Assembly (NCBI GenBank): GCA_028015205.1 | Contig: CM051514.1 | Location: 24,072,150-24,136,149, forward strand | Length of the DNA: 64,000 nucleotides | Direction of reading: 5' to 3' | Source: Mytilisepta virgata | Taxonomy: Eukaryota > Mollusca > Bivalvia > Mytilida > Mytilidae | In this document: positions 1 to 64,000 of the stretch, piece by piece | Position numbering within the stretch: the stretch's first letter is position 1 | Layout of the letters: each line of letters opens with the position of its first letter | Translations under genes and position numbers: made by a program | Notes under the pieces: generated by a model | The model's input: the letters and a program-made list of their open reading frames with translations, nothing else | What the model was told of the DNA's origin: nothing | The model's database searches: none

Positions 1-984
1 CCTGCTGTCACAAATAATGTCTCCTAATACGTCACAAAGCCTTTATACAGAGATTACAGAGCGACTGAGCAGGGTGGTATAGACGCAGGGAAGTATGATA
101 ATCATAAATATCAGAGCCTCAACAAATTACCCTTCGCACTGTATTATTACTAGAAAATTTCAAAATAAAGAATTTCAACCAACTCACGAAAACTGATATG
201 CAAAATTTGTGAGTGAAAAAGTTGAATTTTTTACATATACATATTCTTCATTAATGATTATGATTAAATGAAGGTTAAGTTTACAAACACCTTATTACAT
301 GCACATTAAGCAATTTACTGTAAAAAAAAAGATTTTTTTAATTGACCAGATTATTTATCAGTTTTAAGTATTATCTGTGTTCATATAAATATTTAAACGT
401 TTATAAGGGGAGGTAATTCTTTATTTCTCCATAAAAATGGTTGGAAAGTTTTACTATCCTTTGATCTGTCTCTTATGAACAATAAATTTGGGTAAAATCA
501 TCATGAAATGGATGTTTTCACAATTATCAATTCACACAAATATAATATTTGAACTTTAAAAGCAAGTTTACTATTTCCAATTATTTTTAAAATATACTAA
601 TTTTCAATTATAATTGACAATCCTAACAACACTAATCACATGAAAATTAAATACTGTCAGCACAGTTCTTGAGATTTATATATAAAACAATCCTACATTT
701 GTTTTCCTATGGCCTTTTTTTATAAATTAATTTTTGAGATTTTGGGTAAATTCAATAAATGAACAATTACAAGAGGAAAAAAATGAATGAAAAAAAAAAA
801 GAACATTAATTTCTAAAAGTGCATCAACTTTAAGGTTTTTAATCACCCTTCGTCAAGTTTGATCAATAAAAGAAAAAAATTTGTCATTCTATGAGGAAAT
901 ATTACTTCATTGTCTACCTAGTTTGCCAAGGGAGATAATTACTTCCCTTCTGCTCAAAGGACCAAAGGGAGATAATAATTTTTT
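1..984. other. AT-rich non-coding, probable DCAKD intron 2
   Basis: No exon-like reading frame or recognisable repeat was seen. The stretch lies downstream of DCAKD exon 2 on the minus strand and is best read as intron. Confidence 0.4.
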
Positions 985-1237
985 TAGTTGGGGTTTTACG
1001 CTGTTTTCAGCACATTTGGCTATTTTGCGGCGGCCAGTTTTTATTAGTGGAGGAAGCCGGAGTACCCGAGAGAGAACCACGACCTTCGGTAGGAAAATTG
1101 GCAATTCTTGTCAATTAAGATCGGAGTCGAGCACATCCTGCCACAGGTGAGATTCGAACTCACAACCTCAGCGTTGACAGGCTAGTGATCATTAGTAGTC
1201 ATGACGAACTACCTAGACCACTCGGCCACCGAGGTCC
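985..1237 (-). mobile_element. tRNA-derived SINE, copy 1
   Basis: On the minus strand the element starts with a tRNA-like head: an A box TGGCCGAGTGG and a B box GTTCGAATCTC. A conserved body follows, and it ends in a short T-rich (plus strand) tail. It is about 90% like the copies at 44984 and 47152. GAGATAAT flanks both sides (969-976 and 1239-1246), a likely target-site duplication. It lies in the DCAKD intron downstream of exon 2. Confidence 0.85.
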
Positions 1238-1360
1238 TGAGATAATTATACATTGGGGAATTTTGTTAAAGGAGATTACTGGCTTATGTTTTTCATTATG
1301 GCTATAATTCAAAATGTGATGGATTAAATAACGATTATCTTGTAAAAACTTTTTACTTAC

Positions 1361-1564
1361 CACTTATGAAAGCTTTCAAAATTTTCCATAGCATTGATTT
1401 GTAAATCTCAGGATGTGTTATTGAGTTCAGAAGTTTTCTTTTTGCAGGATCATTAAAAATAATCTGCCCTAATTTCTCTCTGTTTATTTCCCCATTTCCT
1501 TGCAAAACATCATCTCCAAATTTTATCTTGATTTTCTTCCATGCTCTGGTCCCAGGGAATACCA
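1361..1564 (-). CDS. DCAKD: DCAKD exon 2
   Basis: 204 bases between an acceptor (TTTTAG) and a donor (GTAAGT). The first two bases complete a Val codon split by the intron. The product matches the DCAKD segment around FGDDVL and NSITHPEI. It ends in phase 1 at a Gly codon, as expected before the next family exon. Confidence 0.9.
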
Positions 1565-4500
1565 CTAAAATTGAAACTATTATCTTTTACTTATTATTAA
1601 TAAATTTTCTTACGAAATAACTTATGAAATGGGGGTTTTTGGTTTATTTTTTTTTGTAGATTTGAAATATTTCTTCAAGTTCTGAAAAAATAATCCCCAT
1701 ATAAGCTGCGAGTCTGCATCATTCATGCTAATACTCCATAAATATATATTTCAGAAGTCCAGCATATGCTTATCAATGAAAACAATGGTACTGTTCTATA
1801 AACATTTCTCATGGAATCCAGTCATTCTTTGATTACACTCCAGGCTCACTCTCAATAGATAATGGAATAACATGAGCTTAGTTGACCGTACACATCAGAC
1901 ACTTGCAAGTAAGTTTACAATCAGTGGATTGAATGGGCACACAATTGTTGTTTACCCCCTTTGAAAATGTTTCGAGGGTTAAATAGTCATCTTTTAAAAG
2001 AAACGTGGAGGTTATCACCCCCATGATTACAAAAATTATCTGTAATTGTGCTAATCCCTTTTGGGATTCTGTGTCCGGGGCTATTTTTCTGACTTGGAAG
2101 GCAAGTCAAAAAAATAGCTCCAGACACAGAATCCCAGGCAGAAAATGTCAAAGGGATTAGGATTGTGCATGAAACATTGCATATTCAGGTGGAAAATTTT
2201 CAACGAACCACAGAGGGTCCCATAAATTATTTCTGTTCATTATCATTATCTCTTTAATGTTACAGACATAGCTCTAACAGGAAATATATTTTTGATTTTA
2301 AAATATTTTTTGTCAATCAATATTCTCTCGTTTCAAGTTCCTGCATTTGAAACAATTGCCAGTTACAAACAATGAGAGTTTATCAATAAAATAAATAATT
2401 TATTGCTAAGATAAGTTTTGAAAAGATTAAAGCTTCAATTTTACCTTCAAAATACAATAAACAGAGCTTTGTTTTGTATAAAATCAAAATTATTCTGTAA
2501 AAAAAATTATGAAACTTTGGATTATCTCCCTTTTACATACTTCTGGTAATTTTGTCAATTCTATAAAACTTTTCTCCATACTATCTTAGATTATTATTTC
2601 AGCTTGCCATACTTTAGCTTCTTGCATCATGTGCATCTAATTTGTCAAATTAGCATGAATGTTTATCAAGTAACACCCACTTTTGTAACTTTGAAACTTC
2701 TTTAGGTTTCATACATATTTGTTTATTTTAATGCAAGGATTAAATATTTCAATTAAAATCTAAATCAGTAAAACAATTTACACATCATGAATACTTATAG
2801 GATAACTAATTCAAGAATTTGAATATCGCAAAATATTCAACGAGTGACAGAAAAACACCTTAATTCACGAATGCATGCAGCACATAAGGGAATTATTAGT
2901 GTTTTCCGGTCACAAGTGGAATATTTTCGATATTCAAATTCTTGAATTAGCTATACTGTTTATTATATTGATAAAATAGACAAAAAAATGCTTCATAAGT
3001 GACATATTATCCTTAGATCCCTTACTGAATCTTTCGACTGTTAGTAACACCCATATATGGCAAGAAATTAGTCCAAGTCAATTTTAATACACTGTCCAAT
3101 ATTGAAATGGTTACAAAACAGTTACGTAAGTTTTACCCTTCTACATATATGGCAAGAAATTAGTCCAAGTCAATTTTAATACACTTGTTTTGTAACCAGT
3201 TACAAAATAGTTACACACTCTAACACCTCAATGTTCTTCTCTATTTGAAATTGTTGCATACTTTTACCCATCTCAACAACATCTCATGGTTACAAACCTG
3301 TTACATAAGTTTTACCCTTCTTTATACAGAAAGGGTTACAAAACAGTTACATAAGTTTTACCCCCCCCCCTTTATACAGAAAGGGTTACAAAATAGTTAT
3401 ATAAGTTGTACCATTCTTAATATAGAAATGGTTACAAAACAGTTACATAATGAAGTTTTACCCTCCTTTATACAGAAAGGGTTACAAAACAGTTACATAA
3501 GTTTTACCCTTCTTAATATTGAAATGGTTACAAAACAGTTACGTAAGTTTTACCCTTCTTTATACAGAAAGGGTTACAAAACAGTTACATAAGTTTTACC
3601 CTCCTTTATACAGGTCACAAAACAGTTACATAAGTTTTACCCTCCTTTATACAGAAATGGTTACAAAACAGTTACATAAGTTTTACCCCCCCCCCCTTTA
3701 TACAGAAAGGGTTACAAAATAGTTATATAAGTTGTACCATTCTTAATATAGAAATGGTTACAAAACTGTTACATAATGAAGTTTTACCCTGCTTTATACA
3801 GAAAGGGTTACAAAACAGTTACATAAGTTTTACCCTTCTTAATATTGAAATGGTTACAAAACAGTTACGTAAGTTTTACCCTCCTTTATACAGAAAGGGT
3901 TACAAAACAGTTACAAAGTCTTATTAATTAAGAAATGGGCAGCATTATTTAAATTCTTATCAAGACAGAGAATTTTTGAAAAAACTACATCCCAGGAAGG
4001 GAAATAACTTGCTTCAAAAAGATTTTCAGGAAAGGGCTTAGCTACGATAATGACTCTGCAGAGTTTTCAAAGGAACTTCCCTTATGTAGCTAGAAAGGGT
4101 TATAGGTGGGGGGTTATTTTCATTGAATAAATTTTTGTTTTATTACTATAGGTGCACTTTGGCATTTGTTACAACGTGGTTGACCAGCAGTACTTTGCCC
4201 TTTGTGTGGGACGACCCAGCTATGAGTGAAGAAGTAGCCCAATTAGCAGTATATCTAGCTAATGGAGCTGTAAGTTTTTTTTTCAGAATGTTTTATGCAT
4301 GAGTGTAATTGCCAACATAAAATGTATCCAATATGATGTCATTAATTATTAAATAAACATGTTTTATGTAAAATATTAAAACAATTTTATTACTTCACTT
4401 GATCTAAAATAATTGGTTCTACTGCATCTGTTTTCAATGTTTTGTTGTCTTACAATCTTTAAAAAGAAACATTTACACCATGCAACTAGATTTACCAAAT

Positions 4501-7500
4501 TCAACGAAAGGTGTTAAGATTTATTAACATAAGCCTATATGAAATGGATTTTTTTTACATGTATTTCAAATAGTTATACAACTAACACAGCAGGAAACAA
4601 ATAAGAAAACTGAATTTATTTTCATAGGTACGTGGTAAAGCTGGCGAAGATGTAAAAACACCACTCACTGGTTGCCTTGTAACTGCCAATTTTGATCTGT
4701 CAGTATTATTTAAGTAAGTATTTGAGATAAGAATAAATACATTACATTATATGTTATGTCTGAGAACCTTTTTACTCTTCATAACGGTAATTTCCAAAAC
4801 TTCACTGTAAAGGAGGCAACTGGAGTTCAAACTGGGTACATCTTAAATTTATATGGAAAATGTGGGCAACCCAGTTTAAATTTTGCTGCATGAATATCCA
4901 TGATGAATTTACAAGGAACAACTAATTACATAAATAATTAACCTCCAACATTGCCCAATACCATTTAATTTTATAATACTCATAATTTAATTTAGGTTCT
5001 TCAGTCGCTTAGTGGTATTTCCACTAAATGCCCTCAACCGCCAGAAGGAGACTGGTGATGCCAGAATGGTGGAGGACAAGGCTCAGGAAGCATCGACAGC
5101 CTTTCCAGCTGTGATGTCTGCAATCAACACCATCTGCATAGAAGATGTGGCAGCTGAAGTAAATAGGTTACAGCTTGATGCAGACATTCGTGTCCTGGAA
5201 GGCATTTCTGTCCCACTGCTGGTTGCCAGAATTGTAAGTTTTTTGCAAATGTCTCTTAATAATGGCAAAACATTAAACCTGTGTTAAAAAATACTGAACT
5301 GGAAATTTCAAAAAGTGATAACAATGACATCAGAGAGAACTTATTTTAAAATATGATAGTAAATTATAAAATAGAATGAAAAAGAAAAGGTAAAAGGGTT
5401 AAACTAGTACTTAAGAGGTGATCTCTTGGAAATCTCATCAAATAGATAAATTGTGCCTTGGTCTTAAGCACATAATATAGATGTTAGTGTACTTTACTAA
5501 ATAATATTTATAAATTAATCTCTTTATTTTCAGATTCTGAATATGTGTGGGCGTTACGATTTAATCCATATGGTAACGTCATACGTAAAAGACACCATGT
5601 TGCCATACTACAGAACAGCGTTAGAATTGGCAGCTGAGCCGCCGCAGGATCCACTCAACATGCCTGCTGGTGGTGATTCGTTCATTAGAAAGATTTTGTC
5701 AGTAATACAGAATAATGTAAGTTGTAATTCCAAATATATTTTCCTCTTGTTAGAAACTCTAAATAAATGAGATCAGATCAAAAAGTTATTTCTGAGAAGC
5801 ATATTCCTGCTACTTCTATAAAATTTTGCAACATGGCAAAATTGTATATTTAATTTGAAAAGACAAAATTAAAGAATTTAAAAATAAGACACATATATTC
5901 CCCTCATACATGCAGAACTAATCATTGGATTGTAATGTTATATAGGGCTCCAATGGCACCTGTTCCTTGATAAAGGATGTAGTTGCAATCAGAAGAGACA
6001 GGTTGCAGTTCCTGCCATCTCGAATTCTAAGGAGAGAAGTATTGGAAAAAGGTGGGAAGACCAACCACACAGTTCGCCTTTTGGGAAGACCGACCAAATG
6101 TGTGGTTCTTCCATCAGAAGCGTTTGGTGACCTGTGGGTGGTGGTCAAAGCTGCTTTGGATGGTGAGAATTCATAATTTTTTCCTCTGGCATAAAGTCAA
6201 CTATTTTGTTATCATAAGATGTTATATACAATATCTACTATAGAGAACAAAGATACCTAAGGAGGAAATAAAAAAAACGTAATCCATTGGACAGATAAAC
6301 CCAGGAAAACAAATGAACAACAACAAGCACAACAAACAAACACTGAAAACTAAAAAACAATGAACAACATACCAATATTAAATGCCAAAATAATGTTTTT
6401 TTTATGAATTTTTATGCAAGTAAGTGACAAAAGACAATTTGTACATTTTTACAGCTAATTTTTGGTTTCATTTCTTCAATTTACCACTTTAAAATTTCAG
6501 AACCTAGTGTTGAAGAACCTGAGATTGAAGGGGAAGCCCTAAGATCACCTGAACTAGAGATTCAAGAAGAAGCTATGATACAACCAAACCAGTCTGCTTC
6601 TGAGATGGATTTAACACCACCACCAGAAACACCTGAACAACCAGCTCAAGATGTTTGTGAGATTGCCGTGACACAGGAACCAGCAACTGAAAGCCAAGAA
6701 CCAGAAACTGAAAGCCAAGATCCAGAAACTGAAAGCCAAGAACCAGCATCTGAAAGCCAAGAACCAGCAACATCTGTACCAAATGAAGGAACACCACCAA
6801 ATTGCTCACCACCAACAATCCAGGTTGAGGCTATAGTGCACCCTGTTCCACATAAAGATCTACCTCAGATTTTGAATCTGATGCCAGTTAACCTGCCCTT
6901 TCCTAAACGTAGGAAATTAGATAAGGAGGTAAGCTAAGTAAAATAATTTTATGTCAGTATAAATCCTCTTTATGTATTATTTAAACAATAAATTAAAGAA
7001 CATGAAAGATCAATGATGACATACCAATCAATAAAAGCAACTTCATATCCATATAATCTTCCTATAGAAATATTGTATTAAGGTTTACACGATATTCATG
7101 ATATTAGAGAAGGTAGAAAAAAATACATAATGGCTTTACAATTCAAAAATATACTGCTTTCCATAGAATGTGTTTGTGAAATTTGTGGACATGAAATACA
7201 TGTATTTAACTTTCTTCTTTTCCAGCGTGTACCTTGTAGCAGCTGCAAGAAAGTTGGAGGTAGTGCCCTACTGTGGGTTGCATGTACAACATGTGAAGGC
7301 TGGTTCCATAGAAAGTGCACAAACCTGACCCCTGCAGAATATAGAAGATTGCAGGCAGACACTATGTTGCCCTGGAAGTGTCCAAAGTGCTGTTGATGAC
7401 AAATTATACACTTTTAGACAGTAGTCAGATCTTTAAGAATGTATATTTTATATTTATTAAATGTATATATTTTCTTGTGTATAGTGTTTTATCATGTTTT

Positions 7501-10500
7501 TTAATTTATATTGTTAGATGTCAAAATATTTATATTGTTATATCAAGTGATGAAGTTGATATAAATTATTGTTATGTGTTGCGTCTTTTCATTTGTTTGT
7601 TAAAATCATGTAAATAAATGAATTACTTAATACTTTTTATTTGTTCATTATTCAATAACATTTGGATAAAAATGCTTTCAAGAAAACACTAAAGCCAAGG
7701 CCACTTTCTAGTCCTTGCAAATATAATTGTTTACAAACAGTAAAAAAATAAACTGATATATCTTTGATAAATCCAAAGCAGTTAATAAAAAATGGGGGAA
7801 AAAACTTGTAGCAGTAACATGGTGCTTACATGTTTTTACATGTAATTTTCAATGAAACGAGTGTACGCAAACTGTTTTGTAATTGGTATAGTCTGACAGC
7901 CTGAAAAACATCTATTGATGTGAACTCATTCTGTTCATCTTTCCAATCTATGTTGATTGTGAGTGTTGGATATCCCTTCAGATATTTCTGCATTTTGTCT
8001 TAAACAAAATTGTAACTGGTATGTAACCAGTTAAGAAATTATCAAAAAGATAGTAACTGGTATGTAGCCCTTTTATGAAAAAGCTTCAAAAAGATTTGTA
8101 ACTGGTTTGTAACCATTTTAAAAGAAAGCCTCAAAAAGATATGTAACTGGTATGTAACCCTTTTAAAAGAAAGCCTCAAAAAAAAGATTTGTAACTGGTA
8201 TGTAACCCTTTTATGAAAAAGCCTCAAAAAGATTGTAACTGGTATGTAACCAGTTTATGAAAAAGCATCAAAAAGATTTGTAACTGGTATGTAACCAGTT
8301 TATAAAATAAAGACTAAAATAAATTGTAACTGATATGTAACCATTTTAAAAGAAAGCCTCAAAAAGATTTGTAACTGGTATGTAATCCTTTTATGAAAAA
8401 GCCACAAAAAGATTTGTAACTGATATGTAACCCTTTTATGAAAAAGCCTCAAAAAGATTTGTAACTGATATGTAATCATTTTAAAAGAAAGCCTCAAAAA
8501 GATTTGTAACTGATATGTAACCAGTTGATAAAATAAAGACTAAAATAAATTGTAACTGATATGTAACCATTTTAAAAGAAAGCCACAAAAAGATTTGTAA
8601 CTGATATGTAACCCTTTTATGAAAAAGCCTCAAAAAGATTTGTAACTGATATGTAACCATTTTAAAAGAAAGCCTCAAAAAGATTTGTAACTGATATGTA
8701 ACCATTTTAAAAGAAAGCCACAAAAAGATTTGTAACTGGTATGTAACCCTTTTAAAAGAAAGCCTCAAAAAGATTTGTAACTGATATGTAACCATTTTAA
8801 AAGAAAGCCTCAAAAAGATTTGTAACTGATATGTAACCATTTTAAAAGAAAGCCTCAAAAAAGATATGTAACTGGTATGTAACCAGTTTATGAAAAAGCC
8901 TCAAAAAGATTTGTAACTGGTATGTAACCAGTTTATAAAATAAAGACTAAAATAAATTGTAACTGATATGTAACCATTTTAAAAGAAAGCCACAAAAAGA
9001 TTTGTAACTGATATGTAACCCTTTTATGAAAAAGCCTGAAAAAGATTTGTAACTGATATGTAACCATTTTAAAAGAAAGCCTCAAAAAGATTTGTAACTG
9101 ATATGTAACCATTTTAAAAGAAAGCCACAAAAAGATTTGTAACTGGTATGTAACCCTTTTATGAAAAAGCCTCAAAAAGATTTGTAACTAGTATGTAACC
9201 AGTTTATAAAATAAAGACTAAAATAAATTGTAACTGATATGTAACCATTTTAAAAGAAAGCCACAAAAAGATTTGTAACTGGTATGTAACCCTTTTAAAA
9301 GAAAGCCTCAAAAAGATTTGTAACTGATATGTAACCATTTTAAAAGAAAGCCTCAAAAAGATTTGTAACTGATATGTAACCATTTTAAAAGAAAGCCTCA
9401 AAAAAGATATGTAACTGTTATGTAACCAGTTTATGAAAAAGCCTCAAAAAGATTTGTAACTGGTATGTAACCAGTTTATAAAATAAAGACTAAAATAAAT
9501 TGTAACTGATATGTAACCATTTTAAAAGAAAGCCACAAAAAGATTTGTAACTGATATGTAACCCTTTTATGAAAAAGCCTCAAAAAGATTTGTAACTGAT
9601 ATGTAACCATTTTAAAAGAAAGCCTCAAAAAGATTTGTAACTGATATGTAACCAGTTGATAAAATAAAGACTAAAATAAATTGTAACTGATATGTAACCA
9701 TTTTAAAAGAAAACCACAAAAAGATTTGTAACTGGTATGTAACCCTTTTATGAAAAAGCCTCAAAAAGATTTGTAACTGATATGTAACCATTTTAAAAGA
9801 AAGCCTCAAAAAGATTTGTAACTGGTATGTAACCCTTTTAAAAGAAAGCCTCAAAAAGATTTGTAACTGGTATGTAACCAGTTTATAAAATAAAGACTAA
9901 AATAAATTGTAACTGATATGTAACCATTTTAAAAGAAAGCCACAAAAAGATTTGTAACTGGTATGTAACCCTTTTATGAAAAAGCCTCAAAAAGATTTGT
10001 AACTGATATGTAACCATTTTAAAAGAAAGCCTCAAAAAAGATATGTAACTGGTATGTAACCCTTTTATGAAAAAGCCTCAAAAAGATTTGTAACTGATAT
10101 GTAACCAGTTTATAAAATAAAGACTAAAATAAATTGTAACTGATATGTAACCATTTTAAAATAAAGCCACAAAAAGATTTGTAACTGATATGTAACCCTT
10201 TTATAAAAAAGCCTCAAAAAGATTTGTAACTGGTATGTAACCCTTTTAAAAGAAAGCCTCAAAAAGATTTGTAACTGGTATTTAACCCTTTTACGAAAAG
10301 TCTAAAAACGATTTGTAACTGGTATGTAACCAGTTTATAAAATAAAGCCTTCTATAATATATATACCTTTCAGAATTGGTTAAGTGTCACCATTTTGTAA
10401 CTGGTTACAAAACAAGTGTATTAAAATTGACTTGGACTAGTTTCTTGCCATATCTAGTAACACCCTTGACGATGTTAAATAAAAACCGATCTTTCACTGA

Positions 10501-10781
10501 GTAAAAGTATCGAATTTATTTTCACTGGAAATTACGCTAAATCACCATCATCAATGAGCTGATATATATTTATAATTCTGAATGTTATTAATATTTTTCA
10601 ATACCATCTTTAACATTTTATTAAATTTCTTTTCCTGTCAATGTTATTCACTAAGATTGTTTGTACCTTCTCTTGCAATAAGATCTGCATCTAGAATTAT
10701 ACATCCAAATTCCTCAGAGAAGATTCTAGACACTGTACTTTTCCCAGTTGCAATGCCACCAGTTAACCCAACCAAAAACAT
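1361..10781 (-). CDS. DCAKD: Dephospho-CoA kinase domain-containing protein, 5' two exons
   Basis: Two minus-strand exons encode the N-terminal part of a dephospho-CoA kinase, the enzyme that phosphorylates the 3'-hydroxyl of dephospho-CoA in the last step of CoA synthesis. Exon 1 (10667-10781) starts MFLVGLTGG and holds the P-loop GGIATGKS at residues 8-15. Exon 2 (1361-1564) continues in phase 1 and holds the family motif [10 protein letters not shown]. Joining at GT/AG sites gives an uninterrupted frame of about 105 residues that lines up with the animal DCAKD family, usually around 230 residues. The remaining exons must lie left of position 1, since exon 2 ends in a good donor (GTAAGT) and nothing like the rest of the kinase is seen in 1-1360. 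The single intron visible here is 9,102 bp and contains a whole mobile element with another gene on the opposite strand. Confidence 0.9.
2049..2160. mobile_element. Foldback (hairpin) element
   Basis: Two arms of about 50 bases are inverted copies around a short centre near 2100. Matching pieces include TGGGATTCTGTGTC against GACACAGAATCCCA, and the outer ends read CTAATCCCTTT and AAAGGGATTAG. It looks like a small non-autonomous DNA element. No target duplication was identified. Confidence 0.7.
2811..2955. mobile_element. Foldback (hairpin) element
   Basis: Long inverted arms: CTAATTCAAGAATTTGAATA on the left is mirrored by its complement ending at about 2953. Matching continues with a few mismatches nearly to the centre. 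It is non-coding and lies just outside the large element that starts at 3053. Confidence 0.75.
3101..3918 (+). repeat. Minisatellite array, unit 45-46 bp (left arm)
   Basis: About 17 copies of a unit carrying GGTTACAAAACAGTTACATA followed by a TTTTACCC-rich part and TATACAGAAA. Some copies have expanded C runs. A second copy of the element's terminal sequence interrupts the array near 3145-3290. Confidence 0.9.
4152..7396 (+). CDS. ATPase-like protein with C-terminal PHD finger, 5' partial
   Basis: Seven exons join in frame: 4152-4269, 4628-4713, 4996-5233, 5534-5716, 5946-6162, 6501-6928 and 7226-7396 (stop TGA), giving 479 visible residues. All junctions are GT/AG. Near the start are an acidic Walker-B-like stretch (PFVWDDP), a TANFD stretch resembling sensor 1, and FFSRLVVFP resembling an arginine-finger strand. 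This resembles the second half of a P-loop ATPase or helicase core; that reading is inference. Exon 6 is acidic with repeated ESQEP units and ends in a basic KRRK cluster. Exon 7 is a PHD finger with the order C4-H-C3 and the usual GWFH and WKCPKC. No Walker A exon or start codon was found between 1565 and 4151, so the copy may be 5'-truncated. AATAAA lies near 7613. It sits inside the 3053-10455 element. Confidence 0.8.
7397..8003 (+). other. 3' UTR and spacer of the PHD gene
   Basis: AT-rich sequence after the stop codon. An AATAAA motif at about 7613 could end the transcript. Nothing else was seen up to the right-hand minisatellite. Confidence 0.4.
8004..10348 (-). repeat. Minisatellite array, unit 45 bp (right arm)
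   Basis: About 50 copies of a 45-bp unit containing TTTGTAACTGATATGTAACC and AAAGCCTC. Higher-order blocks recur, marked by a variant unit with AATAAAGACTAAAATAAATT. Because 45 is a multiple of three, the array leaves long open frames that repeat a 15-residue motif; these are not taken as genes. Confidence 0.95.
10397..10455 (-). repeat. Right terminal inverted repeat of the 7.4-kb element
   Basis: Complement of the left end at 3145-3214 over about 58 bases, including AGTCCAAGTCAATTTTAATA and the GTAACCAGTTAC palindrome. It is followed at once by the direct repeat AGTAACACCC. Confidence 0.8.
10667..10781 (-). CDS. DCAKD: DCAKD exon 1
   Basis: 115 coding bases, 38 codons plus one base. The start ATG is at 10781-10779 and directly precedes the hydrophobic strand and Walker A motif, as in the family. 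The donor is GAAG|GTACAA. Confidence 0.9.
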
Positions 10782-11054
10782 GTCCTTTCCCGGAATAGAC
10801 TCCTTCCTATACAATAATATCTGTATAGTATGTCATTGATAACACTGTGCTGTAATCGAACCAATAGTGTACCGGTATATATTAAAATGTAGCTTCAAAA
10901 ATTTTCACTTCAAAACAAATTATTATGATAGATATTTATCTTTTAAGAATATTCTCTTCACGAACCATTATAAATTTGCTTTTCCGACCTTTAGTTCGAT
11001 GCTTGATATATCCGGAGATTGACATTATGGCATCGCTGCATATTACAAGAAAAG
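10782..11054. promoter_or_regulatory. Divergent promoter region between DCAKD and RBM48
   Basis: Only 273 bp separate the two start codons, which point away from each other. No clear TATA box at a fitting distance was identified. Shared regulation is inferred from the head-to-head arrangement alone. Confidence 0.6.
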
Positions 11055-14000
11055 ATGTCAGCGCCCATGGAAGAAAATTTTGAAGAAATCCCTCATCAAC
11101 ATATACGTGAAGAATTGTGTGCTACAAGACCTGTATACAGAGAGGGGAGAAATCCAAAAGCTGTTAAAGTAAATAATGATCTCCAGCTAAAACAATCTGA
11201 CATAGAACATAAATAAATATTCACACCCTAAATATTACACTCACTAGTCAGTACAACTGAGTCTGATAACTTTATATTTTTACTTATAGACCGAATTCTT
11301 CATTCCAGATATTTCATGTTTACCATTTTCTTTTATTTTTTTTTACTTTAAATTTTAATTTTAATATGCTGTTGACAAGGCCAATGATGCGAGCACAGCA
11401 ATAACCCTTTCCAGAAAATTATTTCCGCCAATTCTGGTATCACGATTCTGATACCAAAATTATAATTTGAAGCAAGTTATTTCTCTTACTTCACTTACTT
11501 CCGTTTAAGGCAAACGAAACTTTTCTAGCCTTAGCATGTAGCAGAATATGGCCATATTCGCTTTAACATATAAATTCACTTTGGATTCCATAATGACTGC
11601 CCCAAAGAACAAAGAATTTTCTAAATGACCAATATGATCCCATAGCAGTCACTGTTATTGCAAAAAGAAAAAAATTCTTAACATTAAAATATGTAGAAAG
11701 CTTTTTTTTTGGCACTAATACCACATGATGGTTTAAAGTATGTACATTTCTATTGATTCCCTAAATTTTAGTACAATTTAATAAATATGTGTGTTTTTTC
11801 TGTTTACAAATTTAAGGTCAGTAAAATCATGTCGTAGGTTTTCGTCCTAAATAATAAATTTACCGTAGTAGTTACGTATACAAGTGTATTATCTAGAAAT
11901 AGTTGATTTTCAAACTTTTTTCATTTTTTTATATTTAACAATTTCCGTAATTATAGTTTCAGAAATTTTAATTCTGTGTATTGACTAACTGAAAAAGAAT
12001 TCTATAAGAAATTATACCAGACTTTCTGACGACGAAATGGCTATTTATAACACAACCAACAAATTCAATATTGAATAACCAGACAACACTGCTCATATTT
12101 ATATTGAAAAAAAAATAAAATTCATTTCTACACATATATAACACACTAGCAACATTCTCTATGTTTAAAAAAATATTATGCACCTGACCAAAATGGCAAT
12201 GAATTTATTAAGTAAAGGGTGTGAGTTGTCAAATATACAAGTTGGTATGGTACTGTTGTACAAGTTTTTCTTTTTAAGAATTCACACCTTTTAATTTCAA
12301 TTTTGGTTTCCAGAGAACAATTATTTTTCTTGTTAAAATATGTAGGGTAACATTGTCTTTTCCTCTTAAACTTCTATACTTATTCCATAGATTCTTTATA
12401 TTATTTTTATTAAATACATGTTTCACTTGGCATTAAATCATTCATTTTTAGAGAGTCGTTCTTGGGAGATATGTTCATAAGGTAAAAATTTGACCTGCAT
12501 GTTGCATTTTCACCAATTTGCTCGAAACACAGGGAATAAAGACCTTCCAAAACAAAAATACGTGAATTAAAAACTGCAAAAATGTTGCATGAAAATAACC
12601 CTGTACCACTCACTTTTTAGGTTTATACCATAAACCAGGAGTCCAGATACCTATTGTTTCAAGATGTTCCAGCCTTGGGCACCACTCAGGAACTTATTAA
12701 ATTATGTGCTATTCATGGAGCTGTTGAAGAATACAGAATGTTAGATGAGTTTCCCTCTGCTGATAAATTCACCGATGTTGTATTGATAAAATTCAGACGA
12801 ATACAATCAGCAAGGTATGCCACTACATGGTTTATGAACATTGTTTGACAGAATATCATGAAACTTTGTGGGTGGGGTTCTGATTGGAACTTTGCTTCAA
12901 TTTGAATTGAAATGAAAAATCTAAACTCCGTTTAAACAATGCATATATGTATAATACTGGAGCAATATTCAGTCAAAACCAAATTTCTAGGTTTGTGACC
13001 CCCTCCTCCTCATAAAAATATATGTCTACAATTGTATCTATCAACATTTTGGAAAAATATCAACTACAATGTATGTATACTTTTTTGGTTGGAAATGTGG
13101 GGTGGGGGTTGGGGGAGGGGTGGGTGATCTTCAGAACACCACTATTATACACAATTACCGGTAATATGATCCTAGAAATGCCAGTTGTACAATATCCATG
13201 GTTTTCAACAGATATGAGGAATGACATTGTATAAAATAATGTGTGAAATTGTTTATGTGTGTGTAATACCCATTAGTGTTGAATACTAATATTTCTCACT
13301 TGTAGACATGCAAAAAAGAAGTTAGATGATTGGTCCTTCTATGGTGGTGTCTTACATGTTAGTTATGCTCCGGAGTATGAAAGTGTCGAAGAAACACGGG
13401 AAAAATTACAAGACAGAAGGAAGACAATAGCTGCGAGACTAAGGATACTTGGTAATAAACATTCTTTGGTACCAGTTTATCTGGAATTTTTTGGTTAATT
13501 TTGGAGCTGTGTACTTCAAGAATACAGATGTGATGTTATAAAAGTACCGTATATGACCTAATTTGCACCTTGGGCACTTCAAAAATTGGAAATGGGGGCG
13601 CTAATTTATCAACACTCTAAATGGCTGGAAGATTTGAAATTCATTGTAACATAAGTTTTACAAAAAGCAAAGAACTTTTCAACTGTTTATAAACTCTATT
13701 GCAGGATAACTGAACATGAGTGCCGCATATAAATGTCATTGAAATTGAGGAACCCTTCTATGGTTGAAAAGCAGCAGGGGGGCACTTATAGGAGCTGGGG
13801 CACTAATAAGGACAAATATGGTATTCAAAGTAAACTGGTACTTTCATTGGGGTATATGATTTTTCTTACAGGGGACATGAAGGTGAAGAATGGCAATAAA
13901 ACTGCTATACTTTGCTTAAACTTTTTTGTTACCTACATCATGCCTGCTTATCCCTACCATGCATAACAAATGATAATGTTAAATATTCTCATTATTATGT

Positions 14001-17000
14001 TTCATTTAAATAATCCAAGAATGTAATTTGCTGTAATATTATTTTCTTGCTTTGTCTATTTAAGTCTAGTTAATTAAATATGAATATAGCTGCAAATCCA
14101 CCCTGAACTAATTTTCAATCTCTTTCATAGGCAATATTAGTTCGGAACAGATTTTCAAACCATAATTGTACACATCTATATGTGGTAATACACACATATC
14201 ATACAGAAAATATTTCTCTGAATCACATTACATAAATTTTGAAATTACTCTGAACATTTAACAATAACTAATTGTTATGAATTAGAGAAATACATGGGCG
14301 TGTATATGTCAAGATTAATCCAGCATAACCCTTATTTCAAATTTCATTGTTTACAGGAAAAGATCAGTCTCGAAAGGTTCAAACATTTTCTTCAGAGTCT
14401 ACCAGCCAGTACAGCCAAAGTTTAGAAAGTGAAGATAAATTGGAAAAGAAATTAATGACAACTAAGATTGAAAGCAGAATTCCTTCATTAAAACATAGCA
14501 CAAACAGTAAAGGAAATACATGTAATAACCAAATTGTAGAAAATCAGACTGTAGCATCTACGAGTTACCATAGCAACAGTTTTAGTACGTTAACTACACA
14601 AAACTTGCACCATGACTGGCAGCTACAAGTGCCGTACAACTATGGACATCACTTAAACAAGGAACGTTTACCAGATAAGAGCAATAATCCAATAAATTCC
14701 TGTTACCATGGTGATAATAGCAGTACTCAGCAGACACTTGTAATACCACCACCTCCCATGAGAGATCCATTTCCGGATTTTTCCAAGTTAAAGAAAAATT
14801 CGTTTGATTTTGCTAGAGTCCCAACTGCTAATGCCCCTTTTCCACCTAATTTTGATGCTAGAACAGACCCCCAAGATAATTCAAATGATAATGAAGTAAA
14901 ACATAACAGACTGGAAGAAAATGACAAAATGGTGTCAAGTTTAAACATACCAAATAGTTCAAGGTCAATGACTTCAGGAAAAGCAGTAGATCTAAATCAT
15001 CCAAAATATAAAAAAGTTTTAGAAAATGTTGGTTCCAAAAGTGAAAAAGTAATAGTGAAAGAATTTAAAAAGACTGGCTCTGTTCCTAAATTTATACCTC
15101 GACAGACTTTAATAAGAACAAAAACAGAATCTCAGAAAATGAACAAAAATAGTGATGAACTTGGAAAAGAAATTAGGAAAAATGCAGTAATGTTAAGAGA
15201 TACTCAAGGACCTGCTTATGTGCCAGAAGAGTTTAAAAAGCCTGAAGTGTTACCAACTGAAAAAGCTGTAGAGAAGACAGTCAGTGAAATCAGAAAAAGA
15301 TTATCAACAGTAAGTAAAAGTAAGATTGTTATTTGGAAAAATTGTTTGCTACTAGAAAAGTTATGCTGCATTTTTGTGTAAAATTAACCAAATTTTCCAC
15401 CATAAAACTCATGTTTTTAATTTGACAATATCCTCAAGGTGGTCTGGCAGGCACTCTGCTCAAAACAATGAAGAAGAAGAGGGTGGTGGAGTTATAGGTT
15501 TCAGTCCATCTGTCCGAAATAAGGTTGTCCGCAATTCCTCCTACATTACTTGCATGATTTTCATGAAACTTAATGGAGTATTAGATCGCTATATGGAGAT
15601 GTGCACTTTGTTAGGAATTTCTGTTTGGACAAGAATTGTAAAAGATACCACTGTTTGGACTTGGGCAGTTTTTAACAAAACTTCATTCCATGTGTTGTCG
15701 GCTTTTTTAAACAAAACTTTGTTCCATATGTTGTCTGCAACTCCTCCTACATTACTTGCACGATTCTAATTAAACTTTATGGAGTGTTAGATCACATTAT
15801 GGAGATGTGCAAATTGTCAGGATTTTCTGTTTGGGCGAGTAGTTTGAAAAATATGATGATTTGAACTTTGTGTAGAATTCAAAACAGACAAATTTCTGCG
15901 GGGGGTATTACTCCCTTTCAGGACAGTTCTAGTTTAAATTAGTATTTTTTGGGGTTTGAGTTTATAGTGTTCTGCATAAAAGTTTTGTTTGTGGAAAATT
16001 CTTTTTACTTGGGATTGGGGGGGGGGGGGGCAAATATTGATATGGTAATATCTACATTTCAGAGGAAATTGTGAATGTGCAAAATGTATTATTGTGGATT
16101 CATTTATTTTGGTGGATAGAGAAAAAATAGGCATTTCATTGGATATTTAAATTCATGGATTGCTGGCTTAGAAAAATATATAAAAAGTTGTTGAAATACT
16201 TAAATTTGTGGCTTGGCACATCAGTTATCATGAAAATACATTTGTACTGTGACAAAACATGCCAATCAGACTTCGATATTGTATAGTAAAGTACTGATTT
16301 TTTGAGCTTATTAAACAAAAGTCTAACAAACATTTGATTCTTTAAAAAAGCTTGTCATGAATTTAAGAAGATTAACAAAATCTTTAATTATTTACTTCAT
16401 TTACATCATATGTTAATCAGGTGTGAAATATATATTGACAAAATTGCAATCACTTGTCACCAAATACCTCGGGGCATATACATACATGTACATATTTTTA
16501 ATCCGATTACGATCAATAATTTCTGCTTTATTAAGATGTTTTTACTGTAATTTATGAGAAAGTCTGTATTGGTAAGGTCCAACTTGGATTAATATTTTTC
16601 TTGAATGTTTGAATAAAAAAAAACGGAAGTGAATTCCTCGACAATTTACACAGTCAGAATATTTTTAAAGAAAATTTTTTGAACGTTTATATGTTACCAA
16701 AGACAAAATTACATGAAACACTATATCTTCTGTGGATAGAGCTGACTCATCGTATGTCAGTATCCAATTACATGCTGTGAAAACGCAATTGTTCATAGGT
16801 ACATCAAATTTCCTTGGTTTCAAACCAGTGCATTTAAGCTAATGGAAAAATATTATTTTTCGTTGGATATTTAAATTCGTGGTTTACTGGGACCAACAAA
16901 AACCACAAAAATTGGTATACAATGAATACTAATGAATCCACATTAAATGTACTTACTGTATGTTAATTCATATCTAATAAACATTGATTCTTTCTCAAAA

Positions 17001-19931
17001 TCACAGTGACAGTATTAATTAATCTGGGTAAAACAGAGTTGCCTCCCATTGTTCAATTTTTTACATTTTTTAGGGAAAAAAATTAAACAAATAGAACAGC
17101 ATGTGTTTTTTAAAATACTGATAAAATCTTAGTAAAGGTTATCTTCATTTAAACACATGTCATTCCCTTGTGATTATTTTTGAAACAACTGCAAATATTT
17201 TGTGATTAAATAATGGTATGATGCTGTGTCGTTCCGTTATTTGACAGACAGGTTTCCAGGTGGTTAATTTGGATTACGTTATGATATTCTTTTGGATATT
17301 TCTTCACTGTAGTGTATAATATAAAACGAACATTTGGGTATTGATTTTTAGGATCTGTCACTGTTGATTGTTTAGTATGGATTCGGAAGATTTTATCTCA
17401 ATTTTCAATGTTTTTCATCCACTTTCTTAAATTGTTTTACTTTGGTACTTAAAAAATTTACTCTTCAAAAATTGGTAAATATTGTATCTCACTGACATTC
17501 ATTCTTTGATTATTTTTGTACCATGTTCACTGTGTACAGTGTGTATTGCTGGAAAGATCTCAGTGAAAGTCACTGAAAGTACTTTCAAATAGAATGCTAA
17601 CTTTTATATCAACAATGTATATGGTGGCAACCAAAATTTACCTGTGAAAATCCAGGTAGTCGTCTTAATTTAATAGTGGTGATGTTTTTACGACAATAAA
17701 AGTGTGAAACAATGAAGAAAGAGGATAATTACCGAAAAATTATCAATTTAAATTTACTCACTTTTTATGCCTCGCCATGAATGTGGTCGGGGCATATAGA
17801 TATACCCTTGTCCGTCCGTCCTTACATACGTCCAGATTCGGTTAAGTTTTCCGTTTAGCCCCATTTCTCAGGAATCTTTAGTAATATATCAATGATATTT
17901 CACCACTACAGTCCTCTTGTATAGTACAACGCAGTTCACTTGGGTCGCTATGACCTACATTTCATGCTTGAGTGACGTTGGTTAAGTTTTGTTTAGGTTC
18001 ATTTCTAATGACCTACATTTTATGCTTGAGCGACTCTGGTTAAGTTTTACGTTTAGGTTCATTTCTTTGGAACTAGGCATACTGTATCAATGAAATTTCA
18101 TCAGTGGATTGCCTTTGGTAGTACTGAGCAGTCATACAATATTTGGGTCATTATGACCTACATTTTATGCTTGAGCGACTCTGGTTAAGTTTTGCGTTTA
18201 GGTTCATTTCTTTGGAACTAAGCATAGTGTATCAATGAAATTTCATCAGTGGATCTGCCTTGGATAGTAATGAGCAAACATACAATAATTGGATCATTAT
18301 GACCTACATATTATGCTTGAGTGACTCTGGTTAAGTTTTACGTTTAGGGTCATTTCTTTGGAACTAGGCATAGTGTATCAATGAAACTTCATCAGTGGAT
18401 GTTTGGTAGTACTGAGAATTCATACATGATGACCGTGGCATCCGTGTCTTACAGACACAATTTTTAGTTAATATTCATGCTTATTTTGACATCGTTTCAG
18501 TGTTTCATGTTTGCACTAGTGACATAAAAATATCTAAATCTTAACTTTAATTTTAAGCTTGAGACAGACATACCAGTATTAGGGAAATCATAATTGTTGG
18601 TGTTCAGTTAAAAAAGTTGATTTTCTTTAACCATGTTATTCATTTCACTGTCTTGGGTGATTAAAAATCTTTGAAAAATTCTACAATTTTAAAAAAAATC
18701 ATAATGTGAAAATGTCATAAATGGCTTTGATTTTATATAACACATTCTTACCGCTAACAAGGATCAGGCAGATCTTGAAAGGCCAGATTATTCAAACCTT
18801 TGGAAACAAAACTCGCGCATCTTCAACATCAGTGATCACACTGTACGAGGTAACATCGTATTCTGGTCTCGCAGGAATATTTTGGGACTCCAGAAAATTT
18901 TGTGGGACTCACAAATTTCAAAAGTGATGAGTCCAGGACTCACCAAGAATAAACCTACGAGGAACCCTGTATTTGTAAGAATAAACTATGGTGCATATTG
19001 ATCTACCTATAGAGGAATTAATCATTTCAAAGGACATTTTAGATATTTATGGGAGATAGTCTATCATGTTTTCAGTCTTCAGTGAAGTGTACTTTCAGAG
19101 ATTTTTCGGGTATGGTTGAATATTAGAGGAAATGGCTGATTTTCTAAATACATCTGTGCATGCACATATTAAATATTCCTTTTGTTTCATAAGCCATAAG
19201 GATTGAATTTCGCTCAGTTTTGCCCTTTTTGAAAGTTGCAAAACTGAGAAAAAAAATTTGGCTGTCTTTCTGGTGGCATAAATGTATATGATGGTGTTTG
19301 TGTCTGCTATTCAATACTTTGGCTTTTTGTTTCAACATTTTAGCAAATGAGCACATCTGAGGAGTTATACTTCAAGGTTGGTATTGTAAAATTGTTATTA
19401 AAATAAGTCAGTTGTTATGTGTTAAGTCTGTTTTTATCTATTTAACTTGTTTTAAGTTTAAGGGATCCAAGAAGGACCACACCCACTATTTTCATTGGTT
19501 GGATGGATGAATTGTTGTTTAAGGTCCAGTGGCAGCCAGGTGCATATCAGGATGAGAACATGTTGATATGATAATGAATATGATCACTGCTTTGTACTAG
19601 ACTGACACTCTGATCCGGATTTTTAATGTGCTAGCTCTCGAGTTAATTGTCCGCAGGAAGCCATACCACCCCACTCGGACACACTCCGAGCCGACCAGTA
19701 GATCTCTTACTCCTTAGATGCCATGTGCTTGGCGGAGAAGCGGCAAATACCAATTTAATGTCTTTGGTTTGACCCGGCCGGGTCGAACCCGCGACCTTCC
19801 GCACTCGGGGCAAGCATGTATTTTCATTGGAATATAATGACTAATTAGTAACCTTTTACAGTATGCTTTATTTCTATTTTCAGTTTTCATCTGAACAAGA
19901 AGATTCAAGAAAAAGACCAAAGTCATCATAA
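11055..19931 (+). CDS. RBM48: RNA-binding protein 48
   Basis: Six exons: 11055-11168, 12621-12814, 13306-13451, 14357-15309, 19344-19376 and 19884-19931 (TAA). They join in frame through GT/AG sites to 495 residues. RBM48 is known to work with ARMC7 in U12-type (minor) splicing. The N-terminus has the family segment YREGRNPKAVK, split from VYTINQES exactly at the exon 1/2 border. One RRM follows (about residues 39-115, RNP2-like YLLFQDVP, RNP1-like DVVLIKF), then FYGGVLHVSYAPEYE. Exon 4 encodes a long, probably disordered part with a Pro-rich PPPPMRDPFPDF stretch and the conserved patch KFIPRQT, ending in EIRKRL. The C-terminus is short and basic (SRKRPKSS). At 495 residues it is longer than the human protein (about 367), mainly in exon 4. 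An in-frame ATG at 11019 would add 12 residues; 11055 fits the family better. Confidence 0.92.
11169..12620 (+). other. RBM48 intron 1
   Basis: AT-rich, 1,452 bp, with good donor (GTAAAT) and acceptor (TTTTTTAG). No repeat or exon was recognised in it. Confidence 0.7.
12815..13305 (+). other. RBM48 intron 2 with a G-rich tract
   Basis: 491 bp. It holds a G-rich run at about 13098-13125 with several runs of three or more G that could form a quadruplex on the sense strand. Confidence 0.6.
13545..13823. mobile_element. MITE-like element in RBM48 intron 3
   Basis: The ends are imperfect inverted repeats: ACCGTATATGACCTAATTTG on the left against the complement of the right end (ACCATATTTGTCCTTATTAG), with GGGCAC-type sequence following in both. 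The inside is non-coding. It occupies part of the 905-bp intron 13452-14356. Confidence 0.55.
15430..15940. repeat. Dispersed repeat with about 207-bp internal duplication
   Basis: TCCTCCTACATTACTTGCA occurs at about 15535 and 15744, within a duplicated block that also holds TGGAGATGTGCA. A G-rich then CTCCCTTTC end lies at 15899-15925. It looks like the tandem core of an old element inside RBM48 intron 4. The open frame across it is accidental. Confidence 0.55.
15941..17766. other. RBM48 intron 4, unassigned part
   Basis: AT-rich sequence with a run of 16 G at about 16017-16030. GTTGGATATTTAAATTC-type segments at 16138 and 16863 suggest remnants of a small repeat. No exon was seen. Confidence 0.4.
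17767..18468 (-). mobile_element. Hairpin-ended element, family F
   Basis: Read on the minus strand it starts ACTAAAAATT, then a hairpin GTGTC-tgtaa-GACAC, then GGATGCC. A core of three to four repeats of about 146 bp follows, marked by TGACCTACATTTTATGC on the plus strand. Next come a GGACGGACGGAC tract and a 3' hairpin (17767-17795, stem ATGCC/GGCAT). This is the same build as families A-E. It lies in RBM48 intron 4, antisense. Confidence 0.7.
18469..19343 (+). other. RBM48 intron 4, 3' part
   Basis: No gene or clear repeat was seen before the exon 5 acceptor (ACATTTTAG). Confidence 0.45.
19344..19376 (+). CDS. RBM48: RBM48 exon 5 (33-bp microexon)
   Basis: Eleven codons (QMSTSEELYFK), phase 0 on both sides. 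The acceptor is good. The donor is a weak GTTGGT. It bridges exon 4 and the basic terminal exon. Confidence 0.7.
19499..19818 (-). mobile_element. tRNA-derived SINE, second family
   Basis: The minus strand starts with a tRNA-like part holding the B box GGTTCGACCC and a preceding anticodon-arm-like stretch; the A-box half is missing. A body with the CTCGGAGTGTGTCCGAGTG palindrome follows. TATTTTCATTGG flanks both sides (19487-19498 and 19819-19830) as a 12-bp target-site duplication. It is inserted antisense in RBM48 intron 5. Confidence 0.8.
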
Positions 19932-22305
19932 ATTTTAAAAATCCATATTTTTTTTTTTATGTGGTAATAATTATTTATTGATAATTCTAATTAAAATTAA
20001 ACACCTTTGTATGAATTGTACTTGTTGAATTCCTTAAGTTGGTTTAACTCTAAAGATGTTATAATGGTATGCTTTATTTTCATGACTGTAGGCAATTATG
20101 TGTTTAAATTGGAGACCATGAAACTTTATATATGTGTAGTTAGCAGCGCTAAAACCTGAAAAGTGTATGTATTCAAGAGAGGTATATCACAAACTACTTA
20201 GCATTGGTTGAGTTCATATTTGACATTTTTCAACTTTGCTGCTCTAGGGAAAATGCAGAAAATGAATAAATTTAAGTTTTTGTCATGATTTGCCAAGATA
20301 ATTTGGTAGTTTGTCATAATATCATGAACCACTAAGGTTAAAATGGAATTTGATATCTTTTGTTGAGTGGTACCCGTTAATTATGCAGACTCGTTCTGTT
20401 CAAGTTTGCACTGCAGCACTTTAATATAAATATTCTGTATCTTTCAACATTATAGTTGAATAATAATCCCCTCAACCAATTTAAGATACTAAACAAAAAA
20501 ATCTTAGAAGCAAGGGAGATAATTATGATTTTCTCCCTTGGGTAACTAATTCCTACTAGTTGTACTGACAATTCCAGAATGTCAACACTACCTTATAGAT
20601 AGATAACCCAAATTTTTGATGAGGATTGCCAATTTTTCAAGATTGGTGTTTCTTCCCATTAGAAGTACGTATCAAAGAATATCTGAAATATGCATAAATG
20701 ACAATGAGCAACCAGAGTGAGTTATCTTTTCCTAACCAATGTAGGTAAGGGAGCTAATTAAATTCTCTCCCTTTTATCCTGAGGCTAAAAGGGAGAAAAT
20801 TTATTATCTCCCTTACCTACATTGGTTAGGAAAAGATAACTCACTCTGGTTCCTCATTGGATAAATGGATATTTGAAATGATTTAGTGGAACCAGTGTTA
20901 TCTTTATGAGTTTCCATGAAGGCAGTTAGCTTCCCGTGGATAATCATTCACCAATTCTGCTTTCTAGTGTTCAGATATATGCATATTAGTGTACCAGTAT
21001 TCCACCAGATTTTTAAATTTCACAATTTAAATTTGAGTCTTCAATGAATTATATAATATTTGAAGTCTATTTTTGTCCCAATGTATGGCCATTTCCAAAG
21101 TTACTCTCAGGAGTGAGAATTCTGGTTTGTTGGAACTTGATTTTGACACATTGTTGCTAGCAAAATCATTGGTAATTAAATTTTATTGACAGGATTGTTT
21201 TATATTTTTGAACAGGTTATATTCCCCACTTGAGGATATTGGATTTGTCTCCCATATGCATGAGTGATCTTTCCTAACAGAAGGTATCTTGTAAAAATTG
21301 AACTAGGGAAGGCCTTCATCAGACATAAAAAAAATTGCAAAAATATATCTCAAAACATTGTGTAATGAGGGTATTTTTATGAAGAAAAAATATTTTGCAG
21401 AAAAAATGACAATTTGTACATCAATTTCTTTGGGAAATACCTTCTCCAAAGGGGAGATAACCCTAGATATGGGAGGCAACTCACATGGACCAAAAATGGG
21501 GAATAAAATACCATTTAATGCTTCATTGACTTGAGAGTGGTTTATTGTTTCTAATGCAATCCTCATACCCAATTTTTCAAATTTGGATGACAAATACACT
21601 GTAATTACAATTCTAATATGACCTGCTTCAAACACTTTCAGTCTACATCCAAGGTAAAATATGGATATTTGATTCCAATGTGACAGGCGTCAGACAGCTT
21701 GTTTGGTAACGTCGCAGTAAAGTTTCCAAAAAATCTTTAATGGAGTCATAGGTTACATTCATCGTCAGTCATCCACCCCTATTTCTGTTCAAATTAGCCT
21801 GTAGGTGGCCAATTTCTACATGGTTTGCACAGGTCATGGAGAGTCTTTGAATTGAGAAGCAGGTAGAGTTCTTAAAGGTCATGAAATTTAAGGCTTTGTA
21901 ATTTACCTGCTTGAATTTCATTGTTTTCCTACCATTCTATGTGAATTTTGAAATTAAAATCTTAATTTGCATGTTTGTTATTTTTTAAGTGAATTATTCT
22001 TCACTGTTGTCGGTAGTGCTGACATTTTGTTCAGATTATTCTGGCTTTCCGGATCTCTATTTCTTTGGTTTTTTATTTAGTGCATTAGTCATCAGTATGC
22101 TTTTAAACTCTGTTTAAGATAAGCAATTCAACGATCTTGAATCAGAACAACATGCATTTAGTCAGGGAAATATCGATTTAATGAGGTATGGAAAAGCAAT
22201 GAAAAGGTCTTGAAATTTCATGGATTTTGAAGAAGAGTCTGTATGAACCATGTTCCACCTGCTACTTGTCTTGACACCATGTCAAAATTATGCTTTCAAT
22301 AAACA
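19932..22305. other. Intergenic sequence downstream of RBM48
   Basis: AT-rich. ATTAAA near 19993 and AATAAA near 20264 are possible polyadenylation signals for RBM48. Apart from the palindrome at 20702-20859 no structure was recognised. Confidence 0.45.
20702..20859. mobile_element. Near-perfect 158-bp palindrome (foldback element)
   Basis: Arms of about 75 bases run from CAATGAGCAACCAGAGTGAG to its near-complement ending GGTTCCTCATTG, with very few mismatches, around a centre at CCTGAGG. The near-identity of the arms suggests recent insertion or arm homogenisation. Confidence 0.85.
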
Positions 22306-22479
22306 ACTAGAGGTACTGTTGTCACAGGAGTCCAGCATGCTGGACTGTTTTAGCACGCTAAAACTGATGTCTCCCCTTCCATACCCATAGTTTTTTTAAC
22401 ATTTTTTAGGGATCATCAAGGTGGCAAATTAAGAGCTATGGTACATAATACATGTAGTTACCTACAGATATGTGCTTCA

Positions 22480-23487
22480 ACAAGGAATGAATAAGGTAAT
22501 ATATAGTTTTGGGGAATGGATCTGAACCATTTTTAAGATAAATTAAGGTTTCTGGTCTTGAGGGGGTGGGATGACCCCAAGGGCTAAGATGTATATTGCA
22601 TTCAACTCGTCTTGTAACCATGAGTAGTACAATATATGGTTTAGGGGTGGGGATTCCAACCATTTTTAAGATAAAATAAGGTTTCTGATTTTGTGGGGGT
22701 GGGGATGACCCCAAAGGCTAAGATGTATATTGCATACAACTGGTCTTGTAACCATGAGTAGTACAATATATGGTTTAGGGGTGGGGATTCCAACCATTTT
22801 TAAGATAAAATAAGGTTTCTGATTTTGAGGGGGTGGGGATGATCCCCAGGGCTAAGATGTATAGTACATTCAACTTGTCTTGTAACCATGAGTAGTACAA
22901 TATATGGTTTAGGGGTGGGGATTCCAACCATTTTTAAGATAAAATAAGGTTTCTGATTTTGAGGGGGGTGGGGATGACCCCCAGGGCTAAGATGTATATT
23001 GCATTCAACTCGTCTTGTAACCATGAGTAGTACAATATATGGTTTAGGGGTGGGGATTCCAACCATTTTTAAGATAAAATAAGGTTTCTGATTTTGTGGG
23101 GGTGGGGATGACCCCCAAGGCTAAGATGTATATTGCATACAACTGGTCTTGTAACCATGAGTAGTACAATATATGGTTTATGGGTGGGGATTCCAACCAT
23201 TTTTAAGATAAAATAAGGTTTCTGATTTTGAGGGGGTGGGGATGACCCCCAGGGCTAAGATGCATATTGCATTCAACTCGTCTTGTAACCATGAGTAGTA
23301 CAATATATGGTTTAGGGGTGGGGATTTCAACCATTTTTAAGATAAATTAAGGTTTCTGGTCTTGAGCAGTAGGGGATGACCCCCGGGGCTCAGATGTATA
23401 CTGCATTCAACTTGTCTTGTTATCATGAATAATACCGTAAAATATATGGTTTAAGGGTGGGGATTTCAACCCTTTCCAAGATAATGT
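22480..23487 (+). repeat. Tandem core of C, first array, unit about 134 bp
   Basis: Seven to eight copies, with TTGTAACCATGAGTAGTACA recurring every 134-135 bases. Each copy has a GGGGTGGGGAT tract and a GATGACCCCC tract that can pair with each other. Confidence 0.9.
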
Positions 23488-23648
23488 AGGCTAGGGGGTG
23501 GGGACTGACCCCCAGGGACCCAAATGTGGTACTCTGCACTCCGCCTTGACCTGATGCATATACCCTCCAAATATCATGAGGCTAGCTCAAGAAACAAAAA
23601 AGTTATGTTCCGGACAAAAAATTTGATTAGAAGAGGAAGAAGAACACT
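23488..23648 (+). repeat. 3' module of C, first copy
   Basis: About 160 bases ending in TTCCGGACAAAAAATTTGAT and a purine tract. It is repeated nearly unchanged at 24667-24823, which shows that the inside of C was duplicated or that two C elements are fused. Confidence 0.8.
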
Positions 23649-24666
23649 ATTGGGTTGGGATCTCAATGGTTTTCAGAATATTTAGTATTTTATCATTTGA
23701 GGGGGGTGGGGCATGACCCCCCTCAGACCCCCCTATGGTACCAAATGATTTGTCTTATCATAAGGAGTAATAATATATATGGTTATAGGGTGGGGATCAC
23801 AATGGTTTTCAAAATATTAAGTATTTTATCATTTAAGGGGGTGGGGCATGACCCCCCCCCTCAGACCCCCTATGGTACCAAATGATTCGTCTTATCATAA
23901 GGAGTAATAATATATATGGTTATAGGGTGGGGATCTCAATGGTTTTCAGAATAATAAGTATTTTGTCATTTAAGGGGGTGGGGCATGACCCCCCCCCCCC
24001 TCAGACCCCCTATAGTACCAAATGATTCGTCTTATCATAAGGAGTAATAATATATATGGTTATAGGGTGGGGATCTCAATGGTTTTCAGAATAATAAGTA
24101 TTTTGTCATTTGAGGGGGTGGGGCATGACCCCCCCCCTCAGACCCCCTATGGTACCAAATGATTCGTCTTATCATAAAGAGTAATAATATATATGGTTAT
24201 TGGTTGGGGATCTCAATGGTTTTCAGAATATTTAGTATTTTATCATTTGAAGGGGTGGGGCATGACCCCCCTCAGACCCCCTATGGTACCAAATGATTCG
24301 TCTTATCATAAGGAGTAATAATATATATGGTTATAGGGTGGGGATCTCAATGGTTTTCAGAATATTTAGTATTTTATCATTTGAGGGGGTGGGGCATGAC
24401 CCCCCTCAGACCCCCCTATGGTACCAAATGATTCGTCTTATCATAAGGAGTAATAATATATATGGTTATAGGGTGGGGATCTCAATGGTTTTCAGAATAT
24501 TTAGTATTTTATCGTTTGAGGGGGTGGGGCATGACCCCCCTCAGACCCCCCTATGGTACCAAATGATTTGTCTTATCATAAGGAGTAATAATATATATGG
24601 TTATAGGGTGGGGATCACAATGGTTTTCAAAATATTAAGTATTTTGTTATTTTAGCCTACATTTTA
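23649..24666 (+). repeat. Tandem core of C, second array, unit about 136 bp
   Basis: About seven copies marked by CTTATCATAAGGAGTAATAA. Each has a GGGGGTGGGGCATGACCCCC hairpin-like block with variable C-run length. It is related to the first array by the same G-rich and C-rich pair. Confidence 0.9.
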
Positions 24667-24823
24667 CAGGCTAGAGGGTGGGGACTGACCCCCAGGGACC
24701 CAAATGTGGTACTCTGCACTCCGCCATGACCTGATGCATATACCTTCCAAATATCATGAGGCTAGCTCAAAAAACAAAAAAGTTATGTTCCGGACAAAAA
24801 ATTTGATTAGAAGAGGAAGAATA
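24667..24823 (+). repeat. 3' module of C, second copy
   Basis: Second copy of the 160-base module. Its purine tract is cut at AAGAATA by the ACTAG start of the first A element. Confidence 0.8.
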
Positions 24824-25323
24824 ACTAGAATTGCAATTGCGAGCAATAGCAGATGTCGCCCCTGGCAGCCATCTTGAAAATGGCGGCCATTTTGAAAAAA
24901 AAAGTACTGATTGCACACCTTCACATAGTGATCTTACTTTCTGCCAAGTTTCATTCAATTCTATCCATGTCAAGTTTTTCGCCATTTTAACATCATTTTT
25001 CAAAATGGCCGCCAAACGTCTCCAACCGATCGCGATTTTTTTTCATCAGTTTCTTCTTCTAATTGTACTTTACAAACAAGCGAAGTTTAATGAAATTCTA
25101 TGGTACAGTTTTTGAGATATAAACGTTTTAAATTTTCGGAGGGTACCGACCTTTGAATGGTGGCCATCTTGAAAATGGCGGCCATTTCGAAAAAAAAAGT
25201 ATTGATTGCACACCTTCACATAGTGATCTTACTTTCTGCCAAGTTTCATTCAATTCTATCCAGGCATCTCCGAGAACTAAGCCGGACAAAAATCATTGGA
25301 AAGAAAGAATAATAATAATAATA
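24824..25323 (+). mobile_element. A1, 5' part; 3' end not found
   Basis: Starts ACTAGAATTGCAATTGCGAG and then AGATGTCGCCCC, as all A copies do. It has one full and one partial 300-bp core with paired ATGGCGGCCAT motifs, then CCGGACAAAAATCATTGG, GAAA and AAT tracts. A2 begins in its AAT tract. No separate 3' hairpin remains for it. Confidence 0.8.
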
Positions 25324-26084
25324 ACTAGAATTGCAATTGCGAGCAATAGCAGATGTCGCCCCTGGCAGCCATCTAGAAAATGGCGGCCATTTCGAAAAAA
25401 AAGTATTGATTGCACACCTTCACATAGTGATCTTACTTTCTGCCAAGTTTCATTCAATTCTATCCATGTTAAGTTTTTCGCCATTTTAACATCATTTTTC
25501 AAAATGGCCGCCAAACGTCTCCAACCGATCGCCATTTTTTTTCATCAGTTTGTTCTTCTAATTGTACTTTACAAACATACGAAGTTTAATGAAATTCTAT
25601 GGTACAGTTTTCGAGATATAAACGTGTTAAATTACCGATCTATGAATGGCGGCCATCTTGAAAATGGCGGCCATTTTGAAAAAAAAAGTACTGATTGCAC
25701 ACCTTCACATAGTGATCTTACTTTCTGCCAAGTTTCATTCAATTCTATCCATGTTAAGTTTTTCGCCATTTTAACATCATTTTTCAAAATGGCCGCCAAA
25801 CGTCTCCAACCGATCGCCATTTTTTTTCATGAGTTTGTTCTTCTAATTGTACTTTACAAACATACGAAGTTTAATGAAATTCTATGGTACAGTTTTTGAG
25901 ATATAAACGTTTTAAATTTTCGGAGGGTACCGATCTTTGAATGGCGGCCATCTTGAAAATGGCGGCCATTTGGGAAAAAAAAGTATTGATTGCACACCTT
26001 CACATAGTGATCTTACTTTCTGCCAAGTTTCATTCAATTCTATCCAGGCATCTCCGAGAACTAAGCCGGACAAAAATCATTGGA

Positions 26085-26124
<40 letters not shown>

Positions 26125-26192
26125 ATAATAATAATAACAAAGAAACGGAAGAATAACAATATGTCGTCCCGTGACTACGTTCGGGGCGACAT
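25324..26192 (+). mobile_element. A2, complete
   Basis: A-type start, cores, a long (GAAA)n tract, (AAT)n, and the A-type 3' hairpin at 26161-26192 (stem of ATGTCG and CGACAT). Confidence 0.85.
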
Positions 26193-26196
26193 AATA

Positions 26197-26758
26197 ACTA
26201 GAATTGCAATTGCGAGCAATAGCAGATGTCGCCCCTGGCAGCCATCTTGAAAATGGCGGCCATTTTGAAAAAAAAAGTACTGATTGCACACCTTCACATA
26301 GTGATCTTACTTTCTGCCAAGTTTCATTCAATTCTATCGATGTTAAGTTTTTCGCCATTTTAACATCATTTTTCAAAATGGCCGCCAAACGTCTCCAACC
26401 GATCGCCATTTTTTTTCATGAGTTTGTTCTTCTAATTGTACTTTACAAACATACGAAGTTTAATGAAATTCTATGGTACAGTTTTTGAGATATAAACGTT
26501 TTAAATTTTCGGAGGGTACCGATCTTTGAATGGCGGCCATCTTGAAAATGGCGGCCATTTGGGAAAAAAAAGTATTGATTGCACACCTTCACATAGTGAT
26601 CTTACTTTCTGCCAAGTTTCATTCAATTCTATCCAGGCATCTCCGAGAACTAAGCCGGACAAAAATCATTGGAAAGAAAGAAAGAAAGAAAGAATAATAA
26701 TAACAAAGAAACGGAAGAATAACAATATGTCGTCCCGTGACTACGTTCGGGGCGACAT
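26197..26758 (+). mobile_element. A3, complete
   Basis: A-type start and 3' hairpin (26727-26758). It belongs to the subtype with ATCGATGTTAAG, shared with A13. Confidence 0.85.
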
Positions 26759-26964
26759 AACTAGAATTGCAATTGCGAGCAATAGCAGATGTCGCCCCTG
26801 GCAGCCATCTTGAAAATGGCGGCCATTTCGAAAAAAAAAGTATTGATTGCACACCTTCACATAGTGATCTTACTTTCTGCCAAGTTTCATTCAATTCTAT
26901 CCAGGCATCTCCGAGAACTAAGCCGGACAAAAATCATTGGAAAGAAAGAATAATAATAATAATA

Positions 26965-27694
26965 ACTAGGTATGATTGTGATCGCAAGCGAGTCACAAGA
27001 TGTCTCCCAAACCCCCCTTGCCAATATCTAGAGCTTATCAGTAACCCCCTAAATTCCCTTTTGCTCTATTCACCTACAAAATTTCAGAATCCTACCCACC
27101 TAGGTTACAGAGATATCGCAATGTCCTATATAATGACCTTTTCCTGTTTCCATGGAAACAGCGGCCATTTTGATTTTTTTTTTAAGCCCTTTGCAATCGC
27201 CATCATTTAAAACCCCTAAATATCAATTTTCATTGAAATCGAAGCACTTCGAAAGAATTTCGAATTTTGGGCCCGAAAAATCACATTTTCGTAAATAACA
27301 CGAAAACCGTAAATATCGCTTCAAATTTTTTTTTCGTATAATTAAAGAGCACCTTTTGCTCTATTCACCTACAAAATTTCAGAATCCTACCCACCTAGGT
27401 TACTGACATAAAGCAATGTCTCCTATATAATGACCTTTTTCTGTTTCCACGGAAACGGCGGCCATTTTGAAAATTTTAAAAGTCGTTTGCAAAACTTCAG
27501 GTCACCCTTAACATATTCCCAAAGTTTCATATTGATTGGACATTGCATCTTTGAGAAACGTCGCGGACAACATTGAACGGAAAGAAAAAGGAAAGAAGAA
27601 GAAGAAGAAGAAGAAGAAGAAGAAGAAGAAGAAGAATAATAATAAGAAACCGGACAAAAACAATATGTCTCCCAAAACTTTGTTTGGGAGACAT
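26965..27694 (+). mobile_element. B1, complete long form
   Basis: B-type start ACTAGGTATGATTGTGATCG, 5' hairpin GTGATCGC/GCGAGTCAC and AAGATGTCTCCC, then cores with AATGACCTTTT. A (GAA)n tract, ACCGGACAAAAA and the B-type 3' hairpin (27665-27694, stem ATGTCTCCC and GGGAGACAT) follow. Confidence 0.85.
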
Positions 27695-27707
27695 AATAAT
27701 AATAATA

Positions 27708-28183
27708 ACTAGAATTGCAATTGCGAGCAATAGCAGATGTCGCCCCTGGCAGCCATCTTGAAAATGGCGGCCATTTCGAAAAAAAAGTATTGATTGCACA
27801 CCTTCACATAGTGATCTTACTTTCTGCCAAGTTTCATTCAATTCTATCCATGTTAAGTTTTTCGCCATTTTAACATCATTTTTCAAAATGGCCGCCAAAC
27901 GTCTCCAACCGATCGCCATTTTTTTTCATCAGTTTGTTCTTCTAATTGTACTTTACAAACCTACGAAGTTTAATGAAATTCTATGGTACAGTTTTTGAGA
28001 TATAAACGTTTTAAATTTTCGGAGGGTACCGATCTTTGAATGGCGGCCATCTTGAAAATGGCGGCCATTTCGAAAAAAAAAGTATTGATTGCACATCTTC
28101 ACATAGTGATCTTACTTTGTGCCAAGTTTCATTCAATTCTATCCAGGCATCTCCGAGAACTAAGCCGGACAAAAATCATTGGA

Positions 28184-28215
<32 letters not shown>

Positions 28216-28280
28216 ATAATAATAACAAAGAAACGGAAGAATAACAATATGTCGTCCCGTGACTACGTTCGGGGCGACAT
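27708..28280 (+). mobile_element. A5, complete, inside A4
   Basis: A-type start in an AAT tract; 3' hairpin at 28249-28280. Confidence 0.85.
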
Positions 28281-28543
28281 AATAATAACAAAGAAACGGA
28301 AGAATAACAATATGTCGTCCCGTGACTACGTTCGGGGCGACATAACTAGAATTGCAATTGCGAGCAATAGCAGATGTCGCCCCTGGCAGCCATCTTGAAA
28401 ATGGCGGCCATTTCGAAAAAAAAAGTATTGATTGCACACCTTCACATAGTGATCTTACTTTCTGCCAAGTTTCATTCAATTCTATCCAGGCATCTCCGAG
28501 AACTAAGCCGGACAAAAATCATTGGAAAGAAAGAATAATAATA

Positions 28544-29103
28544 ACTAGAATTGCAATTGCGAGCAATAGCAGATGTCGCCCCTGGCAGCCATCTTGAAAA
28601 TGGCGGCCATTTCGAAAAAAAAGTATTGATTGCACACCTTCACATAGTGATCTTACTTTCTGCCAAGTTTCATTCAATTCTATCCATGTTAAGTTTTTCG
28701 CCATTTTAACATCATTTTTCAAAATGGCCGCCAAACGTCTCCAACCGATCGCCATTTTTTTTCATCAGTTTGTTCTTCTAATTGTACTTTACAAACCTAC
28801 GAAGTTTAATGAAATTCTATGGTACAGTTTTTGAGATATAAACGTTTTAAATTTTCGGAGGGTACCGATCTTTGAATGGCGGCCATCTTGAAAATGGCGG
28901 CCATTTCGAAAAAAAAAGTATTGATTGCACATCTTCACATAGTGATCTTACTTTCTGCCAAGTTTCATTCAATTCTATCCAGGCATCTCCGAGAACTAAG
29001 CCGGACAAAAATCATTGGAAAGAAAGAAAGAAAGAATAATAATAATAACAAAGAAACGGAAGAATAACAATATGTCGTCCCGTGACTACGTTCGGGGCGA
29101 CAT
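28544..29103 (+). mobile_element. A7, complete
   Basis: A-type start and 3' hairpin (29072-29103). Confidence 0.85.
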
Positions 29104-29110
29104 AATAATA

Positions 29111-29871
29111 ACTAGAATTGCAATTGCGAGCAATAGCAGATGTCGCCCCTGGTAGCCATCTAGAAAATGGCGGCCATTTCGAAAAAAAAGTATTGATTGC
29201 ACACCTTCACATAGTGATCTTACTTTCTGCCAAGTTTCATTCAATTCTATCCATGTTAAGTTTTTCGCCATTTTAACATCATTTTTCAAAATGGCCGCCA
29301 AACGTCTCCAACCGATCGCCATTTTTTTTCATCAGTTTGTTCTTCTAATTGTACTTTACAAACCTACGAAGTTTAATGAAATTCTATGGTACAGTTTTTG
29401 AGATATAAACGTGTTAAATTACCGATCTATGAATGGCGGCCATCTTGAAAATGGCGGCCATTTTGAAAAAAAAAGTATTGATTGCACACCTTCACATAGT
29501 GATCTTACTTTCTGCCAAGTTTCATTCAATTCTATCGATGTTAAGTTTTTCGCCATTTTAACATCATTTTTCAAAATGGCCGTCAAACGTCTCCAACCGA
29601 TCGCCATTTTTTTTCATCAGTTTGTTCTTCTAATTGTACTTTACAAACCTACGAAGTTTAATGAAATTCTATGGTACAGTTTTTGAGATATAAACGTTTT
29701 AAATTTTCGGAGGGTACCGATCTTTGAATGGCGGCCATCTTGAAAATGGCGGCCATTTCGAAAAAAAAAGTATTGATTGCACATCTTCACATAGTGATCT
29801 TACTTTCTGCCAAGTTTCATTCAATTCTATCCAGGCATCTCCGAGAACTAAGCCGGACAAAAATCATTGGA

Positions 29872-29911
<40 letters not shown>

Positions 29912-29979
29912 ATAATAATAATAACAAAGAAACGGAAGAATAACAATATGTCGTCCCGTGACTACGTTCGGGGCGACAT
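29111..29979 (+). mobile_element. A8, complete; same length as A11
   Basis: 869 bp with the subtype variants CTGGTAGCC and TCTAGAAA and two core units; hairpin 29948-29979. A11 shares these variants and the exact length. Confidence 0.85.
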
Positions 29980-29983
29980 AATA

Positions 29984-30345
29984 ACTAGGTATGATTGTGA
30001 TCGCCAGCGAGTCACAAGATGTCTCCCAAACAAACCCCCATTGCCACTATCTAGAGCTTATCAGAAACCCCCTAAATTCAAATTATTGAAATGTCCTATA
30101 TAATGACCTTTGAAACGGCGGCCATTTTGAAAATTTTAAAAGTCGTTTGCAAAACTTCAGGTCACCCTTAACATATTCCCAAAGTTTCATATTGATTGGA
30201 CATTGCATCTTTGAGAAACGTCGCGGACAACATTGAACGGAAAGAAAAAGGAAAGAAGAAGAAGAAGAAGAAGAAGAAGAAGAAGAATAATAATAAGAAA
30301 CCGGACAAAAACAATATGTCTCCCAAAACTTTGTTTGGGAGACAT
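29984..30345 (+). mobile_element. B2, short form
   Basis: B-type start with GATCGCCAGCG and AACAAACCCCC variants, about 360 bp because most of the core is missing; hairpin 30316-30345. Confidence 0.85.
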
Positions 30346-30542
30346 AACTAGAATTGCAATTGCGAGCAATAGCAGATGTCGCCCCTGGCAGCCATCTTGA
30401 AAATGGCGGCCATTTTGAAAAAAAAAGTTTCGATTGCACACCTTCACATAGTGATCTAACTTTCTGCCAAGTTTCATTCAATTCTATCACGGCATCTCCG
30501 AGAACTAAGCCGGACAAAAATCATTGGAAAGAAAGAATAATA

Positions 30543-31079
30543 ACTAGAATTGCAATTGCGAGCAATAGCAGATGTCGCCCCTGGCAGCCATCTAGAAAAT
30601 GGCGGCCATTTCGAAAAAAAAAGTATTGATTGCACACCTTCACATAGTGATCTTACTTTCTGCCAAGTTTCATTCAATTCTATCCATGTTAAGTTTTTCG
30701 CCATTTTAACATCATTTTTCAAAATGGCCGCCAAACGTCTCCAACCGATCGCCATTTTTTTTCATCAGTTTGTTCTTCTAATTGTACTTTACAAACATAC
30801 GAAGTTTAATGAAATTCTATGGTACAGTTTTTGAGATATAAACGTGTTAAATTACCGATCTATGAATGGCGGCCATCTTGAAAATGGCGGCCATTTTGAA
30901 AAAAAAAGTACTGATTGCACACCTTCACATAGTGATCTTACTTTCTGCCAAGTTTCATTCAATTCTATCCAGGCATCTCCGAGAACTAAGCCGGACAAAA
31001 ATCATTGGAAAGAAAGAATAATAACAAAGAAACGGAAGAATAACAATATGTCGTCCCGTGACTACGTTCGGGGCGACAT
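30543..31079 (+). mobile_element. A10, complete; same length as A12
   Basis: 537 bp, A-type start and hairpin 31048-31079. Confidence 0.85.
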
Positions 31080-31083
31080 AATA

Positions 31084-31820
31084 ACTAGGTATGATTGTGA
31101 TCGCAAGCGAGTCACAAGATGTCTCCCAAACCCCCATTGCCACTATCTAGAGCTTATCAGTAACCCCCTAAATTCCCTTTTGCTCTATTCACCTACAAAA
31201 TTTCAGAATCCTACCCACCTAGGTTACAGAGATATCGCAATGTCCTATATAATGACCTTTTCCTGTTTCCATGGAAACAGCGGCCATTTTGATTTTTTTT
31301 AAGCCCTTTGCAATCGGCATCATTTAAAACCCCTAAATATCAATTTTCATTGAAATCGAAGCACTTCGAAAGAATTTCGAATTTTGGGCCCGAAAAATCA
31401 CATTTTCGTAAATAACGCGAAAACCGTAAATATCGCTTCAAATTTTTTTTTCGTATAATTAAAGAGCACCTTTTGCTCTATTCACCTACAAAATTTCAGA
31501 ATCCTACCCACCTAGGTTACTGACATAAAGCAATGTCTCCTATATAATGACCTTTTTCTGTTTCCACGGAAACGGCAGCCATTTTGAAAATTTTAAAAGT
31601 CGTTTGCAAAACTTCAGGTCACCCTTAACATATTCCCAAAGTTTCATATTGATTGGACATTGCATCTTTGAGAAACGTCGCGGACAACATTGAACGGAAA
31701 GAAAAAGGAAAGAAGAAGAAGAAGAAGAAGAAGAAGAAGAAGAAGAAGAAGAAGAAGAAGAATAATAATAAGAAACCGGACAAAAACAATATGTCTCCCA
31801 AAACTTTGTTTGGGAGACAT
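31084..31820 (+). mobile_element. B3, complete long form
   Basis: B-type start, long core, (GAA)n, hairpin 31791-31820. Confidence 0.85.
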
Positions 31821-31821
31821 A

Positions 31822-33251
31822 ACTAGGTATGATTGTGATCGCAAGCGAGTCACAAGATGTCTCCCAAACCCCCATTGCCACTATCTAGAGCTTATCAGTA
31901 ACCCCCTAAATTCCCTTTTGCTCTATTCACCTACAAAATTTCAGAATCCTACCCACCTAGGTTACAGAGATATCGCAATGTCCTATATAATGACCTTTTC
32001 CTGTTTCCATGGAAACAGCGGCCATTTTGATTTTTTTTAAGCCCTTTGCAATCGCCATCATTTAAAACCCCTAAATATCAATTTTCATTGAAATCGAAGC
32101 ACTTCGAAAGAATTTCGAATTTTGGGCCCGAAAAATCACATTTTCGTAAATAACGCGAAAACCGTAAATATCGCTTCAAATTTTTTTTTCGTATAATTAA
32201 AGAGCACCTTTTGCTCTATTCACCTACAAAATTTCAGAATCCTACCCACCTAGGTTACTGACATAAAGCAATGTCTCCTATATAATGACCTTTTTCTGTT
32301 TCCACGGAAACGGCGGCCATTTTGAAAATTTTAAAAGTCGTTTGCAAAACTTCAGGTCACCCTTAACATATTCCCAAAGTTTCATATTGATTGGACATTG
32401 CATCTTTGAGAAACGTCGCGGACAACATTGAACGGAAAGAAAAAGGAAAGAAGAAGAAGAAGAAGAAGAAGAAGAAGAAGAAGAATAATAACTAGAATTG
32501 CAATTGCGAGCAATAGCAGATGTCGCCCCTGGTAGCCATCTAGAAAATGGCGGCCATTTCGAAAAAAAAGTATTGATTGCACACCTTCACATAGTGATCT
32601 TACTTTCTGCCAAGTTTCATTCAATTCTATCCATGTTAAGTTTTTCGCCATTTTAACATCATTTTTCAAAATGGCCGCCAAACGTCTCCAACCGATCGCC
32701 ATTTTTTTTCATCAGTTTGTTCTTCTAATTGTACTTTACAAACCTACGAAGTTTAATGAAATTCTATGGTACAGTTTTTGAGATATAAACGTGTTAAATT
32801 ACCGATCTATGAATGGCGGCCATCTTGAAAATGGCGGCCATTTTGAAAAAAAAAGTATTGATTGCACACCTTCACATAGTGATCTTACTTTCTGCCAAGT
32901 TTCATTCAATTCTATCGATGTTAAGTTTTTCGCCATTTTAACATCATTTTTCAAAATGGCCGTCAAACGTCTCCAACCGATCGCCATTTTTTTTCATCAG
33001 TTTGTTCTTCTAATTGTACTTTACAAACCTACGAAGTTTAATGAAATTCTATGGTACAGTTTTTGAGATATAAACGTTTTAAATTTTCGGAGGGTACCGA
33101 TCTTTGAATGGCGGCCATCTTGAAAATGGCGGCCATTTCGAAAAAAAAAGTATTGATTGCACATCTTCACATAGTGATCTTACTTTCTGCCAAGTTTCAT
33201 TCAATTCTATCCAGGCATCTCCGAGAACTAAGCCGGACAAAAATCATTGGA

Positions 33252-33291
<40 letters not shown>

Positions 33292-33414
33292 ATAATAATA
33301 ATAACAAAGAAACGGAAGAATAACAATATGTCGTCCCGTGACTACGTTCGGGGCGACATAATAAGAAACCGGACAAAAACAATATGTCTCCCAAAACTTT
33401 TGTTTGGGAGACAT
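31822..33414 (+). mobile_element. B4, split by A11
   Basis: B-type start at 31822. Its GAA/AAT tract is cut at 32491 by A11. The B-type end resumes after 33359 and ends in the hairpin 33384-33414, which has one extra T. Confidence 0.85.
32491..33359 (+). mobile_element. A11, complete, inside B4
   Basis: 869 bp, subtype as A8; hairpin 33328-33359. Flanks differ from those of A8 right at both element ends. Confidence 0.85.
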
Positions 33415-33427
33415 AATAATAATAATA

Positions 33428-34342
33428 ACTAGGTATGATTGTGATCGCCAGCGAGTCACAAGATGTCTCCCAAACAAACCCCCATTGCCACTATCTAGAG
33501 CTTATCAGAAACCCCCTAAATTCAAATTATTGCAATGTCCTATATAATGACCTTTGAAACGGCAGCCATTTTGAAAATTTTAAAAGTCGTTTGCAAAACT
33601 TCAGGTCACCCTTAACATATTCCCAAAGTTTCATATTGATTGGACATTGCATCTTTGAGAAACGTCGCGGACAACATTGAACGGAAAGAAAAAGGAAAGA
33701 AGAAGAAGAAGAAGAAGAAGAAGAAGAAGAAGAAGAAGAAGAAGAACTAGAATTGCAATTGCGAGCAATAGCAGATGTCGCCCCTGGCAGCCATCTAGAA
33801 AATGGCGGCCATTTCGAAAAAAAAAGTATTGATTGCACACCTTCACATAGTGATCTTACTTTCTGCCAAGTTTCATTCAATTCTATCCATGTTAAGTTTT
33901 TCGCCATTTTAACATCATTTTTCAAAATGGCCGCCAAACGTCTCCAACCGATCGCCATTTTTTTTCATCAGTTTGTTCTTCTAATTGTACTTTACAAACA
34001 TACGAAGTTTAATGAAATTCTATGGTACAGTTTTTGAGATATAAACGTGTTAAATTACCGATCTATGAATGGCGGCCATCTTGAAAATGGCGGCCATTTT
34101 GAAAAAAAAAGTACTGATTGCACACCTTCACATAGTGATCTTACTTTCTGCCAAGTTTCATTCAATTCTATCCAGGCATCTCCGAGAACTAAGCCGGACA
34201 AAAATCATTGGAAAGAAAGAATAATAACAAAGAAACGGAAGAATAACAATATGTCGTCCCGTGACTACGTTCGGGGCGACATAATAATAATAAGAAACCG
34301 GACAAAAACAATATGTCTCCCAAAACTTTGTTTGGGAGACAT
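33428..34342 (+). mobile_element. B5, short form, split by A12
   Basis: B-type start with the short-form variants. The (GAA)n tract runs straight into the A12 start at 33746. The B-type end resumes after 34282 and ends in the hairpin 34313-34342. Confidence 0.85.
33746..34282 (+). mobile_element. A12, complete, inside B5
   Basis: 537 bp like A10; inserted at the GAA/AAT border; hairpin 34251-34282. Confidence 0.85.
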
Positions 34343-34343
34343 A

Positions 34344-35428
34344 ACTAGGTATGATTGTGATCGCAAGCGAGTCACAAGATGTCTCCCAAACCCCCATTGC
34401 CACTATCTAGAGCTTATCAGTAACCCCCTAAATTCCCTTTTGCTCTATTCACCTACAAAATTTCAGAATCCTACCCACCTAGGTTACAGAGATATCGCAA
34501 TGTCCTATATAATGACCTTTTCCTGTTTCCATGGAAACAGCGGCCATTTTGATTTTTTTTAAGCCCTTTGCAATCGCCATCATTTAAAACCCCTAAATAT
34601 CAATTTTCATTGAAATCGAAGCACTTCGAAAGAATTTCGAATTTTGGGCCCGAAAAATCACATTTTCGTAAATAACGCGAAAACCGTAAATATCGCTTCA
34701 AATTTTTTTTTCGTATAATTAAAGAGCACCTTTTGCTCTATTCACCTACAAAATTTCAGAATCCTACCCACCTAGGTTACTGACATAAAGCAATGTCTCC
34801 TATATAATGACCTTTTTCTGTTTCCACGGAAACGGCGGCCATTTTGAAAATTTTAAAAGTCGTTTGCAAAACTTCAGGTCACCCTTAACATATTCCCAAA
34901 GTTTCATATTGATTGGACATTGCATCTTTGAGAAACGTCGCGGACAACATTGAACGGAAAGAAAAAGGAAAGAAGAAGAAGAAGAAGAAGAAGAAGAAGA
35001 AGAATAATAACTAGGTATGATTGTGATCGCCAGCGAGTCACAAGATGTCTCCCAAACAAACCCCCATTGCCACTATCTAGAGCTTATCAGAAACCCCCTA
35101 AATTCAAATTATTGCAATGTCCTATATAATGACCTTTGAAACGGCGGCCATTTTGAAAATTTTAAAAGTCGTTTGCAAAACTTCAGGTCACCCTTAACAT
35201 ATTCCCAAAGTTTCATATTGATTGGACATTGCATCTTTGAGAAACGTCGCGGACAACATTGAACGGAAAGAAAAAGGAAAGAAGAAGAAGAAGAAGAAGA
35301 AGAAGAAGAAGAAGAATAATAATAAGAAACCGGACAAAAACAATATGTCTCCCAAAACTTTGTTTGGGAGACATAATAAGAAACCGGACAAAAACAATAT
35401 GTCTCCCAAAACTTTGTTTGGGAGACAT
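34344..35428 (+). mobile_element. B6, split by B7
   Basis: Long-form B cut at 35010. Its 3' end (hairpin 35399-35428) directly follows that of B7. Confidence 0.85.
35010..35374 (+). mobile_element. B7, short form, inside B6
   Basis: B-type start with short-form variants; hairpin 35345-35374. Confidence 0.85.
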
Positions 35429-35498
35429 AATAATAATAATAACAAAGAAACGGAAGAATAACAATATGTCGTCCCGTGACTACGTTCGGGGCGACATA

Positions 35499-36794
35499 AC
35501 TAGGTATGATTGTGATCGCAAGCGAGTCACAAGATGTCTCCCAAACCCCCATTGCCACTATCTAGAGCTTATCAGTAACCCCCTAAATTCCCTTTTGCTC
35601 TATTCACCTACAAAATTTCAGAATCCTACCCACCTAGGTTACAGAGATATCGCAATGTCCTATATAATGACCTTTTCCTGTTTCCATGGAAACAGCGGCC
35701 ATTTTGATTTTTTTTAAGCCCTTTGCAATCGCCATCATTTAAAACCCCTAAATATCAATTTTCATTGAAATCGAAGCACTTCGAAAGAATTTCGAATTTT
35801 GGGCCCGAAAAATCACATTTTCGTAAATAACGCGAAAACCGTAAATATCGCTTCAAATTTTTTTTTCGTATAATTAAAGAGCACCTTTTGCTCTATTCAC
35901 CTACAAAATTTCAGAATCCTACCCACCTAGGTTACTGACATAAAGCAATGTCTCCTATATAATGACCTTTTTCTGTTTCCACGGAAACGGCGGCCATTTT
36001 GAAAATTTTAAAAGTCGTTTGCAAAACTTCAGGTCACCCTTAACATATTCCCAAAGTTTCATATTGATTGGACATTGCATCTTTGAGAAACGTCGCGGAC
36101 AACATTGAACGGAAAGAAAAAGGAAAGAAGAAGAAGAAGAAGAAGAAGAAGAAGAAGAAGAATAATAACTAGAATTGCAATTGCGAGCAATAGCAGATGT
36201 CGCCCCTGGCAGCCATCTTGAAAATGGCGGCCATTTTGAAAAAAAAAGTACTGATTGCACACCTTCACATAGTGATCTTACTTTCTGCCAAGTTTCATTC
36301 AATTCTATCGATGTTAAGTTTTTCGCCATTTTAACATCATTTTTCAAAATGGCCGCCAAACGTCTCCAACCGATCGCCATTTTTTTTCATGAGTTTGTTC
36401 TTCTAATTGTACTTTACAAACATACGAAGTTTAATGAAATTCTATGGTACAGTTTTTGAGATATAAACGTTTTAAATTTTCGGAGGGTACCGATCTTTGA
36501 ATGGCGGCCATCTTGAAAATGGCGGCCATTTTGGAAAAAAAAGTATTGATTGCACACCTTCACATAGTGATCTTACTTTCTGCCAAGTTTCATTCAATTC
36601 TATCCAGGCATCTCCGAGAACTAAGCCGGACAAAAATCATTGGAAAGAAAGAAAGAAAGAATAATAATAATAATAATAATAATAACAAAGAAACGGAAGA
36701 ATAACAATATGTCGTCCCGTGACTACGTTCGGGGCGACATAATAAGAAACCGGACAAAAACAATATGTCTCCCAAAACTTTGTTTGGGAGACAT
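35499..36794 (+). mobile_element. B8, split by A13
   Basis: Long-form B cut at 36168 by A13. The B-type end resumes after 36740, hairpin 36765-36794. Confidence 0.85.
36168..36740 (+). mobile_element. A13, complete, inside B8
   Basis: A-type start and hairpin (36709-36740); subtype as A3, with an expanded AAT tract. Confidence 0.85.
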
Positions 36795-36798
36795 AATA

Positions 36799-37163
36799 AC
36801 TAGGTATGATTGTGATCGCCAGCGAGTCACAAGATGTCTCCCAAACAAACCCCCATTGCCACTATCTAGAGCTTATCAGAAACCCCCTAAATTCAAATTA
36901 TTGCAATGTCCTATATAATGACCTTTGAAACGGCGGCCATTTTGAAAATTTTAAAAGTCGTTTGCAAAACTTCAGGTCACCCTTAACATATTCCCAAAGT
37001 TTCATATTGATTGGACATTGCATCTTTGAGAAACGTCGCGGACAACATTGAACGGAAAGAAAAAGGAAAGAAGAAGAAGAAGAAGAAGAAGAAGAAGAAG
37101 AAGAATAATAATAAGAAACCGGACAAAAACAATATGTCTCCCAAAACTTTGTTTGGGAGACAT
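36799..37163 (+). mobile_element. B9, short form
   Basis: B-type start with short-form variants; hairpin 37134-37163. Confidence 0.85.
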
Positions 37164-37275
37164 AATAATAACAAAGAAACGGAAGAATAACAATATGTCG
37201 TCCCGTGACTACGTTCGGGGCGACATAATAATAATCACTAAAACAATATGTCTCCCTTCGAGAAGGGGAGACATA

Positions 37276-38184
37276 ACAAGAGGCTCAGTTGGCTGAGCCT
37301 GTATCGCACACCTTGCAGTCACAAACTTTTGATTTGATTTGACAGACTAGATCGATTTCTGGAAACTTTGTAAATGATCTTCTATAAATGCTTCATACCA
37401 AGTATAAGTTCATTGGCCAAATGGTTTCAGAGAAGTTTTAAATTTCGACCAATCAGAACATATAAATGTTTCTGGCGGCCATTTTGTTTCACGGACTAGA
37501 AAGATTTATGCCAAGTTTGTACATTTAGCTTTATGATTTCAGGGAAGTTTTAAGTTTCGACCAATCAGAACATATAAATGTTTCTGGTGGCCATTTTGTT
37601 TCACAGACTAGAAAGATTTATGCCAAGTTTGTACATTTAGCTTTATGATTTCAGGGAAGTTTTAAGTTTCGACCAATCAGAACATGTAAATGCTCATGAT
37701 GGCCATTTTCTTTCACGGACCAAGATGATTTATGCAAACTTTGTAAAAGGCCTTCCATAGAATTAGATGCTCCATATCAAAAATCAGTTCATTTGGCTTT
37801 ATGGTTTCAGAGGAGAAGTTTTAAATTTCGACCAATCAGAACATGTAAATGCTCATAGCGACAATTTTGTTTCACAGACCAGGATGATTTATGCAAACTT
37901 TGTAAAGGACCTTCCATAGAAGCTACAGGCCAAGTTTCAGTTTAATAGGTCCAGGGCTTTCAGAGGAGAAGACGAAAATGTAAAAGTTTACAGACAGACG
38001 GACCAGGATGATTTATGCAAACTTTGTAAAGGACCTTCCATAGAAGCTTCAGGCCAAGTTTCAGTTTAATAGGTCCAGGGGTTTCAGAGGAGAAGACGAA
38101 AATGTAAAAGTTTACAGATAGACAGACAGACGACGGACGCCAAGTGATGACAAAGCTCACATTGCCTTTGTTAAGGTGAGCTAA
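37276..38184 (+). mobile_element. Hairpin-ended element, family E, copy 1
   Basis: Starts ACAAGAGGCTCAG with the perfect 5' hairpin GGCTCAG-ttg-GCTGAGCC, then CACACCTT. Cores with CGACCAATCAGAACAT and GGCCATTTT follow, then a GACAGACAGACGACGGAC tract. It ends in a 3' hairpin at 38154-38182 (AGCTCAC and GTGAGCT). It abuts element C with one base between. Confidence 0.75.
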
Positions 38185-41100
38185 AAATGGAAACTACTTT
38201 TGCAATTTGAAACAGCATCTTTCAAAACTGTCAAACACCTTGCTGCAATCAAAAAATCTTTGTAAATTTTCACTAAAACAGTTAGGCTAGGATGAAAAAA
38301 GCAGGAAATGCTGTACTATGAGATATTTTACTGTGCAATGAAGAATTGTAATGAACAAATCAAACTCACAAAACAAGGAATTCCAGAATAAAATCATCTG
38401 TGCTGTTCTTCTATACTTTTGAAAATAAAAGAATAAGGCGTATACATCAGCGAAACAACCAACCATTCCTTGTAATAAAGACTAATGAAAGATAGGGGAC
38501 CAAGCCATAAGTCCAAACCTTTGAATTTCAAAAAAAATTTATTTATCAAAATATAGAATTTTTGATTATACAGTATTTTGGTACAAAGCCATTTATTTAA
38601 TGTGCTGGCAGCCAAAATAATGTACAAAATTTACACAAATAAATGTGAACATCAGAACAGTATAAACTTCTCATTTACAGATATAAAGTAACATGAGTTA
38701 TGTACTCCTTTAAAGCAAAACCTTTTAAAAAAAAAAACAAAACAAAAAAGAACTTAACGCTCATAATGTAAGCAAACACATTTCATTCAGTCTGAAATAT
38801 TACAAAACATAAGGAATATCCCATTTCAATTTTTTAAGAATCACACTGTTCACTGTTGGTTCTCACCATCTTTTTCATTATCCTTCAAAAAACAGTAAAT
38901 CATACAACAGTTTAAGGGATCACCAAAAATATTTAGAATCAAACCAGTAATAATGTGTATATACATGGAAAAAAATTAACAAATTATTTTAAAATATCTT
39001 GAATTTTGACATAAAAGTTTCAGATTATGAGTGGACTGATTTATTTGTGGCACTTTCAGAACATCTGGTTATATCGTAGACGCCAATTTTTGTTGGCTGA
39101 GGAAGTCGGAGAACCAACCTACAGCAGGAATATTAGGAGGCCTTGTCATGTCAACCAAGATCAAAATGGATTTACTCTCTAATGATTAATAATAACTCGG
39201 CCAGTGATCCCTTAATACATAATGAGATTTTACTGCATCTATGCTTTTCACATCAAAACTCGTGAAAGTTTTGTTAATAATCATTTCACTTTTACGGTAT
39301 ATATTTTTTTTTCAATTCCATATCCAAAAATAACTAAATAAACTACACTACTAAACCATATAAACATTCTGTAAGTTTATGGGACCCATTAAAAAAAACC
39401 TTGCATACCAACTACCCTTTCATTCACAGGTTAGCACAGATTATCTCCCTTATGTCATGAAAAAACAATAACATAAATCTAAATATAACCACTTTTATAG
39501 TCTTGTTTATATTACATGTCAAATTTTTTGTCAACTGTATGAGTACAACTGCCTGTCAACTGTGTATACAACAGCATGGATGACAATCTAAAATTGATTT
39601 TTTCATCTTTCGGTTAGGTTAGGTTTTTGAACTCTATCACACAGTAGACAAACCCAAATTGGAAACAAAATATATAACATTCAACATATTTACATAGAAA
39701 TAAACAAATAAAGATAAACAAATTGAAAAATTCGACATTTTAAATTTTTTTTTACAATTCAGACCAAACATAGTGTTGAAAGTAGAATCATTCAAGAAAT
39801 ATATGCAAATTTACTTAGTAACTTTTACTAAATGTACTGGTACAAAAATGTATACTGTGTTCTCACTTTTTGCAAGATTTGCAAATTGAAGTTTTTATAA
39901 TAAATTAAGTTTATAAATTATATTTAGGGGAAAAAAATTTACTTATGCCCATCACATTGGATCAAATTTTCAGCAAAAAAAAAAAAAAATTTACCTCGTA
40001 TCCATAAATTATATTTTTTCAAGAGGGATTTGTCACAAATATATAATCCTAATTAAAAACATCTTCTTTCTGTTATTCATCAGTTTATCTGAGGGTAATG
40101 AGAATAGATTTCTATAATTAGTTACATAATAAGTTATAAGAACATGTGAAGAACAGTTGTGACTTATTTCACGGTATGCCAGGAATGTTCGTTCATTATT
40201 TAGTACAAAGTTACATAATAATAGCAATAATACTATAATTATCATTCCATTTCTTTTATAATGATATAATACATTGTTATGTATGTGCTGCATTTCTATT
40301 GGTTCATAAAAATGTTTACACATTAATAAACTGATGACAAATATAGCCTCTTTCAAGTTTCAGTAAAAATAGAGTTTTCATTTGCAAACTTGACAGTAAG
40401 TTGCTACTTAGGCCAAGAATACACTTCAAATAATTCCGTCTAAAAACACATTTTTGCAGTTAAAATTTTGAATGGGTAAACATCTTTTTTTTTTGGTATT
40501 CTACACAAATACCTGATGTCCCATCCCCTATATTAAAATAAACCAAAATTAAATTACATTAAAAAGCTTTCAAACCCCAAACTATTTAATTGGTCATAGC
40601 ATATTTCTAGAGATTATACCACAAAGAATATAGCACTAAATTATATTTAAAAAAAGAGTGTTTTTCTATATGTGAAAATACTCCTTCAAAAATAATGTCA
40701 ACATGACAAGTTTTCTTAATGAAAACTACAATAAGGAGTAAACTAATTTATAAACAATATAAAAAAAACAAAACAAAATATGCCTATCAAAATATCATAT
40801 TTTAGGCTTGCATGATAACTCTCACTGGTTTCCAATTAAACAACAAAATAAAATCAAACTTCAATCAATATTTAACATACGTATAAAAAACAATGTCATT
40901 TATTCCAATATTAAAAAAAAAATTTCTCAGTTGCACAAGTTAATGCATAAATGATTATGATCAAACATCAATGCTGATCCCTCCTTGTTCCCAAGAGCAA
41001 ACACTCGTACATTTTACAAGATCAAAGAATCGGTAATATATTGATATATTTTATCAAGTTTAAAATTATTCCAAATTATTAAGCCTTTTAAATAATTATG

Positions 41101-41256
41101 AACGATTATCCTCTAAAACCTTTTTCTTAAGTTTACTTTTCAAAAATTCAAAATTTTAAATTGCACATATCACTCAAGTTGACTTGGTACAAAAAATTTC
41201 AAGATTTGTTTTTGTTGATCATTGTTTAAAATAGTAAATACATGTATCAGATATAT

Positions 41257-41399
41257 TCAGGAACCATTCTTTGTCTTTGACCTTCTTGAGCCATTTATGA
41301 AGAGTGACCTCCGTTTGCAAAATGTCAGTTTCCTGTCATCATTTTTCTCTTGGCTCCATCCCTCTGTGCTTCCATTTTTGTTTCCATTCAGGAACTTAT
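41257..41399 (-). other. Candidate terminal coding exon, unrecognised
   Basis: After an acceptor-like TTTTCAG the minus strand is open for 46 codons to a TGA. It encodes a basic tail that includes KRRSLF and SRRSKTKNGS. No family was recognised. It may be chance. Confidence 0.25.
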
Positions 41400-41862
41400 C
41401 TGAAAATGGATATTTATTGTATTATTGAATCTGACAAATTAGGCAGACCGTGGCATTCTCTTTTTCGTGGTCTTTATCATTTTGTCATTTTAAGTGCTAA
41501 ATAACCAAATTGTGAAGAAATATCTTAAAACCATGTTTGGCCTAATTATTGATTTAGTAGTCACTGCATTTGAACTTCATTAAATACTATGGTCACCCAA
41601 ATATTTTTTTCAATACCTCAGTAAAATTTCTGTTTTTTAGAACTGGATACAGAGAACAACAGCAGAACTTTAGTCATTTAAGCATTCAAGGAAATAAAAC
41701 AAATCTGAAAAAAGGTGTTTGATGATACCCAGGGTTTTGAGTTATTAAAATTCAAATGACCTGAATTTTACTGAATTTGGGGATCATGTGATACAAGTTC
41801 ACAATTTTCAATCTTCAACAACAATTCTTAACAACACAAGTGTTCTCCCCAGGGCCCAGTTG

Positions 41863-41971
41863 TTCAACTTATTTAACTCGTGGTTAAATTTAACTGAGGG
41901 TTAAATCATAAAGAAAATCACTAAGTTTAACCTGTGGTTAAATTTAACCCTTAATGAGTTGAACAACTGGA
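41863..41971. mobile_element. Foldback element (CCAGTTGTTCAACT family)
   Basis: Inverted arms run from CCAGTTGTTCAACTTA to its near-complement TGAGTTGAACAACTGG, with GGTTAAATTTAACC inside both arms. A second copy begins at 63985 and is cut by the window end. Confidence 0.8.
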
Positions 41972-42088
41972 TAGCTGAGTGAATGAGTTGCCCCTTAGAT
42001 ACTGTTGATATTAAATTAAATTTAATTATGCTTCAGTTCGAGATAGACATAGGACATGGGCTATCTGTACTGAAGGCTTTACTGTCAC

Positions 42089-42268
42089 CTAAAGATACAT
42101 TGTAAAGAACACCAATAAAAACAGTGTTTGTTTGTTTGAACTTTCGTTTCATGTAGAATTTGTATCAAGAATTTATCCACTTTATCCTTTTCTTCCCATT
42201 TTTGTCTAAAATGGAAATATTTTTCACCTGCTTTCTTATATAAATCTGCTGCATACAAAGAGCTTTTT
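42089..42268 (-). other. Candidate coding exon, unrecognised
   Basis: After an acceptor-like AATGCAG the minus strand is open for about 59 codons to a TGA. The first 43 are rich in Lys and Glu and look helical (SLYAADLYKKAGEKYF, then KWEEKDKVDKFLIQIL), unlike the surrounding AT-rich noise. No strong donor follows, no partner exons were found, and no family was recognised. Confidence 0.35.
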
Positions 42269-42297
42269 CTGCATTAATCTAACTCATTTTGAAAGCA

Positions 42298-43850
42298 ACA
42301 AGAGCCTCCCAACTAGCCTGAATCGCTCACCTGTTATCTTTTGTTTACCGGTAGATCTTGCATCAATGATTATTTTTGCTATTCAATGTATACTGTCACA
42401 ATTTTCTCTTTCCTATTGACCTGTACAGCTAAAATATAGAATCCTGAACCCAAATAGATATGGTTGCTAGGGACTTTTTCATCGGTTGCTATGGACTTTT
42501 TCAATGGCATTGACTCTTGACCTTCCATTTTGACTTGAAACAGGTAGATTGTAGGGTCCTGAACCCAAATATATATGGTTGCTAGGGACCTTTTCATTGG
42601 TTGCTATGGACCTCTTCAATGACCTTGACCCTTGACCTTTCTTTTTGACTTGTACAGGTAAATTATAAGGTCCTTAACTCAAATATATATGGTTGCTAGG
42701 GACTTTTTCATCTGTTTCTAGGGAATTTTTCAATGACCTTGACCCTTGATGCTCCATTTTACTTCTACAGCAACCATTTAATTTCTTTCAAGTAATGCCC
42801 TAAACATCTGTGACCATTATTTTCTGTTTACATGTAAATAATCTTTCAAGGGCAAAAACTCCTATGACGATTTTGGTTACGTTGACTTATTTGTAAATCT
42901 TACTTTGCTGAACATTTTTGCTAGATACAGTTTGTCTTTATCTAGAATAATATTCAAGCTAATAACCTAAAACTGCATAATTGCCTTAAAATTAACAATT
43001 CAGAGGCAGTAACACAAAAATGGGTTGACCGATTTGTCTGAAAATTTCATGACAGGTAGATCTTGACCTCATAAACATTTTTAATACTTGTCAGTTTTGC
43101 CCTAACTGATTTAATTTTCGAAATATGAGCCAAAAAGTGCATTTTCAACTATTTTCTATTTTTAGCCAGGGCAGCCATGTTTCTCGATGGACAAGAAAAT
43201 AAAACACAACTTTATACTATATACCCTAAGGATCTTTCAGCCTAAGTTTGGCTGAAATTGATTCTTTACTTTCAGAGGAGAACATTTCTAAAAGTTTACA
43301 AAGATGACGAAAAAAAATGTGAAAAATTGTCTTTAAAGGGTAAAAACTTCTGTAAGGGGTCAATTGACGATTTTGGTCATGTTCACTTATTTGTAGATCT
43401 TACTTTGCTGAACATTTTTGCTGTTTACAGTTTTTCTTGATCTATAATAATATTCAAGATAACAACCTAAAACTGCAAAATTTCCTTAAAATTAACAATT
43501 TAGGGGCAATAACACAACAAAGGGTTGAACAATTCGTCTCAAAATTTCATAGCAGGTAGATACTGACCTGATGAACATTTTTACACCATGTCAGTTTTGC
43601 TCTAAATGCTTTAGTTTTTGAGATACAAGCCAAAAACTGCAGTTTACCCCTATGTTCTATTTTTAGCCATGGTGGCCATGTTTCTGGATGGACAACAAAA
43701 CTTATTTGTACAGATACCCTAAGGATCATTCAGACTAAGTATGGCTGTAATTCGTTCAGTGGTTTCAGAGGAGAAGATCTTTGAAAAAGTTTAACATGGA
43801 CGGACGTCGGACGCCAAGTGATGGCAAAAGCTCACGTCTCAGTTGAACTT
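42298..43850 (+). mobile_element. Hairpin-ended element, family E, copy 2
   Basis: Starts ACAAGAGCCTCCC...GCTCACCTG. It has three copies of an about 115-bp core with ATGGTTGCTAGGGAC, then a second pair of repeats with CGATTTTGGT and GGCAGCCATGTTTC. It ends in TGGACGGACGTCGGACGCCA and AGCTCAC. The 3' hairpin is degraded. Confidence 0.65.
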
Positions 43851-44983
43851 TTATACAACGTTTAATACTTTCTCGTAGCAAAATACTTCACAGCTGAGGT
43901 GTGTAACAATCTATTGAGGATAGGGTGCACAGGAAAAAGCACATGGTACAGGAAGCCTGTTATGGTAATCACAAATTGGAAACATCAAACTCTGCTACAT
44001 CCCTCAAGATCAAATTATTTTGCAGGTGATTTCTTCACATCAAAACAAAGTCCTACCACATGTAAAATGTAATGTTAACCTACCATAAAACAAAAGTCAA
44101 GGATTACATATCCTTTGATCCATTGTTTTGTAATGGAGACTTCATACGTATCTTAATATATAATTAATAAAATTAATCAACAACAACTTGTATGGTTTGT
44201 TTGGTTTTTTCTGTAGAATAAATCAAATAAATTAACATACATGCTTTGAATCCTTATCCTGGGAAGAGCAGGAATTGTATCAGATTACTGTGTGCCCGAT
44301 AAACTAATTAACTGATGAAAAGACCATGCTAAAATTTTACACATCCCAAACAAGGACCAGGCATATCCCAAAAGACAGCATGGTTCAAACTGTCCGAAGC
44401 AAAACTAGCAAACATTCAACAAGGTCACATCTATATGTGGTGAGGCCATACTTTACACAACATCAAATCGAAATCTGCTATCATAAAAAAATTGGCACTT
44501 TAGCATCAGAGAAAACACTAATTAGTTCCAACAATAGCAAACGTTTTTTATTGATATTTTGAGTTTCATACCTAAAACCTCCTTTTACAGTTGACATGGG
44601 ACACACATTAGTATTTAAATTCATGTCTGAAATACCTTTTCAATATTTCTACACTGGAGATAAAATTTTAGATTTTCAGTATGAGAGTACATAGTATAAA
44701 ATCTATTATCAGAAATTTATCTATCAACAGAATAGAAATACATGTTCTGTAACCTACAATCAATTTAAACAGAAAGAGAACTTGTTTCTCCAATGACATT
44801 TTATTTTAGAATTAGAAAAAACTCTGGACAACATCTATCTGAATTACTGATAAAATTACATCACAAATCAACTTCCCACAAACTAGAGCTTCAATCCCAG
44901 CTGGTTAAGTCAGAGCTATTGCAGAGGGCACTTTGATCTACAATTTGATTTACATGATTTATTAACAACTGAAATGTATTGTG
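43851..44983. other. Intergenic, nothing recognised
   Basis: AT-rich sequence without a supported gene or repeat. Confidence 0.4.
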
Positions 44984-45242
44984 TTTGTTTAGTTGGGGTT
45001 TTATGCGGTTTTCAGCACATTTGACTATTTCGCGGCGGCCAGTTTTTATTGGTGGAGGAAGCCGGAGTACCTGGAGAGAACCACCGACCTTCGGTAGGAA
45101 AATTGGCAATCCTTGTCAATTAAGATCGGAGTCGAACACACCCTGCCACAGGTGAGATTCGAACTCGCAACCTCAGTGTTGACAGGGTAGTGCTCATTAG
45201 TAGTCATGACGAAATACTTAGATCGGGGGCCACCGAGGCCCC
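44984..45242 (-). mobile_element. tRNA-derived SINE, copy 2
   Basis: Same family as copy 1, with a mutated A-box side (GGCCCCCGATC). CTGAAATG(T/C)ATTGTG flanks it at 44969-44983 and 45243-45257, a 15-bp target-site duplication with one mismatch. The tail is (GTTT)n on the plus strand. Confidence 0.88.
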
Positions 45243-45257
45243 CTGAAATGCATTGTG

Positions 45258-46667
45258 GAAATGGCCAAAAATAGTAGAAATTAGTATCTAACTCAAGACC
45301 CATATGTTTAAATGCTCCTCTATAATGATCGGCAATGGTGCAAATTCAATATTTCTAATTTCTGGAATTCAGGATAAATTTAACCATCTTTTTTTAATGA
45401 AACCCCTCTGGGATACAATTTTATTTTCATTTCCATGATGAAATAAAAAAGGCTCTGATGAAACATACACTTGATTACCCCTATCCAGTGTTGTAACTTA
45501 TTTTAAAGATTGATTTTCTGTTTTATTACAATCACATTTAGAGACTACAGTGTCTTCTGTCATTCTATCACAGTTTATTGTCACATTACACATTCCTTTG
45601 ACGACAGCATTGCAATCACATGACTTGTGGTGTCAAAACTTGAAACTATCACTTACATCTCACAATCAAAGCCTGAGATTTGCACACATTGGTAATAAGT
45701 AATTGGACCAATTGCTGTAAAAATAAAGTTCAAGTTTCAACAACAATGGATCTGCCAAAAAGCTTAGGTCAAAAATCCTTTAGATACTCTGCAAATTAAG
45801 CCTTTCTGAGAAAAAGGGAGATAATTTATATTTTTTTGTATCAATGTTTATCCATTTATGGGGAATTATATACCCCTTGGTTTCTCATTACTAATACAGT
45901 TTACGAAAACTTTAAACTTTGTTCCAGTTGACACAATGTAGTGATATGATATGATTTATAGCAGAAATGACTAATTGCCTAAAATCCCTGCTGCCAGCTC
46001 TCCTTCTAAGATGAAATAAATGTAAAAGAGAGGAAAAAAATCTTATCTACATTCTTCATTCTTGCAATATATTTCCTTTTCTGCATAACAGTCTTAAACA
46101 GAAATTTCCCATAATCCTCTTTCCCAATCCCCATTGACAGCAGACTTTGTGACGATTAAAATCCTAAGTAACAGTTAACATATATATCACGATAATGTCT
46201 TTAGTATAAGTCTGTTACATAAGCTACGTAATGACAAATAAATGTCAAGCAGAATAAAGTATCTTGTATTCGTCAAAATCTCTGGCAAATAAGACATAAG
46301 AAATAAACAAATCTTGAATTTTCAAAAAGAACATGTGTAAGCACATTACAAAAAATATATCAATTTTTGTAGTTTCACTGTAGTGTAAAAGCTTTGACCA
46401 ATGTTTATTTTATATCAAATGGGAAAATGTGCTGTAAAATTCAGTCTGTTTTTGAAGTACTGATACACCATGTTAGAGCATCATGACTTATCATAGAGAG
46501 CATGTGCAATCATGATATTTAACTTTTATAAGGGAGCAAACATTTGATTTTTATGGGGGGCTAGGATGAAATCTGAAACAATGGACACACTACATGTCTC
46601 GTCTGAGTATGGACATGGACACAGAATAATGATTATCTGATACCCAACATTTTGCAAAAGAAATTTA
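45258..46667. other. Intergenic, nothing recognised
   Basis: AT-rich sequence without a supported gene. Confidence 0.4.
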
Positions 46668-47040
46668 GGTCAAGGTCAAAAGGCAGGTATCAGACTGACA
46701 TGTACCCACCAAGAACTATCTATTGACCAAATACGGTGGGTCTAGGTATTAGTTTCTGAGAAATTACCTTAACCAAGAAAAAGTGACAAAGTCACTTGAG
46801 CATGAAATTGAGGTCAAGGTCCCAAGCCAGGTGTCAGACTGGCATGTACCCACTAAGAACTATCTATAGACCAAATATGGTTGGCCTAGGTATTACAGTT
46901 GCTGAGAAATGGATTTAACCACGAAACATGGATGCAGATTTTAAATTCATCTTTATGAAGTCAGTGAACCATGCAAATGAGGTCAGGGTCACAGGACAAG
47001 TATACTGCCAAGATAGTGGCCAACAAAAAAAATTCAAGGA
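46668..47040. repeat. Two to three tandem units of about 143 bp
   Basis: GGTCAAGGTC...CAGACTG(A/G)CATGTACCCAC recurs at about 46670 and 46813, with a partial third unit. It looks like the core of a degraded element. Confidence 0.6.
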
Positions 47041-47151
47041 CTTAAATTTTGGCGAAACAAACAGGCAGGATCAAACATTTCATTCTAGCTCCCTAAAGGT
47101 AAAAAACATCATTTATCAGAACCATAGGATTGTTGTCAGCCCATGAAAATG

Positions 47152-47425
47152 TTTGTTTGTTTGTTTAGTTGGAGTTTTACGCCGTTTTCAGCACATTTGG
47201 CTATTTCGCGGCGGCCATTTTTTTCCTCGCGATGAAGGAAGCCGGAGTACCCGGAGAGAACCACTGACCTTCGACAGGAAAATTGGCAATCCTTGTCAAT
47301 TAAGATCGGAGTCAAACACACCTCGCCACAGGTGAAATTCGAACTCACAACCTCAGCATTGACAGGCTCGTGGTCATTAGTAGTCATGACGAACTACCTA
47401 GACCACTCGGCCACCGAGGCCCCCT
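47152..47425 (-). mobile_element. tRNA-derived SINE, copy 3
   Basis: Best preserved copy: A box TGGCCGAGTGG, a B-box-like GTTCGAATTTC, conserved body and a (GTTT)n tail on the plus strand. CCATGAAAATG flanks it at 47141-47151 and 47426-47436 as an 11-bp target-site duplication. Confidence 0.9.
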
Positions 47426-47436
47426 CCATGAAAATG

Positions 47437-48429
47437 ACTGAATCCCTGACACAATGCATATAATGTACATTACAGGCAAGAGTCTATCTATATTGAAAAC
47501 TATAATTTTTTCATAAATTATGTCTGAAATACATTAAATAAAACTGTAAATCACTTTTTAGATGGTATTGACCTCAAGGTCATTAAAGGCCATATTTCTG
47601 TAAGAATTATAATTTAAATATATCTTACATCAATTGCAACAACTCTTCCAGAAATGAGAATCTGTTCAATAAATAGGTTTTCCCGAATCAATTTGAGTTT
47701 ATCCATGGACAATACTACATCTGGGACTCAATTTTCTAAAACAATGAATTACTTGAGCCCTTAATAAGGTTAGGTAAAGCAAAACAAACATTCATTTCTA
47801 CAAAAGTCATGTAGGGTTGAAATGGTACAAACAGTTCATTTCCAATCAATATGTTTGTTTCATGGGTCGGTAAATAGCCTGATTAGGGTTAATTAGGGAA
47901 AAAGAATTCGACCATAGGGCATCGCCTGATTGTTTTTAATTATAAAACACCTGCGTTAATATCCAGCCAAGATATCGACATGTAATTAATAGAAAATCAG
48001 GTAAATTAAATCATGTCAAATCTTAATGAAGATCAATCACATTTTAAGGTGATGCGTCATGCAGAATTTTTAGGTTTTTTTTCTCAATTATTACAATCAC
48101 CAATCACGAAGGATAGACTAAAGCTTATTAATTTCATCACGACAAAATTGTTGTAATTATGATAGATTTGAATCCTTTTTTGTAATCTGACTGTAAATTA
48201 CAGGTTTCTTTCGTCCTAATCAATGTCGGTCTTTTTTCCTTCAATGGTTTGTTCATTAATTACATCAAGCAGATTAGTCAAGGGTGGTAACTGCATCCCA
48301 ACCTTAACCAGTTACTTTAATTAAATGATTAGAATAAAGAAATTCCAATGTAAAGTTTGCATTGAGTGAAATCAACAAAATCAGTGACATTCAAGTTTCC
48401 TTTTCCGCAAATTTGTGTAGTATCCTTTT
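47437..48429. other. Intergenic, nothing recognised
   Basis: AT-rich sequence without a supported feature. Confidence 0.4.
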
Positions 48430-49350
48430 AAAACCAATCATGTCCTCCTTTCTGGCAGCAGAAAAAATTTTCCTTATCTATAAATATGTCTTCCTTTCCT
48501 GTAACAGTAAAATTTACCTTGCCTTCATTCTTAGTAAAATTTCTCTTGCCTATAAAATCCTGTCCTGCATTCTAGTAGCAGTAAAATTTGCCTTGCCTAC
48601 CAACTCTGTCCTCCATTTTAGTAGTAGTAAAATTTCTCTTGCCCACCAACTCCATCCCCCATTCTAGTAGCAGAAAAATTCTGCTTGCCCACCTAATCTG
48701 TCATCCATTCTAGTAGCAGTAAAAATTCCCTTGCCTAACAAATCTGTCCTCCTTACTAATAGTAGTAAAATTTCCCTTGCCTACCAACTCTGTCCTCCAT
48801 TCTAGTAGCAGAAAAATTACCCTTGCCAACCTAATCTGTCATCCATTCTAGTAGCAGTAAAATTTCCCTTGCCTAACAAATATGTCCCCTTCAGTCTAGT
48901 AGCAGCAAAATTACCCTTCTCTAACATTTTAGTAGCTGTAAAATTTCCCTTGCCTAACAAATCTGTCCTCCTTACTAGTAGCAGTAAAATTTCTCTTGAC
49001 TACAAAACCTGTCCTCCATTCTAGAAGCAGTAAAATTTGTCTCTGCTATTTTCCAAATTTTTCCTTTCTAGTAGATTAAAATTTCCCTTACCTACCCAAT
49101 GATGCTGCCCTTTCTAGTAGAGTAAAATTTCTTTCACCTGCCTATAGATGCTGCCCTTTCTAGTAGAGTAAAATTTCCCTCACCTGCCCAAAGATGCTGC
49201 CCTTTCTAGTAGAGTAAAATTTCTTTCACCTGCCCAAAGATTCTGTCCTTTCTAGTAAAGTAAAATTTCCCTCACCTATCCAAAGATGCTGCACTCTAGT
49301 AGAGTAAAATTTCCCTCACCTATCCAAAGATGCTCCCCTTTCTAGTAGCA
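48430..49350. repeat. Minisatellite, unit about 45-47 bp
   Basis: About 20 diverged copies marked by TCTAGTAGCAGTAAAATTTC and CCTTGCC. From 49060 a subtype with TTTCTAGTAGAGTAAAATTT and AAAGATGCTGCC takes over. Confidence 0.85.
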
Positions 49351-50854
49351 GATATAGCATTTCAGCTCTATCAAGTATCCAAAGAACATATGTAAACATG
49401 ACATGTATGACAGGTTATATATTTTTATTTTTAGAAACCATTCCTAACAAACTTCCCAAATCATTGTAGTCATTCTTCAGTAGCTTGATAATGTAAATTA
49501 TTCTATGGTTTGTGTTCTTTGAAGACTTCTCCATTTCTCTAAACACATTTTCAAATTTGTGATCATTTAAAAGTAATTAATGAAATAAATCAAAATTTAA
49601 GATGGAATTCAGTACAATTCTGCAGAAATTATTCTTTCTAATGAGAACTTAAGTAGTTAGCAAACTGATTTTGTATAAAATTTATGTAAGAACAGCCAGA
49701 AATTAAATTAATAATCTTTGCCATTTAAAAAATGCACTTCAAAAATATTATCTGCATGTTTTAAAGTACATTTTTTTTTACCATGAAAAATCCAATAACA
49801 ACTTTATTTTTTGTGAGAAATCAAACTGAACTTTGTCATAAGTTACACAGTTTTGTCATAGCAAACCTATACAAAATTATCCATTTTTTATGAACTAAGT
49901 CCATAACTCTAAAACGACAGAAGTGAAAATTTTTAAACACAAGAGATTTAACAAAACCTGACGTTAGAGAAAATTTTGATACCAACAAAGACTAACCATC
50001 ACCCTGTCTTATAAACATTGTTATTGAAATCAATGATGATTTAAACTTTCCTATTGTGAACTTCCCCCTTTTTTGTAGTAACATACTATAGTCTCCAGCC
50101 TCTTGAGTGTACATTTCACAGTAGATATTAATGCTGTGCCTGTGATATATACAACAACTTTCTCATCAGAGGGAGATTGCTGTCACATAAATGTCTAAGA
50201 CAGGGTTATGTTGATGTCATCATTCCAAAAGTTTTATGGTTGTCATGACCAATGGATTGGATATCTTCAGTAAGACTTCATGTAGAACTGACACCTCGGT
50301 AGACTTAACATGTTACTCACCAATGATGTGACAGGTGACATTAAAGGAGCAGGACATTCTTACCTGTCTGGAGCTACCTACCCTATTTTTTGGGCACATA
50401 CTCTAAAGCTTTTTTGGGACATTTATCAATCAGCACTGTTAAAGTCAGAAAGTCTCTCCTGTAGACTCAATGTAAAAAAATAATTGTAAAAATTTGAAAA
50501 ATCCCACCCAACTACCTTATTTCTTATCTTGATTTAACCAGAGCCACTGTCATTTTTTGACTTCCACTGATGTAACTCCCAGTTTTAATGTTCATTGTTA
50601 GTGCTTTAGTTTCTGTACTGTCTTGTTCTAATTCTAGTTCATTTTTTATGTTTTTTATTTTTTTATTTACACATGTACCCTTGTGGTATTTGTCTATTTA
50701 ATAATGTTGCATTCTCAAAAGTTTGTCTTCTTTTTTTTAATTTCAATCTGACTGACTTCTCCCACTGTTATGTTGCTTCAGTATTCCTTTATCCATATTT
50801 GTCACATATGAGTAATTTCTGTCAAGAATTAGTCAATAAATAGTATTTAATTGC
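49351..50854. other. Intergenic, nothing recognised
   Basis: No supported gene or repeat was seen. Confidence 0.4.
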
Positions 50855-50948
50855 ATAGGTTTTCCATATTGGTCTGAGGTAAGCCATATTGGACTGAGGC
50901 GAAACCGATCTCCAATATGGCTATCCAAGGACAATATGGAAAACCTAG
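50855..50948. mobile_element. Short foldback element
   Basis: Inverted ends ATAGGTTTTCCATATTG and CAATATGGAAAACCTA enclose inner inverted copies of CCATATTGG. A related CAATATGGCTTATTGG piece lies at about 51002. Confidence 0.65.
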
Positions 50949-51895
50949 GGACATTATAGCTTTCTTGACTTAAACCAGTCCAAAATGTCATATTTTCTAG
51001 TCAATATGGCTTATTGGACGGGTATGTGTCGTATTGGTGTACTTTGACATTTTGTATTGTATTGACAGGTTTTATCATATTTAGGCTTATAATCTATTGT
51101 TAGTTAAAAGTACCCCATTCTGCCAATTTACATATTGCTTTTCCAATTTTCAGTATAGAGTAAATTTGTAAATGCTAACAAGATACATCTCTTAATGTGT
51201 TCTTCATCAACGTTTTACAAGATTAGAAAATAAATGTTTACAAGCTTACCCTCCCAGCAGATTTATTACTATGATAAACTCTTAATGTTCTAATTTAACT
51301 TCATCAAGGAACCATTTTATTACTTATATACTAAGTATAATTCTAAATATTAGTAACATCTTCAAAAGAATTTATCTATACAATGAACCGTTAATATATA
51401 TATTGGAAGATTTTCACACGTTTTATTATCAATGCTAAGTAAGCTGGTCTAAAAAAAGCCGTGTAAAATGTATCTAGATTAAGTAACGAAATAATCTAGT
51501 TAATTCCAGAAAGAGGAGACTTGAATAATTTCCAATAAGGCATTTTTAAACTTTCTCTTCTTTTACTGGTGTATAAATACAAGGATTTTATTCCTGTTAA
51601 TATTTCAATCCTGCCCTTTTCTCCCGATTTTTGAACCATGATTTTTTTTTTTTAAATTCCTTCCTTCATCGATATAGAGATCATATGGTTGTCCCTTTGC
51701 AGGCTTTAAAATATGAGGAAAAGAATTCCAAACTGAATATTCCTGGAATTTCAAGAAATAAAACATAAGACAGACAGGCTCATGGATGCTGCAGAACTGC
51801 TAAAACAATTTCCAGCACTTGAAATCACTTCTGTGTTCCTGAACATCCCACCCTATTCCCAAAATTAAAATCAAACTGCTGCTAATCTACCACTA

Positions 51896-52110
51896 GACTT
51901 GCTACAAGTCCCTTTCTATTCTATTTTCAAATCTTTCTGCGTTAAATGTAACAGTTGCTATCAGAGAGACATAAGGTATTGCTAATTGCAGGAGAAAGGC
52001 CTTCCTTCTGCAGTTAATCACTAAATACATATTGTCTCTCTAATAGCAACACATTGAATAGAAAACGAGAGAAAAAATAAAAAGGAAGGGACTTGTACTT
52101 GTAGCAAGTC
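51896..52110. mobile_element. 215-bp foldback element
   Basis: Outer arms GACTTGCTACAAGTCC and its complement GGACTTGT(ACTTGT)AGCAAGTC. Inner arms GTTGCTATCAGAGAGACA and TGTCTCTCTAATAGCAAC. The right arm carries a 6-base duplication. Confidence 0.8.
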
Positions 52111-52689
52111 TACCCTACCTACTTGTAGCAAGCCTACCCTACCAACTTATTTCAAACTATTCTGACCTATCTTTATCACAAAAACCAATGCTTGATTACT
52201 TTAATATTATTAAATACAATCTCTGAAATGATATGACCAAGAAAATAAGAAATATTTTAATTCATATTATACAGGTGGGTGGATGCATACCACAAAACAG
52301 AGTTTATCAGTCACTTTTCTTCCTAACGCCCCAAATGCACCTTTAACAAGAAAACACATGTTGCAATCACAAAGAATCATATGAATAAATAAAATAGTAA
52401 TAAATAATTCCTCTAAATACTGTACTGTGTACATGTAATTTGGTACTTCATAATAGGGTCTTCCCTACATGCTGAACATGCACTAACTAATTAAACACTT
52501 ACAGAAAGATTTATATTAATGCACCAAAACTTCAAATTGAATTCAACCACACCTCCCTAATTGTTACTGGTAAATGTCTTGTATGTGGTAAAGAATTTCC
52601 TCAATTTAGTAAAGATTAACAGTCATTAGTGAAAATTACAGAATTCAGGAAAAAGGAGCAACTTTCAAAACTGAAATAATTCAGAAAGA

Positions 52690-53300
52690 TGTATGACATA
52701 AAAAGCCTTCGTTTTAGTCCCGGTCACCAATGCTGAATGGGCCTATAGATTGCACTCCATCTTTCCGTCAGTCAAACTAGTTTTCTAAACTTTTTTCAAA
52801 AACTGTTTTATAACAAACTGATTTTACTTTTGGTATATGAGCTTATAATAATGATTTACAGATCAAGTTTGAATTTCAGGCTGATCGGACAATTATTGTG
52901 AGAGTTATTGCCCTTGGAAATAAAAATTATTGCCAAAGTAATAGTTTTTCAGACTTTTTTTGCAAACATTTTTACCTAATGATCTTATTTTTGGTATATG
53001 AACTTTCAATTATGAGCTACAGATCAAGTTTGACTTTCACATTGATTGGATAATAATTGTGAGAGTTATTGCCCTTTGAGATAGGAATTATTGTTAAAAT
53101 ATTAGTTTTCTGGACTTTTTTTCTAAACCTTTCACCAAGTAATCTTTAGCTTATAAAATTTGATAAGCTACAGATCAAGTTTGAGTTTAAGGCAAATCAG
53201 GTAATTATTGTGTTCCCCTTGCAAACATAGTTTTAGGATTTTATTAGGAATGACTCCGTCCATACATATGATTCTCACAGCTCAAGCTGGTAAGGGACAC
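52690..53300. repeat. Three tandem units of about 158 bp
   Basis: ACAGATCAAGTTTGA recurs at about 52858, 53020 and 53170, with GAGAGTTATTGCCCTT between. CCGTCAGTCAAACTA at the left and ACTCCGTCCATACATATGAT at the right look like the edges of an old element. Confidence 0.65.
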
Positions 53301-53848
53301 TGTATTGCTCAGCAATACTATGAGAATGCTAATTAAATTTTACAATGCAAACATAATTGAAAGATTATATGAATTATCCACGCCCTTAAAAACTTGAGAT
53401 ATTTGACCGGTAATACTTAAAATTACCTAACATTTCATATTCCAGAGAATGCACTTTTGGTATATTTGTACTTTGCCACCAATTAAATACTTATCATTGT
53501 ATCTGATTGTCTTGTTCTCTGCTTGCCCTTAACTTGAATAAAATATTCTTATGATTCTAGTATTTTTCCAGGACTTTCTAGCCAATCAAGGTCCAAAATT
53601 TCACTTTTGAAAGATTTACTAGTGACTTTTCTATGTACAGTGAATACAGAACTTGTTAGTATTATACACAAACTTTAACTAATTTTGCAAGTTCAAGTAC
53701 TATCAGGGCCTTAAATTTCGTGCTTTCGATGTTAAGTACTTTTAAGGATTTCAGGGACCTGTACAAATCCTACATCTGAACGCAGTTCACAAAGTTTCAA
53801 CTTTGTCAACATAAAAGATACCAAGAAAAGTATAATTTGTGTACTTAC
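53301..53848 (-). other. Probable 3' UTR intron of ZC3H10
   Basis: A strong donor (GTAAGTAC) begins at 53848 on the minus strand, 16 bases past the ZC3H10 stop codon. The downstream exon was not identified. Confidence 0.5.
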
Positions 53849-53864
53849 CAAATCTATGGACTCC

Positions 53865-54932
53865 TCAGGAAGCTAATGGACCCAGACTGCTAGGTATACC
53901 TTTGGACCTCATTCCTTGGGAGACTATCGGGTAGGACACTAGCCCGGCTCCACCTTGATGCATGGACACTGCCGACATGGACATGTTGTTCTGTGGAAGA
54001 GAGACCGGAACATTCAATGGTAAATTTCCTGGACCATTTGCCATTTCTCTCGCTAATCGCTGCTGCAATGCATGCTGGTTAACTAATTCACTATTAAGAG
54101 CTATTTGCTGCGCTAAAGTAGTTGCAAGATGATTTAGGGACTGGGGTGGTTGTGCAGCCACTCCATTTACAGCTGATTGAACATTTGGTCGGCTTACTCG
54201 ATATCGTGCATTTTGTTCTAATAATACTTCATTAGTCGCAGTAAGATCTGCAACTTGTTTTTTAAGTTCGTCCACTTTCCTACGTAACATGGAATTCTCC
54301 TCTTCCAATAACTGATAACTGTAAGGACGGGCAGGCATTTGGTAACGAGTATCAAATCCATTGTATCCGTCAAAATCTCGTTCTGTGCGTCGTCTTTTAC
54401 CTGAGAATCCCTCGTACCCTTCATACCTATCACTCTCATCGTAAGGGTCATACATTTTATTATTTCTTTGTTCGTGTCGCTTTTCCCTTTCAAAGTCATC
54501 CAGGCTTACATGCCTGTACTTACACTTATTTCCTCTTTTGCAGTTTCCTTTCAAATTGTCTTTGCATATTGGAACTTCACCTCGTAAAAGTGGAATGTCT
54601 ACATTTGGAGGTGCTCCCATGCCAAGAGCAGCAGCCTGCTGTAACCTAACAGGCAACTGACCTGTTTGTTTAAAATGTTCTTCTTCTTCACGTGTTATGT
54701 GAAGAAATTTACAATTTTGTCTCCTGCAGCCTGTATTTTGAAAATCGTGACAAATTGTTATATCTTGTTTGCGACCTAAATTACGTGCCTCATCAGGATT
54801 TGGATGCCTATATTTACATCGTCTTCCACGCTTGCAAACATTGCGCAAATAGTCTCGACAAATATCATCCTGGTCCTTCCCATTTGGAGATCTTAAACTT
54901 TCATCGCTCCCGCATTCACTATTTTCAGACAT
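53865..54932 (-). CDS. ZC3H10: Zinc finger CCCH-type containing protein 10
   Basis: A single open frame of 355 residues. Three CCCH fingers follow C-x7-C-x4/5-C-x3-H: C25/C33/C39/H43, C61/C69/C74/H78 and C123/C131/C137/H141. ICRDYLRNVCKRG and the second-finger CHDFQN are close to animal ZC3H10. A basic patch GKRRR lies at 178-182. A coiled coil covers about 208-242, with the family stretch ATNEVLLEQNA. The C-terminal third is rich in Gln, Asn, Pro and Met and ends with the related VSYPIVSQGMR. CCCH fingers bind RNA; in mammals ZC3H10 has been linked to mitochondrial and thermogenic gene control. The length is somewhat below the human protein (about 430). The start is the only Met before finger 1 in a good position. 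An intron appears to begin in the 3' UTR. Confidence 0.93.
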   Translation of the reverse strand: MSENSECGSDESLRSPNGKDQDDICRDYLRNVCKRGRRCKYRHPNPDEARNLGRKQDITICHDFQNTGCRRQNCKFLHITREEEEHFKQTGQLPVRLQQAAALGMGAPPNVDIPLLRGEVPICKDNLKGNCKRGNKCKYRHVSLDDFEREKRHEQRNNKMYDPYDESDRYEGYEGFSGKRRRTERDFDGYNGFDTRYQMPARPYSYQLLEEENSMLRRKVDELKKQVADLTATNEVLLEQNARYRVSRPNVQSAVNGVAAQPPQSLNHLATTLAQQIALNSELVNQHALQQRLAREMANGPGNLPLNVPVSLPQNNMSMSAVSMHQGGAGLVSYPIVSQGMRSKGIPSSLGPLAS

Positions 54933-56309
54933 ACTTTTAAGTTAGTTAGTAAAGTATTTTACAAAGCACATAAGAAAAAATATCCAAAAGAATTCAGAAA
55001 TTTTCTAAGTCAATGAATAGATGATTTTTCGCTAGGATTACGCTCGGTCTGCTGGACACATCGGCTCATCCAACTGTTAGAATCTGCAAGTAAAACAGAT
55101 AAACGTGATGTACGTGGGTATCCGTTTGCCAGTCCCATAATTCTGCATAAGCGCCCAAATGCAAGAAAATAAAACGCTAAGCAAGTATACATGTATGCTT
55201 TAGAAACAAAGTGATTTGCAATAATTATAGAGAAATGACACGACAATAATGACCTGCTGCTCGCTTATATGATTACTTAAAAAATAAAACAATGTTAATA
55301 ATAGACAAATATTTTAAATTATGTTTCATCAAGCAATGTTTCAATATTCCAATGAATTTTCAGACGATGATGAACTGGATAGAATTTACTGTGAAATGAA
55401 ACAAGACTTGATCTTTCTTACAATTAATTCTCAATATTGACCCTTTTCCAATTTTACATTTATTACCTACCCTGATTTCTAGCATATGGCTTTACCTGTA
55501 ATGGGACAAAATAGTTTTGGCTTACTGTAACAGTCATAAAGCCTTATAGCCGTAGTTAGAAATAAGGGGAGTAAATAAAATCTTTAATTGGTCAATACTG
55601 AGCACTGAAAATTCCAGTCTGACAAGTGTATTTTTGAAATACTTTGAAGCCTGAAAAAAGTTTTTATAGAAGACTTAGATAATTCCTGTAAATAATTTTT
55701 TACTTATCTAATTTCTCCTGAAGAAAATCATTGAATATTGATGAAACATAGAAGAATCTCTAATTTCATATACACAAAAAATATTGTCAATATATACTAT
55801 CTTCATGCTTATAATAAGGACTATCACATTTTTTATACAGCTATATGGAGGTATATGTTAGGTAAGGGGAATTCCAACAGAAGCCCGGTCACAGGCTTTG
55901 AGACAATCTGACAATAAAAAATATTATCCTGAGAGAGGAACTCTCTTATTCTACGTGTTTCTATATAAAAGATTTTCTCATATTAGAGACCATAAAATTC
56001 CAGCAAATAGAGCAGAGATGAGAATGGCTGCCATGACAAAAAAAAAATCCTTCTTCAAAAGTTTCCTATATCTAACCATTTTCGTTTTGAATTAGTTTTT
56101 TCCAAATGTTTTCGTGACAATTTGACATCTTGACATCTGCCAAAAGAACCGTCAGGTATTGTATCATGGGGTGTAAGAAAAGGTCTTTATGCACTGTTAT
56201 CTTTAACCCCATGTAAATGTGAAAACATGAGGCTGACTGATAGACACCAAACCTGATTTTCCTCCGTCACTATTTGGAGTTGCCCACTATTTGTACATCA
56301 CCAAACTAA
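54933..56309. other. ZC3H10 5' flank
   Basis: On the minus strand CTAACTAACTTAAAAG just before the start codon could be a branch point and acceptor, so a 5' UTR exon may lie further right. No other gene was seen. Confidence 0.4.
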
Positions 56310-56582
56310 ACTAGATGTACTGTGAGCAAAGCTCACAAAGGATATCCCCCGCTTTGAAGTCCAATTATCTCCCTTGTGTGATATCGGAGAGTAAAGATTT
56401 TTCTTCATGCACATCTTTGGATGATGTACTTCCTTTCTGTAAAGTTTCGTTGAAATCCATTAAGCGGTCTAGGAGGAGTTGCGCTTACAAGATATCATGA
56501 CAGACAGATGGACAGACAGACGGACGGACAAGGTGATTCCTATATACCCCCCCAAACTAGTTTGCGGGGGGGGGGGGGTATA
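56310..56582 (+). mobile_element. Hairpin-ended element, family D (273 bp)
   Basis: Starts ACTAGATGTAC, then the perfect palindrome TGTGAGC-aaa-GCTCACA (56321-56337) and GGATATCCCCCGC. A short core follows, then a (GACA)n/GGACGGACAAGG tract. It ends in a 3' hairpin at 56543-56582 with TATACCCCCCC and its complement, now with an expanded G run. Confidence 0.75.
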
Positions 56583-59500
56583 ATAACTTTGTTGATTTGC
56601 AATAATACAGTTATTAAAAGTGCAAGATATGACTCAGTTGTAAGTCTAGTCCTATTACAAGAAATGAAATCCATATATATCTTATACAAAACCTATAAGT
56701 GCCATTCTCTTTTTGTTCTAGTGTTGCTATTTTCTGTTGTACTTTATCATTTGTTTATATCTTGTTTGTTTGTTCATATTGACCCAACACAAATGTATTA
56801 TGTAATAAAATTATCTATCTATTTGTTTATACAACTGACTTCAAAATTGCAATACACATCTACATGTATTTCCATAACCCCTCAAACAGATCATTGAAAT
56901 AAGTTCTAATTATACTAAAACCTAATTTATAAACGTCTTAAATTTCGTATCATTTCAAAAGAAATTATTTCCCTTTGATCTTGCTAATTGTTTCATCAAT
57001 TAACCAGAACTCCTTTGAAATAATAACCAAATAATGCATTTTTTACCTAAAAACTAAATCAAGCTTGTTTCTTTCAAGGTGGTTTCTCCCAATAACATTT
57101 AAAATTTCTAAAAACCTAATTCATTTTGAAAATTACCTGAAAATATATTCCACATCTAAATGTATTTTTCGTACAAGTATGATAATTTCCTTTGTGTGTG
57201 ATAATGCTTTTTGCTCAAGTACCGATATTTACATCACCAGTTAATGACTTGGATGTACATATGCTTTAACAATCAAAGTCAACTATGGTAGTCTTTGATC
57301 TATAAAATATGCACTGAATTTAGCTTCAGGAAATGGCTCACTATTTAGGTAACAGTACATCGATGACACATAAATGGGTGGACATTAATGGCTGCAAATT
57401 GTGCCAGTTCCTGTTTCAAGACTGTCAAATTTCAAAATGACATAATGTTTAGTGCAAATAATTATACAACTATTGGTTTACAAATGATGGCATCAATTTG
57501 TAAAATTATTTGAATTTATTTTTTTTATTTAATTTTTAACAAAAAATAATTCTTCTGTTGTGTGTCTGTTACGATAGTCCAATACTCAAGATACATAATT
57601 ATAGATCTTCAATATGTAAGTTAAAACTGAACATTGAGGAACTAACATAACCTACTAATAAACAAAAGAATTTGTTTTTCCTAAAACATTTAATTTACAA
57701 GTGCAAAAACATAATTCTGGACAAGACATTTGTGCTTCAGTACTTAGGCACCAACCATTTGATTTCTGTCTGGGGGAGATCCATGTCCTATGATTTTTAT
57801 GTACATGTATGATACAAATTTGGTCAAAAATATTTTATTTTTTCGGAGAACAACCGCAAACCAAATACTTTGTTGGATTCATACATAAAAATCTTTCTGA
57901 AAACCCAAAATTTGAAACTTTATGGGGTTATACCGAGGCAGAAAATTTTACAAATATTCAGACAAACTTGGACGTAAAAATATTTTTTTGGATATATTTC
58001 TGACAAATCAAAGTACCAAATTCAAAAGGGTGGGATATTGCAAAAGACGATTTTGTAGGAATTATCAAACCACATGGCCGAGTGGCATGAACATGCCCAA
58101 ATAATGGGAGAAAACAAAAGGATTAAGTAAGGATCAAGAACTGTCTGTGACTTAGTCTTCAATGGGAGATAATAAAAAGTATCATGGAATGATAAAACAA
58201 GAATTATTTCCCCTTTTAAGGGAGTTAACTAATATTTCCCATTTAAAGTGTTATTGAAAACATGCCTTTCATCTATAATACTTTTATAACAAGCTGTTAA
58301 CTTTTCAATTCATATCATATTCTGTTATGTAATAAAAACACTTTCAAAAGTGATGAAAAAAAACCAAATAACAATTATTTGTATGAATCATATTTTTGAC
58401 AAGTTTTCCAAATGTTCACTGAAGATTTCATATTGGATTTTTACACGTATGATAAAATGCATAAAGCTATGTTTGAAGCGGTTATCAGAGAATAAATCTG
58501 CTAAAAAATTAAAAGACCTACCAGTGCTATTTCATCTCTCATGCAGCGTACTCCAAAATGTAACAAACACCTTGCAAAGAGACAATAATTAGCTTTCTAG
58601 GTGAACGAGGAAGTAAATTAGCATTCATTATACTCATCAATAAACTCGTTTCATTGTCTGATTTTTACATCATCTTAACTTGTCCAGAACAGGGAAGTGA
58701 GGTGTAAAAAAACAGATTTCTGCACCGCTGTCACTGATTTTTGTCTTATCTCTCTGGGAACCAGACCAGCCAAACAACAATGGCACTACAAGACATGGTG
58801 TAATGTTGGCTTTTTTCTTTTGATTATAACCACTGTAACAAGCTAGTGAACTGATGTAGATCATGCACAATTAGTCCAATTACTGAATGTCTGACCAAGT
58901 CAAATCATGTATGTCTTTTAATTGATGTGCCAGATTTTACACTTAACTAGTTCTTGCAACATGTGATTCTATATATGACAAATGAGGGTATGGAGAATGG
59001 AAATAAGTTGGGCAGTTGAAAAGCAGGAGTTAGGGAAGATAGGTGATTATTGTATTCGAAAATGAAATAGGTGTTTGGGAAAGAATGAATCCTAGGCCAA
59101 AGTCATCCACAATAATTAAATTTTGGTAAATGTGAGACTATTATTTCATAAAATAACTAAAATTCTAAATCTTATTGCTCCTTTCTTTTCAAAAGCAACA
59201 ACTACTGGCAGCAGTTTCACACATTCTTATAGGATATGGATTTAGGTGCAAATCCTTGCATGATTGCAATAAAACACCATGAAAAAATGCTTTTGATTAA
59301 ACTTTAATTTAAAACACACAAAATCTTCTGGATCCTTTTCAAAATTCAAATCACTTCCAACTCCTGCATTTCTTTAATAATAAACAACACAGTTAGAAAC
59401 TGAAGACGGTAACTCTGATATTTCAAAAACAAAATAATACAAAAACAGTCAAAAATTGAAAACAGTACATCAAACAAGCAGGAGTTTTATTTCTCAGAGG

Positions 59501-60689
59501 GCCATCTGCATCATAAAACAGACAGATATTGGCAAACTTTTGAACAGAGAAGGGTAAGCCTGATACCTCACTCTTCTACTTTATAATCAATCGGCCTTGT
59601 GCGTGGGTCACATCTTCTATTACTTATCTAAGTATCTATAAAGCTAATAAAAATCTACCAGGTGTGCTAATTAAATGTCTATAAAGATAATTTCATCCTA
59701 GTTATTGCTGGTTCCATACTAATTCTTAAATCAGATAGTGGAATGAGTTCTCTCTTTATAATGGGGTACTGCATTGTAACCTCCTTTATGGCCCATAAAA
59801 ATAGCAAGTTTAACTCAAAATAGTCAGCTATGTTGCAAGATGTTTGAAGATTAGCCATGCACTAACTAATTTTATCAGGTTTAATGATGAATCTATGCAA
59901 AAGCAGACTTTTATATTACAAGACTTTTTCAAAATTACATTTGTCTTCCTGTCAAAATCTATGTCTAAAAGACAGCACATGTATTTGAAAATGACAATGA
60001 TCAGAAAACAAAATTGTTCTGTTTTCCATACATTAAAACCATTGTAAATTATTTCTCAAATTATTTCCCATCCAGAATAATTTATTTAATTTATTATTTC
60101 TGAACTTGGCTTTAGAAGAAATTTCACCACACTTTTCTTCCCTTGAATAATTTAAATAAAAAAAAAATTCATTCTGAAATTCCCACTTATCTTAAAAAAC
60201 TTATTAATAACAGAAAAAAAAATCTCAATTTAAGACACTTATGGTAAGCTACATTTTACCAGGAATTACATGAGTATTAATTAATAAAATAGAAATATAT
60301 ATAACATCAAAGTAGCACTTCACAATAATAAAATCTAAATCCTCCCTTTTATAAATATATAAGTATTTATATATAATAAGTGGTTGTATGATTTTTTGGT
60401 TATGTAATTTAGAGTCGGTATCAATTAAAGTTATATAAAGGTTACTTTTCAATCATGCAATCTTCATAAATTCATATGCATTAATGTCTCTTAGATGTGA
60501 ATTCAGAAAGCACTTCCTTAAAATTATTAAAGAAAAGATTACAGCTCTTGAACACTAATTCCATAAAGTAGATTTTATGCATTTTAAAGTCTATGTTCCT
60601 TATTTTAAGCCATTTTTAGTATTGAACAGGCAAGTTATCAAACTTTATTTTATAGCGATAAATTGGAAACTCTGTAGTACTGCCATTAT
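56583..60689. other. AT-rich gene-poor stretch
   Basis: No coding exon, RNA gene or clear repeat could be supported. Short open frames show no family resemblance. Confidence 0.4.
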
Positions 60690-60898
60690 ATACACTTATT
60701 GGTTCTATGCCTACAAAAGCTATCCCAAGTTGAAATATTAATTTTTTTCATAATTTGTATATGCTTATTGGTTCTATGCCTACAAAAGCTATCCCACCTT
60801 GAAATATCAATTTTTTTCATAATTTATATATGCTTATTGTTTCTATGCCTACAAAAGCTACATTTTGTATTCCACCTAGAAATATTAATTTTTTTCCA
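60690..60898 (+). repeat. Three tandem units of about 68 bp
   Basis: TTCTATGCCTACAAAAGCTA recurs three times, followed by GAAATAT(T/C)AATTTTTTTC. The third unit has a small insertion. Confidence 0.85.
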
Positions 60899-61170
60899 TA
60901 ATTTATAAGTTAATTCAAGAAATTTTTTTCATGAAAATAGTTCAATTTTGTTTCCTTCTCATTTTGATTTGCATGTAAATTTAAAATGCCCAAAATTTTT
61001 TAATAATAAATCTTAAAGGAATTAATTTTTCCATAATTTATAAGTTAATTCAAGAAATTTTTTTCATGAAAATAGTTCAATTTTGTTTCCTCCTTATTTT
61101 GATTTGCATGTAAATTTAAAATGCCCAAAATGTTTTAATAATAAATCTTAAAGGAATTAATTTTTCCATA
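60896..61170 (+). repeat. Tandem duplication of about 135 bp
   Basis: Two nearly identical units each begin CCATAATTTATAAGTTAATT and hold TTGATTTGCATGTAAATTTA. They follow directly on the 68-bp repeat. Confidence 0.85.
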
Positions 61171-63120
61171 TTTGATCACAGATCAAATAGATTGTAACAG
61201 ATTAGCTTGAAAAATTATCCTCACAAAACAGAAATTACTTACTTTGTTGATGATTTAAGTCTATTTCCAGATAGCAAACAATTGAAGTATTTCTGTGAAA
61301 AAATGCCTACTTCTTAACGAAGGCTAATAATGAACTTGACTCTCAAAGCGTACTAGCCCATATTGGAAAAACATTTCTCAATCGACAGTTATAAACAAAG
61401 ATCTCTGTAATTATAGCAGCGAGCTCATTAGAATGTCTACTTCCTGTGACAAATAAAAAATCTCGTATTATTGATTCATAAGTATTTTTCACTTTGGAGC
61501 TTGAAAGATGAAAAGAAACGATGAAAATGATCGATGCTGAAATGTCTTAATAATTGACACTTAACAGTCTTTTAGTTTTCAGGTGCAAATTTTATGGTAC
61601 TTGAAAAATATATAATTCAGGTATTGTGATGTGCATATATTTCATCCTAAGGATTTTATGGCAACTGCAAATGCAACAATTATTTATTGATGTTGATTTC
61701 TAATTTTGTCGCCTTTATTGTTTTTGCATATGTGATCCAAGTAATAAAAACAATACTTAATTTTGTTTATTTCCCAGAGAATTCATGCTCTTTCAAAGAA
61801 ATGGGAATATTTCAGACTTGCTTGCATGTTTAATGTCTTAATCATTGTACTATTAATAACACTTTCACTAGAACTAAATAAAATAATAAGGCTTTTTCCC
61901 TTGGTCTCTAGTCCCATCCACTCCCCCTCAATCTAAATGAAGAATTTCAATGCAAATCTACCTTTACTAGCTTTAGACATATTAAATCATATTTTTCTAT
62001 GGGGTCAAAGAGTCAACCAGAACTTGGAAATTTTTTTTCATAAATTTGACAATCCTGCGCTAATATCTTCTCATGCCTATTTCATATCCTACCTTTTCAA
62101 ACCGTTTTTTTTTTTATCACTTGTTTTGAAAATTCCGAAAGGGAACATACTTATATTGTTGTTAAGACATGTCAGCCACTTTATTTCTGTACTCAAATAC
62201 ATGGTAGCGCATGCATCTTTTTCAATTCATTTCAATTGTAGTTTAAATTTTTTTTTTAATTCTCTCCTTGCCTTTTTTGGTAATTGAACAGAGATAATTC
62301 AGTGTGAAATTTCATTCTGTAATTTTTTGTATGTCACTGGCCATTTCTACTTTAACATAAAACTAATGGACTTTCAAATGTTAAAAAATATATACTCTGA
62401 CGTGCAAGTCTCGGAGGATTCATCAAAATTTTATGGAAAGAACAATTTTACCAAAATGCACTTTCTTTAATCAAGGAGTACGATTTTTTAAATGAGAAAT
62501 AAATGATCTTACCAATTTAAATCTGATAAAGTCCCTATAATTCAGGCTTTCATGAAACTTGCCATTTTTCACCGAATCATTAATAGGCTAACACAATTAA
62601 TTATTTACAAACGATACAAAAGATAGCTCTCTATTGAAGTCTTATCACATCTTGTTGATGAGTTTAATTTCGATACTGTCCTTTTTTTTATTGCCTGATG
62701 GCTAACAAACACAATCGTTAAACAATTCCTAATTAAAGAGTTAAATAAAACATGACAAATTACAATGAATGTGCAAAGTTTCCATGAAAACAGAAACCTT
62801 GTGGTTTACTTTCATCTTTTTTTTCAACTTCGACACTTTTATTGCAGAATAAACATAATTATATGAAAAACTTTATTCTAAGATTAAAAATTGATTGTCT
62901 ACAAATAACATAAAGTGCAAAATAACATATAACAAAATTGTCCTAATTAGATTTCCGGAAAGGGGTATTGATTACTTTCTGTTTCACTTTATTTGTCGCA
63001 AGTCCATAGTTTTTAATTCAGATTTTAAACCACGAGGCCAAAATAAAAAAATTTCAGTGACTCTGGAAACATGCTCCAAAAAAAAAATTAGTGTTAGCAT
63101 AACATTTAAATTTTTTTTAA
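61171..63120. other. AT-rich gene-poor stretch
   Basis: Nothing recognisable was seen on either strand. Confidence 0.4.
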
Positions 63121-63124
63121 ATAC

Positions 63125-63370
63125 AGTTAAACCAGTGTATAAAGGACGCCCGAGTGACCAGAGAAAAGTGCCCATTAAGTCAGCTGGTGTCCTTTATATA
63201 AAGGTTAATTTTACAAGTTTTGTACGTTACATGGATTTTTTCACAGTGCCCTTTATAGATAGTGGTTTGCTATATAGATATATAGAGGTATCCTTTATAG
63301 ACATTGGTTTTCTATATAGAGGTGCCATTTATAGACAGTGGTTTGCTATATAGAGGTGCCCATTAAAGCA
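63125..63370 (+). repeat. Short diverged tandem repeat, about 40-45 bp
   Basis: GTGGTTTGCTATATAGA and CCTTTATAGACA recur about four times, flanked by AAAGTGCCCATTAAG and GAGGTGCCCATTAAAG. Confidence 0.65.
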
Positions 63371-63799
63371 TGTTTGACTCTAGGTTACATATATTTTGGG
63401 GTCTTCCAGCCTTTAACATATATATTTTGGGATTTTCCAGTCTTTAACATTGCTTGTTAAAAATTTGCATAAAAACTCATATTACTGTTGGTCGAGCTAC
63501 CAGAAACACAGGACTTTTTTAATATGCCCTAAATCTAACAAAAAATATTAATAATTAAAAGAAATATGATATTTTAAATGAGTTCTTTTTATAACCTGTA
63601 GGCAAATCAATTTTGCCGTCTGCATATTGTAATGTTTGAGATTGATGGGAAACAAACATACGCATTCTCCGTTATTTTATTTCAAATTTACTTCAAAGAC
63701 CTGGAAATAGTTATTTTTTGAAAAAGCACATACTGCTGAATACTTTAATCTATATTTTACTAATTACTCAATGCTTCTATCGAATTTATTGTTATTAAC

Positions 63800-63937
63800 T
63801 GGGTGTTCCTGTATTGGCTTTGGTATAGATTTGAGGTTGGCTGTACTGTTCCCGAGGCATGCAGGGAATCTATACCAGGGCCAAACAGTCAATAACACTA
63901 ATTAAATAATAAAACCAGTCCAATACGGAACACTCCA
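63800..63937. mobile_element. Possible foldback element
   Basis: GTGTTCCTGTATTGG on the left and CCAATACGGAACAC on the right are near inverted copies. An inner pair TGGTATAGATT and AATCTATACCA is also inverted. Confidence 0.55.
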
Positions 63938-63984
63938 TTTCAGGCCATATTGCCCCAGGCTGAGCTATCATATTAATCTGGGCC

Positions 63985-64000
63985 CAGTTGTTCAACTTGT
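63985..64000. mobile_element. Start of a second CCAGTTGTTCAACT foldback, cut by window end
   Basis: The same terminal sequence, with the same preceding GGGC, as the element at 41863. Confidence 0.55.

Follow-up and report, generated by a model that had tools for sequence, protein, structure and literature searches.

The window, i.e. the whole 64-kb stretch analysed, contains an array built from three types of element (A, B and C). A motif scan of both strands of the window recovered 13 A, 9 B and 1 C starts between positions 22307 and 37274, together with 12 A, 9 B and 1 C hairpins (23 starts versus 22 ends). All of them lie on the plus strand within the array, and no exact match to a start or a hairpin was found elsewhere in the 64 kb on either strand. 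It appears that about 22 small Helitron-like copies were inserted successively, in a uniform direction, into short repeat tracts of earlier copies. The parts are given below according to the parse used here.

22306..37275, minus strand: element C, outermost, spanning the array; 13-bp ATIR, 5' hairpin z = −5.5; insertion site AAACA^ACAAG (T^T on the minus strand)
22525..24652, minus strand: central tandem repeats of C, two related arrays
22525-23484, minus strand: repeat array of C, 134-bp unit
23648-24652, minus strand: repeat array of C, 135-bp unit, related to the 134-bp array
24824..25323, minus strand: A24825, without a hairpin of its own in this parse; alternatively the outermost A, closing at 37227
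25324..26193, minus strand: A-long, uninterrupted
26197..26759, minus strand: A-mid, uninterrupted
26760..28344, minus strand: A26761, A-short host with 2 guests; no spacer to the previous unit
26965..27695, minus strand: B-long, guest of A26761; (AAT)3 tract
27708..28281, minus strand: A-mid, guest of A26761
28345..37227, minus strand: A28346, A-short host with 6 guests in this parse
28544..29104, minus strand: A-mid guest
29111..29980, minus strand: A-long guest; body identical to that of A32492 (0/763 differences)
29984..30346, minus strand: B-short guest; (AAT)3 tract
30347..35498, minus strand: A30348, A-short, hosting 5 guests; private changes at 5 of 184 positions
30543..31080, minus strand: A-mid guest; body identical to that of A33747 (0/469 differences)
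31084..31821, minus strand: B-long guest; (AAT)3 tract
31822..33415, minus strand: B31823, B-long, host of A32492; (AAT)3 without the guest
32491..33360, minus strand: A32492, A-long guest in B31823
33428..34343, minus strand: B33429, B-short, hosting A33747, which is inserted where GAA meets AAT and divides the tract 0+3
33746..34283, minus strand: A33747, A-mid guest in B33429
34344..35429, minus strand: B34345, B-long, host of B35011; body identical to those of B31823 and B35500
35010..35375, minus strand: B35011, B-short guest in B34345; body identical to that of B36800; (AAT)3 tract
35499..36795, minus strand: B35500, B-long, host of A36169
36168..36741, minus strand: A36169, A-mid guest in B35500; (AAT)8 tract
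36799..37164, minus strand: B36800, B-short, guest of the outer A; (AAT)3 tract

The sequence belonging to C itself amounts to ~2.6 kb in the parses that close A24825 and to 3.07 kb (A24825 included) in those that leave it open. A common ~150-bp segment comes after both the 134-bp and the 135-bp array, one copy behind each.

The three families resemble Helitron2/HINE elements read on the minus strand. If that plan applies, what the original prediction called the 3' hairpin is probably the 5' end, with the repeat tract on the 5' side. The ATIRs, determined in one copy per family, measure 10 bp (A), 13 bp (B) and 13 bp (C), within the 8–15 bp of Helitron2 (PMC3627910); their sequences differ among A, B and C but pair end to end inside each family. 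Under the TATGTC... limit, the 5' ATIR is offset by 1 nt from the 5' end in all three families. The 3' ATIR lies 29 nt (A), 35 nt (B) and 61 nt (C) from the 3' end, as against about 20–30 bp, upstream of the 3' hairpin, in Helitron2, which also has a 5' T (PMC3627910), and about 38–60 bp in mite HINEs (PMC4067079). As described for Helitron2, where it lies 0–2 bp from the 5' end (PMC3627910), the 5' hairpin of A, B and C includes the 5' ATIR; its folding z-scores are −3.5, −4.9 and −5.5, respectively, and none of 200 shuffles was as good. For the predicted 3' hairpins, 67 (A), 20 (B) and 14 (C) of 200 shuffles fold equally well. The bodies of A and C contain tandem repeats (285 bp in A, 134/135 bp in C); none were found in the B bodies. 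The minus-strand order subTIR plus IR, microsatellite, central repeats, 3' subTIR and palindrome fits A, B and C, with weak palindromes and with no tandem repeats found in B. CTAG, which could correspond to the 3' CTRR of canonical Helitrons, was found at 23 of 23 starts (near the 3' end on the minus strand), with one further T under the preferred limits. A canonical Helitron (Helitron1) was rejected: the 5' TC end is absent, the ends beginning with TATGTC.

The original prediction had treated starts and hairpins as opening and closing brackets, and its 45-symbol string was reproduced letter for letter by the motif scan. Same-type closing with one spare A start, as well as uniform orientation, were confirmed: 22 of 22 closings fit a non-crossing match and 23 of 23 starts are on a single strand. 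In the shuffle test proposed with that reading, 21 of the 21 inner closings matched, a value reached by none of 2000 full shuffles (best 19) nor by any of 2000 in which types were shuffled on the fixed open/close skeleton (best 20). However, for the 14 uninterrupted copies among the 22 closed elements the match is trivial. Their removal leaves a reduced word with 8 opening and 7 closing symbols enclosed by C and c; a full match is then also reached by 175 of the 2450 possible labellings (7.1%), and random open/close orders remain balanced in 22% of cases. The order is therefore real, but as proof it is weaker than had been claimed and constitutes modest evidence. The identity of the unclosed A is ambiguous (10 of the 13 A starts could be the one), since a single exact motif covers the 12 A hairpins, which therefore do not distinguish the A starts. 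With C counted, every one of the 10 valid parses reaches five closed levels instead of the six announced; the latter figure includes the unclosed A. The resumed host tails described previously at 28249/28312 and 35345/35399/35466 were seen again, among a total of 8 in the array.

The empty sites are better proof of nesting than the bracket order. When guests are excised as ACTAG...GACATA, all four B hosts regain (AAT)3, as found in the five guest-free B copies; when the unit is cut as CTAG...GACA instead, the B hosts show (AAT)4 (Fisher p = 0.008). The short unit with plain A^T insertion was rejected for this reason, the unit being 3 nt longer than CTAG...GACA. The tract halves of the B hosts are complementary (2+1 in three, 0+3 in B33429). 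Only 6 of 24 re-pairings of hosts and tails keep the tract sum, namely those permuting the three 2+1 hosts; the sum is lost whenever B33429 receives a different tail or its own tail goes to a different host. Together with the direction and the resumed host tails, these sites uphold the claim that complete elements were repeatedly inserted into AAT/GAA tracts of other copies.

The left flank of the unit reads ATA at 21 of the 22 A/B starts and AGA at one. ATAATA steps account for 89 of the 3730 AA/TT steps in the 22 closed copies (guests left out); a log10 P of −34 computed from these steps was set aside because independence of the sites does not hold and one of the inserts reads AGA^ATA. The 30 ATAATAA sites of the window outside the array hold no A or B, so a general preference for such sites is not demonstrated. 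The target of A, B and C is probably T^T. Both (AAT)3 restoration and the C flank are compatible with T^T without target duplication; inside AAT tracts other cut points rotate into identical sequence, so that the C flank alone decides the cut point. It was also on this flank, which reads CAA/TAA, that a 3-bp TAA duplication was rejected. The preference would be for the tract itself rather than for this locus. The nest could have grown without damage to other DNA.

Identical bodies extend over 763, 628 (three copies), 469, 271 and 184 bp. Both neighbours differ in three of these five sets; the other two share part of their surroundings (A26761 and A28346 each adjoin an A hairpin, B31823 and B34345 each adjoin a B hairpin). 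The longest self-match at 100% identity, 881 bp, corresponds to one element plus its AAT flank, and no minus-strand self-match was found at E <= 1e-20. Self-matches crossing element limits do exist (28339-29108 versus 30341-31084, 94.7%; 26191-26903 versus 28538-29253, 97.2%; 32814-33734 versus 36207-37105, 96.2%), and 5 of 381 contain three or more limits, two of these being short. The 96.2% match joins a 98.1% match (31816-32916 versus 35493-36604), giving a B[A]b B pattern that is present twice. Since the two B hosts are identical and their A guests differ at 8 of 479 positions, this repeat was read as parallel insertion; duplication followed by exchange may also be its source. The expectation that inner copies are younger is borne out in part: A24825, with the highest number of private changes (7 of 479), and A30348, which carry most such changes, are outer or hosting copies, but A30348 has diverged further than A28346, the copy that hosts it in this parse, and private changes are absent from all four B hosts.

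We consider it probable (about 0.84) that the array is a nest of small non-autonomous rolling-circle elements which repeatedly inserted into the microsatellite just inside each 5' end. Direct support comes from unit length, the empty sites in four B hosts, the single direction and perfect copy identity ending at element limits. The three HINE-like families, with Helitron2/Helentron-type ends, would have arrived with C first; A and B, presumably mobilised in trans by a RepHel/Helentron protein whose gene lies elsewhere, would then have been inserted at T^T steps on the TTA/TTC strand of the C tract, and later rounds would have used the tracts of resident A and B copies, leading to five closed levels. 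We infer both the rolling-circle step and the exact T^T cut point. As T^T occurs in an AAT/GAA tract only on the TTA/TTC strand, the directions of guest and host would be locked alike, and since each guest carries a fresh tract, the locus would keep remaking its own target. The lone unclosed A could be a read-through copy (two 3' ends, one 5' end) or one that lost its tail.

Could the same arrangement arise with few real insertions? Unequal exchange or template switching between AAT/GAA tracts might have shuffled segments; the joints fall within these tracts, at which an exchange would leave no trace, and there are also several identical copies, two occurrences of the B[A]b B pattern and one A without a tail. 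Exchange at tracts, however, separates bodies from tails. In a simple simulation of tract-to-tract segment copying (segments capped at 9 symbols, starting from one A and one B inside C, single settings), the median was 15–17 unmatched symbols versus 1 here, and at most one unmatched symbol was left in 2, 0 and 1 of 300 runs. With the complementary tract halves of the B hosts and a longest perfect match that stops at element limits, such recombination is improbable as the main source, although it may occasionally have acted on top of insertion. Slightly less probable still is that read-through of the 3' terminator during rolling-circle replication produced head-to-tail multimers which received a few later insertions. 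Tandem Helitrons have been ascribed to terminator bypass (PMC4067079), 6 of 13 neighbouring pairs have no spacer under the ACTAG...GACATA unit, and A26761 and A28346 abut with identical bodies. Yet four of the six zero-spacer joints unite different types or length classes, the remaining 7 joints keep 3–12 nt of host tract, and the 8 resumed host tails are left unexplained. An assembly artefact in this repeat-rich stretch seems the least probable of all: the copies are near-identical and a missing A tail is what collapse would leave, but a misjoin of identical copies would usually break the match, whereas here the 22 closings all match and the tract sums of the four B hosts are kept.

The repeated-insertion reading can be compared with known systems. 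Non-autonomous Helitron2 members have, like A, B and C, ATIRs, a 5' hairpin on the 5' ATIR, a 5' T and a 3' ATIR before a 3' hairpin (PMC3627910), the last being a predicted one in A, B and C; by these ends the three families are candidate members of the group. A T-rich target without duplication is described for Helitron-1N1_CRe (PMC3627910). HINE/DINE-1 elements, i.e. non-autonomous Helentrons, which have been reported from oyster, have subTIRs, a palindrome, a 5'-side microsatellite, central tandem repeats, T^T preference and absence of target duplication (PMC4067079, PMC7492417), a plan to which A, B and C probably correspond, with tandem repeats seen in A and C. What sets the array apart is that the microsatellite serving as target belongs to the element itself, with nesting in a single direction; the 3' end carries CTAG, which the DINE-1 paper gives for proto-Helentron-Pi. 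Oyster loci, likewise from a bivalve, contain complete or truncated Helitron parts inside other Helitrons, but these are shuffled, truncated and arrayed in different directions (PMC12628747), whereas complete copies form an ordered one-direction nest here. Helitrons within Helitrons are known from maize and Fusarium, with one or few nestings per locus versus 22 units and five levels here, and their read-through yields extra termini (PMC3288121, PMC5148889), a process that may explain the unclosed A. In the TE dimers and tandem copies of McGurk and Barbash (via PMC12628747), insertion-site preference likewise clusters the same element; here guests sit in host tracts and the host tail is resumed. 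MuTAnT, a Mutator-like DNA transposon and thus of another superfamily, shares a microsatellite target (TA), not described as element-borne in the account of PMC4486113 available to us.

Nested and tract-targeting Helitrons are each known separately; this depth and regularity look unusual. Coates et al. reportedly described, in 2010, a lepidopteran Helitron-like superfamily disrupting (GAAA)n microsatellites, which would resemble the array in its insertion into simple repeats. A broader idea, which we regard as doubtful, is that of a self-carried landing pad: T^T joining would place new copies in siblings in one direction, self-nesting would be a dispersal-limiting strategy sparing the host genome, and matched-bracket nests would record transposition order and occur wherever this element type and tract coincide. 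Such a nest gives relative insertion order without dating, and with several empty sites in one locus it is a natural assay of Helitron2/Helentron target choice. It also offers a simple explanation of the uniform direction, the target dinucleotide being present on one strand only. Were A and B copies in other places to follow this rule, a eukaryotic rolling-circle element would have made its own safe harbour, and HINEs could build up long satellite-like blocks in molluscs in this way.

Partners and relatives were also searched for. No match to a RepHel gene was found in the 10 of 30 window ORFs scanned (110–355 aa), and Rfam and tRNA scans of the window gave nothing. Elements of the same build, defined by a perfect 9-bp stem with an upstream arm copy (a criterion that misses interrupted-stem hairpins, as in A), were not found in the window outside the array. 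The A and B motifs had no match in the viral contig collection, nor did the A motif in the genome contig collection, which may omit records from the genome of the window itself. The ORF spanning an A tail and a B start had no protein match. Among the joint-spanning ORFs, the protein search returned one distant match, P0124 (43% identity over 38% of the query), which aligned to the A body and not to the joint.

Both strands of the whole window were scanned for the start and hairpin motifs of the three families of small Helitron2/HINE-like elements (A, B and C). Starts (13 A, 9 B and 1 C) and hairpins (12 A, 9 B and 1 C) were all found on the + strand between 22307 and 37274, and no exact start or hairpin motif was present outside the array on either strand of the window. 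The original prediction had treated starts as opening and hairpins as closing brackets; its symbol order was reproduced identically, and the claimed matching was recovered, 22 of 22 closings pairing without crossing and one A start remaining unpaired. Neither 2000 full shuffles nor 2000 type shuffles equalled this matching even once. It is trivial for the 14 of 22 closed elements that are uninterrupted copies. Once these are set aside, 8 opens and 7 closes are left between C and c; full matching is then obtained for 175 of the 2450 type labellings, and balance is kept by 22% of random open/close orders. The bracket order is therefore compatible with nesting but is no proof by itself. The unclosed A could be any of 10 of the 13 A starts. 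Each of the ten parses (permitted pairings of starts with hairpins) gives five closed levels including C, against the six levels predicted.

The B copies provide an empty-site test, replicated inside a single locus. When the unit is taken as CTAG...GACA, the tail is preceded by (AAT)3 in 5/5 guest-free B copies and by (AAT)4 in 4/4 B hosts (Fisher P = 0.008); with a unit 3 nt longer, ACTAG...GACATA, (AAT)3 is obtained in all nine B copies. The guest splits the tract 2+1 in three hosts and 0+3 in the fourth (the B copy starting at 33429). Among the 24 possible re-pairings of tails with the four hosts, 6 give (AAT)3 throughout; these do no more than exchange tails among the three 2+1 hosts, so B33429 is the host for which the control carries information. 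Tracts of A hosts vary in length and yield no such test. The predicted resumption of host tails past their guests was seen eight times. ATA precedes 21 of the 22 A/B starts and AGA the other one. Outside the array the window holds 30 ATAATAA sites, two (AAT)3 and no (AAT)4; scanning the window revealed no A or B at any of these sites.

Read on the minus strand, A, B and C begin with TATGTC and a hairpin (folding z = −3.5, −4.9 and −5.5, respectively), followed by a T-rich microsatellite, the body, an inverted-repeat copy and CTAG(T). The inverted repeats (10, 13 and 13 bp) are family-specific in sequence and matched within each family, their second copy lying 29, 35 and 61 nt from the end. Tandem repeats occur in the bodies of A (285 bp) and C (134/135 bp); the repeat scan found none in B. 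This arrangement follows the plan of Helitron2 (PMC3627910) and HINEs (PMC4067079, PMC7492417) with reservations: the distance of the second inverted-repeat copy from the end agrees with the roughly 20-30 bp given for Helitron2 in A but is larger in B and C, and the 3' hairpins are weak (equal folding in 67, 20 and 14 of 200 shuffles for A, B and C). CTAG at the 3' end is given for proto-Helentron-Pi in PMC4067079. The flanks of C join as AAACA^ACAAG, i.e. T^T on the minus strand, in agreement with the HINE preference. At 22525-24825, C contains two related arrays (134 and 135 bp), ~68% alike across 1.1 kb including the following sequence; after each array comes a ~150-bp segment, nearly the same in both places, that ends GATTAGAAGAGGAAGAA. 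C itself may be an old composite.

The elements are ordinary in kind, and what is unusual is their self-made, direction-locking target. TT steps in an AAT/GAA tract are confined to the complementary strand, and T^T joining in one strand sense would leave a single possible direction of entry. Because entry would be possible one way only and the sense of the tract is fixed within the host element, guest and host would share their direction; we infer that this target rule, needing no extra assumption, accounts for the single strand shared by 23 of 23 starts. A lepidopteran Helitron-like family reportedly resides in (GAAA)n (Coates et al. 2010). Our literature search, with most subscription journals outside its reach, found no multi-level, one-direction Helitron nest among its top-ranked results. 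In the papers it retrieved, nested Helitrons are described in maize (PMC3288121) and Fusarium (PMC5148889), and elements inside elements at oyster loci (PMC12628747).

Nested insertion is the best reading of the array (probability about 0.84; rival processes may act partly alongside it, so the odds need not sum to one). The observation in the original prediction stands and its nesting is the favoured interpretation, with polarity, unit and depth corrected. A possible alternative, perhaps mixed with insertion in part, is growth by recombination copying tract-to-tract segments, and the lone unclosed A could be the trace of an exchange event. However, in a simple model in which random tract-to-tract segments were copied in tandem, pasted, or copied with deletions (300 runs each), the median number of unmatched symbols was 15, 17 and 16, and only 2, 0 and 1 runs ended with at most one. 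The unclosed A may also be a read-through copy with a second 3' end, an origin put forward for nested Helitrons of maize (PMC3288121).

By length of body, A copies form classes of 184, 469-479 and 763 bp, and B copies classes of 271 and 628-630 bp. Some bodies are identical (copies are named by family and start position): A29112 and A32492 over 763 bp, A30544 and A33747 over 469 bp, and B35011 and B36800 over 271 bp, and in these three sets the neighbours are unlike on both sides. B31823, B34345 and B35500 are identical over 628 bp, the first two each adjoining a B hairpin, and A26761 and A28346 over 184 bp, each with an A hairpin on its left. Among self-matches at 100% identity, the longest (881 bp) consists of a single element with its AAT flank; no inverted self-match was found at E ≤ 1e-20. 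At least three element limits are included in 5 of 381 self-matches (921 bp at 96.2%, 771 bp at 94.7%, 719 bp at 97.2%, 233 bp and 223 bp). Taken together, the 921-bp match and one of 1112 bp (98.1%) reveal that a B[A]b B pattern occurs twice, at 31.8 and 35.5 kb. Two independent A insertions into the same type of site are favoured here, because no difference separates the two B hosts whereas their A guests belong to different length classes and differ at 8 of 479 sites; duplication followed by exchange is a less probable alternative. One B hairpin (33384-33414) has an additional T in its loop, the other eight being identical. In the parse used here, with A24825 unclosed and A28346 closing at 37227, hosting of several guests by A or B copies is confined to the three A-short copies of the array, at 26760-28344, 28345-37227 and 30347-35498; their AAT tracts comprise 9-11 units (guests left out) versus 2-8 in guest-free A copies.

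Inner copies had been predicted to be younger. Private substitutions are most numerous in A24825 (7/479) and A30348 (5/184), both outer or hosting copies, and absent from the four guests inside B hosts; three of these guests, however, have an identical twin, so that none would be detectable. There are likewise none in A28346 (the host of A30348 in the parse used) or in any of the four B hosts. Should the hairpin at 37227 belong to A24825 instead of A28346, the A with the most private changes by number would also be the outermost. This age test lacks resolution for so recent a burst.

The rest of the window contains the following features:
3288-3923, 48533-48918 and 49063-49348: 46-bp minisatellites (repeat scan)
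8010-10350: 45-bp minisatellite, ~52 copies (repeat scan)
14347-15769: two adjacent ORFs of 344 and 131 aa
37421-38160: array of 112-124-bp repeats to the right of C, then a GACAGACAGACG tract
53865-54932, minus strand: single-exon ZC3H10-like CCCH zinc-finger gene, open over 355 codons

The two adjacent ORFs have no Pfam match at E 0.01. Among the 120 of 420 matches listed, the ZC3H10-like protein is 95% identical to an assembly protein, and its identity to sequences of Pinctada imbricata and Mizuhopecten yessoensis is 59% and 58%, respectively, which points to a probable bivalve source. The array at 37421-38160, together with its GACAGACAGACG tract, is a possible terminus of another element.
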